This document shows, one piece after another, positions 1-48,293 of a stretch of DNA of 48,293 nt; positions within the stretch are counted from its first letter, which is position 1; the number at the start of each line of letters is the position of its first letter. The notes under the pieces are model-generated. The model worked only from the letters and a program-made list of their open reading frames with translations. It had not been told where the DNA came from and ran no database searches. The stretch is from a virus: the IMG/VR virus record IMGVR_UViG_3300009431_000520, positions 1 through 48,293 of that record; one strand, given 5' to 3'. The position numbers were made by a program, and so were the translations under genes.

Positions 1-119
1 CTAAAATTTCTATCCAATAAACCTACTTCTTGTAATTTTCTACCAAAATCATCAGCGAGATCAGTAATGTCAATAGATTTATCATGTATATTTTTAACAA
101 CACCCTTACCAGTCCTAAC
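1..119. repeat. 119-bp terminal direct repeat (copy 1)
   Basis: Positions 1-119 are identical to 48175-48293. The repeat lies inside one continuous reading frame, so it is best read as the overlap left when a circular or circularly permuted genome is assembled rather than a biological terminal repeat. Its length fits a k-mer assembly overlap. Unique genome length is then 48,174 bp. Confidence 0.95.
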
Positions 120-968
120 TGCTTCGCCAAGTTTATTTCGTGCCTTTATAGCAGCTTTCTGTATTTTTTGCCCAACACGCAATAAAGCATCATCCGATAA
201 ATTAGCATCAGTTAAAACCTTAGCACCTCTTAATTGTAGATGTTTAATACTTTCTCTCTCTGCTCCAGAGGTAAAGTTAATAACTATTTGCTCTGCACTC
301 TTACCTTTTTTTGCTATTCCATGCCAGAATTTTCTAAGGAACTTGCCAGTAGGCTTACTGACAGCACGCAAACCTAAACCAAGAGCTTCTCCTATACCAC
401 CAATAGCACCTTCACGAGCTATATCCTTAGCTACCTGAGCTAATTCTTCGCCACCCTGCACGCCTAATGCCCTACCAGCAACTTCAACAACCCCTTGTGC
501 ACCAGCCCTTCCAATAGCACCACCACCAATAATACCAGCAGGACCACCAGCTGTGCCTAATGCTCCGCCACCTATTTGTCCACCTAATCTTATTAATTCA
601 TCAGATATATCTACAACATCTAAAATCATTTCAGGAACAGAGAAATCGCCAGGGTCAATAGGAACACCATCTAAAGCGAACTTCCTACCTTCTAATTTTG
701 TAACTTCTCTATCAGGGAATTTTTGCTGCAAGAAATTTTGAACAAATTCAGGGTCATCGCCAAAAGCTAATCTACCTCTCAAGCCAGCCTTTTGTAAAAA
801 GGAAAGCCCTAAATCTCTACCTGTTTGCGGAGCTTCTGGAAATTGTGCAGTGGTAAGACCAGTTTGTTGTTGCCCACCTAATTGGGCTACAGCATCATCG
901 ATATCAGCTTCAGTGGGTTCTTTATCGAATTCTATTATTTGCCCATTTATTTCATATTTAAAAGCCAT
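1..968 (-). CDS. Ejection/internal virion protein, N-terminal part (continues across the junction)
   Basis: Translating the minus strand from the ATG at 968-966 gives an open frame that runs off position 1 and continues in the same frame at 48174, ending at 47445. The whole protein is 565 residues. The start overlaps the upstream stop as TAATG. The N-terminus carries a short motif (FDKEPTEADIDDAVAQL) of the kind that begins large internal virion or tail proteins in many podoviruses. A Gly/Ala-rich hydrophobic stretch follows at about residues 125-170. It is last in the virion operon, after two other ejection-type genes, matching the P22 order of three ejection proteins. No lysozyme or protease motif is visible. 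Role in DNA ejection is inferred from size, composition and position. Confidence 0.75.
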   Translation of the reverse strand, partial: MAFKYEINGQIIEFDKEPTEADIDDAVAQLGGQQQTGLTTAQFPEAPQTGRDLGLSFLQKAGLRGRLAFGDDPEFVQNFLQQKFPDREVTKLEGRKFALDGVPIDPGDFSVPEMILDVVDISDELIRLGGQIGGGALGTAGGPAGIIGGGAIGRAGAQGVVEVAGRALGVQGGEELAQVAKDIAREGAIGGIGEALGLGLRAVSKPTGKFLRKFWHGIAKKGKSAEQIVINFTSGAERESIKHLQLRGAKVLTDANLSDDALLRVGQKIQKAAIKARNKLGEAVRTGKGVVKNIHDKSIDITDLADDFGRKLQEVGLLDRNF

Positions 969-2074
969 TATTGTGTCCTCCTAAAAGTATTACCACTTTT
1001 AGTTTGTCCAGACATTTGTCGAGTGCCAGGTTGAGTTTGTTGTTGAACTAAACCTACATCTCTAATAAATACTTCAGGATCTATGCCACTTTTCCTACCT
1101 AATCTTTGGAATTCTTTAACTGTTTTACCTTGTTGTCTTTCAATAGCACCAAACAATTTCCTTGCTCTATTTATAAAATCTTTTCTTTGTGCTGGTGCTA
1201 ATAATTTACCATTAATAGCTCTATTAAAGCCAGCTTGTATCTTCTGGGGTAAACTACCCGCTTGTCCTGCAGCCCTAAATTCACTTTCTCTAACTACTGA
1301 ACCAGGATCAAGTATTTTCATATAATTAAATAGCATAGATAAATCACCAGCAGGAGAAGGATTCGTAAAAGAAGCCTCTATTCTTGCTTGCGCATCTCTT
1401 GTTGTTACAAATACTTGTGAGGCTTTTTCAAACTGAGAGAATAAATCTTGTGGTTTAAGTAATCCCTCCTTATCAGCTTTTATTGTTTCTTGCAATATAA
1501 GTTTCTGTAAATCCCCTGCTTGTAAAGGAGTTTCGCCACGCAAGGCTTGTTCAAGCGTTTCTGCTTGTGCTGTTGCCAAACGACTTTGTGGAGAAGGTTT
1601 AATAAACCCACCCAAAGAAACTATATTGTTTAAAAGATCTACTACTTGATTACTGCCCTGTGCCTGTTGTCCTGTAAGCTCTGGTGGTTGCACGCCAGCT
1701 AAAGCTAAAGAAGTTTCAGTAGGCTGCCCTTCTTCATCTGTAGGTTGTTCTGGGGCAATACTTATACCAGCATCTTTTAATACTTGTTCACCACTTGCAC
1801 CCATAGCCATAGCTTCTTCTGTTTGTTGCTTATGAACTTTCTGAACAGATTTTAATACATTTTCCTGTAAAGGATTAAGCTGTTCCATTACCTGTTTAAG
1901 AACCTTTTTACCTTCCTCTTCTTTCCCAGGAACAGCTTTACCTGTAGCTTGTCCTGTAGCTACACCCACATCAAATGGTAAATCTTTAAATTTACCAGCT
2001 GCAGTAGTAGCTTTATTAATTAAACCATATAATAATTGAGCTATGTTTTTATCTTGTATATTTCCATTAGCCAT
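968..2074 (-). CDS. Putative ejection protein (368 aa)
   Basis: A 368-residue protein rich in Gln, Ala, Gly and Lys, largely predicted helical, with no transmembrane segment or catalytic motif I can recognise. It sits between a smaller Gln-rich gene (3 nt upstream) and the 565-residue junction-spanning gene (1-nt TAATG overlap), so all three are probably co-translated. The trio downstream of the tail genes matches the place and sizes of P22-type ejection proteins gp7, gp20 and gp16. Function is inferred from context; sequence alone says only low-complexity helical virion protein. Confidence 0.65.
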   Translation of the reverse strand: MANGNIQDKNIAQLLYGLINKATTAAGKFKDLPFDVGVATGQATGKAVPGKEEEGKKVLKQVMEQLNPLQENVLKSVQKVHKQQTEEAMAMGASGEQVLKDAGISIAPEQPTDEEGQPTETSLALAGVQPPELTGQQAQGSNQVVDLLNNIVSLGGFIKPSPQSRLATAQAETLEQALRGETPLQAGDLQKLILQETIKADKEGLLKPQDLFSQFEKASQVFVTTRDAQARIEASFTNPSPAGDLSMLFNYMKILDPGSVVRESEFRAAGQAGSLPQKIQAGFNRAINGKLLAPAQRKDFINRARKLFGAIERQQGKTVKEFQRLGRKSGIDPEVFIRDVGLVQQQTQPGTRQMSGQTKSGNTFRRTQ

Positions 2075-2076
2075 AA

Positions 2077-2706
2077 TTAACCTCCAAATGAAAATGGTCC
2101 AACACCAAATTTAGGTGAACCTAATGTTGAACCAAGACTTGTCTGAAAACTCTTTAAAAATGGATTCATTTGCGAAAGAGTTGTCATACCAGTCCCTGTT
2201 CCTGTTTGTGATATACCTCTCAACCCTGCAAGTGCTCCACTTAACTGTGCACCCTGTTGCATAATTGGAGCTTGGATTTGAGCTTGTCCACCAACTGCAA
2301 GATTCAAAAGTTGTGATAAGTTCTGTAGGTTGAATTGCTCAGCAGGAAATAAAAGATTACCAGCTATATCCTCTGCTGTTTCTCTAAAAGCCACACCACT
2401 ATCAGCTATGCCAAGATTTTGAAAGCCTGCCATATTACGCCCTGTCATTTGCGTAGCTTGCCCTGCTATAGCTTCAGGACTTATCCCCCCAGGTAACCCA
2501 CCAAGATACCCAGGTAAAGCTTGTCCTGTTAAGAGTTGGTTTATAAGGTTAAGCCCCCCTGCTTGTGCCTGTAACATACCAGGCTGAGCTGCCCTCTGTC
2601 TTTCAAGCAGTAACCTATTAAGTTCTTGCTCCTCAGGCGTAGCAGTAGCTTGTTGTTGCTGTTGTGTTGTTTGTGTTTGTTCGGTTGTAGTCCTTTCCTG
2701 TCCCAT
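2077..2706 (-). CDS. Putative ejection protein, Gln-rich N-terminus (209 aa)
   Basis: Starts at the ATG at 2706 behind a GGAGGG ribosome site. The first 30 residues are almost all Thr, Gln and Glu; the rest is rich in Gly, Leu and Gln with short hydrophobic segments and ends in FGVGPFSFGG. It overlaps the 3' end of the upstream GNAT-like gene by 74 nt in another frame. Small Ala/Gly-rich proteins at this position in P22-like phages are ejection proteins of the gp7 type. No enzyme motif is seen, and the assignment rests mainly on gene order. Confidence 0.6.
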   Translation of the reverse strand: MGQERTTTEQTQTTQQQQQATATPEEQELNRLLLERQRAAQPGMLQAQAGGLNLINQLLTGQALPGYLGGLPGGISPEAIAGQATQMTGRNMAGFQNLGIADSGVAFRETAEDIAGNLLFPAEQFNLQNLSQLLNLAVGGQAQIQAPIMQQGAQLSGALAGLRGISQTGTGTGMTTLSQMNPFLKSFQTSLGSTLGSPKFGVGPFSFGG

Positions 2707-3112
2707 ATTTCCCTCCTTTGAATACTTTAATTAAACCAGTTCTTTTTCTTCTTGCATCACCGACAAAATATTCGCAATCCTTATTCTGATTAAAAAACTT
2801 ATTCCTTAATATTTTATATACTTCCCACCTGTAATCTGGGTGGATCCAAGTATTCGCAACATAAGCTATGTTACCTGTTTCCACATCTTCTGTATAAGCC
2901 GAGAAAGTTTCTTTACATATAATCCTGCCAAACTGCTCATAATTAATACGCCAACTTTCGACATAGCCCACAATGCGTTTATTATCAGTAACCCAGAGGA
3001 TACGACCCTTTCCGATGAGTCGTTTAAAATACTTCTCTGCTTCTTCTCTTGGTAATTTGTATTCGTGCCAGTTTTCTTTTTCAAGGTATATGTTTATTAA
3101 TTGGTCTATCAT
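2633..3112 (-). CDS. GNAT-like acyltransferase-fold virion-region protein (159 aa)
   Basis: The protein has the alternating pattern of a GNAT fold: a strand with ILWVTDNKRIVGYVE near residues 38-52, then YVANTWIHPDYRWEVYKIL, which resembles GNAT motif A with its pyrophosphate loop degraded. Acyltransferase-like proteins occur next to tail or internal virion genes in T7-like and other podoviruses, where catalysis is doubtful. The start overlaps the upstream fibre stop as ATGA. The last 25 residues are read out of frame with the next gene and may be spurious extension. Role unknown. Confidence 0.55.
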   Translation of the reverse strand: MIDQLINIYLEKENWHEYKLPREEAEKYFKRLIGKGRILWVTDNKRIVGYVESWRINYEQFGRIICKETFSAYTEDVETGNIAYVANTWIHPDYRWEVYKILRNKFFNQNKDCEYFVGDARRKRTGLIKVFKGGKYGTGKDYNRTNTNNTTATTSYCYA

Positions 3113-4140
3113 CTTATGTTCATTATATAACCTACAGAACTTATTCTAAGACCATTCCCAGCACCACAATCATACTGTATTTGTTGAGAACCATCTGTTG
3201 CACACCATCTTTGTCCAACAATCGTGCAGCCAAGAGTTGCAGCATCGTAAAATAAAACACCATTTTGATCAATATTTGAACCAGTAGAACCATTGGGTTT
3301 AATATAAGCCTCAGCTTGAACACCTGCCGAAGTTTCTGTTACAAATATATTAAATATTCCCATAGTAGAAGTTGCAGCTATAGCTGAAGCACAACTTAGT
3401 GCTCCACTCCAGCCATTACTGAGTGTTTGAGTCATAGAAATAGGAATATCGTGCATCCAGATATTACCTCTTTGAAACCCACCACCCTTAGGATGAATTT
3501 TATCATCGGTATCTATACGCACTGCACCTATCACTCTCCAGTATTCAGTGCTTCCACCACCACTATCATCGAAATAGAGTTTAGTAGCACCAGAAACACT
3601 ATGCCCTGCATGGTCATCCACATCGGGCGGATTAGCCCCTAATAACTTGATTTCATTATCTTGGTTATACCCAACATAGCACCAGCCAGCACCACCAGAA
3701 TAACTATCTGTAGCTCCATCATACCAATCCCCTGCTGTAGCAAAGGTAAGAGTGGTATCTACAGCCGTAGATACTTTTGTATGCCCATGAAAACCTATGC
3801 CGGGTCTTATTACAACTGTAGTATCATCATTTGAAGTATCTGTTATTTCTAATCCTCTTACTATGCCATCACTTGCTGCAACAGAAGAAACATTTATAGC
3901 AGGAATGCTACCAGCTCCAGAAGGTATCGAGCTAAGAGAGGTCAATGCAGCACCACTGACTTTAGCTGCTGTAGTTATCTGGGCAAGTTTAGTATCCACT
4001 ATCGCTGCAGCAGCAGCAATATTAGCGTTGGTTATGTTTCCATTGTAGTCGTTGTAGATTACATCAAAATTGTCGTTGTGTTCTGAAGCCACGATTACAG
4101 CTCCAGAAGAAAAGGTATTTGTCTTAGTGATTGTCGCCAT
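3109..4140 (-). CDS. Tail fibre or receptor-binding protein (343 aa)
   Basis: The N-terminal 40 residues (FSSGAVIVASEHNDNFDVIYN, then NANIAAAAAIVDTKLAQI) match the start of many phage fibre/tip proteins that attach to the tail. The centre and C-terminus are Gly-, Ser- and Thr-rich beta structure without catalytic motifs. It lies directly downstream of tail hub genes and upstream of the ejection genes, a usual place for adsorption proteins. No depolymerase signature is visible. Host range role is inference. Confidence 0.7.
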   Translation of the reverse strand: MATITKTNTFSSGAVIVASEHNDNFDVIYNDYNGNITNANIAAAAAIVDTKLAQITTAAKVSGAALTSLSSIPSGAGSIPAINVSSVAASDGIVRGLEITDTSNDDTTVVIRPGIGFHGHTKVSTAVDTTLTFATAGDWYDGATDSYSGGAGWCYVGYNQDNEIKLLGANPPDVDDHAGHSVSGATKLYFDDSGGGSTEYWRVIGAVRIDTDDKIHPKGGGFQRGNIWMHDIPISMTQTLSNGWSGALSCASAIAATSTMGIFNIFVTETSAGVQAEAYIKPNGSTGSNIDQNGVLFYDAATLGCTIVGQRWCATDGSQQIQYDCGAGNGLRISSVGYIMNIR

Positions 4141-4471
4141 ACTTAAACTCCTTTACTTTGTTTTTAATTTTCCTTCTTTTATACTTCTTCATATGCTTTT
4201 CCTTTTTCTTCTTTTCCCAATGCTCAAGCCCATCAACCTCTCTCTGCCAGCCAGCTATGACAGACTTCATTATGGTCTTATGGTCTTTGTCTTTCATGCC
4301 TGCCTTGCAGGGCTTACAGGTTACTACTCTCATCTTAGAACCGTCATCTAATAAGAACTGCACTTGGTCGTAATCAGGAGTGGTTACCTTCTTGACTTCA
4401 GTCCCCACAACCTTTTCTATTATCATATTCTTACCACACATGATACAATGTCCAAACCTATCTACTATCAT
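4124..4471 (-). CDS. Zinc-ribbon-like basic protein (115 aa)
   Basis: Two CxxC pairs (CIMC near residues 9-12 and CKPC near 52-55) suggest one zinc site. The C-terminal third is a dense Lys/Arg run that is probably helical and nucleic-acid binding. It overlaps both neighbours by a few bases within the tail operon. I do not recognise the family. Presence among tail genes may make it a tail assembly or small virion protein, but that is only positional. Confidence 0.6.
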   Translation of the reverse strand: MIVDRFGHCIMCGKNMIIEKVVGTEVKKVTTPDYDQVQFLLDDGSKMRVVTCKPCKAGMKDKDHKTIMKSVIAGWQREVDGLEHWEKKKKEKHMKKYKRRKIKNKVKEFKYGDNH

Positions 4472-4725
4472 GTTAGTTCCACCACCTTTTGATTTCCGGA
4501 AATGTTTATAATATTGTAAATCTTTCCATCATCTGTATCTCGCCAATATGCAAAGGTATTCCTTTGTATCGTAGGTTCTGTAGCCTGTTCAAATATTCTT
4601 GGGAACTTATCAAGATACTGCACTATATTAAATACATCTCTATCAAGCGTATTAATATAATCCTTGAGTTTCTCAATATCCTCAAATCCAATAAAATTGC
4701 TTAACTTTTTAGGTTTATCAGCCAT
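4468..4725 (-). CDS. Small tail-region protein (85 aa)
   Basis: An 85-residue protein with a helical N-terminal half and a C-terminal beta segment (FAYWRDTDDGKIYNI) like the short tip or adaptor proteins often found after tail hub genes. Its stop region overlaps the downstream zinc-ribbon gene by 4 nt and its start abuts the stop of the tail hub gene. No family recognised. Confidence 0.65.
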   Translation of the reverse strand: MADKPKKLSNFIGFEDIEKLKDYINTLDRDVFNIVQYLDKFPRIFEQATEPTIQRNTFAYWRDTDDGKIYNIINISGNQKVVELT

Positions 4726-6272
4726 TATATCGTCTCCAGATGTGGCATAGTTCCAAATCCGTCTACTTGAAATGTCTCAGACGCAGTATTGTTACGAAAC
4801 CTAAATCTTACCACTCTGCCCCTGCCAAGAGCAGTATCTATTCTTTTTACGTTTCCACCACTTCTTGCATAAGTAGCTGTGTCATAAACCCCTGTTCCGT
4901 AAACATCAGCACTCGTTGATAAATCAATGGAAAGGGTCTGCTGTGGATCGCTGTCAAAATCATAAGAATACGAAAATGAAAGAGTATTAGAAGCTATCTG
5001 GTAATAAAGGGTAAGGTGTGCTACGCCCTTCTTATCAACCAAATCATCATAATGCTTCCAATTTGTCCAGTAATAAGCATCTATGGCTGTCTTGACATTA
5101 ATAGGGTAGTCGTCAGCACCTGTGTCTGACCTATAGACAAACCCTGCATAATCCCCCCAGTAAGGTCTTTCCTCAACACCACTTACATAGAAAGTAGCCA
5201 TACTCGCAGGATCTAACCCATCATATAAAGTCCAAGCATTGTTGAAGTAATCCCACACCACCACTTTGTCGTTCTCAGAACTACCGCTTGCAGTTAAGGC
5301 ACACCAGTATCTATTCTTGCTCTTCTGCACAAGGCTTACTGCATTAGAGTATTTAAGGATATTCATTGTATCCAGTGTAGCGGTAATCTTGTCGCTTATT
5401 TTAAATGAGTTCATACCATCGTAGAAATAGAACCCATCTTGTGCTAAGAATACAAGCCCATTATCAACCTCTTGTATTGAGAAGGGTGCGGCACAACCTA
5501 CTGCTGAGTTACTTTTACCACCACCGGGAAGGATAAAGGGAACATCAACATCACCAGTAAAGAACACATTATAAATAGAACGGTCTTTAAAAACTACCAA
5601 CCTATCGGATAAAACCTGTAACCCCTGTATCTGTTGTCCATCATCTCTGGATACATCTATAAAATCAGTAGCTGTCCAAGTCTTAGAGTCTTTAAGATTA
5701 GACCAGTATATCCTCGATGTGTGCGTGCCGCCTGAGAGAGTGATATTGCCTAAGAATAAATAGTTATTAAACAACTCCACATACTTGGCTTTCGTAAGGT
5801 TTGTGGGTATCTCTGCCGCTGCAAGACCTGTGTTGTTAGCCCCATCCCACAGGAAGGGAACATCATTACCATTGGTCATATAAAGTCTGTTCTCAAATAC
5901 CGCCCCATCTATGTGGTAGCCAGTGGTAATAGAGATGCTTGAGGTGATATTATCCCAAGTTCCGTCTAAATCATCCATCCTATAACACTTATCCCCTGCT
6001 ACAGTTACAGCCTTTCTCGTAAGAGCACCGCCTGCAATATACTCAAACCAGAATAAACCATTCATATCTGCCCCAGAATTCAAGGTAGCCGTATTCAAAG
6101 CAGTATATCCGTTCCTTTTTATAATAGACCCGAACTTATCAAAGTCTATATTCTGCAGGTCGCTTGATTCGTTGTTCTGCAGACCTAAAGCCCCAGCGGT
6201 GGTATTTAACCCACCATTGAGGATTTTATCAGAAATTGGAACTGAAGCTGTTGTGTAAGGTATCCCAGCCAT
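4725..6272 (-). CDS. Tail hub/needle-platform protein, P22 gp10-like (515 aa)
   Basis: A 515-residue beta-rich protein with repeated blades such as FENRLYMTNGNDVPFLWDG, FNNYLFLGN, LSDRLVVFKDRSIYNVFF and LVFLAQDGFYFYDG. These resemble the beta-propeller of podovirus tail hub proteins (P22 gp10 and relatives). The N-terminus has the common LNTTAGALGLQNNESSDLQN segment of this group. It directly follows the gp4/tail-tube-like gene. Assignment rests on this repeat pattern and gene order. Confidence 0.75.
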   Translation of the reverse strand: MAGIPYTTASVPISDKILNGGLNTTAGALGLQNNESSDLQNIDFDKFGSIIKRNGYTALNTATLNSGADMNGLFWFEYIAGGALTRKAVTVAGDKCYRMDDLDGTWDNITSSISITTGYHIDGAVFENRLYMTNGNDVPFLWDGANNTGLAAAEIPTNLTKAKYVELFNNYLFLGNITLSGGTHTSRIYWSNLKDSKTWTATDFIDVSRDDGQQIQGLQVLSDRLVVFKDRSIYNVFFTGDVDVPFILPGGGKSNSAVGCAAPFSIQEVDNGLVFLAQDGFYFYDGMNSFKISDKITATLDTMNILKYSNAVSLVQKSKNRYWCALTASGSSENDKVVVWDYFNNAWTLYDGLDPASMATFYVSGVEERPYWGDYAGFVYRSDTGADDYPINVKTAIDAYYWTNWKHYDDLVDKKGVAHLTLYYQIASNTLSFSYSYDFDSDPQQTLSIDLSTSADVYGTGVYDTATYARSGGNVKRIDTALGRGRVVRFRFRNNTASETFQVDGFGTMPHLETI

Positions 6273-7505
6273 TTATATCACCCGTGGTCCATAAAAACTT
6301 CCCACTTGCCTATAACTCAAATTAGAGTGAACCAGAAAGTCCCTGCTTCCCTGCCCGGCTCTTTTCAACTTTGGAAACCAGTCAATCTTATCTGCATTGG
6401 TTCTTTTTAAAGACCTCATCTCATCTTGCCACATAGTGTAGAACGTCTCTGTGCCCTGCTTAATCTCTGTCTCTCCCTTTATCTTGGAAACAGCCAGAAG
6501 AATTATAGCCTCATCAAAATCCTGCCCTAATTCATGGACATCTTCATCGGCTACCAATCTATAGGGGTCTTTATAATACTGAATGTTCATATCGAAGGCA
6601 GAGCTTGGTAGAGGATATAATTGTATCTTCCGATAAATTATACCTGCTGTAGTGTCTCCGACTGGTAGGACTGCCACAATAGTATTAGCAGTATTACAAT
6701 CAACAGTAATCCTCCCAGTAGTAGAAGCATTTTTTACCACTCTTTCTACTGTTTGGAAGCTCTTTGAGCCATTCACAACAGTAGTTCCATTAGAAGAATT
6801 GGTTGTTATAACCTCGAAATCAGGATAACCAGCTACAGTCCCAAACACAGTAACCTTAATAGAAGTATCCCCTGAAGCAGAGGAAGCTATCCTCATAACA
6901 GAGGCTTCTTTAGGTTGCTCCATTACCATATCCTCCCCCCACATACGATAGTGGGTAGGTATGTCCTCATCTGTGTTATAAGCATTGGTTTGATAGAAAT
7001 CTTGGTCTGTGATGTAGTTCATTTTATAAGGGTAACCCCACTCCTCGTGCCAAAGGAACATCCTATGCCCTGCTTGCACTGGGAGGTTGTATTCTTCCTG
7101 TCCTAATATCTTATAAGTTCCATCAGTAACAGAGCTACCTGAGTAGCTGTGATCCAATGTTATAGCTGTTTCCCCTGTTACTTTGCGGATTATAAAATAC
7201 TGCCCATCACCTTCGAGCTTTATTCTCCTCCCTACCCTGACACCTTCCGTAAGAAAGGTAGCACCAGTTATTGTTATCGTGCTTGTGTTCACAGTAAAAG
7301 CTCCAGCCCCAGAACCTGCTTCATAATACTTCTTAGTCCTGAAGTGTGTTTTACGCCTCATTATCCTCCAAGGGGCTTCACGGCTTATCCTGAACAGAGA
7401 GGTATTTATTAGGTTCTTTGTAGGAGTATCATACTGAGTGCCAGATTGGTCTTTTGTAGCACGACGCTTAACTTCGTCGGCTAAATCCTTGAATGTCATT
7501 GACAT
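6273..7505 (-). CDS. Head-tail adaptor / tail tubular protein (410 aa)
   Basis: The N-terminal helical region (FKDLADEVKRRATKD, then NTSLFRISREAPWRIMR) and the C-terminal helical region (YYKDPYRLVADEDVHELGQD) match podovirus tail-tube/adaptor proteins, which contact the portal ring. A beta-rich insert of about 80 residues around 195-285 looks like an Ig-type or beta-sandwich domain that decorates such rings. It ends immediately before the tail hub gene. The gene upstream is an intruding HNH nuclease, so the operon has been interrupted here. Confidence 0.7.
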   Translation of the reverse strand: MSMTFKDLADEVKRRATKDQSGTQYDTPTKNLINTSLFRISREAPWRIMRRKTHFRTKKYYEAGSGAGAFTVNTSTITITGATFLTEGVRVGRRIKLEGDGQYFIIRKVTGETAITLDHSYSGSSVTDGTYKILGQEEYNLPVQAGHRMFLWHEEWGYPYKMNYITDQDFYQTNAYNTDEDIPTHYRMWGEDMVMEQPKEASVMRIASSASGDTSIKVTVFGTVAGYPDFEVITTNSSNGTTVVNGSKSFQTVERVVKNASTTGRITVDCNTANTIVAVLPVGDTTAGIIYRKIQLYPLPSSAFDMNIQYYKDPYRLVADEDVHELGQDFDEAIILLAVSKIKGETEIKQGTETFYTMWQDEMRSLKRTNADKIDWFPKLKRAGQGSRDFLVHSNLSYRQVGSFYGPRVI

Positions 7506-7507
7506 GA

Positions 7508-7861
7508 CTATCTCCCTTCTTGTATCTCTTCCATATGTATCTTCATATGTTTACTTCTATCAATTAATTCGAGATTTTCTATCCTATTGTCTAACTTATT
7601 GCCATTAATATGATGTATAATCTCTGTTTGAGTAAGTTCTCTACCAAGATACTCCTCAAATATTAACCTATGTTCTGCTTCAACATCACTCTTTACAGTA
7701 AATATATATCTATAACCATCTTTAATATAAACTCCGCCTCTCCAATTCGGGCACTTCTCTCTTTTTCTACCAACCATCCATTTACCATAACCTCTTTCAA
7801 TGGCTCTTTTCCTTATGGCTTCTCTATGTTCTGGCGTTCTAATATAACTGCCTGTTCCCAT
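7508..7861 (-). CDS. HNH homing endonuclease (117 aa)
   Basis: Contains EHRLIFEEYLGRELTQTEIIHHINGNKLDNRIENLELI, shown here only as its two parts: the AEHR strand and the HHINGNKxDNRxENL core of free-standing HNH homing nucleases (histidines at about residues 83-84, Asn at 93-97). A GGAG site lies 8 nt before the ATG. It interrupts the tail module, and 105 nt upstream of it carry no gene. Such genes are selfish and usually dispensable. Certain as an HNH protein; target unknown. Confidence 0.9.
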   Translation of the reverse strand: MGTGSYIRTPEHREAIRKRAIERGYGKWMVGRKREKCPNWRGGVYIKDGYRYIFTVKSDVEAEHRLIFEEYLGRELTQTEIIHHINGNKLDNRIENLELIDRSKHMKIHMEEIQEGR

Positions 7862-7966
7862 ATTACCATCTCCATTTCATACGAAAACCTGTATATTTTG
7901 TCTTGCTAATTGGGGTTTCGAATTCCCCTATTTCTAAATGAGAGCCTACGAAGTGCAAGAACTTTC

Positions 7967-8200
7967 CTACCCGGTAGACCCTGTGAACTTTTTTAACAAC
8001 TCCGATAATCTAAACAGGGCTTTCTGTATTCTCTCTGTCCAAGCCTCTATTAAATCCACCAAACCATCTTGTGATGGCTGGAATATGTTAATAAGACCTG
8101 CTGCTACCTTACCTATTGCCCCGATAACACCTACCACCATATTCACATTCTTAACAAACCACGCAGCTATTGAAGTCAGAAAAGCTACAATCTTCATCAT
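7967..8200 (-). CDS. Small membrane protein, possible holin (77 aa)
   Basis: The first 40 residues form one or two hydrophobic segments (IVAFLTSIAAWFVK and VVGVIGAIGKVAAGLINIF) followed by an amphipathic helix with charged residues. It is one of four tiny genes in a row (8736 down to 7967), overlapping the upstream 58-residue gene as ATGA. A hydrophobic N-terminus with a charged tail fits a holin or other lysis membrane protein, but no endolysin is found beside it, so the function stays open. Confidence 0.5.
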   Translation of the reverse strand: MMKIVAFLTSIAAWFVKNVNMVVGVIGAIGKVAAGLINIFQPSQDGLVDLIEAWTERIQKALFRLSELLKKFTGSTG

Positions 8201-8373
8201 ATACCTCCTTTATCAACTTCGCCTTCTACGAATTCAATTAGTGCCAAACTTTCACTTAAATGCTTTTTAGCTTTTGTAAAGTGTATAATTGTTTTTTGCA
8301 TCTCATCTTCTGATTTTTTTAAATCAGCTATTACCTTTTTAAGAATATGCAAATCAATATTTACTGTTGCCAT
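8197..8373 (-). CDS. Short coiled-coil protein (58 aa)
   Basis: Minus-strand frame from the ATG at 8373-8371 to TGA at 8199-8197. The sequence is a single amphipathic helix (HILKKVIADLKKSEDEMQKT and on) with a heptad-like pattern. It overlaps the 77-residue membrane protein genes on both sides. Tight coupling to membrane proteins suggests a shared process. No family recognised. Confidence 0.6.
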   Translation of the reverse strand: MATVNIDLHILKKVIADLKKSEDEMQKTIIHFTKAKKHLSESLALIEFVEGEVDKGGI

Positions 8374-8587
8374 TTTTCTTTATGAAATCCTTTATATCAT
8401 CAAAGCGATTATCAACATGGTTTTGGAAATCATCTATTCTCTTACTTACTGATTTCTGAGCTGAATGACACTCGTTCTTAGTTACTTTATTGTTAAGTCT
8501 ACCATTCAACATTCTACCCATAAAAAGACATATGCCTACCAATGTTAAAACCCCTATTGGTTGAACGTATGGTATTAATTCTTCCAT
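8354..8587 (-). CDS. Single-pass membrane coiled-coil protein (77 aa)
   Basis: One clear transmembrane helix at about residues 11-28 (GVLTLVGICLFMGRML) followed by a charged helical stretch (QKSVSKRIDDFQNHVDNRFDDI). This layout recalls small spanin-like or holin-accessory proteins. The start overlaps the upstream 49-residue gene stop as TAATG. Function is uncertain. Confidence 0.55.
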   Translation of the reverse strand: MEELIPYVQPIGVLTLVGICLFMGRMLNGRLNNKVTKNECHSAQKSVSKRIDDFQNHVDNRFDDIKDFIKKNGNSKY

Positions 8588-8736
8588 TATTGTGCTTTCT
8601 TCTCAGGCTCAACTTTCTTCGCAGGAGGTTTATTCATTTCCTCGGCTATTTGACGTTTGGTTTCACTAAGCTTTCCCTGTATAACTTCTGCCTGTATCAT
8701 TAGTTTGCCATATTGTTCATACAGTTTATCCAGCAT
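8587..8736 (-). CDS. Small helical protein (49 aa)
   Basis: Starts at ATG 8736 behind a GGAGG site; stop TAA at 8589-8587. The sequence is an amphipathic helix followed by a Pro/Lys/Glu tail (PPAKKVEPEKKAQ). It heads the four-gene set of tiny membrane-associated proteins. No homolog recognised; supported by ribosome site and the 1-nt TAATG coupling to the next gene. Confidence 0.6.
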   Translation of the reverse strand: MLDKLYEQYGKLMIQAEVIQGKLSETKRQIAEEMNKPPAKKVEPEKKAQ

Positions 8737-8745
8737 AAAACCTCC

Positions 8746-9021
8746 TTATGTTACATCATCTGCATTATAGGATGACTGATCATCTCTATATTTAGCGTTC
8801 TTACCCCTGACTATCTGAGCTTTCACACTCCTAAGTATATGTTCCCTAACCCACTGGGCATCAGTATATTTGGGTATCTGCGGAGCTTTACTCCCATCAT
8901 CAGGGTCTACCCATTCAGGGTCATCAATGGTTTCTGTATTCTTGTGAACATATACATAATCACTTATATACTCCACTGCCTTTGCCTGTGGTATTGTGTA
9001 ACTCAAAACTACGTTTGCCAC
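8746..9021 (-). CDS. Conserved-type phage protein (91 aa)
   Basis: Begins with beta strand (VVLSYTIPQAKAVEYISDYVY) and ends with a helix (WVREHILRSVKAQIVRGKN), the pattern of a small phage protein often found between fibre and lysis genes. An AAGGAGG site precedes the start at 9021. I cannot assign a function. Confidence 0.65.
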   Translation of the reverse strand: MANVVLSYTIPQAKAVEYISDYVYVHKNTETIDDPEWVDPDDGSKAPQIPKYTDAQWVREHILRSVKAQIVRGKNAKYRDDQSSYNADDVT

Positions 9022-9030
9022 AAATCCTCC

Positions 9031-10383
9031 TTATGGTTCTAATCTTGCCAAAAGTTTATAAGCTGTTCCGTTTATTGTCACATCTACATATCCTGTATCC
9101 ACAACTGTTCCTGCTGTATAGTCATTCAAATCCCAATCATCATCAGAGGCTGTTCTGATAGTGCTTGCTGTATCCAAATCATTGTCAAAAGTATACTTAT
9201 CAAAATTGGTAAAATGCACTTCGTCATTAGCTTGTACGTTTTCACTGTTGAATATCCAGTCTGCTCCATCAAAATAATCAGAAACATCGTCTCCACCACC
9301 TCTGTAATACTTAAAATTATCAAGATTGTTATATAAATCTGTTGTTTTTAATTCAAGATAAGAACCAAAAAATATAGAACCAACTGTTCCAGAAGTATCT
9401 CCTGAACCCCCATTACCTGCGTTAAATTGAACATCCCCACCATCTCCACCTGTTGTTGCTCCACTTCCTCCAGCTCTTATCGCAATACCCCCAGAACCTG
9501 CGTTAAACGTTAAATTTGTTCCTTTTCCTGCTACAGCGTCACCCACTCCGCCAGAGTATGCTGCACCCCCAGCCCCTCCTGTAAAAGAGTAAACTCCTGC
9601 ATCCCCGCCTGTTGCTAATCCTGTTCCTGTAGTAAGACCATATCCACCCTCTCCACCAGTAAACTTAAAATCTCCGCCATCCCCACCAGTGGCAGCATCA
9701 TCAGCTCCTATTTTAGCTCCACCAGCACCAGATTCCATATCTACACCTGCACCGATTAACCCAGCTCCTCCATCAATTCCCAGCATCTTTAACCTGTCAT
9801 CTCCTGTGGTTGTAAACTCTAAACTTATATCTTTACCAGTTCCAAAAGATAATTTGGTATCGTCAGCCAATCCCAATACACCAGAACCATCCTCTTTGGG
9901 ATTTACCCACATATCTGTCCCATCATAATAGATAGAAGCGTCTTGGTCTTCCCCGAACAGTAATTTCTGACTATCTGCATTTATCCTTACCTCGCCTGCA
10001 GCATACGCCTGAAAGGGTGCATTCGCTTGAGTAGAATTTCCTAACCACAAGTCGTCGCCTGCTCCTGTGGTGTAGATATCACCATCTGAATAAATAGATG
10101 TTCCAGCATATATTGTGCCAGAGGTTGTAATACTTCCACCAACTTCTAATGTATCGGAAAAAAGAAATTTATCTCCAGCATTATTCCATGATAGCGATTC
10201 ACCAGTAGGGCTTCCATCTTCAGCGAAATAAATGAAGGTATCTGTTCCGTCTGTCCCTAAATAGAGATTCTTACTTATAGCTAAGTCCTCTGTTATAGGG
10301 TCATTGGAGGCATCAAGTTTGAGATAACGAGCATCTCCTGCAGTTTCGCTTATACCACCGGGACTACTTAATCTAACACTCAT
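9031..10383 (-). CDS. Glycine-rich fibre-like virion protein (450 aa)
   Basis: The N-terminus (GGISETAGDARYLKLDASNDPI) is a fibre attachment motif seen in many tail or head fibres. Residues 1-200 contain beta repeats (IYYDGTDMWVN type). Residues 205-345 are extraordinarily glycine-rich, with GG at short regular spacing (GGDGGDFKFTGGEGG, GGAGGAAYSGG), the pattern expected for stacked polyglycine or beta-solenoid turns. The C-terminal 100 residues are a distinct beta domain that could be the tip. Probably an appendage used in adsorption. Confidence 0.7.
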   Translation of the reverse strand: MSVRLSSPGGISETAGDARYLKLDASNDPITEDLAISKNLYLGTDGTDTFIYFAEDGSPTGESLSWNNAGDKFLFSDTLEVGGSITTSGTIYAGTSIYSDGDIYTTGAGDDLWLGNSTQANAPFQAYAAGEVRINADSQKLLFGEDQDASIYYDGTDMWVNPKEDGSGVLGLADDTKLSFGTGKDISLEFTTTGDDRLKMLGIDGGAGLIGAGVDMESGAGGAKIGADDAATGGDGGDFKFTGGEGGYGLTTGTGLATGGDAGVYSFTGGAGGAAYSGGVGDAVAGKGTNLTFNAGSGGIAIRAGGSGATTGGDGGDVQFNAGNGGSGDTSGTVGSIFFGSYLELKTTDLYNNLDNFKYYRGGGDDVSDYFDGADWIFNSENVQANDEVHFTNFDKYTFDNDLDTASTIRTASDDDWDLNDYTAGTVVDTGYVDVTINGTAYKLLARLEP

Positions 10384-10664
10384 AAATTACCTGTTCTCTC
10401 CCAATAGGCAACATCTGCTGTCCCATTAGCTGAAGTTGTCATACCCCATATATCGCCCTTATACATTCTTCCACCGCTTGAATCTTCAGTTAAATTACCA
10501 TCTGCCTGTAAAACAATAGCAGTAGCAGAAGTAATAGTGCTATCAGGACCTAAATAAACAATCCCTGACGTTGATGCATTAGTCAATATCAGGGACTGCC
10601 TTCGAGTATTCTCGCCTAAAATCTTAGTTGCTGATGTTCCTACATTTACAGTTCCAAATCCCAC
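10380..10664 (-). CDS. Small virion protein, beta-rich (94 aa)
   Basis: A 94-residue beta-sandwich-like protein: TKILGENTRRQSLILTNAS, YLGPDS and GDIWGMTTSANGTADVAYWE. These blocks are typical of small fibre-base or decoration proteins just upstream of fibre genes in phages. The stop overlaps the fibre start by 4 nt. No enzymatic features. Confidence 0.65.
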   Translation of the reverse strand: MGFGTVNVGTSATKILGENTRRQSLILTNASTSGIVYLGPDSTITSATAIVLQADGNLTEDSSGGRMYKGDIWGMTTSANGTADVAYWERTGNL

Positions 10665-10667
10665 GTT

Positions 10668-11111
10668 TTAGTCCTTTGGTTGAGGACCAAAACCTCCGTA
10701 TCTATCCTGTCCGCCACCAGTGGTATCTTTTCCACCACCAAGAACTTTTATGGCTTCGACTCTTTTAGGTAGTTCATCCTTATGAACCTTGCTTGCTTTT
10801 GCAGCAAATTCTTCCTCTACCTTCTTCTCGTCATAGCCAAAGGCTTTAAGGTAATCATCTACGGTATTAAAACCTTGATTCCTCATAGCCTGTAAGAATT
10901 CTGGATTTCTACGGAAGTTCTCACCCAAATGGTCCACGTTAGCCTTGAAGAGCTCAAATAGGGCTGCACGATCTCCGCCCTCATATATATAGTCATCTCC
11001 CGGCTGTATCTCTTTTTCGTCTACTACTTTCACTTTACCAGACAAATTCTTTAATGCTATCCTCTCTTTAGCTGGATACCATGCACCTTCTTTTGATACA
11101 AATTTCGGCAT
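10668..11111 (-). CDS. Virion-region protein with MPxFxSKxGAWxP start (147 aa)
   Basis: The N-terminus MPKFVSKEGAWYPAKE recurs in the next gene upstream (MPEFISKGGAWLPKPK), so the two share a domain of about 15 residues. The rest has a beta part (LSGKVKVVDEKEIQPGDDY) and a helical part (RAALFELFKANVDHLGENFR), ending in a Gly/Gln tail. Proteins of this kind occur in head-gene clusters and may be head completion or decoration proteins; that is a positional inference. Confidence 0.65.
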   Translation of the reverse strand: MPKFVSKEGAWYPAKERIALKNLSGKVKVVDEKEIQPGDDYIYEGGDRAALFELFKANVDHLGENFRRNPEFLQAMRNQGFNTVDDYLKAFGYDEKKVEEEFAAKASKVHKDELPKRVEAIKVLGGGKDTTGGGQDRYGGFGPQPKD

Positions 11112-11125
11112 TTCTTTCTCCTTTA

Positions 11126-11290
11126 CTATCTGCCCTTTTTAGGTCTCCCCTTCTTAGGCTTGGATTTGGTAACAGGTTTATCTTTTACTTTCTCTGGTTC
11201 TTTCACTACCACAGGTTCTTTAGGCTCAGGTTTAACCTCAACCTTTGGCTTTGGAAGCCACGCACCACCCTTGCTTATGAATTCAGGCAT
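11126..11290 (-). CDS. Short basic paralog of the neighbouring gene (54 aa)
   Basis: ATG at 11290 behind an AGGAGG site, stop TAG at 11128-11126. The first 15 residues are a near copy of the start of the 147-residue gene downstream. The remainder is Pro, Lys, Glu and Val and ends KKGRPKKGR, which resembles an AT-hook. A partial gene duplication that kept only the N-terminal tag is the simplest explanation. Possibly DNA-binding in the capsid; untested. Confidence 0.65.
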   Translation of the reverse strand: MPEFISKGGAWLPKPKVEVKPEPKEPVVVKEPEKVKDKPVTKSKPKKGRPKKGR

Positions 11291-11304
11291 TCCTACCTCC
11301 TTTC

Positions 11305-11856
11305 CTACTTAAAGTCATATTTTTCTACAACTTCTTTTTCAACTTTTAATAGCTTTTCTGCAAGTTTAGGATCATATTCAACTTTTATCTGCGAACAATT
11401 TTCCATAGGAGTTTCTCTAATAAGCTTCTCATTAAACGTCTCTCCTGCCATAGAAAGTGCTTTAATCAAATCATCTACGAGTGTTTCTGTTCTACCCACA
11501 AAATCTAATCCTTCAGTATATACACGATATAAGTTTGACAAATAACCGGGCATTCTCTCTATTACATTACTTATAAACTCATTGAAGTCATATGTTTTAC
11601 ATACAAAATCTGATTCCATTGTGTTATTCCAACCATGCTCAACCTTCCAACACCAATTTGAACGCCACCACCATAAGGGGTGTCTTACAAAAGCAAAGCT
11701 AAACCTATCACCCATATAAGGTTTTAATTGAGCAGGTATGCAATGCATTTTACCTACTTCTTTGACAAAGAACCCTGTTCTTAACATTATCCTTACCGAA
11801 GTTCCACCAGTCTTAGGTATATGGATAAAAGCACTATTGGGAAGAAACAGTGCCAT
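11305..11856 (-). CDS. Sulfotransferase family protein (183 aa)
   Basis: Residues 10-22 (FIHIPKTGGTSVR) are the 5'-phosphosulfate binding loop of PAPS-dependent sulfotransferases, and residues 54-60 (FAFVRHP) with the following WWWRS segment are the 3'-phosphate motif. The length is short but complete for the minimal fold. It would move sulfate from PAPS to a hydroxyl of a glycan or other acceptor. It starts one base from the glycosyltransferase stop, so the two are one unit embedded among virion genes, suggesting that virion or host glycans are glycosylated then sulfated. The acceptor is unknown. Confidence 0.8.
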   Translation of the reverse strand: MALFLPNSAFIHIPKTGGTSVRIMLRTGFFVKEVGKMHCIPAQLKPYMGDRFSFAFVRHPLWWWRSNWCWKVEHGWNNTMESDFVCKTYDFNEFISNVIERMPGYLSNLYRVYTEGLDFVGRTETLVDDLIKALSMAGETFNEKLIRETPMENCSQIKVEYDPKLAEKLLKVEKEVVEKYDFK

Positions 11857-12738
11857 TTACAGCAAACCCCCCTTAGAATTCATATGAAAGGAGTGTATAT
11901 CCCAATCATACAAAATCACATGACCACGCTTATTTAACTCATATCCCAAACATACATCACTTCCTAATAAGTCAGGGACTTCATTGAGCCTATGAGTAAA
12001 ATCTATATCCTTCATCTTATCCATATCTATTATTGTAGAGCCCAAACCACCAGAACCGACTGGACTTATCCTGAATTTTCTATCAGCGAAAATACCTTTT
12101 ATCTGCCCATCGCCCTCTAAGTAAAAATCAAACGCTACAGGTAAGTTGGTATGGTGTCTATCAAAAGCAACTCCACAAGATGATGCCACATTTTTAAGTT
12201 TTATAGTTCTAAGGTGTCTTTTAATAATATGAGAAGGGTTCATTTGGTCATCTTCAAAGGTAAATAAGTATCTTGTCTTAGCGTGCCTAATTGCTCTATT
12301 GTAAATTTTTGGTATGTTATCCAAATGAAGCTCTACATCCTCATCTTTCTCACTAAATGCAAGCCTACTGGGGGGATTTGATGTATCCCACACAAGTTTA
12401 ACAGAAGCATACTCTGAAGCTATTTTCTTTATAGCTTTATTCAAGAGATTGTAAAATATCTTTATTGGCGTAGTGCAGTAAAACAATAGGTGTATTTTCT
12501 TCTTGTCATAATCTAAATTACCCAATGACCAAAAGTAAGGTATTAAACAATGAAATCTTCCGCAGAATAGAGTAAGGATAGTTATTTCCTGAGGCTTCTC
12601 GAACTCTATCTCTATAAGCTCTTTTTCAAAATTTCTATTTAATACTTTCTCATTAGGATACAACCTATAACCACATGAACTTCTACCGTAGTTATATATT
12701 CCATCCTTATGCCCCGGTCCTGGTCCTACTCCCGGCAT
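11857..12738 (-). CDS. Glycosyltransferase, GT-A fold (293 aa)
   Basis: Residues 51-60 (EITILTLFCG) begin the first Rossmann strand and residues 158-168 (LFTFEDDQMNP) hold an acidic EDD motif in the place of the DxD that binds the metal and nucleotide sugar. The layout recalls Anp1/Mnn9-like and GT2-like enzymes. The first 25 residues (MPGVGPGPGHKDGI, then YNYGRSSCGY) look like a separate short virion-protein-type tag fused in front. It is followed directly by the sulfotransferase. Product and acceptor cannot be told. Confidence 0.7.
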   Translation of the reverse strand: MPGVGPGPGHKDGIYNYGRSSCGYRLYPNEKVLNRNFEKELIEIEFEKPQEITILTLFCGRFHCLIPYFWSLGNLDYDKKKIHLLFYCTTPIKIFYNLLNKAIKKIASEYASVKLVWDTSNPPSRLAFSEKDEDVELHLDNIPKIYNRAIRHAKTRYLFTFEDDQMNPSHIIKRHLRTIKLKNVASSCGVAFDRHHTNLPVAFDFYLEGDGQIKGIFADRKFRISPVGSGGLGSTIIDMDKMKDIDFTHRLNEVPDLLGSDVCLGYELNKRGHVILYDWDIHSFHMNSKGGLL

Positions 12739-12747
12739 AATAACCTC

Positions 12748-13044
12748 CTATAATTCTACTTCATATTCGAAAGTGGTGTATGTAGCAAGGGTAGAATGTT
12801 CGTAGTAGCATCCATTAGGAAAACGTAATCCATTTCCAAAGCTAACGGTAAATGTATCGCTTGCTGTCCCACTCTTATCATACAAAAGCAAATCAGTAGC
12901 AGCAGTGCCACTATGCAGATAAAGCGTAGGCACAGGTGCTCCAGCAGCTCTCATATGGGCATTCCATATTCTTATTGGTTTGCCAGAAGCCCCTACAGCC
13001 CCATCTGCTTCCATTCTTACTGTTCCACTCATTTGGTAAGCCAT
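12748..13044 (-). CDS. Small virion protein (98 aa)
   Basis: A beta-rich 98-residue protein (SGTVRMEADG, VPTLYLHSG, FEYEVEL) between head proteins and the glycosyltransferase. It has the feel of a decoration protein but no recognised family. A GGAGG ribosome site precedes the start. Confidence 0.65.
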   Translation of the reverse strand: MAYQMSGTVRMEADGAVGASGKPIRIWNAHMRAAGAPVPTLYLHSGTAATDLLLYDKSGTASDTFTVSFGNGLRFPNGCYYEHSTLATYTTFEYEVEL

Positions 13045-13103
13045 ATTATCCTCCTTATGGAAACTTTAGGGGGAACAGTTAAGCTCCCCCCAAAGTTTTT
13101 CAC

Positions 13104-13928
13104 TTACTGTAGCCTCAGATCTACCGCAGCTATTGTGTGTGCTACTGCTGTAGCACTTGCCACACAAACACCTACTGGTATAGCCTGAACTCGCATTTGC
13201 GATGATACGCCAACGCAGCCCGGCTCTTCCTCAGACAGGTAAGCAACACTGGCAACCGCTAATCCAGACGCTTCTGTTCTGCAACCAGCAATTCCACTTG
13301 TCTGAATCCATCCCCAAGTAGCTGCTGCATGAGAACAAGTTGTTACACCTGCAACCCCATTATCAGTAGCCATAGTCGCACTTTCAACATTGGCGTATTT
13401 TGAACCGACAATCCTGTAAAGTGAACTTGGAGAAAGTGCTTGCTGAATAGTATCATATAATTCGATATAATACGTCAAACTTGCACCAGTTGTTTTGGCA
13501 CTTGAAGCTGTATTACCTTTTATACGATAGTTGTAACCGAAACCATCATTCTCTCTTATTTGCAGATAACCACCTGCAAATCTATCAGCAACCACACCAC
13601 CGCCATTTACTTGAACGTAATGAGAACCTACCGCACCCGGATTTATCGTCTCTCCAGATATTGCTGTAACACTTGCCGAAGCTACAATATGCCCCGAAGC
13701 ACCAAGCGTTCCAGACTCACTTAAATCCGTTGCGACCAGCAACCCACCACTTGATAGACCAGCTTGACCGAAATGTGAATAAACATACTCCGAACCATCG
13801 GAACGAGTATATCGCTGACCTATCGGGAACTTCGGAGTAGTATCAGCAGCGTATATATCAACATCTGCTCCTATCCCCGGTATCCCCTGTATACTATTAC
13901 CAAATACAGTACTTGAACTTACAGCCAT
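13104..13928 (-). CDS. Head decoration-type protein (274 aa)
   Basis: The protein is rich in Ala, Ser, Gly, Val and Thr, with an N-terminal FPIGQRYTRSDGSEYVY block that is common in phage head proteins lying just downstream of the capsid gene. Most of it is predicted beta. Six or so Cys residues in the C-terminal half are unusual for its neighbours. It follows the three small paralogs and capsid gene, so a capsid surface or cementing role is likely but not shown. Confidence 0.65.
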   Translation of the reverse strand: MAVSSSTVFGNSIQGIPGIGADVDIYAADTTPKFPIGQRYTRSDGSEYVYSHFGQAGLSSGGLLVATDLSESGTLGASGHIVASASVTAISGETINPGAVGSHYVQVNGGGVVADRFAGGYLQIRENDGFGYNYRIKGNTASSAKTTGASLTYYIELYDTIQQALSPSSLYRIVGSKYANVESATMATDNGVAGVTTCSHAAATWGWIQTSGIAGCRTEASGLAVASVAYLSEEEPGCVGVSSQMRVQAIPVGVCVASATAVAHTIAAVDLRLQ

Positions 13929-13943
13929 TTTAAACCTCCATTA

Positions 13944-14237
13944 TCAGCTCAGAGAAAGCACACAAAGCCTTCCCGGCACATCATTTTCCGCTGATACAAA
14001 CCTGAACTGCCCTGTAGCAGTAGAAATCAGACTTACATCAACACCAATTTGAGATGCAGTAGTAGGAACACCAGTTCGGTTAAACCAATATCCAACGATA
14101 GCGTTGAGACTACTGCTATAGAAGTCTCTCTGCCCTGTAGAATTAATAGTATTGGTTTCGAAGATACATGTATGTAATGTAACACCACCAAGATTATCAA
14201 TTACTACAGAATCAGGAGTTACAGATACGTTAGCCAT
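13944..14237 (-). CDS. Small head protein, tandem paralog 3 (97 aa)
   Basis: Shares with the two genes upstream a central VGYWFNRT block, a following Val-rich stretch and a C-terminal F-x-SAEN...VLSL block. Of the three it is the most divergent at the N-terminus. It is 14 nt from the next copy. Together they look like a tandem triplication of a small capsid-associated protein, perhaps a decoration protein. Function is inferred from position next to the capsid gene. Confidence 0.7.
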   Translation of the reverse strand: MANVSVTPDSVVIDNLGGVTLHTCIFETNTINSTGQRDFYSSSLNAIVGYWFNRTGVPTTASQIGVDVSLISTATGQFRFVSAENDVPGRLCVLSLS

Positions 14238-14251
14238 GATTTAACACCCCC

Positions 14252-14527
14252 TTATTCCAACTCTGCCGAAAGAATATAAAGGTCTACGCTTTTCCCATTC
14301 TCGGCATCTGGCATACGAAATGTAAAAGTCCCTGAGGACTCTGACACATCGCAACCAGCTTTAACCTGATCAACAGGTTCGCTGGTAGCATTTGCCCAGT
14401 AACCAATAACATTGTTAAGAGCACTTGCATGAGTTGAAGCATCTTGCACCAATGTCAATGGTTGAACATAAAGCGTTTGTGGACCAAGGGCGTATGACCT
14501 TCTCGTTCCTTTTACAGCTTCAGCCAT
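14252..14527 (-). CDS. Small head protein, tandem paralog 2 (91 aa)
   Basis: The middle copy of three: GYWANATSEP in the centre and FTFRMPDAENGKSVDLYILS at the end, the latter matching FTFYAAEDNRAVELYVLS in paralog 1. N-terminus also follows the same order (RRSYALGPQTL against NRYSMGTLTL). Length and spacing fit gene duplication followed by divergence. Confidence 0.75.
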   Translation of the reverse strand: MAEAVKGTRRSYALGPQTLYVQPLTLVQDASTHASALNNVIGYWANATSEPVDQVKAGCDVSESSGTFTFRMPDAENGKSVDLYILSAELE

Positions 14528-14538
14528 AATATCCCCCT

Positions 14539-14820
14539 TTATGTTCGGGAAAGAACGTAAAGCTCAACAGCTCTGTTATCTTCGGCAGCATAGAAAGTAA
14601 ATGTTCCTATGTCAGCTCCAGTTGCAGATTGTTGATATCTTGCCTTTACGCCTTCCAGATTAATTGTTGGGTCATCCGTTGCATTAGCCCACCATGCCAC
14701 TGGTTCAATGATACCGCTTTCGTAAGTATCGCCATTATCAATGTCAGTGAACACGATTTTGTTTAATGTCAGAGTTCCCATACTATATCTATTTGCAGTT
14801 GAGTGGTCACGTGCAGCCAT
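14539..14820 (-). CDS. Small head protein, tandem paralog 1 (93 aa)
   Basis: The copy nearest the capsid gene, 13 nt downstream of it. It holds VAWWANATDDP and a C-terminal FTFYAAEDNRAVELYVLS. All three paralogs have their own ribosome sites, so each could be made in large amounts with the capsid protein. No external family recognised. Confidence 0.75.
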   Translation of the reverse strand: MAARDHSTANRYSMGTLTLNKIVFTDIDNGDTYESGIIEPVAWWANATDDPTINLEGVKARYQQSATGADIGTFTFYAAEDNRAVELYVLSRT

Positions 14821-14833
14821 AACACACCCCCTT

Positions 14834-15796
14834 TTAGGTAATGCCTGTTAGCTTGAAGTTTCTTCGCCTGTTGTTTGTTACTAAATTACCCCTCCAAAGT
14901 ATATACGCTACTTTCACAGTCTGATTGGTAGGCGTAATAAATGGAGTTGTTACAAGATCCGTCGCACTATCTACTGCAAGATAGTCATACGCTGTGTTCA
15001 GCCCAAACAGAAGCCCAGTCTGAATATAGTTTCCATAAGTTACTGGTTTACCCTTGAAAGTAAGGTTTGTGAACCCAGCATTGGCACTCATAGAATTGCT
15101 AATTCTTTCCAGCGGAAGCCTTGTTTGTTCAAACTTCTGATAAATGGTCTTGGTTGTTAAGAAATAATTCGGATTATCCACCATCTCTTCAGAAGATACA
15201 GCATAGTATCCTGTAGTCATATCCGTCAGCCCCTGCGTTGCAAATGCACCAGAAGCTGTTACAGTTGCCTGCCAGAAGGTATATGTCCCACCAGCAAGTG
15301 AACCCAGTGTTCCTGTGTTGATAAGGGTTTCAAGGTCATAAAGACGATTAGCTGCACCCACAGGTTTCGACAAAGCTTGGCTTAGTCGGTCTCTGATAGC
15401 TCTTTCCGAAAGAGAAATCTTAGTTCCTGTAAGATCTAAGATTTTGTGCATATCGCCAGAATTCGCCCTTTCCTCATCACGTGTGATTACGATAGGTTCA
15501 TAGGCATTCTGCCATCTGTATTCGACGATAGTTGTATCATGCCCCTGAGTGTTGTTTAGCACATCAGCTCCGAGGTAAAAACCACCATCATCCTGCTTTT
15601 CTCTGATTAAAGTCTCTACAATACTTGTGCCACCATTTATCGTTCTCTTATTTTCCGAGAGAATTCTCAGCACTGCAGCCCCATTGTAGACGTTATCTAC
15701 GAGTCTTTTCTGATAGTCTGCCAATGAGGTTGTCAATACTGTGTCATCTATCGTAGTCGGCACAGCATATGGAGATGTCATTGTTACTGAAGCCAT
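14834..15796 (-). CDS. Major capsid protein (320 aa)
   Basis: Features of an HK97-fold capsid protein: a long N-terminal helix region, LSERAIRDRLSQALSKP as the likely spine helix, then a C-terminal beta domain (FTNLTFKGKPVTYGNYIQTG, FKLTGI). It directly follows the scaffold-like gene and precedes a run of small head proteins. At 320 residues it is typical for podoviruses. No protease gene is seen nearby. Confidence 0.8.
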   Translation of the reverse strand: MASVTMTSPYAVPTTIDDTVLTTSLADYQKRLVDNVYNGAAVLRILSENKRTINGGTSIVETLIREKQDDGGFYLGADVLNNTQGHDTTIVEYRWQNAYEPIVITRDEERANSGDMHKILDLTGTKISLSERAIRDRLSQALSKPVGAANRLYDLETLINTGTLGSLAGGTYTFWQATVTASGAFATQGLTDMTTGYYAVSSEEMVDNPNYFLTTKTIYQKFEQTRLPLERISNSMSANAGFTNLTFKGKPVTYGNYIQTGLLFGLNTAYDYLAVDSATDLVTTPFITPTNQTVKVAYILWRGNLVTNNRRRNFKLTGIT

Positions 15797-15816
15797 TATT
15801 ACTCCTTCTCAACCTC

Positions 15817-16620
15817 CTATTTTCTTATTTGTCCTTCTTTGCTCTTTACCAAACGATTAAGAGCATTACGCACAAACCACTGTTTGTCTGTTTCAGTTTT
15901 CTCTTTTTCCACAGCACCTTCAGTAGCCTGTTGCGTAGTTCCTTCAATGGACATAGAGGTTGCTTTTTCCTGATTTACTAACTTCTTGTCATCTAAACCC
16001 AGCTTATATGCTCTACGGACAGCAGCATCATAATCCTGCACCTTCCAAAGATGTTCACGAGTTGCCTGAACTTTCCCTGCAAGAAGGTCAGCAGTTAAGA
16101 TATCCACTGCTTCTGGTTTGTAGTTAGCATATTTACCTTGTAACCGTTCATCTTGCTGTGCCTTCAAAAGTTGAGCATTCTGTTCAAGAGCTTGCTTTGC
16201 CAGCAATTTTGCCTCTTGAACCTGCTTCTTATCAGCATCAGACAGTGCAGAATAGTCATCGTTTCCTTGACCTAATACACTCTGTGCAGCATCAACGAAC
16301 TTTGGGTCTTTTAAAAGTGATTGAACTTTATCTGAAGTCCAATTATCACCTTCGGCTCTTTTAGCCTCCCAAGATTTACGTTCTTCGGCAAGGGTTCTAA
16401 ACTTCTCTTGGTAACCCTTCTCAAAGGACTTATATGCTTTTTGGGCATACTCCTTTGCCTGAGGATCTTCTATCTTCTCAATATCGTTGATATTGAAAGA
16501 TTCTTCCTTTTTCTCCTCAGGTTTTACTTGAGATACTCTTGTTACTAAATCAACTTCCTTTTCTTCAGGTTTAGTCTCCTTAGTTTCTTGAGCCTCTTTA
16601 ACAACTGTTTCCTTCGGCAT
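15817..16620 (-). CDS. Capsid scaffold protein (267 aa)
   Basis: A highly charged, helical protein: an N-terminal Glu/Lys tract (KEAQETKETKPEEKEVD), central coiled coil (YQEKFRTLAEERKSWEAKRA) and a short basic C-terminal helix (LNRLVKSKEGQIRK) that would dock on the capsid protein. Gene order portal, scaffold, capsid is classic. It would be lost or digested during head maturation. Assignment based on composition and position. Confidence 0.8.
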   Translation of the reverse strand: MPKETVVKEAQETKETKPEEKEVDLVTRVSQVKPEEKKEESFNINDIEKIEDPQAKEYAQKAYKSFEKGYQEKFRTLAEERKSWEAKRAEGDNWTSDKVQSLLKDPKFVDAAQSVLGQGNDDYSALSDADKKQVQEAKLLAKQALEQNAQLLKAQQDERLQGKYANYKPEAVDILTADLLAGKVQATREHLWKVQDYDAAVRRAYKLGLDDKKLVNQEKATSMSIEGTTQQATEGAVEKEKTETDKQWFVRNALNRLVKSKEGQIRK

Positions 16621-16646
16621 AATTATCTCCTTTCGGTTAGATTTGA

Positions 16647-16883
16647 TTAGCCTGCAAAATGTTGAGAGTAATCTAAAATACCACTCAACTTCTGCATTAC
16701 GTCAGATTTAGGACTTTCTCCTATTTCTTCTTCTAAGATACTTAATAATGTCATATATGGAAAATTAGCTTCGTAATTATTGAACTTAGTATGTATTCTT
16801 GATGTAAAGTCATCTATTCTTTCAATGGCTTCTATATTGTCTATAGATATACTAAATCCTTGTTTAATTTCAAGAAATCTAAT
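16647..16883 (-). CDS. Hidden gene with apparent AUU start (78 aa)
   Basis: The minus strand from 16883 to 16647 is an uninterrupted 78-codon frame reading (M)RFLEIKQGFSISIDNIEAI and on to LSGILDYSQHFAG, then TAA. No ATG, GTG or TTG occurs at its front; the codon a suitable distance behind a GAGAGGTG ribosome site is ATT, and it overlaps the TAG of the split HNH gene as ATTAG. The composition looks like a real phage protein. AUU is a rare but known start. Alternatively the HNH gene's arrival destroyed the original start. Confidence 0.55.
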   Translation of the reverse strand: MRFLEIKQGFSISIDNIEAIERIDDFTSRIHTKFNNYEANFPYMTLLSILEEEIGESPKSDVMQKLSGILDYSQHFAG

Positions 16884-18567
16884 TTTTACTCACCTCTCTA
16901 TACTCTTTTAATGTCTTATTATGTTTTCTACTATTACAACTACGATGAGCAACAGCCAAATTCTCATAATTATTGCTCCCACCACGACTTAGTGGCATTT
17001 TGTGTTCAAGGCTATCTTTCCCAAATTCTATAGACTTATCACAAAGATAACAAGTTAATGTTCCATATTTCTTAATGTTATCTTCATAAAGAAGTTGAAT
17101 AGTTTGCTTTTTAAGTATTCCTCCACCTTTTTTTAAAGATTGCCTTACTTGATTTGCCATCTTCTTTTTGTTCATTTCAACAGTTCTGACGAGACGAAAA
17201 CCGTAATCGTTGAAATGACGGCCCGGATCAGTGCGGTGACGACAAGCAGAGCGAAAGTACTCGTCACCATAGTAGTGGTCCCAGGAACCGCCGCGCAACA
17301 CACGGTAATCCGCCTTGCTAGTGTTAAGTGGATCTTTATATTTTTCACCTTCTTTATAAAAGCTGTCACTATACCAGTCGATACACCATTCCCAGACATT
17401 ACCGATCATACCGTACAATCCCCATTGGTTTGGTTTCTTTTGCTTTACTGGCTGGGCCGACTTATTGTCCTGTGATCCTTTATTTTGAATAGCAAAATCA
17501 TCTATTTTATCTATATCTTTATCCCAGTAATAAGTTGTATCCGTCCCTGCTCTAGCTGCGTACTCCCATTCGGCTTCGGTCGGGAGACGATATAATCTTG
17601 CTTTTCTGTTTTTAAAAGCATATTGTAAATAGGCCTCCGCATCCAGATCTTTAATCGCCTCTTTAACATCACTGGTAATATCTTCCGATAAAAGAGATAG
17701 CTGTTTGCAGTAATCTACCGCTTCATACCAGTTGATCCTATCTGCCGGCGCATTTTCATCTTCAGCGTAAAAGCCATCCTCATACGGATGTTTTTTTATT
17801 ATTGCCAACAGCTGTTTCTGCGTTATCGCTGTTTCAGCGAACTGGACCGCACCGACTGTTACCTGATGCGACGGATTATCATCTTTATCCTCTACACCGC
17901 CCATCGTATAAGTGCCTCCCGGCAGCTGGATCATCGTAAGGCCGGCGATAGGCTCGGTGTATGATTCAAAATCGGCTACTACCGTTGGAATATTTACCCC
18001 ATCTACTTCTCTTAATGACTTTTCCGTTGCGGCGATCAACGCATCCGCGCTATCCAGCCGTTTTTGATAGGCTTTAAGTGTTTTCGCTAACTCTTTTTTG
18101 GGCAAGCCAAGTGTTTTCTTCTTCTCCATAGAAACAGCTAGCGCATCCCGCTTTGCTTTGATTGCCTCAAGCGTAGACTGTTTTTCGCCAACCGGCATTG
18201 TTTCCAGCCTAGTGCTCAATGAATTATATTTAGAATTATATTTATATGCCATCTTCTTTTTAGGACTTCTTCTATACCAATCTTTCTGATATTTATTCCT
18301 GTATACTTTATCAGAAAGTATTCTTTTTCTTCTTCCATCAATCCAATTATTGGCATTTTCACCAACGGCAAATCTATCATGACACTTTCTACATCTTTTA
18401 GCTTTACGAGTTGAAGTTGGATTACCACAATCTAAGCATTTATTTTTTCCTTTAATTCTTCGAATACCAGAACATTTCGGACTACAACAAAATTGCTTCT
18501 TTGCTGATGGAACAGTTCTAAACTCAATTCCACAAATCTCACAATTTTTAAAGTAGCCTGTTTTCAT
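16879..18567 (-). CDS. HNH endonuclease split by an FGE-sulfatase/C-lectin domain with a DGR-type variable region (562 aa)
   Basis: Residues 1-102 form the zinc-finger N-terminus of an HNH nuclease (CEIC, CCSPKC, CLDC, CRKC). Residues 499-562 are its catalytic end (CYLCDKSIEFGKDSLEHKMP, then LSRGGSNNYENL and CNSRKHN). Between them sits a 364-residue foreign block: a coiled coil (about 118-190) and a formylglycine-generating-enzyme-like C-type lectin domain (LTMIQLPGGTYTMGG, RLPTEAEWEYAARAG, GNVWEWCIDWY, VLRGGSW, GFRLVR). The block is bounded by a 15-bp direct repeat coding KKKMA; removing one repeat unit restores an in-frame 198-residue HNH protein. Several stretches of the block are visibly richer in GC than the flanks. 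The lectin fold is the usual DGR target fold. Catalysis by the FGE part is unlikely to be its role here. Whether the fusion is expressed and stable is unknown. Confidence 0.85.
   Translation of the reverse strand: MKTGYFKNCEICGIEFRTVPSAKKQFCCSPKCSGIRRIKGKNKCLDCGNPTSTRKAKRCRKCHDRFAVGENANNWIDGRRKRILSDKVYRNKYQKDWYRRSPKKKMAYKYNSKYNSLSTRLETMPVGEKQSTLEAIKAKRDALAVSMEKKKTLGLPKKELAKTLKAYQKRLDSADALIAATEKSLREVDGVNIPTVVADFESYTEPIAGLTMIQLPGGTYTMGGVEDKDDNPSHQVTVGAVQFAETAITQKQLLAIIKKHPYEDGFYAEDENAPADRINWYEAVDYCKQLSLLSEDITSDVKEAIKDLDAEAYLQYAFKNRKARLYRLPTEAEWEYAARAGTDTTYYWDKDIDKIDDFAIQNKGSQDNKSAQPVKQKKPNQWGLYGMIGNVWEWCIDWYSDSFYKEGEKYKDPLNTSKADYRVLRGGSWDHYYGDEYFRSACRHRTDPGRHFNDYGFRLVRTVEMNKKKMANQVRQSLKKGGGILKKQTIQLLYEDNIKKYGTLTCYLCDKSIEFGKDSLEHKMPLSRGGSNNYENLAVAHRSCNSRKHNKTLKEYREVSKN
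17155..17169. repeat. 15-bp direct repeat, downstream copy at the insert boundary
   Basis: TGCCATCTTCTTTTT occurs here and at 18247-18261. The spacing is exactly 1,092 bp, or 364 codons. The repeats coincide with the two edges of the foreign domain inside the HNH gene, as expected for a target duplication or for recombination between short matching sequences. Confidence 0.9.
17203..17280 (-). other. DGR-type variable region (VR), 26 codons
   Basis: Residues 430-455 of the split HNH protein lie between RGGSW and GFRLVR, the exact place of the variable segment in FGE-type targets of diversity-generating retroelements. Twenty-four of the 26 codons end in C or T and none ends in A, the footprint left when AAY template codons are mutated at their adenines to NNY. 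Residues are D, H, Y, G, C, R, T and N at the lectin-surface positions. No template repeat or reverse transcriptase is found in the window, so any diversification would need one elsewhere, or the VR is a fossil. Confidence 0.75.
18247..18261. repeat. 15-bp direct repeat, upstream copy at the insert boundary
   Basis: Second copy of TGCCATCTTCTTTTT (see 17155-17169). On the coding strand it reads AAAAAGAAGATGGCA, giving KKKMA at residues 103-107 and again at 467-471. Confidence 0.9.
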
Positions 18568-18617
18568 TTCCCTCTTTTCTTCTTACCCTTTTTACTTTTT
18601 TTCTTTCCGCAAGGCAT
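18564..18617 (-). CDS. Lysine-rich microprotein (17 aa)
   Basis: ATG at 18617 behind a GGAGG site, one base after the upstream stop, and a TGA that overlaps the next start as ATGA. The product is MPCGKKKSKKGKKKRGK. Perfect translational signals and coupling on both sides argue that it is made. It would bind nucleic acid or another acidic surface. A similar peptide starts at 31180. Confidence 0.6.
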   Translation of the reverse strand: MPCGKKKSKKGKKKRGK

Positions 18618-18941
18618 CTAAAATCCTCCTTCCAGTCCCTTATACTCAGGTTTATTAAAGTTTACACCCTTTTTCTCCATGAATTCAAGTTGCCTGCCCG
18701 ACAATTTTACTTTTCCCTTCTTTGAACCCATATTTACCTCGGAAAGGAACTGTTCAGTGTCTTTATCTATCTTATAGGGCTTTCTACGCCTTTCTATCGC
18801 TTTTTCGGCTAAAGCATTACCTTTTTCCTGCGAAACAAGCCCTCTTCTCTTCATTTCCTCATTATATTGTCTTTTAGTAGTAATATACTTGCCTAATGCA
18901 CGATTATAGTGCGAAATATCCTTTTTCGCTATAATTTCCAT
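18618..18941 (-). CDS. Basic helical protein (107 aa)
   Basis: A 107-residue charged protein (ALAEKAIERRRKPYKIDKD, then KGKVKLSGRQLEFMEKKG). It overlaps the end of the portal gene by one base and precedes the microprotein. Position after portal suggests a head assembly or portal accessory role. No family recognised. Confidence 0.65.
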   Translation of the reverse strand: MEIIAKKDISHYNRALGKYITTKRQYNEEMKRRGLVSQEKGNALAEKAIERRRKPYKIDKDTEQFLSEVNMGSKKGKVKLSGRQLEFMEKKGVNFNKPEYKGLEGGF

Positions 18942-20992
18942 TATAAAGTCCCGACTGTTTGAACCTTTGGTGCACTTAACTTAGCCTTATTGCCCGGTTT
19001 AGCCTCTTTTTCCTGTGCTGCCTGCAATAAAGCTGCATGAATTTGAACTAATTGATTTAAAGCATCTGAAACTTGACCCATCTTCTGCAAAAGTTGTTGC
19101 ATAGCGGTATAAACCGTCAGTTTTGCAGTATGATCATCGTTTTCTTGTGGTGGGAAAGGTATTTGCTGCCCAGAAACTGCTGCATCTACGTTAGCTTGGG
19201 CTTGTTTTAACTGCTGGGCAGATACAAATCCTTCACTTTCTTGCGGTTCTATGTTTCTAAAGACCTCTGGGTCTCTAATTCTAAGCCTAAGGAGAAGTTG
19301 TTCTACGAGTGGCGAAAGGTTTACTGTCTTTCCTTCCTGCTGAAGCTTCATTCTAATCTCTGGAATGGTCAAAGCCTGTATCATAAGAGCTAAGATGGTA
19401 TTCAACTCCTTGACTTCCTTCTCTGGGTTCTCAGGAAGCATTGAAATAACATCTAATTCGACATCAACTTCAGCCTGCACTTCTTCTTTTGTGGGATTTT
19501 CCGACCATTCAATGTCCAATGACCCTACTATCCTGACAGCCTTTTTAACCGGCATGAATTGTCTCAAGAGTTGGTTCATATATCGCAGAGAGCCTTTAAG
19601 GAACTGTGCCATTATATCTTGCCTGTAGGCTGGTCGGGCACTACCTCCGGCAGCACGAAGCTTCACAGAGGCAGCTGATTCTTCACCTGACTGTAAAAAT
19701 CCACGTTTCAAGTCAGTAACGCCCGATTTATCTTCTAAATTTCTTTGGATTCTTTGGTCTATAAGATAGAGTTCTGAAGAAGTGCCTCCCCCTGCGTTAG
19801 CTACGAACATCTTGTCTGAGGGCTTACCTTGCTCAAATAGAACTATGGTGTTTTCTCCCTGTTGAACTTTCTGAATCGATTCTTCGTCTCCCCCTTCTTT
19901 AGAAATGCCAACCCAAGTTTTTGTAAGCTCTTGGGCGTTTCGGAGTTGGATATTGGTAATGACATTCTTATGGTCAGCGACGTTCTTGTAGGGGTTGATG
20001 TCAGGCAACCCGAATATCGCATCGTTGAGTTCGTTAAACTGAAGGATTTGGCAAGGAAATCCTTCTGCTTTAATACTCCAATCGTTTTCTCTGAGTGGTT
20101 TCTTTTGCTCTTCAGTGAGTAATAATATCTTTCCCTTTTTTCCTTGTCGTTTCTCTTTTTTGGTGGGTCGGAGAAATAACTCATAACACCTCACAAATCT
20201 TGCAGCCTTAGATTTCTGGAAATTCTCATCTGTGGTTTCAATTAAACTCTTGTAATGGGATTTGCTGGGGACATAGTCCTTACCCATTTCCAGCATTCTT
20301 TTAAGGTCACTCTTTTTGCCTATCCTATCCCCGAAGCCTTTGAAGCCTTTCAGGTTCTTATCTACATCCAGCTTGTCATCTTCTATCAAATCCAACAGGG
20401 GGATATCTATCACCCTTCCAACCCACTTGGCTTCGTCTAAGTTTGACATAGTAACTGAAGGGTCAAATATAAATCTAAGTGGCGATACACGCTTAACAAA
20501 CACATTGTCATTCTTAATGTCAATGGACTGCTCCTCTGTCATACCCCATTCACCCTTGTAGCCATGCCAAAGGACACCATGTGGGAAGAGAAGGGAGTCG
20601 AGTAAGACTTTCCTTACTTCACGCTTGTATTTGATTTCAGTAATCGTATAGTTTAGGATATGCTCTTGTGTTCGAGCAGATTTTGTCGAATCTCCCTGCA
20701 CCTCTTCCATAGTGCCAGAAATAGGATCTCGTTTCCTTGTGATATACGTCTTGTTTCTCGGCTTGAGGAAGGCTCTGGGATTACGGAAGAAAGTAGAAGG
20801 GAGATTGTATTGTATTACCGGATAGATTTCGTTGAGGACTATATCCCAGTCAGAACCAAAGACAGGTATGTATTCGCCAGTGTATCTCGCTACAGCCTCA
20901 GAGACCATAGGCTCAAGTTCTTCTTCAAGAAGCTTTTCAGACATCTTGATTTCGTTCTTGAGGGCTTTTAACTTTTCTTCTTTTATCGGCAT
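18941..20992 (-). CDS. Portal protein (683 aa)
   Basis: At 683 residues it has the size of P22-like portals. Recognisable parts are the N-terminal helix (LEPMVSEAVARYTGEYIPVF), a wing/stem region (TRKRDPISGTMEEVQGD), a repeated IKNDNVFVKRVSPLRFIFDP block common to podovirus portals, and a long C-terminal helical barrel rich in Gln (QQLLQKMGQVSDALNQLVQI). It forms the DNA gate in the head vertex. Its ATG has no ribosome site: it follows the T-tract of a terminator-like hairpin directly. Confidence 0.8.
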   Translation of the reverse strand: MPIKEEKLKALKNEIKMSEKLLEEELEPMVSEAVARYTGEYIPVFGSDWDIVLNEIYPVIQYNLPSTFFRNPRAFLKPRNKTYITRKRDPISGTMEEVQGDSTKSARTQEHILNYTITEIKYKREVRKVLLDSLLFPHGVLWHGYKGEWGMTEEQSIDIKNDNVFVKRVSPLRFIFDPSVTMSNLDEAKWVGRVIDIPLLDLIEDDKLDVDKNLKGFKGFGDRIGKKSDLKRMLEMGKDYVPSKSHYKSLIETTDENFQKSKAARFVRCYELFLRPTKKEKRQGKKGKILLLTEEQKKPLRENDWSIKAEGFPCQILQFNELNDAIFGLPDINPYKNVADHKNVITNIQLRNAQELTKTWVGISKEGGDEESIQKVQQGENTIVLFEQGKPSDKMFVANAGGGTSSELYLIDQRIQRNLEDKSGVTDLKRGFLQSGEESAASVKLRAAGGSARPAYRQDIMAQFLKGSLRYMNQLLRQFMPVKKAVRIVGSLDIEWSENPTKEEVQAEVDVELDVISMLPENPEKEVKELNTILALMIQALTIPEIRMKLQQEGKTVNLSPLVEQLLLRLRIRDPEVFRNIEPQESEGFVSAQQLKQAQANVDAAVSGQQIPFPPQENDDHTAKLTVYTAMQQLLQKMGQVSDALNQLVQIHAALLQAAQEKEAKPGNKAKLSAPKVQTVGTL

Positions 20993-20996
20993 AAAT

Positions 20997-21031
20997 AAAA
21001 AAGGAGTGAGTATGTGTGCACACCCACTCCT
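20997..21031 (-). terminator. Rho-independent terminator-like hairpin in front of the portal start
   Basis: Read on the minus strand, AGGAGTG (21031-21025) pairs with CACTCCT (21008-21002), with a GTGTGCACAC palindrome in the loop, followed by TTTTTT. The portal ATG at 20992 is only a few bases further on. It may terminate terminase-side transcripts or act as an attenuator for the portal operon. Confidence 0.7.
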
Positions 21032-21033
21032 AA

Positions 21034-21219
21034 AACTGCCTAATAAAACAAATATGTATCCGGCAGTTATATATACTTGCCTGCCCTATCTGCCCTTTCA
21101 GGAGGCTCTTTGGGTCCGAGTCCCTAACCAAGGGTGGCAGCCCAATTTCTTATTTCAAACAAACCGAGGTTAAACTCTCTTTCCAGAGAAGCTATACTAA
21201 GTCCAGTTTAACCTTGCCC
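21034..21219 (-). ncRNA. Structured leader of the portal operon
   Basis: Non-coding on both strands apart from chance frames. On the minus strand it can form several perfect stems: AACTGCC/GGCAGTT (21034-21040 with 21062-21068), GGGACTCGGACCC (21112-21124), GGCT/AGCC around that hairpin, and GGTTAAACT/AGTTTAACC (21205-21213 with 21168-21176) enclosing CTCT/AGAG. It lies between a promoter and the terminator hairpin. No known riboswitch class is recognised. Confidence 0.5.
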
Positions 21220-21372
21220 CTACTGGGGGGTTTGGATGTTAAAATCCTCACTCATCATATCAAGCCTTGCGGGCTTCTCTGTCGGAGCTGAACGGTTATA
21301 CCTCGGCTTCATCACTTCAGGAGGTCTCCTCTTTTTGTTTGAGGTTAGATGGTCAAACTTAATAAACACCAT
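21220..21372 (-). CDS. Possible leaderless leader peptide (50 aa)
   Basis: The frame starts MVFIKFDHLTSNKKRRPPEV and ends DFNIQTPQ. Its ATG is the seventh base after the TATACT of the promoter at 21379-21407, just where transcription should begin, so it would be translated without a leader. Basic and Pro-containing, no family known. It could regulate the downstream attenuator-like hairpin. Confidence 0.4.
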   Translation of the reverse strand: MVFIKFDHLTSNKKRRPPEVMKPRYNRSAPTEKPARLDMMSEDFNIQTPQ

Positions 21373-21378
21373 ACTGAG

Positions 21379-21407
21379 AGTATACCATATAAAACCTAAT
21401 TCGTCAA
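21379..21407 (-). promoter_or_regulatory. Sigma70-like promoter for the portal operon
   Basis: Minus strand TTGACG, 17-nt spacer ending TATATGG, TATACT. The TGG before the -10 makes an extended -10. It lies at the very 3' end of the CDP-alcohol transferase gene. Confidence 0.75.
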
Positions 21408-21961
21408 GACACCAGTATATGCAGCCCGACGCTGAAAATAATTGAATCAATAACCTTTGCACGCCCCATCGGCACTCCGAGAGTCTTTAGGAGGAAGAAC
21501 GTAAACATAACATAGGGGACTGCAAAGCAACTGGTGAAATATCCTATGTAGATGCTTACCCCGAGGTAGAACGACAGAGTTCCTATCATACCACAGAACG
21601 AATCTAATCTCTTTCCGTAAGCAGAAGTCTCATTTTGTATCCTCGCCAGATGTCCGTCTGCTGAGTCTAAGATACCCTTGAAGTAGAATATAAACAGTCC
21701 CAAGAGAGGTCTTGAAGTGATTAAGAGAACCCCACCCACTACCCCCAATATCCCATACAACCAAGTAACATAGTTAGCTCTTATCTTACCCTGTAGGAAG
21801 TAAACGACCAGTGCAGCCCCTTCCATGTAGAGACAAAGTTTAAACCATGAATAAGGACTCTTATCGTATCCGATATGGAAACGATACTGCTCTCGTCTTA
21901 TCTCATCTAAAAGATATCTTTGCTGGGATTTTATGTCCCTTCTCTTTTCTTCCGTAAACAT
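21404..21961 (-). CDS. CDP-alcohol phosphatidyltransferase-like membrane protein (185 aa)
   Basis: Residues 99-124 carry the family signature D-x2-D-G-x2-A-R-x8-G-x3-D-x3, but the final aspartate, the presumed catalytic base, is glycine (GGT at residue 124). Hydrophobic segments (about 43-56, 66-82, 86-97, 122-140, 147-160) fit the six-helix membrane fold, somewhat shortened. The family joins a CDP-activated alcohol to a second alcohol, usually a lipid. The missing base makes activity doubtful, or it may bind rather than convert. The gene overlaps the terminase gene by 59 nt and houses the portal promoter in its tail, an odd place for lipid metabolism. Confidence 0.8.
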   Translation of the reverse strand: MFTEEKRRDIKSQQRYLLDEIRREQYRFHIGYDKSPYSWFKLCLYMEGAALVVYFLQGKIRANYVTWLYGILGVVGGVLLITSRPLLGLFIFYFKGILDSADGHLARIQNETSAYGKRLDSFCGMIGTLSFYLGVSIYIGYFTSCFAVPYVMFTFFLLKTLGVPMGRAKVIDSIIFSVGLHILVS

Positions 21962-23465
21962 ACCTCTTCTTGTCGGGCTTGTTCATTTTTATGGCTTGTT
22001 TACGCCACCACTCGAATTCGTCGTCTTTCTCTTCGACGATCTTCTTCTGTGTCTTAGGATACTGAAGAAGCTGGACAAGACCTTGCAGGGCATCAGGTAA
22101 GTCATCGTGTGCACCTGACGGAAAACGGAGAAGCTGGTGTTCTAATTCACCCATGTTTCGTCGGTGGTAAATAGAGTGTTGTGCATATCTGGGTTCTAAC
22201 CTCGTCAGAACACGCTGGACTTTGTCAGTATCCCAGAGGAGTGGTTTAAAGAGCAACCACCTATTTCTCCGTCGCATAGCTTGTTGCATAAGAAACTGCA
22301 TTACCTTCTCGAGCTTCGCCTTCTCCCACCCTATTGGAACAGAAGTGCCAGTAAGAGCTCTCATACGTTCTTCCATCGAGAACAGTATCTCCTCCATCTC
22401 ATGGGGTCTCAAACCTTTCTTGCAGATGTAACTCTCTATCAATAGGTCTGACTGTGGAGTAAGAAAAGCAGGTAATACGACGGAGAAATCACTTTCTCTC
22501 TTTTCTTCCCACGCTAAATCACAAGATATAGCAGCCTTGCACTCCCTGAGGGGATACTTGGCTACTATCCTTCCCTCGTCGAAGAGTATAGCTTCTAAGT
22601 TCTCTATTGTCCAGTAACGGAAGTCCTCTCGGTGGAACTTCCTCATAGCCCCAGCGACGGGGTCATTCTGGTATTCTTTGGCAAATACGGAGGGTTTCTC
22701 TCTCGAGAGGCGTTTAAGGTCCTCAACAGACCACTTATCCTCCCATAAGGATATCTCTTTCCCGTCAATCTCGTTCAAAGCTCGATAAAAGCCCTTCTTA
22801 TACTCGGGGTAGTGTTCTTTTGATACAAGTTTAGCCATTAAAGAGTCATCATGTAAGATAGTCCCTATGAAGATATACTGACACTCCTTTTTATCTCCGG
22901 CGGGTATCAGGGCATCGTCGAACTCTGACTGAAGGTTCTCTCGTCGTTCTCTTGAACGCACCATGACGTCATCTTCGAGGTCATCACCAATAATCAAATC
23001 AGGTCTATATGGACCAAACTTCTCTCCTCTCACCGACCCTATCTGTTCATGCCCTTTACAGAGAACTCTTGTCTTAAACCCGTCGGGGTGGACAAAGATT
23101 GTGTCCCCCTCTGAGTCCTTCTCGAACTTAATACCATAGTGGTCTATAAGCATCTGATTATTACGAAACTCGTCTTTAATAGTCCCTAAAGCCCCGGCTG
23201 CCTTTGCATAAGTATTCATTGTAATAACGATGAAGTGCTTCTTCTTATTAGCAATACAGTGGGCTGGATAGAGAAAAGTCAGTAGAGTAGACTTAGAGGA
23301 CTCACGGGGAGAGGCTATAGAAAGCCAGCGTGTCTCCAGGCACTTATCTAAGATTTCAAGATGAAAATCAGGTGTTGGGAGGGAAAAGTGCTTAGGGCAG
23401 TAAAACTTACCCCAATGAAAAGGGTGGTAAGAGAGTTCTTCTAATAGGTTCTTGTAGTTATCCAA
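21903..23465 (-). CDS. terL: Terminase large subunit (520 aa)
   Basis: ATPase: a Walker A variant SPRESSKST at residues 52-60 and Walker B PDLIIGDDLEDD at about 155-166. Nuclease: the RNase H-like start ISCDLAWEEK near residue 310 and the late HDDLPDALQGL acidic motif. Size and order match phage packaging motors. It starts 8 nt inside the end of an HNH gene and 480 nt from the small subunit stop. It would pump DNA through the portal and cut it. Confidence 0.92.
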   Translation of the reverse strand: MDNYKNLLEELSYHPFHWGKFYCPKHFSLPTPDFHLEILDKCLETRWLSIASPRESSKSTLLTFLYPAHCIANKKKHFIVITMNTYAKAAGALGTIKDEFRNNQMLIDHYGIKFEKDSEGDTIFVHPDGFKTRVLCKGHEQIGSVRGEKFGPYRPDLIIGDDLEDDVMVRSRERRENLQSEFDDALIPAGDKKECQYIFIGTILHDDSLMAKLVSKEHYPEYKKGFYRALNEIDGKEISLWEDKWSVEDLKRLSREKPSVFAKEYQNDPVAGAMRKFHREDFRYWTIENLEAILFDEGRIVAKYPLRECKAAISCDLAWEEKRESDFSVVLPAFLTPQSDLLIESYICKKGLRPHEMEEILFSMEERMRALTGTSVPIGWEKAKLEKVMQFLMQQAMRRRNRWLLFKPLLWDTDKVQRVLTRLEPRYAQHSIYHRRNMGELEHQLLRFPSGAHDDLPDALQGLVQLLQYPKTQKKIVEEKDDEFEWWRKQAIKMNKPDKKRYVYGRKEKGHKIPAKISFR

Positions 23466-23805
23466 TGGTTAATAAACCTCTATGTATAAGTCTATGGCAG
23501 TTAGGACAACTAGACATCATATTCTCCATATTATAAGTTCCAATTGGGTCTTTTCTATGAACATCACAAGGACCTTCCCAGCCACATATCATGCATTTTG
23601 TATCTAAACCTCTATCTTTAAACTTCTCTTTTGATTTACGTCTAGAAGCTGGAGACCTTTCCATTCCATAACGTTTAGTATGGTGTTTATCGCATAAAGA
23701 AGCTCTATATATCTTGTTCCTTATACGCTTACTCCATCTTCCTAAGTTATTACAACCCTCAATTCTACAAATCTTGCGGGAATCAAAAATTTTTATGTTT
23801 TCCAT
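23458..23805 (-). CDS. HNH endonuclease (115 aa)
   Basis: Zinc and HNH features: CRIEGCNN, LCDKHHTKRYG, CMICGWEGPCDVHRKDPIG and CPNCHRLIHRG. It lies between the two terminase genes with its own promoter (23827-23855) and an AGGAGG site. HNH proteins beside terminases sometimes assist packaging cleavage; a homing element is the other reading. Confidence 0.88.
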   Translation of the reverse strand: MENIKIFDSRKICRIEGCNNLGRWSKRIRNKIYRASLCDKHHTKRYGMERSPASRRKSKEKFKDRGLDTKCMICGWEGPCDVHRKDPIGTYNMENMMSSCPNCHRLIHRGLLTIG

Positions 23806-23826
23806 ATACTACCTCCTATAAGAGAT

Positions 23827-23855
23827 AGTATACCATATATACACCCGAAATACAA
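23827..23855 (-). promoter_or_regulatory. Sigma70-like promoter before the HNH/terminase large genes
   Basis: Minus strand TTGTAT, 17-nt spacer ending TATATGG, TATACT, the same extended -10 as at 21379. A leader of about 15 nt with AGGAGG follows. Confidence 0.7.
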
Positions 23856-23910
23856 CCCCCGATAATGAATTTGGTAAAAAATATGCACGGTATTGGAGAT
23901 GGGCTTATAT

Positions 23911-23936
23911 CCCCCGACGTACCCCCCCCCGTCCCC
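23911..23936 (-). other. G-run cluster with G-quadruplex potential
   Basis: On the minus strand four bases of G, AC, nine of G, TACGTC and five of G occur within 26 bases, in an otherwise AT-rich genome. It lies between the terminase small subunit and the HNH gene, so it may be part of the packaging region or simply a structured spacer. Homopolymers are also prone to sequencing error. Confidence 0.55.
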
Positions 23937-23942
23937 GTTTTC

Positions 23943-24452
23943 CTATTCAAATCCCGATATCTGAGTAGGAGTGGAACGTAATCTCCTCATTTCTTGTGTT
24001 ATGGACTCTAACCTATCAATGTCCTTGACCTCTAAGTTCACATTCACTTGCCGGGCATCTATGTTAGTGGTGCTTGGATTGGCAAGACCTAAGAGCTTAA
24101 AGCCGGTCTGTATAGCAGCTAATCTTGTGGGATTATCAGCGAATAACTTTATCGTATCTCTAATCTTTACAGGGTATTGCGCAACAGTTAACTCTTTAAG
24201 AGAGAGTAAGAAATCTTCCAATCTTAAGCCTGTTGTACCTTCCATTATCTCCATACACCTATGCTTTATCTCATCATAGGTTAACAATCTTGAAGCACTC
24301 TTTATTGCCGAATCTTTTTCAGCGTAAGGGTATGCTGTCATATAGGCTTGGGTTGCATTTTTTCCTTCCATATATTCCCGGCAGAATTTCTCTCTTTTTT
24401 TATTTTGTAATGGCGGCATTATTTCAGTACTATCCTCTCTTATTGTAGACAT
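23943..24452 (-). CDS. terS: Terminase small subunit (up to 169 aa)
   Basis: The N-terminal helix-turn-helix (KREKFCREYMEGKNATQAYM and AYPYAEKDSAIKSASRLL) is the standard DNA-binding domain of phage small terminases, followed by a helical oligomerisation region. The first ATG at 24452 is only 8 nt after a -10 box, so it would be nearly leaderless; the internal ATG at 24419 (MPPLQNKK) is an equally good N-terminus for the family. It recognises the packaging site and recruits the large subunit. Confidence 0.85.
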   Translation of the reverse strand: MSTIREDSTEIMPPLQNKKREKFCREYMEGKNATQAYMTAYPYAEKDSAIKSASRLLTYDEIKHRCMEIMEGTTGLRLEDFLLSLKELTVAQYPVKIRDTIKLFADNPTRLAAIQTGFKLLGLANPSTTNIDARQVNVNLEVKDIDRLESITQEMRRLRSTPTQISGFE

Positions 24453-24460
24453 CTACAAGA

Positions 24461-24489
24461 ATTATATCATATTTTCTTTGATTATACAA
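24461..24489 (-). promoter_or_regulatory. Sigma70-like promoter for the terminase genes
   Basis: Minus strand TTGTAT, 17-nt spacer ending ATATGA, TATAAT. It shares the ATATGRTATAMT form with the other promoters here and opens the virion half of the genome. Confidence 0.7.
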
Positions 24490-24610
24490 ATTTATCTTAC
24501 CTGCTATACATTCCATGTGGAATTACCTCGACGGAGATTTTATGCAATATTGGCTTTAATTGATACCTTTATGGTGTCGGTTAGGAATTAAAAAAAGATA
24601 GAGATTACCC
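24490..24610. promoter_or_regulatory. Divergent control region between the two halves of the genome
   Basis: No coding signal on either strand. It contains the perfect inverted repeat ATTCCATGTGGAAT (24510-24523), midway between the leftward and rightward promoters and well placed as an operator. Nothing else is recognised in this stretch. Confidence 0.5.
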
Positions 24611-24638
24611 TTGACATACGCTATATATATGATATACT
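24611..24638 (+). promoter_or_regulatory. Strong early sigma70-like promoter
   Basis: TTGACA, 16-nt spacer, TATACT, with TGA before the -10. The region is nearly the same as at 27085-27112, including the ATATGATATACTT block. It should drive the early genes from about 24646. Confidence 0.85.
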
Positions 24639-24659
24639 TGTATCAGGTTGATAAACAGT

Positions 24660-24792
24660 TCATTGATATATAAGCGGCACAAGCAAAAGCAAAGCGAATA
24701 CGGATACTGCCGAGAGGCGACCAAGTAAGTTTCGCCGACAGCGTAAAGTGCCTACCTTGAGCTTGTGAACGGGGAGAGAAACGGAGGAAAAA
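24660..24792 (+). ncRNA. Structured 5' leader of the early operon
   Basis: No gene. The RNA can pair CACAAGC (24678-24684) with GCTTGTG (24761-24767), or instead GGCAC (24676-24680) with GTGCC (24748-24752); the two share bases and exclude each other. Inside lie CGG/CCG (24701-24712) and GGCGA/TCGCC (24716-24736). A GGAGG site and the first start codon follow. The family is unknown to me. Confidence 0.5.
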
Positions 24793-25086
24793 ATGAAAAA
24801 CATCACAATTATAGGACGTCGTTGGTTCGATAAAATCAATGGCAATACCTACTTTTCAGCTGAAGGCTTAATTGACGGAGAGCCTAAAGTAAAAATAGAC
24901 TTCTCATACGGATATGGTAATCAATATGAATGGGAAACTTTCGGGGAGTTAGAAAAGCAAGGGTATATAACAGATGTTGAGCATTACAAAAATGGCGGGC
25001 ATGAAGCACCATTTCGTTATTGTCAACGTAAAGACATAACGTATTATGCAACAGTATCAGACGTAAACAGAAAAAAAGACTTATAG
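24793..25086 (+). CDS. First early protein (97 aa), function unknown
   Basis: A 97-residue soluble protein with aromatic-rich strands (GRRWFDKINGNTYFSAEG, DFSYGYGNQYEWETFGELE). A GGAGG site precedes the ATG. It is the first product of the strong promoter at 24611, so it is probably abundant early in infection. No family recognised; host takeover is only a guess from position. Confidence 0.65.
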   Translation: MKNITIIGRRWFDKINGNTYFSAEGLIDGEPKVKIDFSYGYGNQYEWETFGELEKQGYITDVEHYKNGGHEAPFRYCQRKDITYYATVSDVNRKKDL

Positions 25087-25091
25087 CTTAA

Positions 25092-25168
25092 CCCTCCCTA
25101 TCCGCTTATATACTATCCTACGGTAAAAGTCCGTAGCTGATGAAGGCATGAAGCCGAAATAGGGAAGG
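25092..25168 (+). ncRNA. Divergent hammerhead-like element (candidate)
   Basis: After TATC, the hairpin CTACGG/CCGTAG (25118-25123 with 25131-25136) leads into CTGATGA (25137-25143), a GGC/GCC stem, GAAA (25156-25159) and TAGGGAAGG. This is the order of a stem-III-open hammerhead with the cut after C25117. Two departures weaken it: one extra A after CTGATGA, and only 4 bp (CTAT/ATAG) next to the core unless the upstream CCCTCCCTAT forms stem III around a 16-nt bulge. That stem would also hide the ribosome site of the next gene. Confidence 0.4.
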
Positions 25169-25176
25169 AGATGAAT

Positions 25177-25362
25177 ATGCCAAAACGTGTATCAAAGCTA
25201 TTACTATTATGGAAGATGATTATTCTAATATCTTTAATTCTGCACACTTTTCAGGGATATAGAATGGTCATGAAATGGGTAAGTAAACAACCGGCTGTTA
25301 AAAGGTATGCTATACATTTAATGTTAGACGGCTGTAAATACAGATGGGGAGGTGTAAGATGA
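25177..25362 (+). CDS. Small single-pass membrane protein (61 aa)
   Basis: The GGGAAGGAG site ends at 25170, so the ATG at 25177 (MPKRVSKLLLLWKM) is better placed than the in-frame one at 25171. One hydrophobic helix (LLLLWKMIILISLILH) follows a basic N-terminus; the tail is basic. It overlaps the next gene as ATGA. Function unknown. Confidence 0.6.
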   Translation: MPKRVSKLLLLWKMIILISLILHTFQGYRMVMKWVSKQPAVKRYAIHLMLDGCKYRWGGVR

Positions 25363-25511
25363 ACAAAGTATATATAGTATGCGAAGCTTGTGAAGATACA
25401 TATTATGAAGGCTCACCAAAAGCTGTATTTGACACTAAAGAAAAAGCCGAAATTATGATTAAGAATAATCCACAAAAAGAGTACTATATAGAAGAATTTG
25501 AACTAAAATAA
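25359..25511 (+). CDS. Small acidic protein with CxxC (50 aa)
   Basis: ATG overlapping the upstream stop (ATGA), TAA at 25509-25511. The product contains VCEACEDTYYEGSPKAVF and a tail of EEFELK. The pattern, with a Tyr-rich loop and a following helix, is common in small phage proteins read as C-x2-C domains. No function known. Confidence 0.6.
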   Translation: MNKVYIVCEACEDTYYEGSPKAVFDTKEKAEIMIKNNPQKEYYIEEFELK

Positions 25512-25527
25512 AAGGAGGTGATACTAA

Positions 25528-25704
25528 ATGAAAAGTTTATTTGAGATACAAGCCCACAAAAACGAATTGCTTCAACAAGGACTAAAAGCACAAGAGGAAG
25601 GAAATTTTATCAAGCGAGATATAATAGCAAAGGAAATTTTCAAAGCTGAAAAAGCTATTGCAACATGGGGAACAAAACAGAACGCAACCTATCGTATTAT
25701 GTAA
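25528..25704 (+). CDS. Small helical protein (58 aa)
   Basis: A strong AAGGAGGTGAT site lies before the ATG at 25528; stop TAA at 25702-25704. Helical and Lys/Gln-rich (HKNELLQQGLKAQEEGNF). Its stop codon overlaps the first stem of the hammerhead ribozyme, so ribosomes finishing this gene would meet the ribozyme fold. Confidence 0.65.
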   Translation: MKSLFEIQAHKNELLQQGLKAQEEGNFIKRDIIAKEIFKAEKAIATWGTKQNATYRIM

Positions 25705-25757
25705 CCCTCTGATGAGCCGTTGAAACACGGCGAAACGCCCTCCAGGGCGTAAGGGTT
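25703..25757 (+). ncRNA. Type I hammerhead ribozyme
   Basis: All core elements are present and correctly joined: stem I AACCCT (25703-25708) with AGGGTT (25752-25757); CTGATGA (25709-25715); stem II GCCGT/ACGGC (25716-25731, loop TGAAAC); GAAA (25732-25735); stem III CGCCC/GGGCG (25736-25749, loop TCCA); then U25750 and A25751, a permitted NUH site. Cleavage is expected between 25751 and 25752, in the early transcript, leaving the next gene with a 5'-OH leader of 29 nt that holds its ribosome site. Confidence 0.9.
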
Positions 25758-25780
25758 CAGCTGAAAAGGAGGTGATTAAG

Positions 25781-25885
25781 ATGAAGTGCCCAAATTGTAG
25801 TCACAGGTATATAAAGTTTCATGTGAAGGGAAAGAGGATATTTGGGTTGTGTAAGGTATGTTTATATTGTTGGATAGCGAGATAA
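25781..25885 (+). CDS. Zinc-ribbon microprotein (34 aa)
   Basis: AAGGAGGTGATTAAG precedes the ATG. Two Cys pairs, MKCPNC and CKVC (with another Cys nearby), in 34 residues with basic residues between. A minimal zinc ribbon of this sort is likely a nucleic acid or RNA polymerase binder. It is the first gene after the ribozyme cut. Confidence 0.65.
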   Translation: MKCPNCSHRYIKFHVKGKRIFGLCKVCLYCWIAR

Positions 25886-25894
25886 GGAGGAAAT

Positions 25895-26011
25895 ATGTTG
25901 ATTAATTTTAAATGTCCAAAGTGTAACACTAAAAGGGAATATATAGTCCGGGAAGATGGGTGGATTATATGCTGGAAATGTCTAAAAGGTTTCTGGGTTG
26001 GGACATTATAG
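25895..26011 (+). CDS. Zinc-ribbon microprotein (38 aa)
   Basis: Similar plan to the gene before it: FKCPKC, then ICWKCLKGFW, in 38 residues, with a GGAGG site upstream. The two are probably duplicates that have drifted. Another such protein lies at 31439-31603. Confidence 0.65.
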   Translation: MLINFKCPKCNTKREYIVREDGWIICWKCLKGFWVGTL

Positions 26012-26027
26012 AATAAAGGAGGGAATA

Positions 26028-26294
26028 ATGGACAGAAAAATCACTCAAGAGGACAGAGATGACCATTGTGCCGGGGATAGCGAGGACTATGACCCTAATG
26101 ACAAATGCTATTTTTGCGGACAAATGGCTTTTGAAAGCCGGAGAGTATGCACAGACGCCGAGCCAGACCATGACGGTGAAGGCGGTTGGACAATGGTAGG
26201 CATATACTCCGAGGTATTGCTATGCGAGGAACACTTGCAGGAATTCGAGGAAAGATTAGGGTTATTTGACCAATACAAATATGGGGAGGAATAA
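26028..26294 (+). CDS. Acidic Cys/His protein (88 aa)
   Basis: The start at 26028 follows a GGAGGG site. Features: DDHCAGD, CYFCGQMAF, RRVCTDAEPDHDGEGG, LLCEEHLQEFEERL. The spaced Cys and His residues suggest one or two zinc sites in a strongly acidic protein. Acidic small phage proteins can mimic DNA or inhibit host enzymes, but nothing here proves that. Confidence 0.6.
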   Translation: MDRKITQEDRDDHCAGDSEDYDPNDKCYFCGQMAFESRRVCTDAEPDHDGEGGWTMVGIYSEVLLCEEHLQEFEERLGLFDQYKYGEE

Positions 26295-26295
26295 C

Positions 26296-26511
26296 ATGGG
26301 AAGTTTTAGCACAATACACATTATCGCAAAAGAATTGCTCGACACACCAATTACGGTAGAAACAGAGATAGACAAGTCCGGAGATGTAGATGTTACTATG
26401 TATATTGACAAGAAAACAAAGGTAATATTGACTCTGGACTATCCTAATTGGACAAAAATCCGAGACAGAGTGGACAGCCACTTTCAGGACTTCGGTATGG
26501 GGAAGAAATGA
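26296..26511 (+). CDS. Small protein of unknown function (71 aa)
   Basis: ATG at 26296 behind GGGGAGGA. The sequence MGSFSTIHIIAKELLDTPIT is followed by beta strands (VDVTMYIDKKTKVILTLDY). It overlaps the next gene as ATGA. No family recognised. Confidence 0.6.
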   Translation: MGSFSTIHIIAKELLDTPITVETEIDKSGDVDVTMYIDKKTKVILTLDYPNWTKIRDRVDSHFQDFGMGKK

Positions 26512-27101
26512 TAGACATTTTATATCTCGGAGTAAATATGGGTAATGCCGGGTATCGCTTCTTTCCACGCTATAAAGAGGCGAGAGAGGACTATTACGAC
26601 AACTTCCGATGGCTTGGCAAGCTGAAAGAGGAATACCCGGTGTTAAACATAGCCATTAAACACCACTCTGGGGACTATGACATAAGCCGGGACAAAGAGG
26701 AATTAAGGATTACTAAAGGAATTAGGTATATAGATAATAAACTAAATACCTATGACTTTATATCTCGGGCGAAAATGTGCGTAAGTTACTGCTCGACTAT
26801 GATTTTGGAATTAAATGGTATGCCTAATTTAGGAAAATATATATATTACAAACGCCATAAAAGATTATTATTTAATTCAACTTGTAAAGGCGGAGTGGAC
26901 TACACTAAATACAATATCCCGGCATATTATTTAGACCCACATCGTCGGAACAGGCAATTCTGTATGAATATCAACGATGTCAGTATACATAACTGCGAGG
27001 GTTGTAAGGGTAAGGACTTGGAGATCTTCGATAATTTGAGATTAACGAGCTATGAAGAATTCAGATCTAAAGTAAAGGAAATACTTGACATTTACCTATA
27101 A
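26508..27101 (+). CDS. Glycosyltransferase-like or surface-carbohydrate protein (197 aa)
   Basis: ATG at 26508 coupled to the upstream stop. The NIAIKHHSGD and later NTYDFISRAKMCVSYCSTMILELNGMP blocks recall the C-terminal half of GT-B surface polysaccharide enzymes, where a conserved ST(x)3E segment binds the donor. Only the C-lobe seems present. It carries the second early promoter in its 3' end. Weak assignment. Confidence 0.5.
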   Translation: MIDILYLGVNMGNAGYRFFPRYKEAREDYYDNFRWLGKLKEEYPVLNIAIKHHSGDYDISRDKEELRITKGIRYIDNKLNTYDFISRAKMCVSYCSTMILELNGMPNLGKYIYYKRHKRLLFNSTCKGGVDYTKYNIPAYYLDPHRRNRQFCMNINDVSIHNCEGCKGKDLEIFDNLRLTSYEEFRSKVKEILDIYL

Positions 27102-27112
27102 TATGATATACT
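27085..27112 (+). promoter_or_regulatory. Early sigma70-like promoter 2
   Basis: TTGACA, 16-nt spacer, TATACT, with TGA before the -10; the last 13 bases to TATACTT repeat those of the promoter at 24611. It drives the replication/recombination block. Confidence 0.85.
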
Positions 27113-27136
27113 TTTATATTTGAAAGGGGGAGTAAA

Positions 27137-27298
27137 ATGGATTTACAGTTTGAACCCAAAAAAGAAGAAAGCATTTTTATCCGCATCACAGAAAAAACCA
27201 AAGAGCATCTTGACAAACTTGCCAGAGAACATAATACCAACCGTTCCGAAATTGCTCGTAAACTAATCCTTGACAGCTTAAAACGACAGGAGGACTAA
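27137..27298 (+). CDS. Ribbon-helix-helix regulator (53 aa)
   Basis: The strand SIFIRITEKTKEHLDKLAR followed by NRSEIARKLILDSLK is the CopG/Arc-type RHH fold, in which the strand enters the DNA major groove. A GGGGG-AG site precedes the ATG. First gene of the second early operon and likely an autoregulator or switch; the palindrome at 24510 is one candidate operator. TAATG coupling to the nuclease. Confidence 0.8.
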   Translation: MDLQFEPKKEESIFIRITEKTKEHLDKLAREHNTNRSEIARKLILDSLKRQED

Positions 27299-28002
27299 TG
27301 TCCCTTCAACAGCTTATAAATGAGGCACTCCGTAAGCGATATGAAGAGAAGAGAGAATCATCAGGAAAGTTTATACCTTCTTTACTCGGCAGATGTTTTA
27401 GAAACCAAATCTTAACCAAAGCACAAGTCCCTGCCTCTAATCCTCCAGATGACCGGGCATTAAGGATCTTCAAATGTGGCTCATTATTTCATGACTTTGT
27501 GCAGAATTTCCTTCCGGCTAATCAAACTGAAGTCCCATGTGAAACAGAGGACTTCAAAGGCAGGGCTGATATAGTTACAGAGGATAGTGTATATGATATT
27601 AAATCTGTCCACTCTGCTTCTTTCTGGTATATGAGTAAAGCCGGGTATGATGTTAAGAAAGAGAAGTATCATAATTGGCTTCAACTTGCATATTACGCTG
27701 ATGTGCTGAAGAAAGAGAAAATTGTATTAGTGCAGATATCCAAAGACGATATGTGTATCAATGAGTATGTAGATTTTACAAACAAATGGCAAACTGAATT
27801 GATTAACGAAAAAGAACAACTAAAAATATATTGGCTCAATTATAATGATGATAAAACTCTCCCTACTGCTATTCCTCGTTTTAATAAGGAATGTAAATAC
27901 TGTAATTATTTAGATAAATGCAAGGAGATAGAAAAAGATGGACATAGAGAGCATCCTTTCGACAAATCCAAGTCTGATCGCAAGCCACGCAGGAAAAGCT
28001 GA
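27298..28002 (+). CDS. Cas4-like RecB-family nuclease with iron-sulfur cluster cysteines (234 aa)
   Basis: PD-(D/E)XK nuclease with His65 (GSLFHDF), Asp91 (GRADIV), Asp100 and Lys102 (YDIKS) and QxxxY at 129-133. One Cys near the start (Cys33) and three near the end (Cys199, Cys202, Cys208) match the 4Fe-4S layout of Cas4/AddB. It would resect DNA ends for recombination. It sits with an SSB-like protein and a NinG-like nuclease, so a recombination role is more likely than CRISPR adaptation; no Cas gene is near. Confidence 0.85.
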   Translation: MSLQQLINEALRKRYEEKRESSGKFIPSLLGRCFRNQILTKAQVPASNPPDDRALRIFKCGSLFHDFVQNFLPANQTEVPCETEDFKGRADIVTEDSVYDIKSVHSASFWYMSKAGYDVKKEKYHNWLQLAYYADVLKKEKIVLVQISKDDMCINEYVDFTNKWQTELINEKEQLKIYWLNYNDDKTLPTAIPRFNKECKYCNYLDKCKEIEKDGHREHPFDKSKSDRKPRRKS

Positions 28003-28309
28003 AGAAATCCGCCTTGAATGGCAACAAGCTAAAGAGATATATACCCACGACGAAGCACTATTTATCCTCAAACTCAAAGCCACAATGACCAACCTGAAGT
28101 CCACCGAGATGAAGTATTATATCAATAATGACATCAACTTATATAATAAACGCATGAATCTAATCGTAAAAGAAAGCAGTTATAGAAAGGAGGAGGTGGA
28201 AGTAAAGTCATTGGAGGAGGAGTTGAGGGCAGCAAAGATGCTTGCCCGGATGAAAATTAGTGAAATGGATAATTTAGAAGGGAGTGTGAATAATGGCTTG
28301 GGAAAATGA
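27938..28309 (+). CDS. Charged helical protein, recombination-linked (123 aa)
   Basis: Starts within the last 65 nt of the nuclease gene, behind an AAGGAG site, and overlaps the SSB-like gene at its end. Almost wholly helical and charged (EEEVEVKSLEEELRAAKML type). Position and composition suggest a partner of the nuclease or SSB, such as an annealing accessory. No family recognised. Confidence 0.6.
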   Translation: MDIESILSTNPSLIASHAGKAEEIRLEWQQAKEIYTHDEALFILKLKATMTNLKSTEMKYYINNDINLYNKRMNLIVKESSYRKEEVEVKSLEEELRAAKMLARMKISEMDNLEGSVNNGLGK

Positions 28310-28643
28310 GAAAACAGGTTGGTTCAAGATTTCAGAGGGCGATGTAACAGAGTTTACTGTTGAGAAGATCACAGAGAAAGAGCCTACCGGGAAGATAAAT
28401 CCTATTCCAAATAAGAAGTATTACTATGAATTTGACACAGATAAAGGAACTCTTACCATTAATAACTTGGGCTTCTTCCAAGCCTTAGTAACTTCCAATG
28501 TAAGAGAAGGGGACAGAATAAGGGTTCACTACCTTAAAAAAGGAACAGTAGGCAAAGTTTCCACATATAAGATTGAGATCCTCTCAAAGGGTGATGAAGT
28601 AGATTTAGAACAACCTCCAACTGAAGATAATCCACCGTTTTAG
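28293..28643 (+). CDS. SSB-like OB-fold protein (116 aa)
   Basis: A compact beta-rich protein with KYYYEFDTDKGTLTINNLG and KVSTYKIEILSK strands, and an acidic tail ending EDNPPF, resembling the DDDIPF-type tip with which SSBs recruit partners. It would protect single-stranded DNA in replication and recombination. OB fold is inferred from pattern. Confidence 0.65.
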   Translation: MAWENEKTGWFKISEGDVTEFTVEKITEKEPTGKINPIPNKKYYYEFDTDKGTLTINNLGFFQALVTSNVREGDRIRVHYLKKGTVGKVSTYKIEILSKGDEVDLEQPPTEDNPPF

Positions 28644-28651
28644 GGGTAATC

Positions 28652-29296
28652 ATGGCAAGAAAACGCTGGGTTTCTCCTGAAATGTGGACAGACCCTAAAA
28701 TCAATAAAGTATGTAGAGATGTAAGGTTGATGTTTATAGGGCTTATAACTTGTGCAAATGATTATGGTAAAATGCGTGCAACTCCTTCTATCATAAGGAG
28801 TAAGATATTCCCGGAAGATGATGTTCCATTAGATACAATAGAAGATTGGTTAAATCAGTTGGCTGCACTCAATTTGATAATCAGATACAACATAACCGGA
28901 GAACCCTATATATATGTAACAGCTTGGGGCAAGCATCAACCCTTACAAAACCCCCAAAAAGACGAATTTCCACACCCTCCAAAGGAAGCTTTAAAGAATA
29001 AATCTATACCCATTCAAGATAGACTCAAGAAGTCATCAGAGGCACACCGTAATATATATTTCTTTAATAATATATATAAAGAGTATATAGGAGTAGACTA
29101 TCTTATTAACTATGGTAGAGACATAAAGCTTATGAAGGACATACTCAAGGCTAATGGTGAAGAGATTACACAAGCCTTAATCAAGGAGTTCTTTGAATGG
29201 GGTGAAGATCAAGCGTGCTGGTATCATGATAAGGGCAGAGGTGTTAATATGTTTAAGTCTCAAATAGATAAGCTACAAATGAGGTTAAGGAAATGA
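28652..29296 (+). CDS. Replication initiator / DnaD-like protein (214 aa)
   Basis: N-terminal region RVLSPEMWTDPKINKV-like, with VRLMFIGLITCANDYGKMRATPS, matches the winged-helix of phage replisome organisers that open the origin and recruit the host helicase. The C-terminal half is helical. It is followed by methylase and NinG-like genes in a lambda-ninR-like order. No helicase or polymerase is encoded, so host machinery would finish replication. Confidence 0.7.
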   Translation: MARKRWVSPEMWTDPKINKVCRDVRLMFIGLITCANDYGKMRATPSIIRSKIFPEDDVPLDTIEDWLNQLAALNLIIRYNITGEPYIYVTAWGKHQPLQNPQKDEFPHPPKEALKNKSIPIQDRLKKSSEAHRNIYFFNNIYKEYIGVDYLINYGRDIKLMKDILKANGEEITQALIKEFFEWGEDQACWYHDKGRGVNMFKSQIDKLQMRLRK

Positions 29297-29523
29297 TACT
29301 AAAACCTAAACGCAGAGATGAGAAGCAATCCAGCATAGACTTCTTACACCGTAAGTGGGGTTTTACTGATGTCCGGGCTAATGAGGCGGTAGAAAAGACA
29401 CATCAACTTGTGCTTGAAATGGTAAAAGGTCAAGAAAATCGCATGAATGAGGCTCAAAAGAAGCATTTCGAGGCAAAGAGAAGATTCGAGGATAAGTGGC
29501 AAAATGGGGAATTTATTACTTAA
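29293..29523 (+). CDS. Small charged protein (76 aa)
   Basis: Helical, with many Lys/Arg and Glu (NEAQKKHFEAKRRFEDKWQ). ATGA overlap with the initiator gene, so probably co-translated. No family recognised. Confidence 0.6.
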   Translation: MILKPKRRDEKQSSIDFLHRKWGFTDVRANEAVEKTHQLVLEMVKGQENRMNEAQKKHFEAKRRFEDKWQNGEFIT

Positions 29524-29644
29524 AATCCTTATGTGTGAGTATGGAGTGATAGCTTTGGTCTATGGGATACAGGGGAATTGGGCGAAGATGACTTATTTTA
29601 TAGGGGCGGTTATTTTATCTTTAGGCGTGTTGTGGATGAAGTGA
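29504..29644 (+). CDS. Two-pass small membrane protein (46 aa)
   Basis: Read from the ATG at 29504 (MGNLLLKILMCEYG), it has two hydrophobic segments (VIALVYGIQG region and MTYFIGAVILSLGVLWM). It overlaps the genes on both sides. A weak ribosome site makes the start uncertain. Function unknown. Confidence 0.45.
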   Translation: MGNLLLKILMCEYGVIALVYGIQGNWAKMTYFIGAVILSLGVLWMK

Positions 29645-30192
29645 AAAAATATCAAATTATATATGCTGATCCACCGTGGAATATACAAATAATATCTCGG
29701 CAAGTGAGACCAAAACAGTTAGATATGCCATATACTCGTATGTCTTATGAAGATATTTGTAATCTTCCTATCCAAAATATATCTGACCCTGAACATTGTC
29801 ATCTATTCTTATGGGTTACTCACAAATGGCTTCCAAAAGCATTTAAGGTTATGGAATCTTGGGGCTTTTCTTATAATTGCTGTCTTACTTGGAATAAAAC
29901 CTATGGCTTCACACCTTTTAGTTTTATGTGGTCTACTGAATTCTTACTTTATGGTCAATTAAAAGGAAAATGGAAACGCCCCATAGGTGTAGGTAAATTC
30001 AAAACTTGTTTTACAGAAAAACCAACCAAGCATAGTAAGAAACCAAGAATAGCACGAAGGATTATAGAAGGTTTTTGCGGTGATCTTTCACGAATAGAAC
30101 TCTTTGCACGAAAAGAAAATGATTTATTTAATGAATTTGAGGGTTGGGATGTTTGGGGTAACGAAGTAGAAAGTGATATAGAGTTAAAATAA
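29641..30192 (+). CDS. MT-A70 family adenine methyltransferase (183 aa)
   Basis: GTG start at 29641 overlapping the previous TGA. DPPW at residues 10-13 is the catalytic motif, preceded by the IIYA strand, and PRIARRIIEGFCGDLSRIELFAR holds the SAM-binding side. The full domain fits in 183 residues. It makes N6-methyladenine, probably in phage DNA to evade restriction. Confidence 0.9.
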   Translation: MKKYQIIYADPPWNIQIISRQVRPKQLDMPYTRMSYEDICNLPIQNISDPEHCHLFLWVTHKWLPKAFKVMESWGFSYNCCLTWNKTYGFTPFSFMWSTEFLLYGQLKGKWKRPIGVGKFKTCFTEKPTKHSKKPRIARRIIEGFCGDLSRIELFARKENDLFNEFEGWDVWGNEVESDIELK

Positions 30193-30569
30193 TGGCAAAA
30201 CGAAAATCGGTATCACAGCTAAAAAAGCTGGCAGATAAACATTTCAGCATATACATTAGGCAAAGAGATAGGGGTATTTGCTACACCTGCCATAAAAGAG
30301 ATGAGTGGAAATATATGGATTGTGGGCATTATGTGCCTCGTAGTTTTAATAACACCCGGTATGACGAAGTAAATTGCCACACACAATGTAAATCCTGCAA
30401 TATTTTTAAGTCCGGCAATAAAGATGTTTATGCACTCCGTTTACAGCAAGAATATGGATATGGGGTTCTTAAAGACCTTAATGACCGTAAGAATGTGCGT
30501 AAGTCCTTTAAGCGTTACGAGTTAGAAGAGATTATAGAAGAATACAAAGGAATGGAGGGTTATGAATGA
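30192..30569 (+). CDS. ninG: NinG/Rap-like recombination nuclease (125 aa)
   Basis: CYTCHKRDEWKYMDCGHYVPRS, NNTRYDEVNCHTQCKSCN and GNKDVYALRL match the NinG family with its zinc and HNH-like residues. Lambda NinG promotes recombination at Holliday junctions. It follows the methylase directly and overlaps the next gene as ATGA. Confidence 0.85.
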   Translation: MAKRKSVSQLKKLADKHFSIYIRQRDRGICYTCHKRDEWKYMDCGHYVPRSFNNTRYDEVNCHTQCKSCNIFKSGNKDVYALRLQQEYGYGVLKDLNDRKNVRKSFKRYELEEIIEEYKGMEGYE

Positions 30570-30949
30570 ATTGTATAAGACCTTTAAAAGCTATCCGTCT
30601 TAAATGCTATGACTGTAGTGGCTGGAATTTTGCTGAAGTGGCTAAATGTGCCATGAGGACTGTATTCTGTGGGCACTTCGCTTTGGCAAGAAACCCAAGG
30701 GAGTTATATATAAAAAGCTATCACCCGATGCATATGCCAAAATCATTGAGGAGCGTTGAAATGTCAAACTGTGGTAGGGGGCGGAGAGAAATAAAGGGCA
30801 CTGTAGTTCAGTTCTGTTGGTGTGGCAGACCTTTGGTGAAATATGAGTGTCCACGCTATAAACAGGAAACTCTAAAAGAGAAAAGAGAGAGGATCGGCAA
30901 GTGGTCTGGACCTTCAAAACGATACAGGGGGGCTTATGAACGCTTTTAA
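30566..30949 (+). CDS. Cys-rich phage protein (127 aa)
   Basis: KAIRLKCYDCSGWNFAEVAKC with later CGH and NP residues is a pattern met in many phages and held by a zinc site. A second part has FCWCGRPLVKYECPRY, another probable zinc site. Function not known. Overlaps its neighbours at both ends. Confidence 0.6.
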   Translation: MNCIRPLKAIRLKCYDCSGWNFAEVAKCAMRTVFCGHFALARNPRELYIKSYHPMHMPKSLRSVEMSNCGRGRREIKGTVVQFCWCGRPLVKYECPRYKQETLKEKRERIGKWSGPSKRYRGAYERF

Positions 30950-31034
30950 ATGGATCTTCTTCTTCTTTGTAATCCTTTTAATGGGCAACATTATTTGTCT
31001 TGGGTATGGAAAGCAGAGGGATAAGAAGAAATGA
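30936..31034 (+). CDS. Membrane microprotein (32 aa)
   Basis: One transmembrane helix (WIFFFFVILLMGNIICLGY) followed by a basic tail (KQRDKKK). It starts within the end of the gene before and stops over the next start (ATGA). First of several tiny membrane proteins in a row. Confidence 0.55.
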   Translation: MNAFKWIFFFFVILLMGNIICLGYGKQRDKKK

Positions 31035-31147
31035 TTGATTGGATATTACTCTGGGGTGCTTTAATAACTCTTGGTATTGGTATCTACTGGCTTGGGAAGT
31101 GGGTTTTAATGATTATTGTAATGTTACTGTGGATATTTAGTAAGTAA
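31031..31147 (+). CDS. Membrane microprotein (38 aa)
   Basis: Two hydrophobic stretches in 38 residues (ILLWGALITLGIGIYWLG and VLMIIVMLLWIF). ATGA coupling to the gene before. Could be a lysis or membrane-stress protein; nothing proves it. Confidence 0.5.
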   Translation: MIDWILLWGALITLGIGIYWLGKWVLMIIVMLLWIFSK

Positions 31148-31179
31148 CCCCCACACCATTAACACTTAAGGAGGACTAA

Positions 31180-31206
31180 ATGCCAAAAGGCGGGAAGAAG
31201 AAATGA
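31180..31206 (+). CDS. Octapeptide gene MPKGGKKK
   Basis: A perfect AAGGAGG site stands 6 nt before the ATG, and TGA overlaps the next start. The product echoes the lysine-rich 17-residue peptide at 18564-18617. It may serve mainly to bring ribosomes to the next gene. Confidence 0.4.
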   Translation: MPKGGKKK

Positions 31207-31298
31207 TAACAAAGATTATTATTATTATTCAACTCGGTATTATAATTGGTCTTTTGCAGCGAATACTTTTAGAATTAACACCAATATTTGGAAAGTAA
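31203..31298 (+). CDS. Membrane microprotein (31 aa)
   Basis: An Ile-rich transmembrane helix (IIIIIQLGIIIGLLQRILL) with an ATGA start, coupled to the octapeptide. Third tiny membrane protein in this run. Confidence 0.5.
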   Translation: MITKIIIIIQLGIIIGLLQRILLELTPIFGK

Positions 31299-31425
31299 GG
31301 CGTATTTAAGGTGCTGATTGGGGGGAGTGTTGCTTGCAGAAAGGGACGCCTAATATGCAGTTAAACAAGGGGCAACTTAAAGAAGTTATACGGTATCCAA
31401 TCCGGCTTATTTCGCTCCCCCGCCT
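31298..31425 (+). ncRNA. Structured non-coding RNA candidate
   Basis: No gene for 140 bases. The RNA can pair AGGCG (31298-31302) with CGCCT (31421-31425), and GGGGAGTG (31322-31329) with CGCTCCCC (31413-31420, one G-U), closing a domain with TTGC/GCAA (31330-31333 with 31372-31375), TGCA/TGCA (31335-31338 with 31356-31359) and CGG/CCG (31391-31404) stems. Compact, GC-rich helices in AT-rich surroundings just before a ribosome site suggest a riboswitch-like or ribozyme-like element. No known class recognised. Confidence 0.5.
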
Positions 31426-31438
31426 ATAAGGAGATTAT

Positions 31439-31603
31439 ATGAAGAAGAAAACGTTTGTGTATGATGTTAATATAAGATGTCCCCTTTGTAAACTACTATC
31501 ATTCTATTCAGTAATAGACCCTTTAAAAGCCTTTAAAGGTGCTTCTTGTTGGAAGTGTAAGCATAAATTTAAACTCCCCCAACGGAAAGGTAGGAAGAAG
31601 TGA
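31439..31603 (+). CDS. Zinc-ribbon protein (54 aa)
   Basis: IRCPLCKLLSF and ASCWKCKHKFKLP provide a four-Cys zinc ribbon, with a basic tail (QRKGRKK). AAGGAG site before the ATG at 31439. Like the two small zinc-ribbon proteins at 25781-26011, but longer. Confidence 0.65.
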   Translation: MKKKTFVYDVNIRCPLCKLLSFYSVIDPLKAFKGASCWKCKHKFKLPQRKGRKK

Positions 31604-31794
31604 AACTTGAGATAAAACTTAAAGACTCGAAGTATTGCGATGGGTGTCCATACCATGCATATTCTTTAGTAGAAAAATTTGTTTGTGAATATTTTAGCAT
31701 TGCATTGGAACGATATGCAAAGCAAGAAACGCCCGGACGATCAACGATACATACTATTCGTCCCAAGAAATGTATTAAGGAGAACGGAAAATGA
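31600..31794 (+). CDS. Small Cys-containing protein (64 aa)
   Basis: GTG start overlapping the previous TGA. DSKYCDGCPYHAYSLVEKFVC is a CxxC-type site; the rest is basic. The arrangement recalls phage proteins with a Y-C-D-x-C-P motif of unknown function. Confidence 0.55.
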   Translation: MKLEIKLKDSKYCDGCPYHAYSLVEKFVCEYFSIALERYAKQETPGRSTIHTIRPKKCIKENGK

Positions 31795-32066
31795 CCAAAG
31801 CTGAACTGATTAAGATGTTGCCAAAGAAGAAGCAAGGTATAAAATGGCATACTAAAAGAAATCCACCCGTGAGCCGAGCCGATCTTTACACAACGCAAAT
31901 ATCCTTTTACGCTTTGCTAGCCTACAACCAAGCTATTGACGCTTGCATAGAAGCCCTTGAAGGGAAGGTAATGCTTAAAGAGAGGTTATACTGGTGTTCT
32001 TGTTGTGGTGGAGCAAAGCCTGCCGAAGCCATAGTAAAAGAACAGAATAAGAAGATAAGGAGTTGA
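31791..32066 (+). CDS. Small protein with a C-terminal zinc site (91 aa)
   Basis: A basic N-terminus (KMLPKKKQGIKWHTKRN), a central helix (QAIDACIEALEGKV) and a WCSCCGGAKP segment that could bind zinc. ATGA coupling upstream. Family not recognised. Confidence 0.55.
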   Translation: MTKAELIKMLPKKKQGIKWHTKRNPPVSRADLYTTQISFYALLAYNQAIDACIEALEGKVMLKERLYWCSCCGGAKPAEAIVKEQNKKIRS

Positions 32067-32119
32067 TGATGAAAGACATAATCTACAAAGGCATGGGTAA
32101 ATGCAACCCGATCTCTTAA
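32066..32119 (+). CDS. Possible 17-residue coupling peptide
   Basis: An AAGGAG site and ATGATG start, coupled to the gene before, give MMKDIIYKGMGKCNPIS, ending inside the start of the methyltransferase gene, which lacks its own ribosome site. It may be translated only to deliver ribosomes to that gene. Confidence 0.35.
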   Translation: MMKDIIYKGMGKCNPIS

Positions 32120-32940
32120 AACTTAAACCGCTTAAAAATCTTCAGCAAGTATGGAAGGAGTATCTTACCTTCTTTAATCAGTATGATGAGTGGAAAGAGT
32201 ATCCCTGTCCTATTTGCAAAGCCTTTGAAAGCACAAAAGAGCTGTTTACCATTGATAGGTTTTCATACAGAGAATGCTTTAATTGTGGCACAATTTACAA
32301 TTCTCCTCAGTTTGACATACCTTTGGACTATTCTATATACCGAGATAAATTGGTAAAACCGGCAAGAAGAATGAGACAAAAACTTGTCGAAGTAAAATAT
32401 AGTCAGATAACCCATTATAGCAAGAACAAAGGCACTCTGTTAGATGTGGGTTGTGGGTTAGGTATATTAGTAGAGGTATTTATTAAGCATGGCTGGTCTA
32501 CAGTAGGAATAGACCCTTGCTTAAATACCACATTTGAAGAATATAAAACAAGAAGAAAATTTGATGTTATTACCTTCTTCGGAGTGCTTGAACACGTCAA
32601 TAACCCATTAGAGCTATTACTAAAGGCTAAATCCCTGCTCCGTAAAGGGGGTATTATAGTCTACGAAGCTCCTTCTGCTGACTGCTTCCTGATGGAATAC
32701 CTTTTGAAATACCCCTTCTCTCCTTACCGGTTCATAGAACATGGTAGGCACTTGTCTTTCTTTTCAAGGAAAACTATACACTATCTATGCGATAAAACAA
32801 AGATGAAAATAGTGGACTTAAAGACAGTAGGATTTGACTTACAAACCATTACTCTTACCAGCGAAAAAGAAATAATACAAATGCAGGATATATTAAATAA
32901 AACTTTACAGGCAGATCACTACAGGGTGTATGTTAGATAA
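32101..32940 (+). CDS. SAM methyltransferase with N-terminal zinc ribbon (279 aa)
   Basis: N-terminal CPIC and CFNC pairs form a zinc ribbon; the class I SAM domain follows with LLDVGCGLGILVEVF (motif I), GIDP (motif II) and FDVITFFGVLEHVNNP (motif IV). This is the plan of sugar or polysaccharide C-/O-methyltransferases of the Methyltransf_23 type. First gene of the envelope cassette, overlapping the PseB-like gene by 11 nt. Confidence 0.8.
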   Translation: MQPDLLKLKPLKNLQQVWKEYLTFFNQYDEWKEYPCPICKAFESTKELFTIDRFSYRECFNCGTIYNSPQFDIPLDYSIYRDKLVKPARRMRQKLVEVKYSQITHYSKNKGTLLDVGCGLGILVEVFIKHGWSTVGIDPCLNTTFEEYKTRRKFDVITFFGVLEHVNNPLELLLKAKSLLRKGGIIVYEAPSADCFLMEYLLKYPFSPYRFIEHGRHLSFFSRKTIHYLCDKTKMKIVDLKTVGFDLQTITLTSEKEIIQMQDILNKTLQADHYRVYVR

Positions 32941-33841
32941 GACCATTCTTTTGACAGGCGGCACAGGAACTTTCGGAACAGCTTTTACTCAATCCATCTT
33001 ACAATACAATCCAAAGAAATTAATAATCTTCAGCCGGGATGAATATAAGCAATCCCTAATGGTTAAAGACTTCCCTCAAGATAATATTCGCTTCTTTATC
33101 GGTGATGTAAGGGATAGGGAACGCCTTGGCAGAGCCTTTGAGGGGGTAGACTATGTAGTCCATGCTGCTGCCCTTAAACAAGTTCCTGCACTTGAATACA
33201 ATCCCACAGAAGCAGTTAAGACTAATATAGACGGAGCAAATAACATAATAAGTGCTGCGATAGAAAAGGGAGTTAAGAAGGTAATAGCTCTCTCGTCGGA
33301 TAAAGCAGTTAATCCTATAAACTTATATGGGGCTACGAAATTAGTGGCGGAGAAGCTTTTCCTTGCAGCTAATGCTTATGGAGGTAGGAAAGTAGAGTTC
33401 TCTGTTATCAGATACGGAAATGTAATAGGTTCAAGAGGCAGTGTGGTATCTTACTTTTTAGACTTGGCAAGAAAGCAAATAAAGGAATTCCCCATTACTC
33501 ACCCTGACACTACACGCTTCTGGCTATCCAAATGGCAAGCTGTGTATTTAGTGATAGAGATGCTGAGTATGTCTTGTAAGGGGGAGATATGGATACCGGA
33601 GATACCTTCCATGAAAATCATAGATGTAGCTAAAGCAATAGACCCTGACTGTGAGTTTAAGATAATAGGCTTGAGGAAAGGGGAGAAACTGCACGAAACT
33701 CTTATCTCCAAAGCAGAGGGAGATGAATTTACATCCAATAAAAATAAATGGTGGCTGACTAAAAAAGAATTCTGGAGGCTAACAAATGAAAACTGTTGCA
33801 ATAATTCAAGCTCGCTTAACGTCTACACGATTTCCTCGTAA
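32930..33841 (+). CDS. pseB: UDP-GlcNAc 4,6-dehydratase, PseB-like (303 aa)
   Basis: NAD-binding TGGTGTFG at 9-16 and the hallmark ALSSDKAVNPINLYGATK (catalytic region) place it in the inverting 4,6-dehydratase family. It would convert UDP-GlcNAc to the 4-keto-6-deoxy sugar that begins pseudaminic acid and related sugars. The last 20 residues are read over the next gene and may not be needed. No PseC or PseI homolog follows, so the host or other genes must complete a sugar. Confidence 0.88.
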   Translation: MLDKTILLTGGTGTFGTAFTQSILQYNPKKLIIFSRDEYKQSLMVKDFPQDNIRFFIGDVRDRERLGRAFEGVDYVVHAAALKQVPALEYNPTEAVKTNIDGANNIISAAIEKGVKKVIALSSDKAVNPINLYGATKLVAEKLFLAANAYGGRKVEFSVIRYGNVIGSRGSVVSYFLDLARKQIKEFPITHPDTTRFWLSKWQAVYLVIEMLSMSCKGEIWIPEIPSMKIIDVAKAIDPDCEFKIIGLRKGEKLHETLISKAEGDEFTSNKNKWWLTKKEFWRLTNENCCNNSSSLNVYTISS

Positions 33842-34337
33842 GATATTGGCAAAGATAGGGGATAAGACAATGCTACAGTGTGTGATAGATGCAGCAAGAA
33901 TGGTATCTGACATTGATAAAGTTGTTGTTGCTATCCCTGCAGGACAGAAAATACCATTTAAAGGAGCAGAAAAATTTGAAGGGTCTGAATTAAATGTTTT
34001 ATGTAGATATTATTATTGTGCTGAAAAATATGCTGCAAATAGAATTATAAGAATTACTGCTGATTGTCCAGCTTTAAAACCCATCACAATAATAACAGCA
34101 ATAGGTTTATATGAAGCATATAATTTTCCCTATTTAATTTATTCGCCTTTAAATGGATTAGATGTAGAAGTTTTTAGCTTTGAAATGCTGAGAGAAGCAT
34201 GGAAAAATTCCTTTGATTTATATGATTTAGAACACGTTACACCATATATGAAAAGAAAAACTAAACTTTCAGTGGACACAAAAGAAGATTTGGAGGTGGT
34301 GAAAGCATGGATAGCTGGAAAAGGACTTGTGAGATAA
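33786..34337 (+). CDS. Cytidylyltransferase, SpsF-like (183 aa)
   Basis: AIIQARLTSTRFPRKILAKI is the nucleotide-binding signature of acylneuraminate cytidylyltransferase-like proteins (SpsF/KdsB relatives). ITADCPALKP holds the next motif. At 183 residues the domain is somewhat short. It would activate a sugar acid or similar compound with CMP. Overlaps the aminotransferase gene by 31 nt. Confidence 0.8.
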   Translation: MKTVAIIQARLTSTRFPRKILAKIGDKTMLQCVIDAARMVSDIDKVVVAIPAGQKIPFKGAEKFEGSELNVLCRYYYCAEKYAANRIIRITADCPALKPITIITAIGLYEAYNFPYLIYSPLNGLDVEVFSFEMLREAWKNSFDLYDLEHVTPYMKRKTKLSVDTKEDLEVVKAWIAGKGLVR

Positions 34338-35488
34338 TCCCTTCCGGAGTGCAGACTATGTCAAAAAGACCCTCTCAGTATGCCGAGAACTGCCCGAAGA
34401 AGATAGAATATGCAAGTGGCTGTCGTGTCTATAGTGGAAAAGATAAGGAATACATAGACTATACCTGTGCTTTAGGGGCGATAAGTTTGGGCTATGGGTT
34501 TCCTCCTGTTGATTACGCAGTAAGTAGCCAGATACAGAAAGGTATACTCTATGGACTATCCTCCCCGAAAGAAGCTGTATTGGCTCAAAAGCTCATTGAT
34601 TTAATCCCCTGTGCTGAAATGGTGAGGTTTCTTAAAACAGGCAGCGAGGCTTGCTCAGCAGCAGTTAAAATAGCTAAGTCATATACTGGAAGAAACGGTA
34701 TAGCCTCATATGGCTATCATGGCTGGCACGAGTGGGAAAACAGGCACGAATTTGAATATAATGACCTAAATCTGCTTACGGAGATACTTAAATATAAAAA
34801 GGTGGCAGCAGTTATTATAGAACCTTATGTCTACGATCCACCAGCAAATGGTTACCTGATGGATGTTATAAACTTAGCCCACAAATATGGTGCGTTGGTA
34901 ATATTTGATGAGATAGTAACCGGTTTTAGGACTCTTGGATGGTCAGCTCAGAAATTCTTTAAAGTAATCCCTGACTTAACTACTCTTGGGAAGGGCATGG
35001 GTAATGGCTACCCTATCTCAGCAGTAGTGGGTAAGAAGAAGTATATGAAGGAATTAGAGAAGAAATGTTTTGTATCCTCTACATTTGGCGGAGATTTAAT
35101 AGGTATTAGTGCCGCTATAGCCACTATTGACTATATGAAGAAGCACGACGTAATAAACCATATATGGGCTATGGGAACAGATATTAGAGAGTGGTTTAAT
35201 ATAACTACAAGAGAATTCATGTTGCCAGTGTGCTGTAAAGGCTATGCTTGCCGGACTACCTTTGAGTTTCCCCTTGAGGAAGCAAAGCAACTATTTTGGA
35301 GAGAGTGCTTAAAAAGAAGGGTGTTATTTGGTAAAGCCCAGTTTATTTCCTATTCCCATAAAGTAGAGGAAATTGATACCACAATTAAAGTAATACAGGA
35401 AGCCTTAATGAAAGTAAAGGAGGTTTATGGTCACTGCGATAGTCCCGGTAAAAACAAAGTCAGAAAGACTGCCAGAAAAAAATCTTAG
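34307..35488 (+). CDS. Class III aminotransferase (GSA-aminomutase-like) (393 aa)
   Basis: LKTGSEACSAAVKIAKSYTGRNGIA, VIFDEIVTGFR and TTLGKGMGNGYPISAVVG, with the PLP lysine in GKGMGNGYP, are clear class III motifs. In surface-sugar clusters such proteins often accompany SpsF-like cytidylyltransferases, as here. It may aminate a keto sugar or another carbonyl compound. A first start at 34307 overlaps the previous gene; IPSGVQTMSK follows. Confidence 0.85.
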   Translation: MDSWKRTCEIIPSGVQTMSKRPSQYAENCPKKIEYASGCRVYSGKDKEYIDYTCALGAISLGYGFPPVDYAVSSQIQKGILYGLSSPKEAVLAQKLIDLIPCAEMVRFLKTGSEACSAAVKIAKSYTGRNGIASYGYHGWHEWENRHEFEYNDLNLLTEILKYKKVAAVIIEPYVYDPPANGYLMDVINLAHKYGALVIFDEIVTGFRTLGWSAQKFFKVIPDLTTLGKGMGNGYPISAVVGKKKYMKELEKKCFVSSTFGGDLIGISAAIATIDYMKKHDVINHIWAMGTDIREWFNITTREFMLPVCCKGYACRTTFEFPLEEAKQLFWRECLKRRVLFGKAQFISYSHKVEEIDTTIKVIQEALMKVKEVYGHCDSPGKNKVRKTARKKS

Positions 35489-36071
35489 ATACTTTATAGA
35501 CTGCCCTCTCTATGAGCATAAGTTACGCCAGATACAAAAAGCTCCATTTGACCAGATCGTAGTATCCTCCGAAAGCAAGGAAGTGCTGAAAGTTGCCGAG
35601 AAATATAATTGTATCCCCCACCTTAGAGACCCTAAATACTCCACCCCGGATATACCTATGAGTGAGGTATATAAGTATCTGGCTTCAGTAGTAGGAACAG
35701 GAGATATAGCTTGGGTAAATGTCAATAATCCTTTAGTAGAGGAAGCAGAATATAAACAAGCTATTGCAGCATGGAAATTTATTAAGAATGATAATGATTG
35801 CCTTCTATCGGTAGATAGCCTGCAAAGATATATCTACTGGCAGGGTAAGCCCTTAAACTGGATACCGGAAGCACACCCTAAGAGCCAAGATTTGGGAGGG
35901 TTGTGGGCTTTGAACTTTGCAATAAATATCCGCCCAAAAGAAGATGTTGTTAAAACAGGGTGTTTCGTAGGGGCAAATCCACATTTCCTTGAAATAGATA
36001 AGTATAAAGCTACTAAAGTAGACTATGCAGAAGATTTAGAAATTTGCAGATTGTTATGGAAAAGAAATTAG
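35427..36071 (+). CDS. CMP-sugar / acylneuraminate cytidylyltransferase-like (214 aa)
   Basis: IVPVKTKSERLPEKNLRYFIDCPLYEHKL is the N-terminal CMP-binding motif; later VNVNNPLVEEAEY and KSQDLGGLWALNF match NeuA/PseF relatives. It starts 61 nt inside the aminotransferase gene. A second CMP-transferase beside the first suggests two CMP-activated products, one of which could be a phosphonate rather than a sugar. Confidence 0.8.
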   Translation: MVTAIVPVKTKSERLPEKNLRYFIDCPLYEHKLRQIQKAPFDQIVVSSESKEVLKVAEKYNCIPHLRDPKYSTPDIPMSEVYKYLASVVGTGDIAWVNVNNPLVEEAEYKQAIAAWKFIKNDNDCLLSVDSLQRYIYWQGKPLNWIPEAHPKSQDLGGLWALNFAINIRPKEDVVKTGCFVGANPHFLEIDKYKATKVDYAEDLEICRLLWKRN

Positions 36072-36100
36072 TAAGCGAAGTAAGAAAAGGAGGAAGATTT

Positions 36101-36367
36101 ATGAGAAAGGTATTAGTAGTAGTCATTATGGCTACAATGCTATTTACCGTTCCTGCGTTTGCTTTGTTTGATGATAATTCGACAAATCAACAGCAACAGC
36201 AAGGAATAGCAGATAGTGGTAATTCAAACAACTCGAATAGTAATTTAGCAACAGGTGGTGCTGGTGGCAATGCCTGTCAAGGGCAAGGACAACAGCAAGG
36301 ACAGCAACAAGGACAAGGGCATTTTCGAAGAAAGTTACCAGTCATACAATCAAAGCAGGAAAAATGA
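36101..36367 (+). CDS. Secreted Gln/Asn/Gly-rich protein (88 aa)
   Basis: A strong AAAGGAGG site precedes the ATG. Residues 1-21 are a signal peptide (RKVLVVVIMATMLFTVPAFA, cleavage after AFA). The mature part has a Gln run, an NSNNSNSN stretch and a QGQQQGQQQGQGH repeat. Exported low-complexity proteins are unusual in phages. It may coat or stick to the cell surface. Confidence 0.65.
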   Translation: MRKVLVVVIMATMLFTVPAFALFDDNSTNQQQQQGIADSGNSNNSNSNLATGGAGGNACQGQGQQQGQQQGQGHFRRKLPVIQSKQEK

Positions 36368-36373
36368 AAAGCT

Positions 36374-36544
36374 ATGAGTAAGCTGCCTATAATGGTTAAA
36401 TTATTGTTATGGCTCACAAGAAAGCATAAATGGCATAAAGATTGGTTTGGTTGTTGGATATGTGAAATAAGATTAAAAAATAACCCAGATAAACCGAGGA
36501 TTAATTATGAACAAAATGAGGGAAGTAGTAATCAAAATATCTAA
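36374..36544 (+). CDS. Small basic protein (56 aa)
   Basis: Trp- and Lys-rich N-terminal half (LLLWLTRKHKWHKDWFGC) and a polar tail. It overlaps the next gene by 38 nt and has only a weak ribosome site. Function unknown. Confidence 0.45.
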   Translation: MSKLPIMVKLLLWLTRKHKWHKDWFGCWICEIRLKNNPDKPRINYEQNEGSSNQNI

Positions 36545-36773
36545 CATAGCTGATTTATATGCACCTCAACGCTATCATACAGTAGACCAAGCCCTCCACG
36601 CCCTATGGCGAGCGGTGGAGGAAAGTTTGCCTGAGGAAAAGAAAAGATACTTCGTTGTTGAAGCACAAGATGGTGGACATTGGGTAGAATTAAACACCAT
36701 AGAATATGGTCATAATGAAGCTCTCAAAGATGTCCGAGAGAGGCCGAAGAGGCTGTTTGTGGGGGAGAAATGA
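36507..36773 (+). CDS. Conserved-type small protein (88 aa)
   Basis: A soluble alpha/beta protein (YHTVDQALHALWRAVEESLP). No family recognised. It couples to the gene after it by a 4-nt overlap. Confidence 0.55.
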   Translation: MNKMREVVIKISNIADLYAPQRYHTVDQALHALWRAVEESLPEEKKRYFVVEAQDGGHWVELNTIEYGHNEALKDVRERPKRLFVGEK

Positions 36774-36904
36774 GGATACCTTGTAGATGGCGATTACATA
36801 GACCAAAAGAGATGGTTAGGTATCTTCTTAATGCTTTTGGGTTGTTAGCCAACGACGGATGTAAAGAGTTCAACACGGATAATTGGTTTGGATTAAAGAA
36901 ATAA
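36770..36904 (+). CDS. Small basic protein (44 aa)
   Basis: GGGGGAG site and ATGA overlap; the product is a short basic protein with two Cys residues. Family unknown. Confidence 0.5.
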   Translation: MRIPCRWRLHRPKEMVRYLLNAFGLLANDGCKEFNTDNWFGLKK

Positions 36905-36934
36905 AGTTACTTTGCTTCGCTTACTAATTTAATT

Positions 36935-37804
36935 ATGAATATACTCGTAACCGGTGGTTCAGGCTTTTTAGGTAGTCATATAGTAGAGGCATTGTGTAAG
37001 TGTGGACAAAAGTTGGTTTTGTTCGACAAAAATCCCTCCGCCGTCGGAGAGGGGTTTTACGAAATGGTGGTTGGAGATATTTTAGACCGAAAAAAGCTTT
37101 TCAGAGCCTTGAGGGGAATTGATGTTGTTTTCCACCTTGCAGCCCTTGCTGACATAAATAAAACATGGGACAACCCAAGAGAAACTATGAAGGTCAATGT
37201 GTTAGGCACTACCAATGTTTTAGAGGCAGCAAGATTAAATGGTGTGAAGAGATTTATATTTGCCTCAACTTTATATTGTGATAGCAGGTCAGGTTCTTTG
37301 TATCGTGTCAGCAAGCAAGCCGGGGAGTTGTTAGTCAAAGCCTACCATGAACGCTGTGGTATGGAGTATATTATTTTAAGGTTTGGAACTCTCTACGGCA
37401 CACGAGCTGGAGAAAATAATAGCATCAGAAATTTGCTTAAACAGGCTTTGTCAGGTAAAATAGAGTATTATGGAACAGGTAATGAAGTTAGAGAATATAT
37501 ACACGCCAAAGATGCTGCCCAAATCTGCACTACATTACTCGGAGATAAATATGTCGGAGAAACCCTTGTCCTAACGGGGTATCATAGGTTCAAGCTGACA
37601 GAAATGTTGGATATGATAAATGAAATCCTCGGCAACAAAGTAAAGATAGAATACCACCCCAAAGATAATCGTGCCCACTACGAGCAAGTCCCTTATTCTT
37701 ATACACCACACAATTTAAAACGAGTAGTCCCCGAAACCTATCAGGATATGGGGGGAAGTTTAGTAGAAATAATGGAGGAGATAAATGAAAAAAGTATATT
37801 TTAG
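36935..37804 (+). CDS. NAD-dependent sugar epimerase/dehydratase (289 aa)
   Basis: ILVTGGSGFLGSHI is the NAD-binding GxxGxxG, HLAALADINKTWDNP the substrate loop, and YRVSK the catalytic YxxxK of extended SDRs. Resembles UDP-glucose/GlcNAc 4-epimerases and 4,6-dehydratases. Substrate cannot be fixed. No obvious ribosome site lies in front of the ATG at 36935. Confidence 0.85.
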   Translation: MNILVTGGSGFLGSHIVEALCKCGQKLVLFDKNPSAVGEGFYEMVVGDILDRKKLFRALRGIDVVFHLAALADINKTWDNPRETMKVNVLGTTNVLEAARLNGVKRFIFASTLYCDSRSGSLYRVSKQAGELLVKAYHERCGMEYIILRFGTLYGTRAGENNSIRNLLKQALSGKIEYYGTGNEVREYIHAKDAAQICTTLLGDKYVGETLVLTGYHRFKLTEMLDMINEILGNKVKIEYHPKDNRAHYEQVPYSYTPHNLKRVVPETYQDMGGSLVEIMEEINEKSIF

Positions 37805-37973
37805 TAATTTTAGTAAAAAAGAAATATTTGAAGATAATAAACCTATAAAATTAAGGAAAGACGAGGTGTTTGTAACATTCATGAAATTCAAAAGACGGTT
37901 ATTTGTTATGACAACTCAACGGATATATGAAATAGTAGAAAACAAGGAGAAAAAGTATGGCTTACGGAAATAG
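37785..37973 (+). CDS. Small basic protein (62 aa)
   Basis: Lys/Phe-rich strands (VFVTFMKFKRRLFVMTTQRI) overlapping the epimerase and the reductase genes. A GGAGG-like site and intact frame support it. Function unknown. Confidence 0.55.
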   Translation: MKKVYFSNFSKKEIFEDNKPIKLRKDEVFVTFMKFKRRLFVMTTQRIYEIVENKEKKYGLRK

Positions 37974-38814
37974 AATTTTAGTTACGGGTGGTCAAGGTAT
38001 GCTCGGCTCTGCAATAGAAGAAGTATTTGCTAAAGACTTTACTTGTATCTTTACCGACATCAATGAATTTGATGTAAGAAAGTATCGTAAATTTATTAAG
38101 GATATACCAAGTCCTAACTACATACTGCATTTAGCAGCAGAAACTAACCTTGAGTTCTGTGAAAGCTATCCAATGTATGCTTACCATACAAATACAATAG
38201 GCACTTTTAATATGGTAGAGATAGCTAAACAATTAGATATTCCTATCATCTATATGTCTACAGCAGGGGTATTTGGTAATACTAAAGCTGAATATTTTGA
38301 TGAGAATTCTACTCCTGACCCCATAAATACTTATGGAAGAAGCAAATACTACGGAGAGATAGCTGTCCAAGCCTACCCTAAGCACTGGATATTCCGTATC
38401 TCTTGGGCGTTTGGTGGCGGTGCAAGAGATAGGAAGTTTGTAATGAAAATCTGTAAGCAGTTAAGTGCAGGCAAACAATTCATTGAAGCCATAGATAGTA
38501 AATCTGGTAGCCCTTCCTATACCAGAGACGTTGCAGGAATTATCTATGGCTTCATTAAAGAAGAAAAGCCCTATGGGCTGTATCATATACCAACAGGTAG
38601 CGGAACAAGATATGAGGTTGCTTGTGAGATAGTAAAATTATTGAATTCTATTACGCCAATATATAAAGCAAAAGAAGAACAGTTTCTTGAATATATAGCC
38701 ACAAGACCTAAGTGTGAGGTGCTTAAAAGTGTTAAAGGTGTGGAAACGAGGGACTGGAAAGAGGCACTAAAAGAATATATAGATGAACTTGTTGCTAATA
38801 AATCTATCTCTTAG
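37957..38814 (+). CDS. rmlD: dTDP-4-dehydrorhamnose reductase-like protein (285 aa)
   Basis: ILVTGGQGMLGSAI, LHLAAETNLEFCES, STAGVFGNTKAEYFDEN, YGRSKYYGE and FRISWAFGGG are RmlD motifs. It would reduce a 4-keto-6-deoxy sugar nucleotide. With the 4,6-dehydratase-like and epimerase-like genes it could complete a deoxysugar. Its end overlaps the radical SAM gene by 32 nt. Confidence 0.85.
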   Translation: MAYGNRILVTGGQGMLGSAIEEVFAKDFTCIFTDINEFDVRKYRKFIKDIPSPNYILHLAAETNLEFCESYPMYAYHTNTIGTFNMVEIAKQLDIPIIYMSTAGVFGNTKAEYFDENSTPDPINTYGRSKYYGEIAVQAYPKHWIFRISWAFGGGARDRKFVMKICKQLSAGKQFIEAIDSKSGSPSYTRDVAGIIYGFIKEEKPYGLYHIPTGSGTRYEVACEIVKLLNSITPIYKAKEEQFLEYIATRPKCEVLKSVKGVETRDWKEALKEYIDELVANKSIS

Positions 38815-40111
38815 ACCTGAGAGCTTCAAAGCTATCTTTCCTATTGGTTTGGGATACATAGCCACAGCTATCAAGCAAGCAGGGTTTAAGTTTGACCTGT
38901 TGGATATGAATGTCCATAAGTTTAAAGCCCAAAATAAATTAAGGGAAACGCTGAAGAAGAAATATGATGTGATTGCCTTTGGTTGTATTGTTACCGGCTA
39001 CAAGATGGTCAAAGAAATCAGTAAGATTATCAGAGAGGAAAATAAAGATGCCATTATTATCTGCGGTAACTCTGTGGCTTCTTCTATCCCAAGGATACTC
39101 TTAGAGAAAACAGAGGTGGACATAGCTGTAGTAGGTGAGGGAGATGTAGTCATAGTAGACATACTTAGAAACAAACTCTTCGCAAGAAAATATTCCTACG
39201 CAATAAAAGAACCTATTAAAAACCTTGATGACTTACCCATGCTGGACTGGGATTTGTTTGATATGAGACAGTATATAGACAGCAACAAGACCTCAATACC
39301 CGAACCCCACCCGGTAGGGTATGCTGCCATGAATGCCATGCCTATCAACAGTGCCAGAGGGTGTCTATTTAAATGCACCTTCTGCTATCAAGTGTTCTGT
39401 AATAACGTCTATAGATACAGGTCTACTAAGTCAATAGGCAAGGAAGTAGACCACCTAAAGAAGAAGTATGGTATTAATTATGTAACCTTTTATGACGACC
39501 TGACTTTATTCTCTCGTCGTCGTGCTAATGACTTCGCTGATATGATGACAGGAAAAGATGTCTACTGGACAGCTTGTTGCAGGGCTGATCTGTTTACAGA
39601 AGAGGACAAGAGATTACTCAAGCGATTAAAGAAAGCTAACTGCATCTCTTTAGGCTACTCATTAGAGAGTGCCAACGCTGACATACTTAAATCCATGCGG
39701 AAGAAGATTTCTCTGGAAGGATTTAGCAGGCAGAAAAGGTTGTTAGATGAGGCAGGCATAGCTACACTGACCTCTCTCGTCATAGGTTACCCCCAAGAAA
39801 CGGAGGAGACTTTAAATGAAACATTTAATTTCCTGTATGATAATAACATTTATCCTTCTGCTGGGTATCTGCTACCTCAGCCTGCTACACCTATGTATGA
39901 TTACGCAAAGCAAAATGGCTACATACCCGATGAGGAGAAATATCTCTTGGCTATGGGAGACAGGCAAGACCTCCGATTAAATATGACCTCAATGAGTGAT
40001 GAAAAGATGGAAGGTATAGTCCATAAACACCTGAGGCGTATAAGAGATAAGTTAAAATTAGATTTAGACGATGAACATTTGTTGAAAACTAAAGTAGTTC
40101 GTGGGAGGTAG
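38783..40111 (+). CDS. B12-binding-type radical SAM enzyme (442 aa)
   Basis: Residues 1-130 form a Rossmann-like cobalamin-binding domain (PIGLGYIATAIKQAGFKFDL, CGNSVASSIPRILLEKTEVD). The radical SAM cluster motif is CLFKCTFC, followed by YVTFYDDLTLF and YSLESANADILKSMRK. This is the class B methyltransferase/BchE plan. It stands directly before the PEP mutase-like gene; in fosfomycin and phosphinothricin pathways such an enzyme methylates a phosphonate intermediate. A lipid or sugar substrate is the alternative. Confidence 0.85.
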   Translation: MNLLLINLSLRPESFKAIFPIGLGYIATAIKQAGFKFDLLDMNVHKFKAQNKLRETLKKKYDVIAFGCIVTGYKMVKEISKIIREENKDAIIICGNSVASSIPRILLEKTEVDIAVVGEGDVVIVDILRNKLFARKYSYAIKEPIKNLDDLPMLDWDLFDMRQYIDSNKTSIPEPHPVGYAAMNAMPINSARGCLFKCTFCYQVFCNNVYRYRSTKSIGKEVDHLKKKYGINYVTFYDDLTLFSRRRANDFADMMTGKDVYWTACCRADLFTEEDKRLLKRLKKANCISLGYSLESANADILKSMRKKISLEGFSRQKRLLDEAGIATLTSLVIGYPQETEETLNETFNFLYDNNIYPSAGYLLPQPATPMYDYAKQNGYIPDEEKYLLAMGDRQDLRLNMTSMSDEKMEGIVHKHLRRIRDKLKLDLDDEHLLKTKVVRGR

Positions 40112-40112
40112 T

Positions 40113-40847
40113 ATGATACTTGTAAGTGCGGGCGATAGTGTCGGTGCTCGTTTAGTAAAGGAGGCAGGTTTCGATGGGATATGGGTTAGTGGTTTTGAAG
40201 CTTCTGCTCGGCTTGGGTTGCCTGATAATGGGAGCATTACTCTTTTACAAATGTTGTCTATCACAGCACCGATTGTTGGTGCTACAGACCTTCCTGTCTA
40301 CGTGGATGTTGATGTTGGGTATAGGGATTTTGCTACTACTGTTAGAAAGTTTGAAGAAATAGGTGCAGCAGGTGTGTGTATAGAAGATGTAGAACCTGCC
40401 TATAAACAGAATTCTTTATGGGGTGATAAAGTTCCGTTGATGGATATGAAAAAGTTTGCTGCCCAGCTAATGGTAAATAGAAAGATAAAAATAATAGCAA
40501 GAACAGAAGCATTAGTAAGAGGATACGGAGAGGAAGAAACCAGAAAAAGACTTGGCTGTTACCACAAGGCAGGTGCTGATATATTATTTCCTCACTCAAG
40601 AACAGTTCCTCTGTGGATGAAAGATGATAGATATTATGCCATAGCCCCTACCAAATTCCCTTACTATACCAATACCAGATTAGAATATTTGGGATATGAA
40701 ATGGTTATCTGGGCAAACCAGACGGAGAGAACAAAGATAAAAGCAGTAAGAGAAATGCTTGCTTCTCTTAAAAAACATGACCGTATGTTAGAAGCAGAGA
40801 AAGACCTTTGTGTTACTTTAGATGATATGAAAGGACTGACAGAGTGA
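40113..40847 (+). CDS. PEP mutase-like protein of the isocitrate lyase superfamily (244 aa)
   Basis: ATG at 40113 behind GGGAGG. WVSGFEASARLGLPDN and YVDVDVGYRD carry the Asp residues that bind magnesium. The PEP mutase loop, usually EDKxxxxxNS, here reads EDVEPAYKQNS: Lys is replaced by Val and there is one extra residue, though the Lys and Asn of KxNS remain. The two following genes are a phosphonopyruvate decarboxylase pair, so C-P bond formation from PEP is the best guess; a related lyase or hydrolase is possible. Confidence 0.75.
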   Translation: MILVSAGDSVGARLVKEAGFDGIWVSGFEASARLGLPDNGSITLLQMLSITAPIVGATDLPVYVDVDVGYRDFATTVRKFEEIGAAGVCIEDVEPAYKQNSLWGDKVPLMDMKKFAAQLMVNRKIKIIARTEALVRGYGEEETRKRLGCYHKAGADILFPHSRTVPLWMKDDRYYAIAPTKFPYYTNTRLEYLGYEMVIWANQTERTKIKAVREMLASLKKHDRMLEAEKDLCVTLDDMKGLTE

Positions 40848-41164
40848 AAGTCGGTATCCCCTACACTGGCTGTAAACACCAGAGTGAAGTTCCAGTAACA
40901 AGGGAAGATGAGGCTATTGCCTTTGCTGTGGGAGTGGCACTCGGTGGCGGTGAGTGCCAAGTTTATATGGACAACAGTGGGTTAGGGCAGTGCGTAAACA
41001 TAATATCCACCCTACTACGCCCCTACCAGATCACAATACCTTTGGAGGTGTCTGTAAGGCATGAACCTGAACACCATAAATACATGGGGAAGATTACAAA
41101 ACCTTTAATGGAGTTATTAGGATATGCAGAAAGCAATCCAAGAAATAATGTCAAAAGTAAATAA
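40844..41164 (+). CDS. Phosphonopyruvate decarboxylase, alpha/N-terminal subunit (106 aa)
   Basis: GTG start coupled to the upstream TGA. REDEAIAFAVGVALGGGECQVYMDNSGLGQCVN is the N-terminal pyrimidine-binding domain of TPP decarboxylases, with the conserved Glu. It is only 106 residues, shorter than the usual half. Sulfopyruvate decarboxylases are also split in two, so that reaction is the alternative, but PEP mutase next door favours phosphonopyruvate. Confidence 0.75.
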   Translation: MKVGIPYTGCKHQSEVPVTREDEAIAFAVGVALGGGECQVYMDNSGLGQCVNIISTLLRPYQITIPLEVSVRHEPEHHKYMGKITKPLMELLGYAESNPRNNVKSK

Positions 41165-41594
41165 CGAGTGTGTAATCACTTCCTGTGGTTACATCTCAAG
41201 GGAGGTATATAATATTAAAGATAGGGATAGGAATTTTTATAATCTTGGTGCTATGGGTAGCTCTCTTGCTATTGGGCTGGGATTAGCCTACCAAAGACCC
41301 GACCTTAAAATAATAATTATTCAAGGAGATGGGGCTACATTAATGAGTTTAGGCACAATGGTATTACAACATCATTTAGAGTTACCTAATATAAGACTTT
41401 ATATTTTAAATAATCATTCCCATGCCTCAACTGGTGGACAACCTACTTGCTTCCAAGCCTTAGGAGATTTTGAGCCAATGAAAAATCTTGAAATAATTAA
41501 CTGTGGAAAAGAATCCAATGCTCCACGCATACCATTAACCTGTAAACAGATAAAGGAACGCTTTATTGAAAGTATTCGCCTCAAAAAGAAGTAA
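41124..41594 (+). CDS. Phosphonopyruvate decarboxylase, beta/C-terminal subunit (156 aa)
   Basis: NLGAMGSSLAIGLGLAYQRP and IIIQGDGATLMSLGTMVLQ with later LNNHSHASTGGQP form the pyrophosphate-binding half of a TPP enzyme (GDG...NN). It overlaps the alpha gene by 41 nt in another frame, so the pair is a split version of a normally single 380-residue enzyme. Product would be phosphonoacetaldehyde. Confidence 0.8.
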   Translation: MQKAIQEIMSKVNNECVITSCGYISREVYNIKDRDRNFYNLGAMGSSLAIGLGLAYQRPDLKIIIIQGDGATLMSLGTMVLQHHLELPNIRLYILNNHSHASTGGQPTCFQALGDFEPMKNLEIINCGKESNAPRIPLTCKQIKERFIESIRLKKK

Positions 41595-42042
41595 GAAAAT
41601 AGCAGACAAACTGGTCATAGCAGTGGGGGGTGGTTCTACATTAGACTTGGCGAAGATATATGCCAAGAGGCATGATAAAGTATGTCTCGCCATCCCCACT
41701 ACCGGCTCTGGTGCTTCTGAAACCTCCCACGCTGTGGTGTGGGGGAAGAAGAAGATTAACATAAAGACAAAGAAACCTATCAGTATCTCTCCTCCGATAA
41801 AAATTAAGTTAGACAAGACTACCAGAAGAAATACTGTCTACGATATATTAGGACACATAGTAGACTACCTAAATGTCTGCTCTGATAATGAGCTCATTGA
41901 AGTAGGCAGATACGCAGGACAGTTAATAGAAAAACACCCAACGAACCTTACTCATCCAGCTTCTTACCCCATGACCCTAAAGGGAGTGCCACATGGTGAA
42001 GCGGTGGGTAGGGTTCTTTGTAAGTGTATTAAGGAGTTATGA
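41566..42042 (+). CDS. Miniature iron-type alcohol dehydrogenase, PhpC-like (158 aa)
   Basis: TTG start behind AAGGA. VGGGSTLDLAK (NAD), PTTGSGASE, YDILGHIVD (metal Asp and His) and GVPHGEAVG (metal His) all match iron-containing alcohol dehydrogenases, but the protein is 158 residues instead of about 380. The region between the motifs is cut down and both ends are missing. Next to decarboxylase genes it would reduce phosphonoacetaldehyde to 2-hydroxyethylphosphonate. Activity in so small a form is unproven. Confidence 0.7.
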   Translation: MKVFASKRSKKIADKLVIAVGGGSTLDLAKIYAKRHDKVCLAIPTTGSGASETSHAVVWGKKKINIKTKKPISISPPIKIKLDKTTRRNTVYDILGHIVDYLNVCSDNELIEVGRYAGQLIEKHPTNLTHPASYPMTLKGVPHGEAVGRVLCKCIKEL

Positions 42043-43115
42043 GGGTATTCGTATTTGGTATAAGAGGTTTCCCTTTCATTGGCGGTGGTGCTGAAAGACA
42101 CTCAGAGGAATTGTATCCTCGCTTAGTTAAGAGGGGATATGATGTTACTGTCCTTGCCAGAACAGTTCATCTTGAGGGCTGGAAAGGTATTAAATTTAAA
42201 AAGATAAGGTATCATAAAAACCCTCGCTTAGAAACTATGACCCACTCCATCCTCTGCTCTCTGTATTGCATTAAGAAGAAACCAGATGTAGTCCATATCC
42301 ATAATATGGGGGCTTGTTTATTAGTCCCCCTGCTTGTATTGATGAATTTAAGAGTAGTCCTTACCTTGCATAGTTTTAATTATCTGCACAAGAAGTGGAA
42401 TTTCTTTGCAAGATTTATTTTAAACACCTGTGAGAATTTAGGTATAAACTTCTCCCACCGAATAATAACAGTATCAAAAGATATGGTGGAATTCCTACGC
42501 AATAAATACCAGAGGACACTGCCCCTTAACTATATCCCTAATGCTATTGATAAAGCAGAACATATCCCGGCAGGGTTTACCCTGAAGAAGTATAAGCTGA
42601 GGGAGAAGAAGTATGCTTTAGCTGTGGGCAGATTAACACCAGAGAAAGGGTTTGATTGCTTGGTAAAAGCATATAACTTAGCTAAGCCAGATTTTAAATT
42701 AGTTATAATAGGTGATGGTGATAGTGAATATGCAAAGGAATTAAGGCGTAATAAATCTGAGGACATTATCTTCACAGGGTATTTAAATGGGAAAGATTTA
42801 GCTGAGCTCTACTCCAATGCTGGTCTAATGGTGCTGAGTTCCTTTAACGAAGGATCGCCATTAGTATTCCTTGAAGCCCTAAACTATGGCATACCAATTA
42901 TAGCCAGTAATATCAGGGCATATAAATATATCCCACTCCCAAGCTACAGATATTATATTGTTGATGACATCGATGAACTGGCACTTAAAATGAAAGAGTT
43001 GTTTAATGAAGACTTCACTCCCGAAGAAAAGCATTACCATAAAAACCTCTTAGAGAACGAATATAACTGGGATAAGGTTACTAAGCAAACCCAAAATATA
43101 TATGACTCAGTCTAA
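42039..43115 (+). CDS. GT4 glycosyltransferase (358 aa)
   Basis: GGGAERHSEELYPRLVKRGY at the N-terminus, a Rossmann ALAVGRLTPEKGFDCLVKA, and the EX7E motif in NEGSPLVFLEALNYG mark a full-length GT-B retaining enzyme. It would add a sugar to a growing glycan. Coupled to the dehydrogenase by ATGA. Confidence 0.9.
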   Translation: MRVFVFGIRGFPFIGGGAERHSEELYPRLVKRGYDVTVLARTVHLEGWKGIKFKKIRYHKNPRLETMTHSILCSLYCIKKKPDVVHIHNMGACLLVPLLVLMNLRVVLTLHSFNYLHKKWNFFARFILNTCENLGINFSHRIITVSKDMVEFLRNKYQRTLPLNYIPNAIDKAEHIPAGFTLKKYKLREKKYALAVGRLTPEKGFDCLVKAYNLAKPDFKLVIIGDGDSEYAKELRRNKSEDIIFTGYLNGKDLAELYSNAGLMVLSSFNEGSPLVFLEALNYGIPIIASNIRAYKYIPLPSYRYYIVDDIDELALKMKELFNEDFTPEEKHYHKNLLENEYNWDKVTKQTQNIYDSV

Positions 43116-43689
43116 AGTATCTGTCATAATTCCAGCGTATAACAAAGCCGACTACACTGTAGAGGCAGTGAAGAGTGTGCTTAATCAAACCTACCCTAAT
43201 ATAGAGTGCATTGTAGTTGACGATGGGTCTACCGATGATACTTATGATAAACTCTTTCCGTATATAGATACCGATATAAAATATATATTCCAACCAAACA
43301 AAGGTGTTTCTGTTGCTCGCAATAAAGGAATAGTCAGATCAGAGGGTGAATATATTGCCTTCCTTGACTGTGATGATAAGTATTTAAAGCATAAAATATT
43401 AATATCCCTCAACGAAATGAAAAGACAAGAGGTAGATATGATATATAACAGTGCTGTATTAATAAACCAAGAGGGAAAACAGCAAGGCTGGTATCGCCCT
43501 AAAAGACATAGCCTACTCTTTCGTAATTCTATTATGAACTCTGTGGTAATTAAAAAAGAAGTCTTTGATAAGGTAGGGTTATTCGACGAGGAATTATTCA
43601 TCTGTGCTGACTGGGATATGTGGTTAAGGATAGAGGAACACTTTAAAATAGGATACATCGATTGTCCACTTACTTATTACAGGATATGA
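43102..43689 (+). CDS. GT2 glycosyltransferase (195 aa)
   Basis: VSVIIPAYNKADYTVEAVKS and VDDGSTDDTY for the donor site, FLDCDDKYL as the DxD region, and a final ADWDMWLR. It is a minimal GT-A enzyme without the usual C-terminal extension. Overlaps its neighbours at both ends. Confidence 0.88.
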   Translation: MTQSKVSVIIPAYNKADYTVEAVKSVLNQTYPNIECIVVDDGSTDDTYDKLFPYIDTDIKYIFQPNKGVSVARNKGIVRSEGEYIAFLDCDDKYLKHKILISLNEMKRQEVDMIYNSAVLINQEGKQQGWYRPKRHSLLFRNSIMNSVVIKKEVFDKVGLFDEELFICADWDMWLRIEEHFKIGYIDCPLTYYRI

Positions 43690-44255
43690 ACACAGCTAAA
43701 ACTTTATACCGGGGCAAGGTTGCAAAAGAATACGACAGGAAAAGGTTTGGCACTCCTAAGGGCAAACTATATGGCTGGTGTGAGAAGAACTCTATTAAAA
43801 GGGCTATGCGGTTGTTGCCGAAAGGATCACTGGTCTTGGACATACCCTGTGGAACAGGTAGGGTAACAAAGTATTTGTATGACTTAGGATACAATATGAT
43901 AGGTGCTGATATATCAGAGGATATGTTAGACATAGCAAGGCTAAAAGTAGCCACTCCCTTTGTCCGGAGAGCTATAGAGGCTACATTATACGCAGATAAA
44001 TCATTTGATGCTGCGGTCTGCCTGAGGATGATGGGTTACCTGTCATTTTCAGAGAAGATAGATGTCCTGAAAGAATTAAAAAGGATAGCCAACCACTTAA
44101 TAGTAACCTTTTACTTCAAGTCAAAGTTAGGGTGGTATGAGGTCAGCCCTTATATGCTTGAGAACATATTAGAATATGCCGAGTTGAAAGTTATTAGTAA
44201 ACACCACATCTGCCCCGGCTGGTCAGATGGTATAACCTATTTATTACATGAGTAG
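43686..44255 (+). CDS. Class I SAM methyltransferase (189 aa)
   Basis: ATG at 43686 overlapping the GT2 stop. VLDIPCGTGRVTKYL (motif I), GADISEDML and FDAAVCLRMMGYLSF are SAM-binding and acceptor motifs. Likely methylates a sugar or small molecule of the cassette. Confidence 0.82.
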   Translation: MNTAKTLYRGKVAKEYDRKRFGTPKGKLYGWCEKNSIKRAMRLLPKGSLVLDIPCGTGRVTKYLYDLGYNMIGADISEDMLDIARLKVATPFVRRAIEATLYADKSFDAAVCLRMMGYLSFSEKIDVLKELKRIANHLIVTFYFKSKLGWYEVSPYMLENILEYAELKVISKHHICPGWSDGITYLLHE

Positions 44256-44424
44256 ATATATATACACACACCCAAAAGAAGCCTGTGCTGAGGAGATAAA
44301 AGTAATAATCAAAACCTTTGAACGCAGGAAGTTATCTTATTTCATTCTTTATCTATTAACTTTTAAAGCGGTAATAACTTATTTTTATAGGAGAATCAGA
44401 TTATGGTGCTTCCCCCTGAAGTAA
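44248..44424 (+). CDS. Short hydrophobic-basic protein (58 aa)
   Basis: Frame from ATG 44248 to TAA 44422-44424, overlapping the genes on both sides. N-terminal charged, then FILYLLTFKAVITYFYRRI as a membrane-like helix. It may be the detached N-lobe of the following kinase-like protein. Weak start signal. Confidence 0.45.
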   Translation: MSRYIYTHPKEACAEEIKVIIKTFERRKLSYFILYLLTFKAVITYFYRRIRLWCFPLK

Positions 44425-45020
44425 TGCTTAAAAGGTGTAGCAAGGAGATAGCTCAAAGAGAACATGATGGCTATAAATGGTTTGGAGTAGAAACCAAGAT
44501 AACCGATGAAGGTATAATGATACCTATTTTTAAAGGTAAGACCTTCCCCCAATACAATGGTATAGATGGCAACGAGGAGTGGATAAAGAAACTTGTTAAG
44601 TTCTACATAGCCAAATGGCGTAAGGATAAGTTCTGTGTGCATGGCGATCTGGCTCTATGTAATATAATATTTACAGATGTAAAGGACACCATACACATAA
44701 TAGACTGGGAACACTTTCATTATAATAAAAGAGATTTCTTTGGGTTTGATATAGTTAATATGCTATTTATCCACCTGCAGTATCAATATCGCTGGTGGTC
44801 TTACTGGGGCTGGAACTGGGTTGCTTTTGTAAAACCAAGACATAAGGATTTTATAGCAGAGTGCATAGCTATGTTAGGCAACGAACCCCTTTTAAAAACA
44901 CCCTTTACCAATGCTGCTGTATATATAAAGAAGTTTATGGATAAAGATAAATTTATACTTGGCAAACAATCACCTGAAAGATTAGAGAGCTTGGATTGTC
45001 TATCATATTTAAACAATTAA
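44403..45020 (+). CDS. Phosphotransferase/kinase-like protein (205 aa)
   Basis: KFCVHGDLALCNIIF and TIHIIDWEHF hold the catalytic HGDxxxxN and the metal-binding IDWE of the aminoglycoside phosphotransferase/choline kinase fold. The N-terminal lobe, normally with the ATP-binding Lys, is very short. It may phosphorylate a sugar, choline-like alcohol or lipid-linked glycan. Confidence 0.75.
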   Translation: MVLPPEVMLKRCSKEIAQREHDGYKWFGVETKITDEGIMIPIFKGKTFPQYNGIDGNEEWIKKLVKFYIAKWRKDKFCVHGDLALCNIIFTDVKDTIHIIDWEHFHYNKRDFFGFDIVNMLFIHLQYQYRWWSYWGWNWVAFVKPRHKDFIAECIAMLGNEPLLKTPFTNAAVYIKKFMDKDKFILGKQSPERLESLDCLSYLNN

Positions 45021-45391
45021 GGATAGGGTATCAAGACAAGGTATTCTACATTTACAAGATTAAGACTATGAATGAAAAAGAAGAAGTCTCTAAAGTAGGT
45101 AAGTTCCTCAGGCAGACAGGGCTTGATGAGCTTCCACAGCTATGGAATATCTTAAAAGGGGATTTGGTGTTGGTTGGTCCACGCCCTCTTACCCCACACG
45201 ATCACTACAAATACAGAAGGTTCTCATTACCTATCAAGCCCGGCATAACAGGCTGGTGGCAGATACATGGAAGAAGCCAAAAGAGAATATGGTATTATGA
45301 CTTGGATTATATAAACAAGAAAGCATGGTGGCTTGACCTTTATATTATCTGGAAAACAATACCTTTAGTTCTTCTTAAAAAACATGGATAA
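44996..45391 (+). CDS. Truncated WcaJ/PglC-type sugar-phosphate transferase (131 aa)
   Basis: IIFKQLRIGYQDKVFYIYKIKTM matches the FRQxRxGxxGKxFxIxKFRTM block; TGLDELPQLWNILKGDLVLVGPRP is the catalytic Asp-Glu motif, and PGITGWWQIHGR follows. The membrane re-entrant helix and the first 50 residues of the family are absent; a TTG at 44996 is the best start. It would put the first sugar phosphate on undecaprenyl phosphate if it can reach the membrane. Confidence 0.8.
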   Translation: MSIIFKQLRIGYQDKVFYIYKIKTMNEKEEVSKVGKFLRQTGLDELPQLWNILKGDLVLVGPRPLTPHDHYKYRRFSLPIKPGITGWWQIHGRSQKRIWYYDLDYINKKAWWLDLYIIWKTIPLVLLKKHG

Positions 45392-46067
45392 AATACTATA
45401 CTGTGCAGGAAGCTTCTCAACTTACAACGCAAGGTTTCTCTATACCCAAGAGACTGATGAAGTTATGATGCAGAAAAACAAAGATATTATAGAGCTCTCT
45501 GCACAGTATGGTATTCCTCTACACATTAAAGTCCACCCCTCAGGGGAGAAGGATAACATAGCTCACTTTGAATACCTTGCAAGGAACTACCCCAATGTAA
45601 AAGTAATAGGAGGATATTGGAAGTGGTTTTTATCGGCTGAGAGATTGATACCTAAATACCAGTTAATCATAATAGACATAATCAGAACAGCCATATTACC
45701 TGTAATGGCAAGGAGTGAAATACCATGCATACTTTACACAAAAAGAAAAGACTTGATAAAAAAATGGGGTTTAGAAGATTTAAAAAACATAATTCATATT
45801 TGCTCAACTCGCAGTCAGCTCAACAACCTATTGCAGATGTTTTCATTCGGAGAATTGCATCCCCCTCGCAGGCAAACACTTTTAAACCAGTGGTTCAAGA
45901 AAAGAGAGACAATACAAAGGTGGTATAAGGTAGGGCTTGCAAACATTATACTCCGCAGAAGATTTAGGCAGGAGTGGAAGAACGACGGAAGTTCTTATGT
46001 TACAGCAGAAAAACTACTAAAAAGAATAAGGAGGACAGTTGAACCCCCTCATCATAATCCTAATTAA
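45384..46067 (+). CDS. GT-B-like surface polysaccharide protein (227 aa)
   Basis: HIKVHPSGEKDNIAHFEYLA and the QLIIIDIIRTAILPVMARSEIP segment are typical of the C-lobe of capsule/teichoic-acid type GT-B enzymes, in which a Ser or Asp-Thr segment holds the donor nucleotide. The N-lobe is largely missing. Overlaps the membrane protein gene by 29 nt. Confidence 0.6.
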   Translation: MDKILYCAGSFSTYNARFLYTQETDEVMMQKNKDIIELSAQYGIPLHIKVHPSGEKDNIAHFEYLARNYPNVKVIGGYWKWFLSAERLIPKYQLIIIDIIRTAILPVMARSEIPCILYTKRKDLIKKWGLEDLKNIIHICSTRSQLNNLLQMFSFGELHPPRRQTLLNQWFKKRETIQRWYKVGLANIILRRRFRQEWKNDGSSYVTAEKLLKRIRRTVEPPHHNPN

Positions 46068-47448
46068 TCTCATATTCTACGCAAGGACTCTACGATACGA
46101 TATGGTAATAGATGACTCTTGTCGTAAGTTCCACGTAAAAGACTTGTCTAAAAACTGGTGGGTAATGCTATACCGCAACACCAAATACTCAGGATACGGA
46201 GGACTGCCACTATGGTTTGACCATCTGTTTAATATCATCTTACACACCTCTGTGTGCTTGGCTATCTATTACTGCTTAGGGAAGAGCAATATATCTTTTA
46301 TGGCTGCACTATTATTCAGTATCCACCCTGCCACCAATCAAGTAAGTGTATGGTTGAATGGTAAGAGGTTTGCCGTAACCACCCTTTTGATCCTTTTGAT
46401 GTGGGGATTAAAACCTTATGGACTTATATTCTACATTATAAGCCCTATATGGCACGCTTCAGGGCTACCTGCTATGTTCTTATACCACGAATATAGCTGG
46501 ATATGGCTTCTATTCCTTATCCCTATTATCTTCCACAGGAAGATAATAAATAAGATAGGCTCACGCTGGGAGAGGATACCTAAAGGTGAGATTAAAAGAA
46601 TAAGACCGAGGAAGTTAGTCCTACTTGTAAAAATGATAGGCTATCACTTCCTGCACTGCCTCTTGCCAAGACGTATGAGCTTCTACCATATGTTTATGGA
46701 ACGCTTTGGGTTTAGTGACGAGGATAACAAATACTGGTATTCATTCAATAAAGACTTCTGGATAGGTTTACCTGTGTTAACTTGCATAATTTGGTTAACA
46801 GTAGTTAACTGGGGTAACCCCATAGGCTTTGGGTTATTCTGGTGGTTAATCTTCATTTCTATGTGGTGTCAGTTCCCGGTAGGGTTTACGCAGGCTATAG
46901 CAGGGAGAAATTACTACTTACCCCTTGTAGGGATTGTATATGCCCTTAGTTACACAATACATATCCTCCCATACCACGATTTATATTGGGGAGCTTTTAT
47001 AGCTTTATTCACCTATTACGCCACAAAAATGTGGAACTATATGCCAGCTTACAGGAATTTAGAGGAATTCTACCGATATGCACTGTTTGAGTTCCCCGAC
47101 CAATTCAGAGCAAGGTCTCATGTAATCCAAAAAGAGATTCAGGAGCGTAAAATGTTCTGGGCATTAAGAAATGCTGGGGTAGGTCTCAAGCACAACCCCA
47201 AAGACTGCACACTTAATATTTTAATGGCTCAGTCCTTAATGTCAATAGGTGCTTGGGCAAAGGCTAAGGAATATCTGGGAAAGGCTCATAAAAATATGAT
47301 ACCCGGACAGGAGAGGTATTTTCTCAAACTAATAGACCAGTTCAATGGGATAATAGATGACCAGATAAAAAATCCCAGACCTATTAAACAGATTAAACCC
47401 GATGAAGTTGTGGAAATTAAAGCAAGTCAAATAGCAGGAGTGAATTAA
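46039..47448 (+). CDS. TMTC-like GT-C membrane glycosyltransferase (469 aa)
   Basis: YDMVIDDSC near residue 20 is the acidic motif of GT-C enzymes, and FSIHPATNQVSVWLNGKRF fits the conserved HP...W..GR segment of the TMTC/DUF1736 proteins. About ten transmembrane helices follow; residues 365-450 form TPR-like helical pairs. Such enzymes use polyprenyl-phosphate sugars, often mannose. Last gene of the cassette; its stop overlaps the stop of the minus-strand gene. Confidence 0.75.
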   Translation: MNPLIIILINLIFYARTLRYDMVIDDSCRKFHVKDLSKNWWVMLYRNTKYSGYGGLPLWFDHLFNIILHTSVCLAIYYCLGKSNISFMAALLFSIHPATNQVSVWLNGKRFAVTTLLILLMWGLKPYGLIFYIISPIWHASGLPAMFLYHEYSWIWLLFLIPIIFHRKIINKIGSRWERIPKGEIKRIRPRKLVLLVKMIGYHFLHCLLPRRMSFYHMFMERFGFSDEDNKYWYSFNKDFWIGLPVLTCIIWLTVVNWGNPIGFGLFWWLIFISMWCQFPVGFTQAIAGRNYYLPLVGIVYALSYTIHILPYHDLYWGAFIALFTYYATKMWNYMPAYRNLEEFYRYALFEFPDQFRARSHVIQKEIQERKMFWALRNAGVGLKHNPKDCTLNILMAQSLMSIGAWAKAKEYLGKAHKNMIPGQERYFLKLIDQFNGIIDDQIKNPRPIKQIKPDEVVEIKASQIAGVN

Positions 47449-48293
47449 CGCTTTTGAAGGAGGCGATTTAGTAATGAAGATGTTACTTTCGGTATTATTG
47501 GTTGTGCTCTTTGTGCTCCCTTTTGTAGTAACGATTGCAGTAGGCGTGCCGTTGCTTGTCTACGGAGTATCGCTTTCCCTGCTAATCTGGGCGTGCTTAA
47601 AATAATACCTGCCCCTACCGCAGGTAATACACCACCAAAGCCACCTGCTGCACCAAAGCCCAACGAGCCTAATAAGCCACTAAATATACCTGTTCTTATA
47701 CCAGAAAAGGTTGTCTTTGCAAAGCTTCTTGCAGCAAGAACATCACGCAATTTTGGCATAAAGGTATCTTCTATGCTAACTACTCTATTTAAACGCTTTA
47801 ACCCTTCTTCAAATATATGCTGTCCCGAGAAGGTAGATTTTAAGAAATTCTCTACAGTTTTATCATCCAATTTACCTTTAAGCAAATCTGCTATTTGTCC
47901 AAAAGCATCAAAATCGGAATTAGCTCTTGCAAAATCATCAGATATACCAATTAATTTTTGTTTTAATTGTTCTCTTAGACTTTTAGCTATAAAATCTTCC
48001 CCACCAGTTAAAGTTATTTTACCAGCATCATTAAATTTTATTAATCTATCTAATTGCTCTCTCCAACCTAATGCTCTTGCTGGGGAAATTTTATTTTTGC
48101 TTCTTAATAATTCAAAAATCCCAACAAGTTGACTTTGTCCTTTATCTAAACGCCCTATTTCTGGAGCTATGGCTCTAAAATTTCTATCCAATAAACCTAC
48201 TTCTTGTAATTTTCTACCAAAATCATCAGCGAGATCAGTAATGTCAATAGATTTATCATGTATATTTTTAACAACACCCTTACCAGTCCTAAC
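47445..48293 (-). CDS. Ejection/internal virion protein, C-terminal part (gene continues at position 968)
   Basis: Open to the window edge; bases 48175-48293 repeat 1-119 in the same frame. The part encoded here has charged helices (SREQLKQKLIGISDDFARAN-type) and, near the end, a Gly-rich hydrophobic segment (LGFGAAGGFGGVLPAVGAG) before a basic tail with LLQKR at the end. Such a hydrophobic glycine stretch could insert into the host membrane during ejection. The full protein is 565 residues. Confidence 0.75.
   Translation of the reverse strand, partial: VRTGKGVVKNIHDKSIDITDLADDFGRKLQEVGLLDRNFRAIAPEIGRLDKGQSQLVGIFELLRSKNKISPARALGWREQLDRLIKFNDAGKITLTGGEDFIAKSLREQLKQKLIGISDDFARANSDFDAFGQIADLLKGKLDDKTVENFLKSTFSGQHIFEEGLKRLNRVVSIEDTFMPKLRDVLAARSFAKTTFSGIRTGIFSGLLGSLGFGAAGGFGGVLPAVGAGIILSTPRLAGKAILRRQATARLLQSLLQKGAQRAQPIIPKVTSSLLNRLLQKR
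47474..47605 (+). CDS. Membrane microprotein encoded antisense to a virion gene (43 aa)
   Basis: A perfect AAGGAGG site stands 10 nt before the ATG. The product is almost all hydrophobic (LLSVLLVVLFVLPFVVTIAV, then LLVYGVSLSLLIWACL), two transmembrane helices. The whole gene lies within the 3' end of the minus-strand ejection gene. It follows the membrane glycosyltransferase by 25 nt and could be a partner or a holin. Confidence 0.55.
   Translation: MKMLLSVLLVVLFVLPFVVTIAVGVPLLVYGVSLSLLIWACLK
48175..48293. repeat. 119-bp terminal direct repeat (copy 2)
   Basis: Identical to positions 1-119; see that entry. Confidence 0.95.

Follow-up and report, generated by a model that had tools for sequence, protein, structure and literature searches.

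What is a lectin-fold domain doing inside an HNH endonuclease gene, and how did it come to be there? The question is raised by one gene in the head operon of a phage, in a window that comprises the whole of the 48,293-nucleotide viral record IMGVR_UViG_3300009431_000520. Our analysis makes it very probable that the gene is the product of a nested insertion, in which a protein of the formylglycine-generating enzyme (FGE)/C-lectin type, the type targeted by DGRs, was captured in frame into the linker of a mobile phage HNH gene.

The gene (16879-18567, minus strand) is a single open reading frame of 562 aa that runs for 1.7 kb without an internal stop (Table 1). The initial annotation had described it as N- and C-terminal HNH parts split by 364 codons that encode a coiled coil and a lectin domain. 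This description holds: the frame is open, Pfam matched both FGE-sulfatase and HNH (1.7e-8 for the latter) and no other domain, and the coiled coil corresponds to two long helices in the AlphaFold2 model. The direct repeat said to bound the block is also present as an exact match, with its two copies 1092 bp (364 codons) apart, start to start. At 15 bp it is the longest exact repeat within the ORF; a repeat of that length arose in none of 500 dinucleotide shuffles, 7 of which reached 14 bp.

Table 1. Positions of the HNH-FGE fusion, its parts and the adjoining head-operon gene in the window (aa, residues of the 562-aa protein).
Feature	Position	Strand	Remark
HNH N-terminal arm, aa 1-107	18247-18567	-	Zinc-ribbon type Cys pairs, NWIDGR motif, basic linker
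15-bp direct repeat TGCCATCTTCTTTTT, N-side copy	18247-18261		Reads KKKMA on the - strand
Inserted block, 364 codons, one repeat copy included	17155-18246	-	Missing from 39 HNH relatives
12-bp tandem duplication, GAATTATATTTA x2	18221-18244		Just inside the N-side junction
Helical hairpin / coiled-coil-like part, aa 126-189	18001-18192	-	AlphaFold2 helices 126-151, 157-189
FGE-sulfatase / C-lectin-fold domain, aa 211-461	17185-17937	-	Pfam PF03781, 1.7e-46
Putative variable region, aa 430-455, DHYYGDEYFRSACRHRTDPGRHFNDY	17203-17280	-	After GGSW, before GFRLVR
15-bp direct repeat TGCCATCTTCTTTTT, C-side copy	17155-17169		Exact match to N-side copy
HNH C-terminal catalytic arm and stop, aa 472-562	16879-17154	-	Pfam HNH, aa 506-551
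Small head-operon gene	16647-16889	-	Directly downstream of HNH and overlapping its stop; no usual start codon

Joined at one repeat copy, the outer parts (107 + 91 aa) do give the coherent 198-residue HNH protein that had been proposed, and it aligns with uninterrupted phage HNH proteins, gapless across the junction in the case of those from L181 and L188. It has a Cys-rich N-arm, a variable basic linker and a conserved IQxVYEDNIKKYGTLTC stretch followed by the HNH core. Residues 40-106 of the N-arm are 34% identical to the N-part of the uninterrupted protein in L181, and the C-arm is 52-71% identical to its phage relatives. The annotation had also called for a search for the uninterrupted protein in phage sequences. 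Single-sequence patterns matched no close relative of the 562-aa protein in viral contigs, nor of the 198-aa protein exactly as joined. Scanned with an alignment instead, the viral contigs yielded 46 loci, from which, with outliers left out, 39 non-identical proteins were used. None of these is interrupted, and the linker block is present in 0/39.

Summed over the same 39 relatives, local alignment scores favored the single-copy join (11475) over the interrupted protein (10711). Joins displaced by up to ~8 residues scored nearly equally; with so little conservation in the linker, homology locates the junction no more closely than about ±10 residues. Base composition sets the block apart from its surroundings: GC is 0.32 in the N-arm and 0.31 in the C-arm (GC3 0.19 and 0.22), compared with 0.44 in the block (GC3 0.43). 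The PF03781 domain itself was found in 0/21 related phage or HNH-bearing records. Together, this evidence, which is independent of the repeat, confirms that the block is an in-frame insert within an otherwise free-standing phage HNH gene. Both ends of the block are as AT-rich as the HNH arms: this applies to the first ~9 codons after the 5' repeat (YKYNSKYNS, which include the tandem duplication) and to the final ~6 codons preceding the 3' repeat. The foreign segment may thus fall slightly short of the full repeat-to-repeat distance.

The recipient gene is itself of the free-standing phage kind and probably mobile. Its relatives are located elsewhere in related phages (L181, L182) and occur also in contigs without the head genes of this phage. 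We further observed two copies of the family in a single contig, once for L190 and once for the contig that holds both L203 and L206, consistent with mobility. In the present phage the gene lies in the head operon, between the gene at 18618-18941 and the small gene at 16647-16889. Within the related phage group, which we reached through relatives of TerL and MCP, the small gene of L180 (8182-8439) comes immediately after the homologue of the 18618-18941 gene, with no HNH gene between them. Because the HNH gene is missing from the same site in L180, the insertion is nested, with FGE in HNH and HNH in the head operon. In the window the small gene reads GTA AAA ATT where its relatives begin MRF or MKF; at its boundary with the HNH gene it has apparently lost its start codon.

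We next consider what the block encodes. AlphaFold predicts a helical hairpin, with pLDDT ~90 over most of its length, followed by a confidently predicted C-lectin/FGE fold; no relatives of the helical part alone were found. The HNH parts of the fusion were modeled with low confidence (pLDDT ~35-55 across most of the C-arm), since the alignment contained FGE relatives only. When HNH and FGE relatives were aligned together, the two families came out misaligned, and they were therefore modeled separately. In the model of an uninterrupted relative, the C-terminal HNH part is confident, and the nearest structure is a Geobacter HNH nicking endonuclease (4h9d). For the block, the best match in the PDB, both by sequence (1.1e-27) and by fold, is Treponema denticola variable protein 1, TvpA (2y3c). 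We rejected an identity as a formylglycine-generating enzyme: the aligned catalytic positions are not Cys (compared with 6muj), and the block is thus not expected to have that activity. A bacterial source for the 364-residue block had been suggested. The nearest relatives are ~38-42% identical over the FGE part; in bacterial genomes the best matches reach ~36-42% over that part, and one genome has a shorter match at 50%. The donor was not found, and a search for it in 168 genomes from the phylum to which L008's genome belongs, run without a positive control, gave nothing at E <= 1e-50.

The initial annotation had called the domain a DGR target. This label is partly supported: by family and fold the block is of DGR-target type. 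The codon pattern may also fit: NNY codons, the kind that would derive from AAY, make up 24/26 of the putative variable stretch vs 143/322 elsewhere in the block (P 1.4e-6), and the bias persists after allowing for amino acids (P ~0.0009). The NNY fraction is nevertheless a poor discriminator, as five TR-matched variable regions (VRs) have values of 0.67-0.79 and other FGE genes reach 1.0. The machinery is where the claim fails for this phage. No reverse transcriptase (RVT_1) was found in the phage record at E <= 1, nor in any of 8 related phage records (0/8), and an adenine-tolerant search of the window found no template repeat (TR) for the putative VR. With neither RT nor TR in the record, DGR targeting is at most a matter of ancestry; and since the record is apparently complete (see below), the phage is, by these tests, unable to diversify the domain on its own.

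Adenine-directed variation is seen among relatives of the block. The bacterial relative L032 has TR/VR pairs with three VRs that differ by 12-16 adenine changes and no others, and L031 has a TR/VR pair with adenine-only differences. In L108/L109, an ungapped comparison gave 18 adenine and 10 other TR/VR differences, with an RT nearby. FGE-type genes with DGR-like variable ends also occur in viral contigs (L082-L160). An RT was present in 3/42 tested records holding FGE relatives, many of them fragments; FGE genes like the block thus often occur in viral contigs without RT, and DGRs that act in trans or have been lost may be frequent among viral FGE-type genes.

How might the fusion have formed? 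The recipient would be a free-standing, probably mobile HNH nuclease gene in the head operon, and the capture site the poorly conserved basic linker between its zinc-ribbon-like N-arm and its HNH catalytic domain. What was captured appears to be a nearly complete FGE/C-lectin-fold protein, helical hairpin and lectin fold included. Each KKKMA copy fits the adjoining HNH linker, which suggests that the repeat arose by duplication within the recipient; the capture would have left these 15 bp of linker sequence in two copies. The tandem duplication inside the N-side junction and the AT-rich block ends fit break repair or short-homology recombination, and the likely route is double-strand break repair or short-homology recombination that took up foreign DNA. 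The product would be a single 562-aa chain, its HNH domain still able to fold and its lectin domain serving as a passenger or as an extra binding module. The lectin itself probably comes from a DGR-diversified lineage and would not be diversified by this phage.

A stronger version of this scheme holds that the insert was selected as a functional module, on the grounds that it provides a new binding partner for the nuclease or for the virion, or that the lectin travels as the cargo of a homing nuclease. Several features would fit: the frame has stayed open over 1.7 kb, the HNH catalytic residues are intact (22/22 near-invariant HNH residues are retained in the fusion), the start is preceded by a Shine-Dalgarno-like GAGGG, and the lectin fold is predicted with high confidence. 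However, a recent neutral capture would look identical, and the fusion is a single instance, without a homologous pair for a selection test. We regard selection as possible but doubtful.

A related proposal is that a hypervariable-type ligand-binding module, lodged in the linker that separates DNA recognition from catalysis in a mobile nuclease, travels with the HNH gene, and that a host DGR may update the domain in trans; we think this unlikely. The narrower claim, that a DGR in the bacterial host or in a co-resident prophage continues to diversify the lectin domain in trans, is a shade less likely again. The adenine-only TR/VR pairs of L031 and L032 and the excess of NNY codons in the putative VR speak for it, as does a precedent in T. 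denticola, where FGE-type remote target genes are reported to lie far from the RT (PMC4891356). On the other side, the phage has no RT or TR, and a search of viral contigs for a TR-like pattern fitting the putative VR found none.

Could the fusion instead be an error of assembly, in which a short repeat brought two unrelated contigs together? The fusion is known from one genome only, a single metagenomic record, and its outer parts alone make a coherent gene. Yet both independent joins would need to have preserved the frame, and the k-mers usual in assembly are longer than the 15-bp repeat, which counts against such an error. In addition, positions 1-119 and 48175-48293 are identical (119 bp), as expected of a complete assembly, and an artefact therefore seems very improbable. 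The identical ends indicate that the record is probably complete, at 48,174 bp, and circular or circularly permuted. Least probable of all is a splicing element (an intein or a group I/II intron) or a transposon that duplicated 15 bp of its target: the exact direct repeat at both ends and the in-frame position within a gene are what such an element might leave, but the ORF holds only FGE and HNH domains and no transposase or splicing domain, there is no Rfam match anywhere in the window, and neither block end has inverted repeats.

The rest of the genome has features of its own. A second HNH gene (HNH_3, 2.9e-14) lies at 7508-7861(-), and a third, weak HNH-like gene at 23458-23805(-) adjoins the terminase. 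The region 32101-45020(+) is a glycan/nucleotide-sugar cluster with Polysacc_synt_2 (8e-91), two cytidylyltransferases, a class-III aminotransferase, epimerases, a B12-binding radical SAM protein, glycosyltransferases, methyltransferases and a weak choline-kinase match. The same cluster encodes a PEP mutase (40101-40847, 1.2e-36), and the combination of PEP mutase with cytidylyltransferase suggests a phosphonate-bearing glycan.

Returning to the in-frame capture, both parts of the fusion are of known kinds, and as far as tested their combination is new. Within the sensitivity of our searches, no second HNH-FGE fusion was found in phage records, in plasmid records (none covered 80% of the query) or in viral contigs; on DGR plus HNH, no paper among those searched describes such a fusion. 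The gene shows that a 364-codon domain can be accommodated, with the frame kept, in the basic linker of an HNH gene in a phage, and hints at how modules of variable proteins could pass from one genome to another. If active, the fusion would connect the spread of binding domains to mobile nucleases.

The closest systems each resemble one part of this arrangement. Free-standing phage HNH nucleases (PF01844; L181, L182, L188-L233) have the same basic linker and the same IQxVYEDNIKKYGTLTC stretch with its HNH catalytic part, along with a Cys-rich N-arm in several members and a scatter of sites and contigs, but only the fusion has a 364-codon block within the linker. Formylglycine-generating enzymes, including SUMF1, share the family profile (PF03781) and the fold of the block, which is missing both catalytic cysteines at the positions aligned with 6muj. 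TvpA, an FGE-type DGR target of T. denticola (2y3c), is similar in sequence, in fold and in its C-terminal RVLRGGSW...GFRLV stretch; the block differs from it in being embedded in a nuclease, without a gene of its own, in a phage without RT or TR. Finally, the ShiLan domain (PMC11855218), in which an out-of-frame HNH is inserted into a methylase, is likewise an HNH-connected, in-frame insertion in a phage enzyme gene. There, however, the HNH is the insert, whereas in this fusion it is the recipient.

Follow-up and report, generated by a model that had tools for sequence, protein, structure and literature searches.

How can a phage gene carry the codon footprint of a diversity-generating retroelement (DGR) when its genome shows neither the reverse transcriptase (RT) nor the template that would have made it? 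The question is raised by a variable region (VR) of 26 codons in the virus record IMGVR_UViG_3300009431_000520, analysed here from position 1 to 48,293; "the window" refers to this whole record of 48,293 nucleotides. The matter reaches beyond a single locus, since surveys of DGRs start at an RT lying beside an imperfect repeat, and remote targets are invisible to them (Roux et al., PMC8144416). The features on which the argument rests are collected in Table 1, together with a group of accessory genes found in the same genome.

Table 1. Features of the window, with positions counted from its first letter.
Feature	Position	Strand	Basis or remark
Composite 562-aa ORF: HNH N-terminal part, FGE/C-type-lectin insert, HNH C-terminal part	16879..18567	-	
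HNH N-terminal part	18262..18567	-	GC3 0.17; joined outer parts align to phage HNH proteins
15-bp direct repeat AAAAAGAAGATGGCA, upstream copy	18247..18261	-	contains ATG
Insert: helical N-terminal stretch and FGE domain	17170..18246	-	GC3 0.42 outside the VR
FGE-sulfatase domain PF03781, TvpA-like C-type-lectin fold	17185..17937	-	residues 211-461, E 1.7e-46
Variable region (VR), NNY footprint, DHYYGDEYFRSACRHRTDPGRHFNDY	17203..17280	-	codon counts
15-bp direct repeat AAAAAGAAGATGGCA, downstream copy	17155..17169	-	
HNH C-terminal part	16879..17154	-	GC3 0.22; HNH core 16915-17052 (PF01844, residues 506-551, 1.7e-8)
Direct terminal repeat, 119 bp	1..119, second copy 48175..48293	.	identical record ends
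Cytidylyltransferase	33786-34337	+	
Aminotransferase	34307-35488	+	
B12 radical SAM	38783-40111	+	
PEP mutase	40101-40847	+	
TPP-enzyme C-terminal part	41124-41594	+	
Iron alcohol dehydrogenase part	41566-42042	+	

A Codon Footprint Beyond Amino-Acid Composition

In the frame of the composite ORF, the third bases of the VR codons are C (12), T (12) and G (2), and never A, which reproduces exactly the count of 24 C/T-ending and no A-ending codons made when the sequence was first read. Over the 59 non-overlapping ORFs of the window, which amount to 12,960 stretches of 26 codons, a value of 24/26 is attained solely in the ORF bearing the VR and in one other, the virion structural gene at 4728-6272 (phrog_3287). 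The raw figure of 24/26 nevertheless overstates the footprint, because 15 of the 26 residues (D, H, Y, F, C and N) permit C/T-ending codons alone. Where the third base is free to vary, 9 of 10 VR codons end in C or T, as compared with 0.43 for the part of the ORF that precedes the VR (binomial P ~0.003). The NNY pattern in the VR is therefore more than its amino-acid composition can account for, and after this free-codon test composition alone is a less likely source. At the second codon position A is kept far more often than at the first, a sign that any mutagenesis was overlaid by selection for Asp, Tyr and His.

Is the same pattern found in related genes? A control set of 12 FGE homologues was taken from cellular genomes without an RVT_1 match. 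In the segment equivalent to the VR, their C/T fraction ranges from 0.52 to 0.79, none of the 12 reaching 0.9, and their free codons are unskewed (93/170 C/T vs 0.57). Among viral FGE homologues, 24 of 46 have a C/T fraction of at least 0.9 in the VR segment, which represents about half of the distinct viral VRs, and C or T ends 500 of their 625 free codons, against 0.54. The sequence-only reading had named the codon pattern of homologues as a check on DGR origin; the NNY pattern is shared by roughly half of the viral VRs and not by the FGE homologues of RT-less cellular genomes. Its proposal of a DGR-type footprint is backed by the free codons, by this comparison and by the TvpA-like structure described below. 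It is from codons, homologues and structure, and not from comparison with a template, that we infer the DGR ancestry of the VR.

A TvpA-Like Domain

The VR lies near the C-terminus of the FGE/C-type-lectin domain, as it does in DGR target genes. Searched by sequence, the best match among solved structures is TvpA of Treponema denticola (2Y3C, 1.1e-27), which outranks the formylglycine-generating enzymes. The same structure ranks first when an AlphaFold2 model is submitted to Foldseek, with about 27% identity over the model. The pLDDT of the model averages 70 across the ORF; it lies between 80 and 97 in the greater part of the FGE domain, and the HNH parts are poorly modelled. TvpA itself is varied by a DGR and folds as a C-type lectin (PMC4891356).

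The donor gene of the insert was not found: identities do not exceed 38% in viral contigs, are mostly 28-37% in genomes, and stay below 60% in phage and plasmid records. A scan with the helical N-terminal part of the insert gave no relative, and defence-system models gave no match to the composite ORF.

A Probable Target Without Its Machine

That the 48 kb contain neither RT nor template had been claimed from the sequence, and the claim holds in three kinds of search. The RVT_1 profile has no match at E<=10 in the entire record, the RT active-site motif is not found in the long ORFs of the window, and no template repeat is seen on either strand, the best alternative site having 19 non-adenine mismatches in 78. 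The same kind of template scan does recover the template of an Algoriphagus locus (L087), used as a positive control. Scans of viral contigs for a template or a sister VR, made with three backbone patterns, of which the two later ones were verified to match the window itself, gave no match either, and none of the loci fetched carries a template matching the VR. The window thus has neither a DGR-type RT near the target nor a template repeat, both of which belong to a complete DGR. The identical 119-bp ends of the record suggest a whole genome, and the RT is therefore probably truly absent and not lost by truncation. No tRNAs were found in the window, nor were introns or other RNA families.

A Probable Insertion Scar

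The surroundings of the FGE domain, together with the direct repeat that bounds them, were not part of the sequence-only reading. The HNH core match in the C-terminal part of the ORF is above the curated cut-off. GC3 is higher in the insert (0.42) than in either outer part (0.17 and 0.22). When the two outer parts are joined, their alignment to the intact HNH proteins of Flavobacterium phage FpV4 and Mycobacterium phage Gaia runs through the junction and scores 62.8 bits against 53.5 for the unjoined ORF (FpV4) and 58.2 against 44.3 (Gaia). The joined parts thus resemble the HNH endonucleases of these two phages, from which the composite ORF differs in being broken by a 1077-bp insert and a second copy of the 15-bp repeat. 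The two copies of AAAAAGAAGATGGCA are spaced by 1092 bp, a multiple of three, and both junctions are in frame. In the window, no other exact direct repeat of 15 bp has its copies within 2.5 kb of each other; when the region was shuffled 300 times, 2 of the shuffled sequences contained one of that length anywhere. The insert and its flanking repeats resemble what an insertion into the HNH gene would leave behind, either through target-site duplication or through short-homology recombination, and the ATG inside AAAAAGAAGATGGCA is a candidate start codon for the FGE gene itself.

What remains of the host gene? Its HNH function has probably been lost or altered. The composite ORF is open along its full length, so the fusion protein may still be used. 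No intact HNH sister was seen in viral contigs, and those found in isolated phages are all distant. Besides the split gene, the window has further low-GC3 HNH genes at 7508-7861 (0.25) and 23458-23805 (0.26), and relatives of both occur in L139, a relative of the phage.

The relatives of the phage, defined by their terminase and portal (L096 and L131-L141), keep the gene order terminase, portal, small gene, scaffold, capsid. Five of them extend as far as the capsid gene (L134, L136, L137, L140 and L141), and in these no HNH or FGE match falls between it and the small gene. Neither FGE nor RVT_1 is found in any of 15 records of relatives, several of which are short fragments. Searching for the portal gave one short contig among viral contigs and no match among phage records. 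Between portal and terminase, the window carries a CDP-alcohol phosphatidyltransferase gene (PF01066, 21404-21961), and relative L131 has one as well.

Variable Regions in Other Viruses

An RVT_1 match is present in 2 of the 43 viral records carrying the nearest FGE homologues, many of these records being fragments, although some of the RT-less ones reach 80-90 kb. In several RT-less viral groups the VR is static, with 1/75 differences against 40/300 upstream in one comparison and 0/75 against 23/300 in another. Other RT-less homologues show the opposite pattern (23/75 in the VR against 6/300 upstream); these VR-variable records are short, and their contigs may end before an RT is reached. In RT-less viral FGE genes such as L033 with L059 and L034 with L037, the VRs are nearly identical while the 300 bases upstream differ by 8-13%, as would be produced by homogenising recombination or by strong selection. 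On a 121-kb viral contig without an RVT_1 match (L042), at least seven FGE genes stand in tandem at 4500-10700.

Frozen Capture or Continued Diversification

Taken together, and with a probability that we put at about 60%, these data describe a TvpA-like target whose VR was once diversified by a DGR, and whose gene, captured without RT or template and inserted in an HNH gene, is now frozen. According to this scenario, diversification would have taken place in an earlier genome, from which the target gene would have been carried into the phage, the RT and the template being left behind. The gene would then have inserted in frame into the linker of the HNH endonuclease gene, leaving the 15-bp direct repeat. 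In the present genome, the VR would be inherited and selected as a single binding variant, with no re-diversification; its frozen state in this phage population is an assumption, and its present role, if any, would be that of a fixed ligand-binding domain. The sequence-only reading had hesitated between diversification in trans and a frozen, captured VR. It is the second that fits better, because the insert sits in an HNH gene, because the relatives of the phage have no FGE or RT, and because VRs are static in several RT-less viral homologues.

Could the VR still be diversified in trans, by an RT and a template that the host, a prophage or a co-infecting phage supplies? We consider this unlikely, although just two G-ending codons break the VR pattern, a sign of little decay, and although service in trans is documented between loci of one bacterial genome (PMC10907252). 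The RT-less viral homologues with the more variable VRs speak for it as well, but the shortness of their records weakens them, and static VRs in other RT-less groups argue the other way. Moreover, no matching template was seen in the viral contigs scanned by pattern or in any locus fetched, and no host-phage case is documented in the DGR literature examined. A bolder form of the idea, in which an in-frame nuclease-lectin-nuclease chimera of the phage has its binding loop varied by a DGR that sits on another replicon and acts in trans, and so uses a borrowed mutator, strikes us as very improbable. There is also little likelihood that selection for Asp, His, Tyr, Asn, Phe and Cys in the binding loop made the pattern by itself, with no DGR history. 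Such residues do force 15 of the codons, and raw adenine mutagenesis would not predict that A is kept more at the second than at the first codon position; the free codons are skewed too, however, and no such skew is seen in FGE homologues of RT-less genomes. Finally, the composite ORF might be an assembly chimera that received its FGE gene from another genome, as could be suspected from the distinct composition of the insert and from the exact repeat at its borders. Usual assembly k-mers are longer than 15 bp, and the repeat is thus shorter than they are; an artefact would also require two junctions, both of them in frame, which makes this explanation a very doubtful one.

Precedents for an Orphan Target

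An orphan TvpA-like DGR target is ordinary in kind, RT-less ones having already been described in T. denticola, and it is the insertion site that is unusual. FGE-type targets persist in eight T. denticola isolates that have neither RT nor template, and the differences between their VRs and known templates fall mostly at adenines (PMC4891356). TvpA and the TvpA-like targets of this species likewise have an FGE-type C-type-lectin domain with a C-terminal VR, some strains being without RT and template (PMC4891356). Here, by contrast, the target lies in a phage genome and inside an HNH gene, and the footprint is read without a known template. Thiohalocapsa PB-PSB1 has incomplete DGR loci and remote targets, one of them non-varying and some with FGE domains (PMC10907252). 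These targets too are distant from RT and template, but the matching template is found elsewhere in that genome, whereas none was found for this phage.

The HNH insertion shows one way for a target gene to travel without its machine. Few viral FGE records have an RVT_1 match, although the NNY footprint is present in about half of the distinct viral VRs. A search based on this codon footprint would recover such orphan targets, and would allow one to ask how frequent frozen or trans-served variable genes are in phages.

Elsewhere in the genome, the plus strand from 33786 to 42042 carries genes resembling a phosphonate and surface-sugar pathway (Table 1).

Follow-up and report, generated by a model that had tools for sequence, protein, structure and literature searches.

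A type I hammerhead beginning in a stop codon and a nearby type III hammerhead in the early region of a phage genome: a proposed segmentation of early mRNA

Genome layout and the early region

The window, by which we mean the whole stretch of DNA analysed, is a virus record with a length of 48,293 bases. Head and packaging genes occupy its minus strand up to about 24.45 kb, and from 24.6 kb the plus strand encodes, among other products, a Cas4-like nuclease and a replication initiator, along with small genes. Among the matches of the large terminase are those of Mu-like phages. Within the structural region, a minus-strand protein (16879-18567) has a C-terminal HNH endonuclease domain. Further along the plus strand, genes for sugars and surface polymers form a block (32101-43115), an unusual cargo for a 48-kb phage, which comprises a methyltransferase, several epimerase/dehydratases, a class III aminotransferase, a B12-binding radical SAM protein and a glycosyltransferase. 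A type II-like site on the minus strand near 32145, opposite the methyltransferase gene, was judged to be a chance occurrence.

The early transcript likely starts at the promoter-like site listed in Table 1; the consensus scan returned 10 such sites in the region, where 7.7 would be expected. The leader (24645-24792) folds no better than its shuffles. The 97-aa gene, of the phrog_6246 family, has relatives in 149 phage records. Three small genes follow: AAGGAG (25165-25170) precedes the first, which had no family match (ORF 25171-25362), and the stop codon of this gene overlaps the start of the second (ATGA). The DUF7336 protein encoded by the second gene had no match in phage records, and the 58-aa product of the third is of unassigned function, with no family match. 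The next gene downstream, which follows AGGAGGT at 25767-25773, encodes a cysteine-rich protein for which no Pfam match was found.

Table 1. Features of the early region (all coordinates are positions in the window).
Feature	Position	Strand	Basis
Promoter-like site, TTGACA-16-TATACT	24611..24638	+	Consensus scan only, 11/12 matches
97-aa gene, phrog_6246, upstream of the type III ribozyme	24793..25086	+	Family match
Type III hammerhead (paired part 25113-25162; predicted cut 25117/25118)	25107..25168	+	R2 match; covarying relatives
634-nt RNA that would be freed if both ribozymes cut	25118..25751	+	Two predicted cuts
61-aa gene, the first of three that the ribozymes enclose	25177..25362	+	ORF and translation
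50-aa gene, DUF7336, second of three	25359..25511	+	Family match
58-aa gene, third of three; end inside type I stem I	25528..25704	+	ORF
TAA stop that ends the 58-aa gene; its last two bases are the first two of stem I	25702..25704	+	Sequence
Type I hammerhead (predicted cut 25751/25752)	25703..25757	+	Sequence; R1 match; minimum-energy fold
Gene for a cysteine-rich 34-aa protein, past the type I cut	25781..25885	+	ORF

Two hammerheads and their relatives in other phages

By sequence, structure and family, the element that overlaps the end of the 58-aa gene is a genuine type I hammerhead, and self-cleavage is predicted for it. Stem I (AACCCT 25703-25708 with AGGGTT 25752-25757) is open and has six perfect base pairs. 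Stems II (GCCGT/ACGGC, loop TGAAAC) and III (CGCCC/GGGCG) have 5 bp each and are closed by loops, and stem III is extended by A25735-U25750 (A15.1-U16.1). The core (CTGATGA 25709-25715 and GAAA 25732-25735) is unaltered, and the cleavage triplet, GUA 25749-25751, fits NUH with A25751 as H17. The site is flanked by the stop codon on one side and by the ribosome-binding site of the following gene on the other, and its predicted cut is 29 nt ahead of the ATG at 25781. The original prediction had described a complete type I hammerhead with perfect stems of 6, 5 and 5 bp, an intact core and a UA cleavage site, beginning in a stop codon, cutting 29 nt before the next start and belonging to the early transcript. 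The sequence features among these particulars are all borne out at the coordinates given, and the early genes are on the same strand and the same side of the genome as the element.

When the 55-mer is folded alone, its minimum-energy structure is the hammerhead itself (just 2 of 200 shuffles fold as well), and the same fold is predicted to persist in a 201-nt context. A covariance model, R1, which we built from four other phages with the window excluded, finds the element as its sole match in the window (25700-25760, 51.6 bits, E = 2.1 × 10−14). Loop II agrees with the phage consensus, and stems I and II may engage in a tertiary contact between loop and flank.

The covariance search that had been proposed as a check thus succeeded with R1 and fell short of the gathering scores of Rfam. 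At its cut-offs, Rfam reports no hammerhead in the window; with relaxed thresholds, it gives only a partial Hammerhead_3 match, which at 27.2 bits stays below the cut-off of 48.5. Because Rfam also reports none in five other phage loci with at least 11 evident hammerheads, its negative result for the window is uninformative. At their cut-offs, the present hammerhead models of Rfam overlook canonical members from phages, and hammerhead counts that depend on these models are therefore probably low.

A second ribozyme, which the original prediction had not noticed, lies 541 nt upstream and was first found with a loose descriptor. Its core consists of CTGATGA (25137-25143), followed by one extra base (A25144), and GAAA (25156-25159). 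Its possible stems are a stem I (CTACGG/CCGTAG) of 6 bp with the loop TAAAAGT, a closed stem II (GGC/GCC) of 3 bp and an open stem III (CTAT/ATAG) of 4 bp. A pattern drawn from stem II occurred in 21 viral loci and one drawn from loop I in 16. When the type III core was written out as a fuller expression, it matched 14 of 14 TAAAAGT loci, a set that leaves out L299 (element same as that in L298) and L307 (rest of the core absent). The covariance model R2, built from seven other phages of the TAAAAGT loci with the window excluded, scores the window's element at 56.3 bits (E = 4.1 × 10−16), with the next match at 14.1 bits. All seven of these phages have an extra base after CUGAUGA; among them, 97.1% of cells are paired and the covariation score is 0.508, versus 0.165 for shuffles. 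Locus L281, one of the 21 with the stem II pattern, shares loop I and the extra A with the window, with stems I and III changed in step. In L304 (5042-5131, plus strand), CUGAUGA and stem II of a type III of the same family are separated by a 28-nt insert of two small hairpins; the element still scores 52.9 bits with R2. The plus-strand hammerhead of Chrysanthemum chlorotic mottle viroid, a plant viroid, likewise has an extra A between A9 and stem II.

Family match thus identifies 25113-25162 as a type III hammerhead; its cleavage is predicted, although the fold predicted in context disfavours the hammerhead structure. Pairing of 25092-25102 with 25157-25170 is favoured in context (−24.6 versus −11.2 kcal/mol). 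Among nine members of the family, the window's element has the shortest stem III (4 bp) and the weakest predicted fold, in which stems II and III hardly pair at all. Low predicted pairing of stem III is also seen in L294, L301 and L303, so a weak fold is not in itself proof of decay. Given the 4-bp stem III and the competing predicted fold, cleavage at the upstream site may be slow or under regulation, or may have been lost. Note that 25092-25102 can pair with the stem III strand and with part of the next gene's ribosome-binding site; according to these fold predictions, the pairing could possibly act as a switch.

Type I hammerheads built like that of the window are common in other phages. 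Pattern scans of genomes and viral contigs supplied samples of further loci. Among the matches listed, a full hammerhead by descriptor was present in 107 of 122 viral loci and in 21 of 118 genome loci; the genome set was excluded from further analysis. R1 matched 38 of 40 viral records searched whole, all chosen for carrying the pattern. An alignment of 66 type I sequences, that of the window among them, has standard pairs in 98.0% of its pair cells and a covariation score of 0.818 (0.166 for shuffles), with the caveat that the alignment is biased toward the structure of the model. The core and pairings of the window's type I element follow this covarying family from other phages.

Hammerheads on one strand are sometimes grouped: seven type I elements stand in a row in L168 (minus strand, 544-4550) and six in L194 (minus strand, 6226-11139). 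A type III followed by a type I on the same strand occurs in the window, in L305 (about 2.2 kb), in L179 (with another type III) and in L306. The type I element of L306 (2218-2282, plus strand), a distant match downstream of an intact type III, has otherwise good stems and a core broken by a change of G8 to A; it is possibly a decayed copy. The reverse order is found in L159 and in the records of L210 and L231. We therefore dropped a strict rule of type III first and type I second; the pairing in the window is one arrangement among several.

Proposed segmentation of the early mRNA

We consider it probable that the type I ribozyme cuts early plus-strand RNA and, together with the type III, divides the transcript and frees a 634-nt message for three small genes of 61, 50 (DUF7336) and 58 aa. 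The original prediction, which is supported in part, had envisaged one cut that separates segments of early mRNA, and perhaps a coupling of ribozyme folding to translation termination; given the second hammerhead, excision of a three-gene RNA becomes possible. The type I cut would fall directly past the stop codon of the 58-aa gene, and the type III cut would set the upstream boundary. Since the type III body would remain 3' of its own cut and the type I body 5' of its own, the freed RNA would keep both ribozymes. It would thus begin with a hairpin bearing a 5'-OH and end, tens of bases past the last stop codon, in a stem-loop with a 2',3'-cyclic phosphate, the product ends known for hammerheads (PMC6155905). 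Such ends probably protect the message, presumably from exonucleases, and uncouple its level from that of its neighbours.

Segmentation is the best explanation for the observed sequence, structure, family membership and recurrent placement of the ribozymes, and would entail cleavage, one shared transcript and an effect on stability. Three observations weigh against it: the 4-bp stem III and competing in-context fold of the type III; the lack of a fixed order, with type I before type III in three other records; and the absence of both ribozymes from structural relatives, although the early regions of these relatives are unrelated.

Clusters of hammerheads around phage genes have been known since 2011, when Perreault et al. 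described clustered hammerheads flanking prophage genes and proposed that they process long phage transcripts (PMC3088659). In vitro cutting was found there for tandem hammerheads in prophages of three bacteria, and one of these sets was also cut in E. coli (PMC3088659). As in the window, those clusters have type I and type III elements close together on one strand, flanking a phage gene or short blocks of genes. The window differs from the clusters described there in its genes, in a type I that starts inside the upstream stop codon and in a type III with an extra base, placed upstream. The HHphage element of haloviruses HF1 and HF2 likewise lies in an early region a few bases before a start codon; it represents a variant form in which bases are inserted near C3 (PMC3088659), whereas the core of the window's type I is unaltered. 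Bacterial hammerheads and twisters are enriched near genes of Mu-like phages and near other ribozymes (PMC10085705), which recalls the Mu-like-matching terminase and the two neighbouring ribozymes seen here. Unlike the Mu-like-associated ribozymes, however, those of the window sit in the early region, not in the terminase and head region.

Placement beside stop codons and alternative readings

The overlap of the type I hammerhead with a stop codon is no quirk of this locus and recurs far above chance. Genes were accepted at 40 codons or more, or at 25 where they ran off the locus. Among the matches listed, 34 of 80 unique type I elements from viral loci have an upstream stop within −3 to +2 of the 5-bp stem I, compared with 2.6% of random positions (n = 16,000), and 51 of the 80 have one within −5 to +8. 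With similar neighbourhoods joined, the narrower interval holds for 27 of 60 independent ones among the matches listed, versus 2.7% at random. In 70 of the 80 listed elements there is a start codon beyond the cut, at a median of 33 nt. Type III elements mostly precede a start codon by a short distance: for 13 members of the TAAAAGT family, the start lies at 1 to 41 nt in seven and at 98 to 135 nt in two, and was not found within 400 nt in four. Phage tRNA arrays form a second recurring context, with type I hammerheads in loci L005, L006, L007, L174, L196 and L252; some of the 29 type I elements without a near stop lie in loci with such arrays (for example L005, L174 and L252).

Anchoring to stop codons looks like a general, testable rule for phage type I hammerheads, and is the new part of our findings. 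We did not find this placement described in the literature that we searched, which covered few subscription papers, and the words 'stop codon' occur nowhere in the main text of PMC3088659. What role hammerheads play in bacteria and phages is described as an open question in PMC6155905. A stop inside the 5' edge of the ribozyme and a start about 33 nt past the cut constitute a recurrent, quantifiable placement, so that this role can be tested by setting translation of the upstream gene against cutting.

The same placement suggests another reading, in which the ribozyme forms 3' ends coupled to translation: with a stop codon in its 5' strand, ribosomes would keep it unfolded until termination, and cutting after their release would trim the message just past the stop. 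We regard this as possible and rather unlikely. In addition to the 27 of 60 neighbourhoods above, this reading draws on an excess over uniform sliding of elements within their gaps (24 of 44 near a stop, against 15.1 expected, sd 2.7, among the matches listed), and on the 8 of 80 listed type I elements in which the stop is itself the UGA of the CUGAUGA core (offset +8). However, gene packing by itself brings elements near stops, and the sliding null is crude. Furthermore, an A precedes the 5-bp stem I in 63 of the 80 listed elements and also stands beside stem I in 25 of the 29 without a near gene end (TAA in 8 of the 29), so the stem I flank, and with it the UAA signal, is partly structural. 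The ribozyme seems to prefer an A-rich edge that is able to double as a stop codon. It is unlikely, in our estimation, that phage type I hammerheads are generally translation-gated 3'-end formers, with the type III partner here supplying the 5' end, possibly under the control of 25092-25102. If they were, ribosome traffic would hold the ribozyme open until the last ribosome had gone, when folding and cutting would give the message a stem-looped 3' end right past its stop codon; 25092-25102 could then be a second control, competing with the type III fold and covering part of the ribosome-binding site. Under segmentation, the reading that we prefer, the ribozyme pair could trim a three-gene message out of the early transcript.

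The ribozymes might instead be selfish or neutral passengers that move from phage to phage or originate again and again, and that are tolerated in the gaps between genes, with no benefit from cutting. Such an account fits the early regions surrounding the ribozymes, which are unrelated from one phage to another. Relatives identified by their terminases share the structural half of the window only, and neither R1 nor R2 matched in 17 loci from them (206 kb, with six whole records in pieces). The early regions of these structural relatives are unrelated to that of the window, so the absence of ribozymes there is not a clean test. The early region found no homologs in a search of phage and plasmid DNA or in two scans of viral contigs with its proteins, and when nine of those proteins were compared with 305 loci by tblastn, two weak protein matches were all that resulted. 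No hammerhead was seen near relatives of the 97-aa gene in the two surroundings examined (L309 and L310). A motif this small could also arise convergently. Idle passengers would nevertheless be hard to reconcile with covarying stems and fixed cores, with the strong bias in placement relative to stop and start codons and with the multi-copy groups on one strand, and we think this account quite improbable.

Ligation of the 634-nt product into a circular RNA, by a ribozyme or an RtcB-type ligase, is very improbable: the chemistry of hammerhead ends would allow it (PMC6155905) and the product would retain both ribozyme bodies, but we see no helix that would hold the ends together after both cuts, and the 2011 study of tandem prophage hammerheads sought spliced or circular products and detected none (PMC3088659). 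Finally, a chance resemblance in a stop-to-start gap, in whose favour stands the silence of Rfam at its cut-offs, is extremely unlikely, since Rfam also misses other clear phage hammerheads, the independent model R1 gives E = 2 × 10−14, and hammerhead-like sites with at least 16 stem pairs arose in 1 of 1000 simulated windows (0 of 200 for a hammerhead-like site under another setting), whereas the type I element has 17.

Follow-up and report, generated by a model that had tools for sequence, protein, structure and literature searches.

A phage cassette with a phosphonate module, a compact two-subunit decarboxylase and a putative phosphonoacetaldehyde reductase of 158 residues

The DNA of the uncultivated phage described here (the window: the whole stretch of 48,293 nucleotides, positions 1 to 48,293 of IMG/VR record IMGVR_UViG_3300009431_000520) appears to carry the 2-hydroxyethylphosphonate branch of phosphonate biosynthesis within a surface-glycan cassette, using enzymes of a compact lineage whose dehydrogenase was trimmed stepwise in phages; we put the probability of this reading at roughly two in three. 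Profile searches identify the core of the window as a phosphonate module that runs from PEP mutase (PepM) through a two-subunit phosphonopyruvate decarboxylase to an iron-type alcohol dehydrogenase (FeADH) (Table 1). PepM would yield phosphonopyruvate, the decarboxylase would convert this to phosphonoacetaldehyde, and the dehydrogenase may reduce the aldehyde to 2-hydroxyethylphosphonate, which would then probably be activated and joined to a glycan or lipid. Direct support comes from sequence identity, gene order, conservation, selection, retained motifs and predicted fold; from these we infer enzymatic activity, product and attachment.

Table 1. Coordinates of the phosphonate module and of other cassette genes in the window
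Feature	Length (aa)	Position	Strand	Basis and remarks
PEP mutase-like protein (PepM)	248	40101..40847	+	PF13714, TIGR02320; module start; 4-nt overlap with next gene
Phosphonopyruvate decarboxylase alpha (ThDP PYR domain), compact	106	40844..41164	+	TIGR03297
Phosphonopyruvate decarboxylase beta (ThDP-binding PP domain), compact	156	41124..41594	+	TIGR03846
Iron-type alcohol dehydrogenase, putative phosphonoacetaldehyde reductase (2-hydroxyethylphosphonate-forming)	158	41566..42042	+	PF00465/TIGR03405; 29-nt overlap with beta gene
GT4 glycosyltransferase, full length	358	42039..43115	+	Glyco_transf_4 residues 16-172, Glycos_transf_1 188-330
Kinase-like protein, possibly without most of N-lobe	205	44403..45020	+	Sub-threshold Choline_kinase match
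Sugar-phosphate transferase (Bac_transf/PglC-type), without N-terminal membrane helix	131	44996..45391	+	PF02397
Protein perhaps annotated initially as a truncated GT-B	227	45384..46067	+	No Pfam match

The order PepM-alpha-beta-FeADH recurs in the phage loci L019/L020 and L021, with near variants in L024, L027, L028 and L088; in L018, PepM adjoins FeADH and a decarboxylase match is absent. These relatives in viral contigs came from PEP mutase scans and alignment scans, single-protein scans of viral contigs with FeADH or the beta subunit having given no matches; nor was there a match in a tblastn search of named phages with FeADH, or in a BFVD fold search at E <= 0.001. L018, L019 and L088 additionally encode a cytidylyltransferase-like gene and/or a CDP-alcohol phosphotransferase, in agreement with the nucleotidyl activation that occurs in bacterial phosphonate pathways (PMC6697681). 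Among the scanned cassette proteins of the window, no PF01467-type cytidylyltransferase or CDP-alcohol phosphotransferase was matched.

The first protein of the module is of near normal length, matches PF13714 over profile positions 10-238 of 240 (E 1.2e-36, 126.9 bits, cut-off 31.5) and is 54-60% identical to its phage relatives in L018, L019, L021 and L088. Its match to the equivalog TIGR02320 (E 9.6e-40) reaches 136 bits, under the cut-off of 319.6, and in place of EDKxxxxxNS it reads EDVEPAYKQNS; the first lysine is changed and the spacing is not the same, while all phage relatives retain the later K and NS. Because of this motif and the equivalog score, and despite the PF13714 match, the protein is best described as PEP-mutase-like by family and context rather than as a proven PEP mutase.

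The initial annotation had described the decarboxylase as split into two genes. Two genes there are, and the NCBIfam families agree with this (TIGR03297, 2.9e-14, for alpha; TIGR03846, 2.3e-34, for beta), but the state is a known form of the enzyme, as in RhiEF and ComDE, and not a break. As in these systems, the genes of separate alpha (PYR) and beta (PP) subunits are adjacent and the beta subunit retains the ThDP motif GDG...NN; its best PDB match is RhiF (9iz3_B, 1.8e-33). The alpha model (pLDDT 86) has the PYR fold, with 106 of 106 residues aligning to RhiE (9iz4_A; Z 12.9, rmsd 1.8). Unlike RhiEF (PDB 9IZ3/9IZ4), with subunits of 181 and 186 residues, the window enzyme has 106 and 156, is phage-borne and has overlapping genes. 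Phage relatives have alpha subunits of 102-121 and beta subunits of about 156-169 residues, and the summed length in the compact module is 260-288 residues, against 365-390 for the fused enzyme of cells. A split made by the phage was considered and rejected, as Elusimicrobia, Patescibacteria and Planctomycetota (beta about 185-191) have separate subunits too.

These bacterial forms bear on whether the short sizes are phage-made or came for the most part from bacterial donors whose enzymes were compact. An Elusimicrobia MAG (L029) has decarboxylase subunits of 130 and 158 residues alongside a 292-residue FeADH, subunits in two genomes sampled from the L032 phylum (Falkowbacteria, Patescibacteria) measure 129-150 and 154-171 residues, and in the beta tree both bacterial groups fall inside the phage clade, as inheritance would have it. 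Set against this, among 294 genomes from the phylum of L029 a single one carries the compact decarboxylase, and no FeADH shorter than 290 residues was found in cellular loci, setting aside frames cut by contig ends. Inheritance as the main source of the small sizes is thus rather unlikely. A TerL search of the 294 genomes gave no match, which does not read as a test of host. We favour a compact lineage that would also be present in a few bacteria, its decarboxylase a small alpha/beta heteromer, with further trimming of the dehydrogenase in phages.

The 158-residue protein, where about 370 residues would be usual, belongs to the iron-type dehydrogenases by its match to PF00465 (E 8.3e-08, 32.4 bits, gathering cut-off 31.3). 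Its best NCBIfam match is TIGR03405 PsrA (E 9.4e-09), where the 34.5 bits lie far below the cut-off of 423.7, as expected of a shortened protein. It keeps the GGGS loop (G21-S24) and four metal ligands (D93xxxH97, H130 and H143, the last in PHG), and its AlphaFold (AF2) model (pLDDT 80.7, pTM 0.74) aligns over 155 of 158 residues to residues 54-285 of the solved Fe-ADH 1o2d (Z 13.0, rmsd 3.4), VIA-align and Foldseek being read as evidence of fold only, not of function. In the model, the nucleotide-binding alpha/beta domain and the helical metal domain are both cut down. Operon context with PepM and decarboxylase, GGGS, metal ligands and predicted fold liken it to HEPD (hydroxyethylphosphonate dehydrogenase / phosphonoacetaldehyde reductase, of the iron-containing ADH superfamily; cd08182; PhpC, FomC, PsrA); however, HEPD proteins have about 330-393 residues, and the window protein is without much of their N-terminal nucleotide domain and lacks a helix segment in the centre as well as the C-terminal helices. 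The putative role as phosphonoacetaldehyde reductase is suggested by its place in the gene order beside PepM and the decarboxylase subunits.

Ahead of GGGS, the nucleotide-binding domain is mostly absent, and the losses are graded. Before GGGS there are 20 residues in the pair formed by the window protein and that of L019, 46-54 in the rest of the compact clade and 76-106 or more in most cells; from GGGS to the HG motif the figures are 121-122, 137-152 and 160-186, and after HG they are 14, 20-90 and 84-118, respectively. FeADH lengths in the phage module are 158, 159, 207, 207, 229, 258, 270 and 292 residues, with 292 in the bacterial L029, whereas other complete cellular forms have at least 330 (most cellular relatives 330-393). 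Trimming in phages may have proceeded stepwise from about 290 residues through 270, 258, 229 and 207 to 158. It would have removed the arm N-terminal to the nucleotide loop, a stretch of helix that follows the first metal ligands, and the helices at the C-terminus, while leaving the catalytic core in place; genome economy may have been the driver.

In the tree, phages and L029 form one clade (support 100/100), in which the window and L019 pair (100/99), preceded by a branch of 1.8, and lie next to L027 with L028 (94/91). The tree leans towards at least two trimmed lines, one comprising the window, L019, L027 and L028 and the other L018 and L088, and one origin is not rejected (single reduction event against several, AU p 0.257). 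A constraint to phages only gave AU p 0.187, which does not distinguish between directions of transfer.

Short length alone would fit fragments of broken genes, produced by decay or by an assembly or sequencing artefact. The window FeADH is, however, 62% identical to the 159-residue protein of L019, another phage (amino-acid identity 0.62, pN 0.31, pS 0.905), with 39 of 49 fourfold sites changed, whereas a neutral shuffle null gave an identity of 0.28 (max 0.34) and 7.5 stops. High identity with saturated synonymous sites, against a neutral expectation of 28%, indicates that the gene is maintained as a protein. Two divergent phages have a dehydrogenase of this length, two separate assemblies (L019 and L020) carry an identical FeADH gene, a size series extends across several phages, and the window holds no frameshifted remainder; an origin in decay or artefact is hardly credible and was rejected. 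The initial annotation had itself argued against decay, and had proposed predicting structures and seeking the same short forms under purifying selection in related phages. Intact forms of the same or intermediate size were found under such selection in divergent phages, the dehydrogenase and alpha models fold as Fe-ADH and as a RhiE-type subunit, and the pattern named as contrary, full-length relatives with frameshifts here, was not seen. For the phosphonate enzymes, the pattern suggests trimming that has been retained, and not decay of the genes.

Maintenance of the protein leaves its role to be weighed. A conserved pseudoenzyme kept for another purpose, such as a decarboxylase subunit or scaffold, would accommodate the loss of much of the nucleotide-binding domain and of the C-terminal helices, the long branch before the window-L019 pair and the overlap with the beta gene. 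It would also suit L019, where Q replaces the second metal ligand (DCLGQ; H97 in the window), so that conservation of the metal site is not strict; metal-free members of the iron-type ADH family are, in any case, known or proposed (PMC5125639). Yet GGGS, PTT, D93, H130 and H143-G are invariant in all seven aligned members, a constancy that would be needless in a pure scaffold, and the gene retains its pathway order; a pseudoenzyme is therefore unlikely. Quite improbable is a third possibility, that the missing parts come in trans from another protein, either the full-length enzyme of the host or a partner from the phage, with the short proteins active only in complexes of this kind. The decarboxylase is already a two-protein enzyme in RhiEF (PMC12141560), but no separate C- or N-terminal Fe-ADH partner is encoded in the window, and the gene 3' of FeADH varies among phages (GT4, cytidylyltransferase-like or PepM). 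Our tentative proposal, at somewhat short of even odds, is that this dehydrogenase of 158 residues works as a phosphonoacetaldehyde reductase and is the smallest enzyme in nature with the iron-type ADH fold, produced in phages as both arms were lost step by step from a metal and nucleotide core that stayed fixed.

Reduction in the cassette is selective, not systematic as the initial annotation had it: it affects a subset only. That account was right about the short ORFs of 106, 156, 158 and 131 residues, which are all open, in frame and overlapping; motifs are retained in the dehydrogenase, the beta subunit and the transferase, in the last as DELPQ. The transferase also lacks its membrane part as described, the PF02397 match (E 3.9e-41, profile 34-178 of 179) beginning at position 34; the frame opens at 44978, which leaves no space for a membrane helix, and none was found. 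It aligns to residues 44-186 of the 205-residue PglC chain (8e37), sharing the catalytic core of PglC/WbaP-type transferases but with a shortened loop as well, and short forms of 154 and 163 residues occur in phage loci L092 and L099. Loss of most of the kinase N-lobe is plausible but was not confirmed, the Choline_kinase match being sub-threshold (E 6.3e-06, profile 146-212 of 300); neither a PDB sequence nor a phage relative was found for this protein. Loss of most of the N-lobe from the GT-B proteins was not confirmed: the GT4 protein has both lobes and is a counter-example to systematic reduction, and the 227-residue protein, for which tblastn found no phage relative, matches no Pfam family. 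A reading of the latter as half a CDP-glycerol phosphotransferase was rejected, the alignment being weak and unconvincing. PepM, GT4, the epimerases and the radical-SAM proteins are near normal length, and most remaining cassette enzymes span their Pfam profiles nearly fully. There are no tRNAs in the window.

Nor is reduction a rule for phages. The cultured Vibrio phage Va2 (MW073017) likewise has phosphonate biosynthesis genes (PEP mutase and a TPP-binding protein), but its PEP mutase is full length (434 residues), its decarboxylase is fused and full length (366 residues), and the two are not adjacent.

In the open-access literature searched, no report of phage-encoded phosphonate biosynthesis was found, and that on size reduction of phage enzymes yielded nothing on the present case. 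The natural size series of one enzyme, from 292 to 158 residues with its pathway context retained, offers a direct way into the questions of what minimum size a metal-dependent dehydrogenase can reach and which of its parts it can do without. Phages carry a phosphonate biosynthesis module beside glycan genes, and may add C-P bonded groups onto host surfaces.

Because a PEP mutase (PepM) immediately precedes the short genes of the window, the gene set can be read as a phosphonate module, in which PepM is followed by the alpha and beta subunits of phosphonopyruvate decarboxylase and an iron-type dehydrogenase (Fe-ADH). The five short ORFs (106, 156, 158, 131 and 205 residues) agree with the initial annotation; all are open, and the majority overlap adjoining genes.

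Features of the window (uncultivated virus record, 48,293 bases) and of phage loci compared with it
Locus	Feature	Position	Strand	Remark
Window	Major head protein	14837-15796	minus	
Window	Large terminase	21906-23465	minus	
Window	Long sugar/glycan gene cassette	~32 kb to 47 kb	plus	
Window	PEP mutase	40101-40847		Near normal size
Window	Decarboxylase alpha, 106 aa	40844-41164		Family assignment
Window	Decarboxylase beta, 156 aa	41124-41594		Family assignment
Window	Iron-type dehydrogenase, 158 aa	41566-42042		Family assignment
Window	GT4 glycosyltransferase	42039-43115		Both lobes present
Window	58-aa ORF	44248-44424		
Window	Choline-kinase-like protein, 205 aa	44403-45020		Weak family assignment
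Window	Bac_transf sugar-phosphate transferase, 131 aa	44996-45391		Family assignment
Window	227-aa protein	starts 45384		No family match
Window	469-aa membrane protein	46039-47448		
L018	Nitroreductase-family protein, 136 aa	7588-7998		
L019	Radical-SAM protein, 749 aa	3559-5808		
L019	DegT-type aminotransferase, 214 aa	7357-8001		
L089	NeuB and CTP_transf_3	2660-3897		231 and 186 aa
L140	Apparent HNH-decarboxylase beta fusion	7167-8387		101-kb contig

When viral contigs were scanned with profiles for PEP mutase, the dehydrogenase and the decarboxylase, the module came to light in other phages. L019/L020 has a dehydrogenase 62% identical to that of the window, with identical gene order and the same 29-nt overlap. 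No decarboxylase match was present on the 40-kb contig L018, where a nitroreductase-family protein lies immediately upstream of PEP mutase. L089 and L140 encode a compact decarboxylase without this dehydrogenase; L140 has, as judged by eye, a PhnW-like aminotransferase, and its beta subunit is fused in frame behind an apparent HNH endonuclease, exactly at the alpha/beta junction.

Protein lengths (residues) in phage relatives of the module
Locus	PepM	Alpha	Beta	Dehydrogenase
L019/L020	257	121	~165	159
L021	271	102	158	270
L018	256			258
L027/L028 (138/145 kb contigs)		114/121	167/169	207/207
L024		119		292 (from internal ATG)
L088		107	160	229

The dehydrogenases appear as a graded series. The stretch before the GGGS nucleotide loop comprises 76-106 residues in most cells, shortens to 46-54 across the rest of the compact clade and is down to 20 in the window pair (the window and L019); from the loop to the PHG-type metal-histidine motif the corresponding figures are 160-186, 137-152 and 121-122. 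Beyond this motif, most cellular proteins have 84-118 residues, those of the Elusimicrobia MAG locus L029 and phages L024, L021 and L018 have 59-90, L088 has 32, L027/L028 have 20 and the window pair 14. Thus L027/L028 have lost C-terminal residues and retained the N-terminal arm; in the window pair the N-terminal arm has gone as well. The tree accords with this order, the window and L019 adjoining L027 and L028 (94/91) and L018 adjoining L088 (88/96), and is compatible with a single trimming event (AU test, p 0.257). The L019 dehydrogenase lacks the second metal histidine. Most phage proteins keep the DxxxH metal motif, which is missing from cellular dehydrogenases of the phosphonate gene clusters L042, L055, L059, L068 and L072.

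The module genes are maintained proteins. Between the window and L019 dehydrogenases, 110 third, 55 first and 43 second codon positions differ, with pS at 0.905 (saturated), pN at 0.31 and 39 of 49 fourfold sites changed. When the same substitutions were placed randomly in 500 trials, identity averaged 28% (maximum 34%) with a mean of 7.5 stop codons, against the 62% and none observed. Alpha, beta and PepM show a similar pattern, and dN/dS is 0.43 for L027-L028. This purifying-selection signal, together with relatives of the same or intermediate sizes, bears out the proposal of reduction rather than decay.

That the reduction is systematic, as also proposed, is wrong. PepM, GT4, RmlD-like, epimerase, Polysacc_synt_2 and radical SAM proteins cover their profiles almost fully, and reduction is therefore selective. 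The loss of most of the N-lobe ascribed to the GT-B proteins fails for GT4, both lobes of which are matched, and the 227-residue protein matches no family. The 131-residue transferase does lack its membrane helix, with similar short forms (154 and 163 residues) in two other phage loci. A separate membrane part might be encoded by the 58-residue ORF, which contains a hydrophobic stretch, overlaps the methyltransferase stop and runs past the start of the kinase gene. In L018 and L019, too, the module has a distant homologue of the 469-residue membrane protein next to it. Elsewhere, the L019 aminotransferase is strongly shortened (family model, 360 positions) with the usual PLP-lysine regions retained, and NeuB and the cytidylyltransferase of L089 are below usual length; the L018 nitroreductase, at 136 residues, is a further short enzyme. 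An apparent intein/HNH-like insertion interrupts the CxxxCxxC cluster motif of the L019 radical-SAM protein and is absent from its L018 and L088 homologues. In contrast to the window and related loci, Vibrio phage Va2 keeps full-length forms.

Bacterial and archaeal loci for the same pathway, a sample rather than a census found via a profile made from phage sequences, usually encode a dehydrogenase of 330-393 residues and a fused decarboxylase of 365-390. In this set, dehydrogenases shorter than 290 residues are confined to phages, bar frames cut by contig ends. In Gastranaerophilales (L034, L038, L045 and further genomes) the trend is opposite to that in phages, with decarboxylase-Fe-ADH fusions of ~720-790 residues. 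L029 is an exception (decarboxylase 130/158, dehydrogenase 292 residues); its genome carries a second, similar copy, and of 294 genomes in the phylum only this one has the compact form. In both the dehydrogenase tree (100/100) and that of the concatenated decarboxylase (100/99), the Elusimicrobia sequences fall with those of the phages into a single clade. Among genomes sampled from the phylum of L031 (Planctomycetota), separate beta subunits (~185-191 residues) are common, and two sampled from that of L032 (Falkowbacteria, Patescibacteria) have alpha (129-150) and beta (154-171) adjoining an aldehyde-dehydrogenase-like gene. RhiEF and ComDE are likewise two-subunit decarboxylases (PMC12141560). 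The decarboxylase was thus not split by this phage, as had been supposed; from the trees and the separate bacterial subunits, the two-subunit state is probably old, in keeping with RhiEF and ComDE, and compactness is not limited to phages.

The model of the alpha subunit (pLDDT 86) superposes on the RhiE structure along its entire length of 106 residues (Z 12.9, rmsd 1.8). For the dehydrogenase, the AlphaFold model from seven sequences (pLDDT 80.7, pTM 0.74) has Fe-ADH or glycerol dehydrogenase relatives as leading PDB matches, and 155 residues align on 1o2d residues 54-285 (VIA-align; Z 13.0, rmsd 3.4). The main doubt is whether 158 residues would suffice for the putative dehydrogenase activity. 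As to the metal histidine missing from the L019 protein, some family members are thought to function metal-free (PMC5125639).

Most likely, the putative window enzymes would convert PEP to phosphonopyruvate, phosphonoacetaldehyde and then 2-hydroxyethylphosphonate, which would presumably be cytidylyl-activated and transferred to a glycan or lipid. Nucleotidyl activation has been described (PMC6697681), and cytidylyltransferase-like and CDP-alcohol phosphotransferase genes in L018, L019 and L088 support these later steps there. One proposed role of surface phosphonates is to shield cells against phages and grazers (PMC8931226). Given this proposed protection, it may be speculated that a phage might use surface phosphonates to exclude its rivals.
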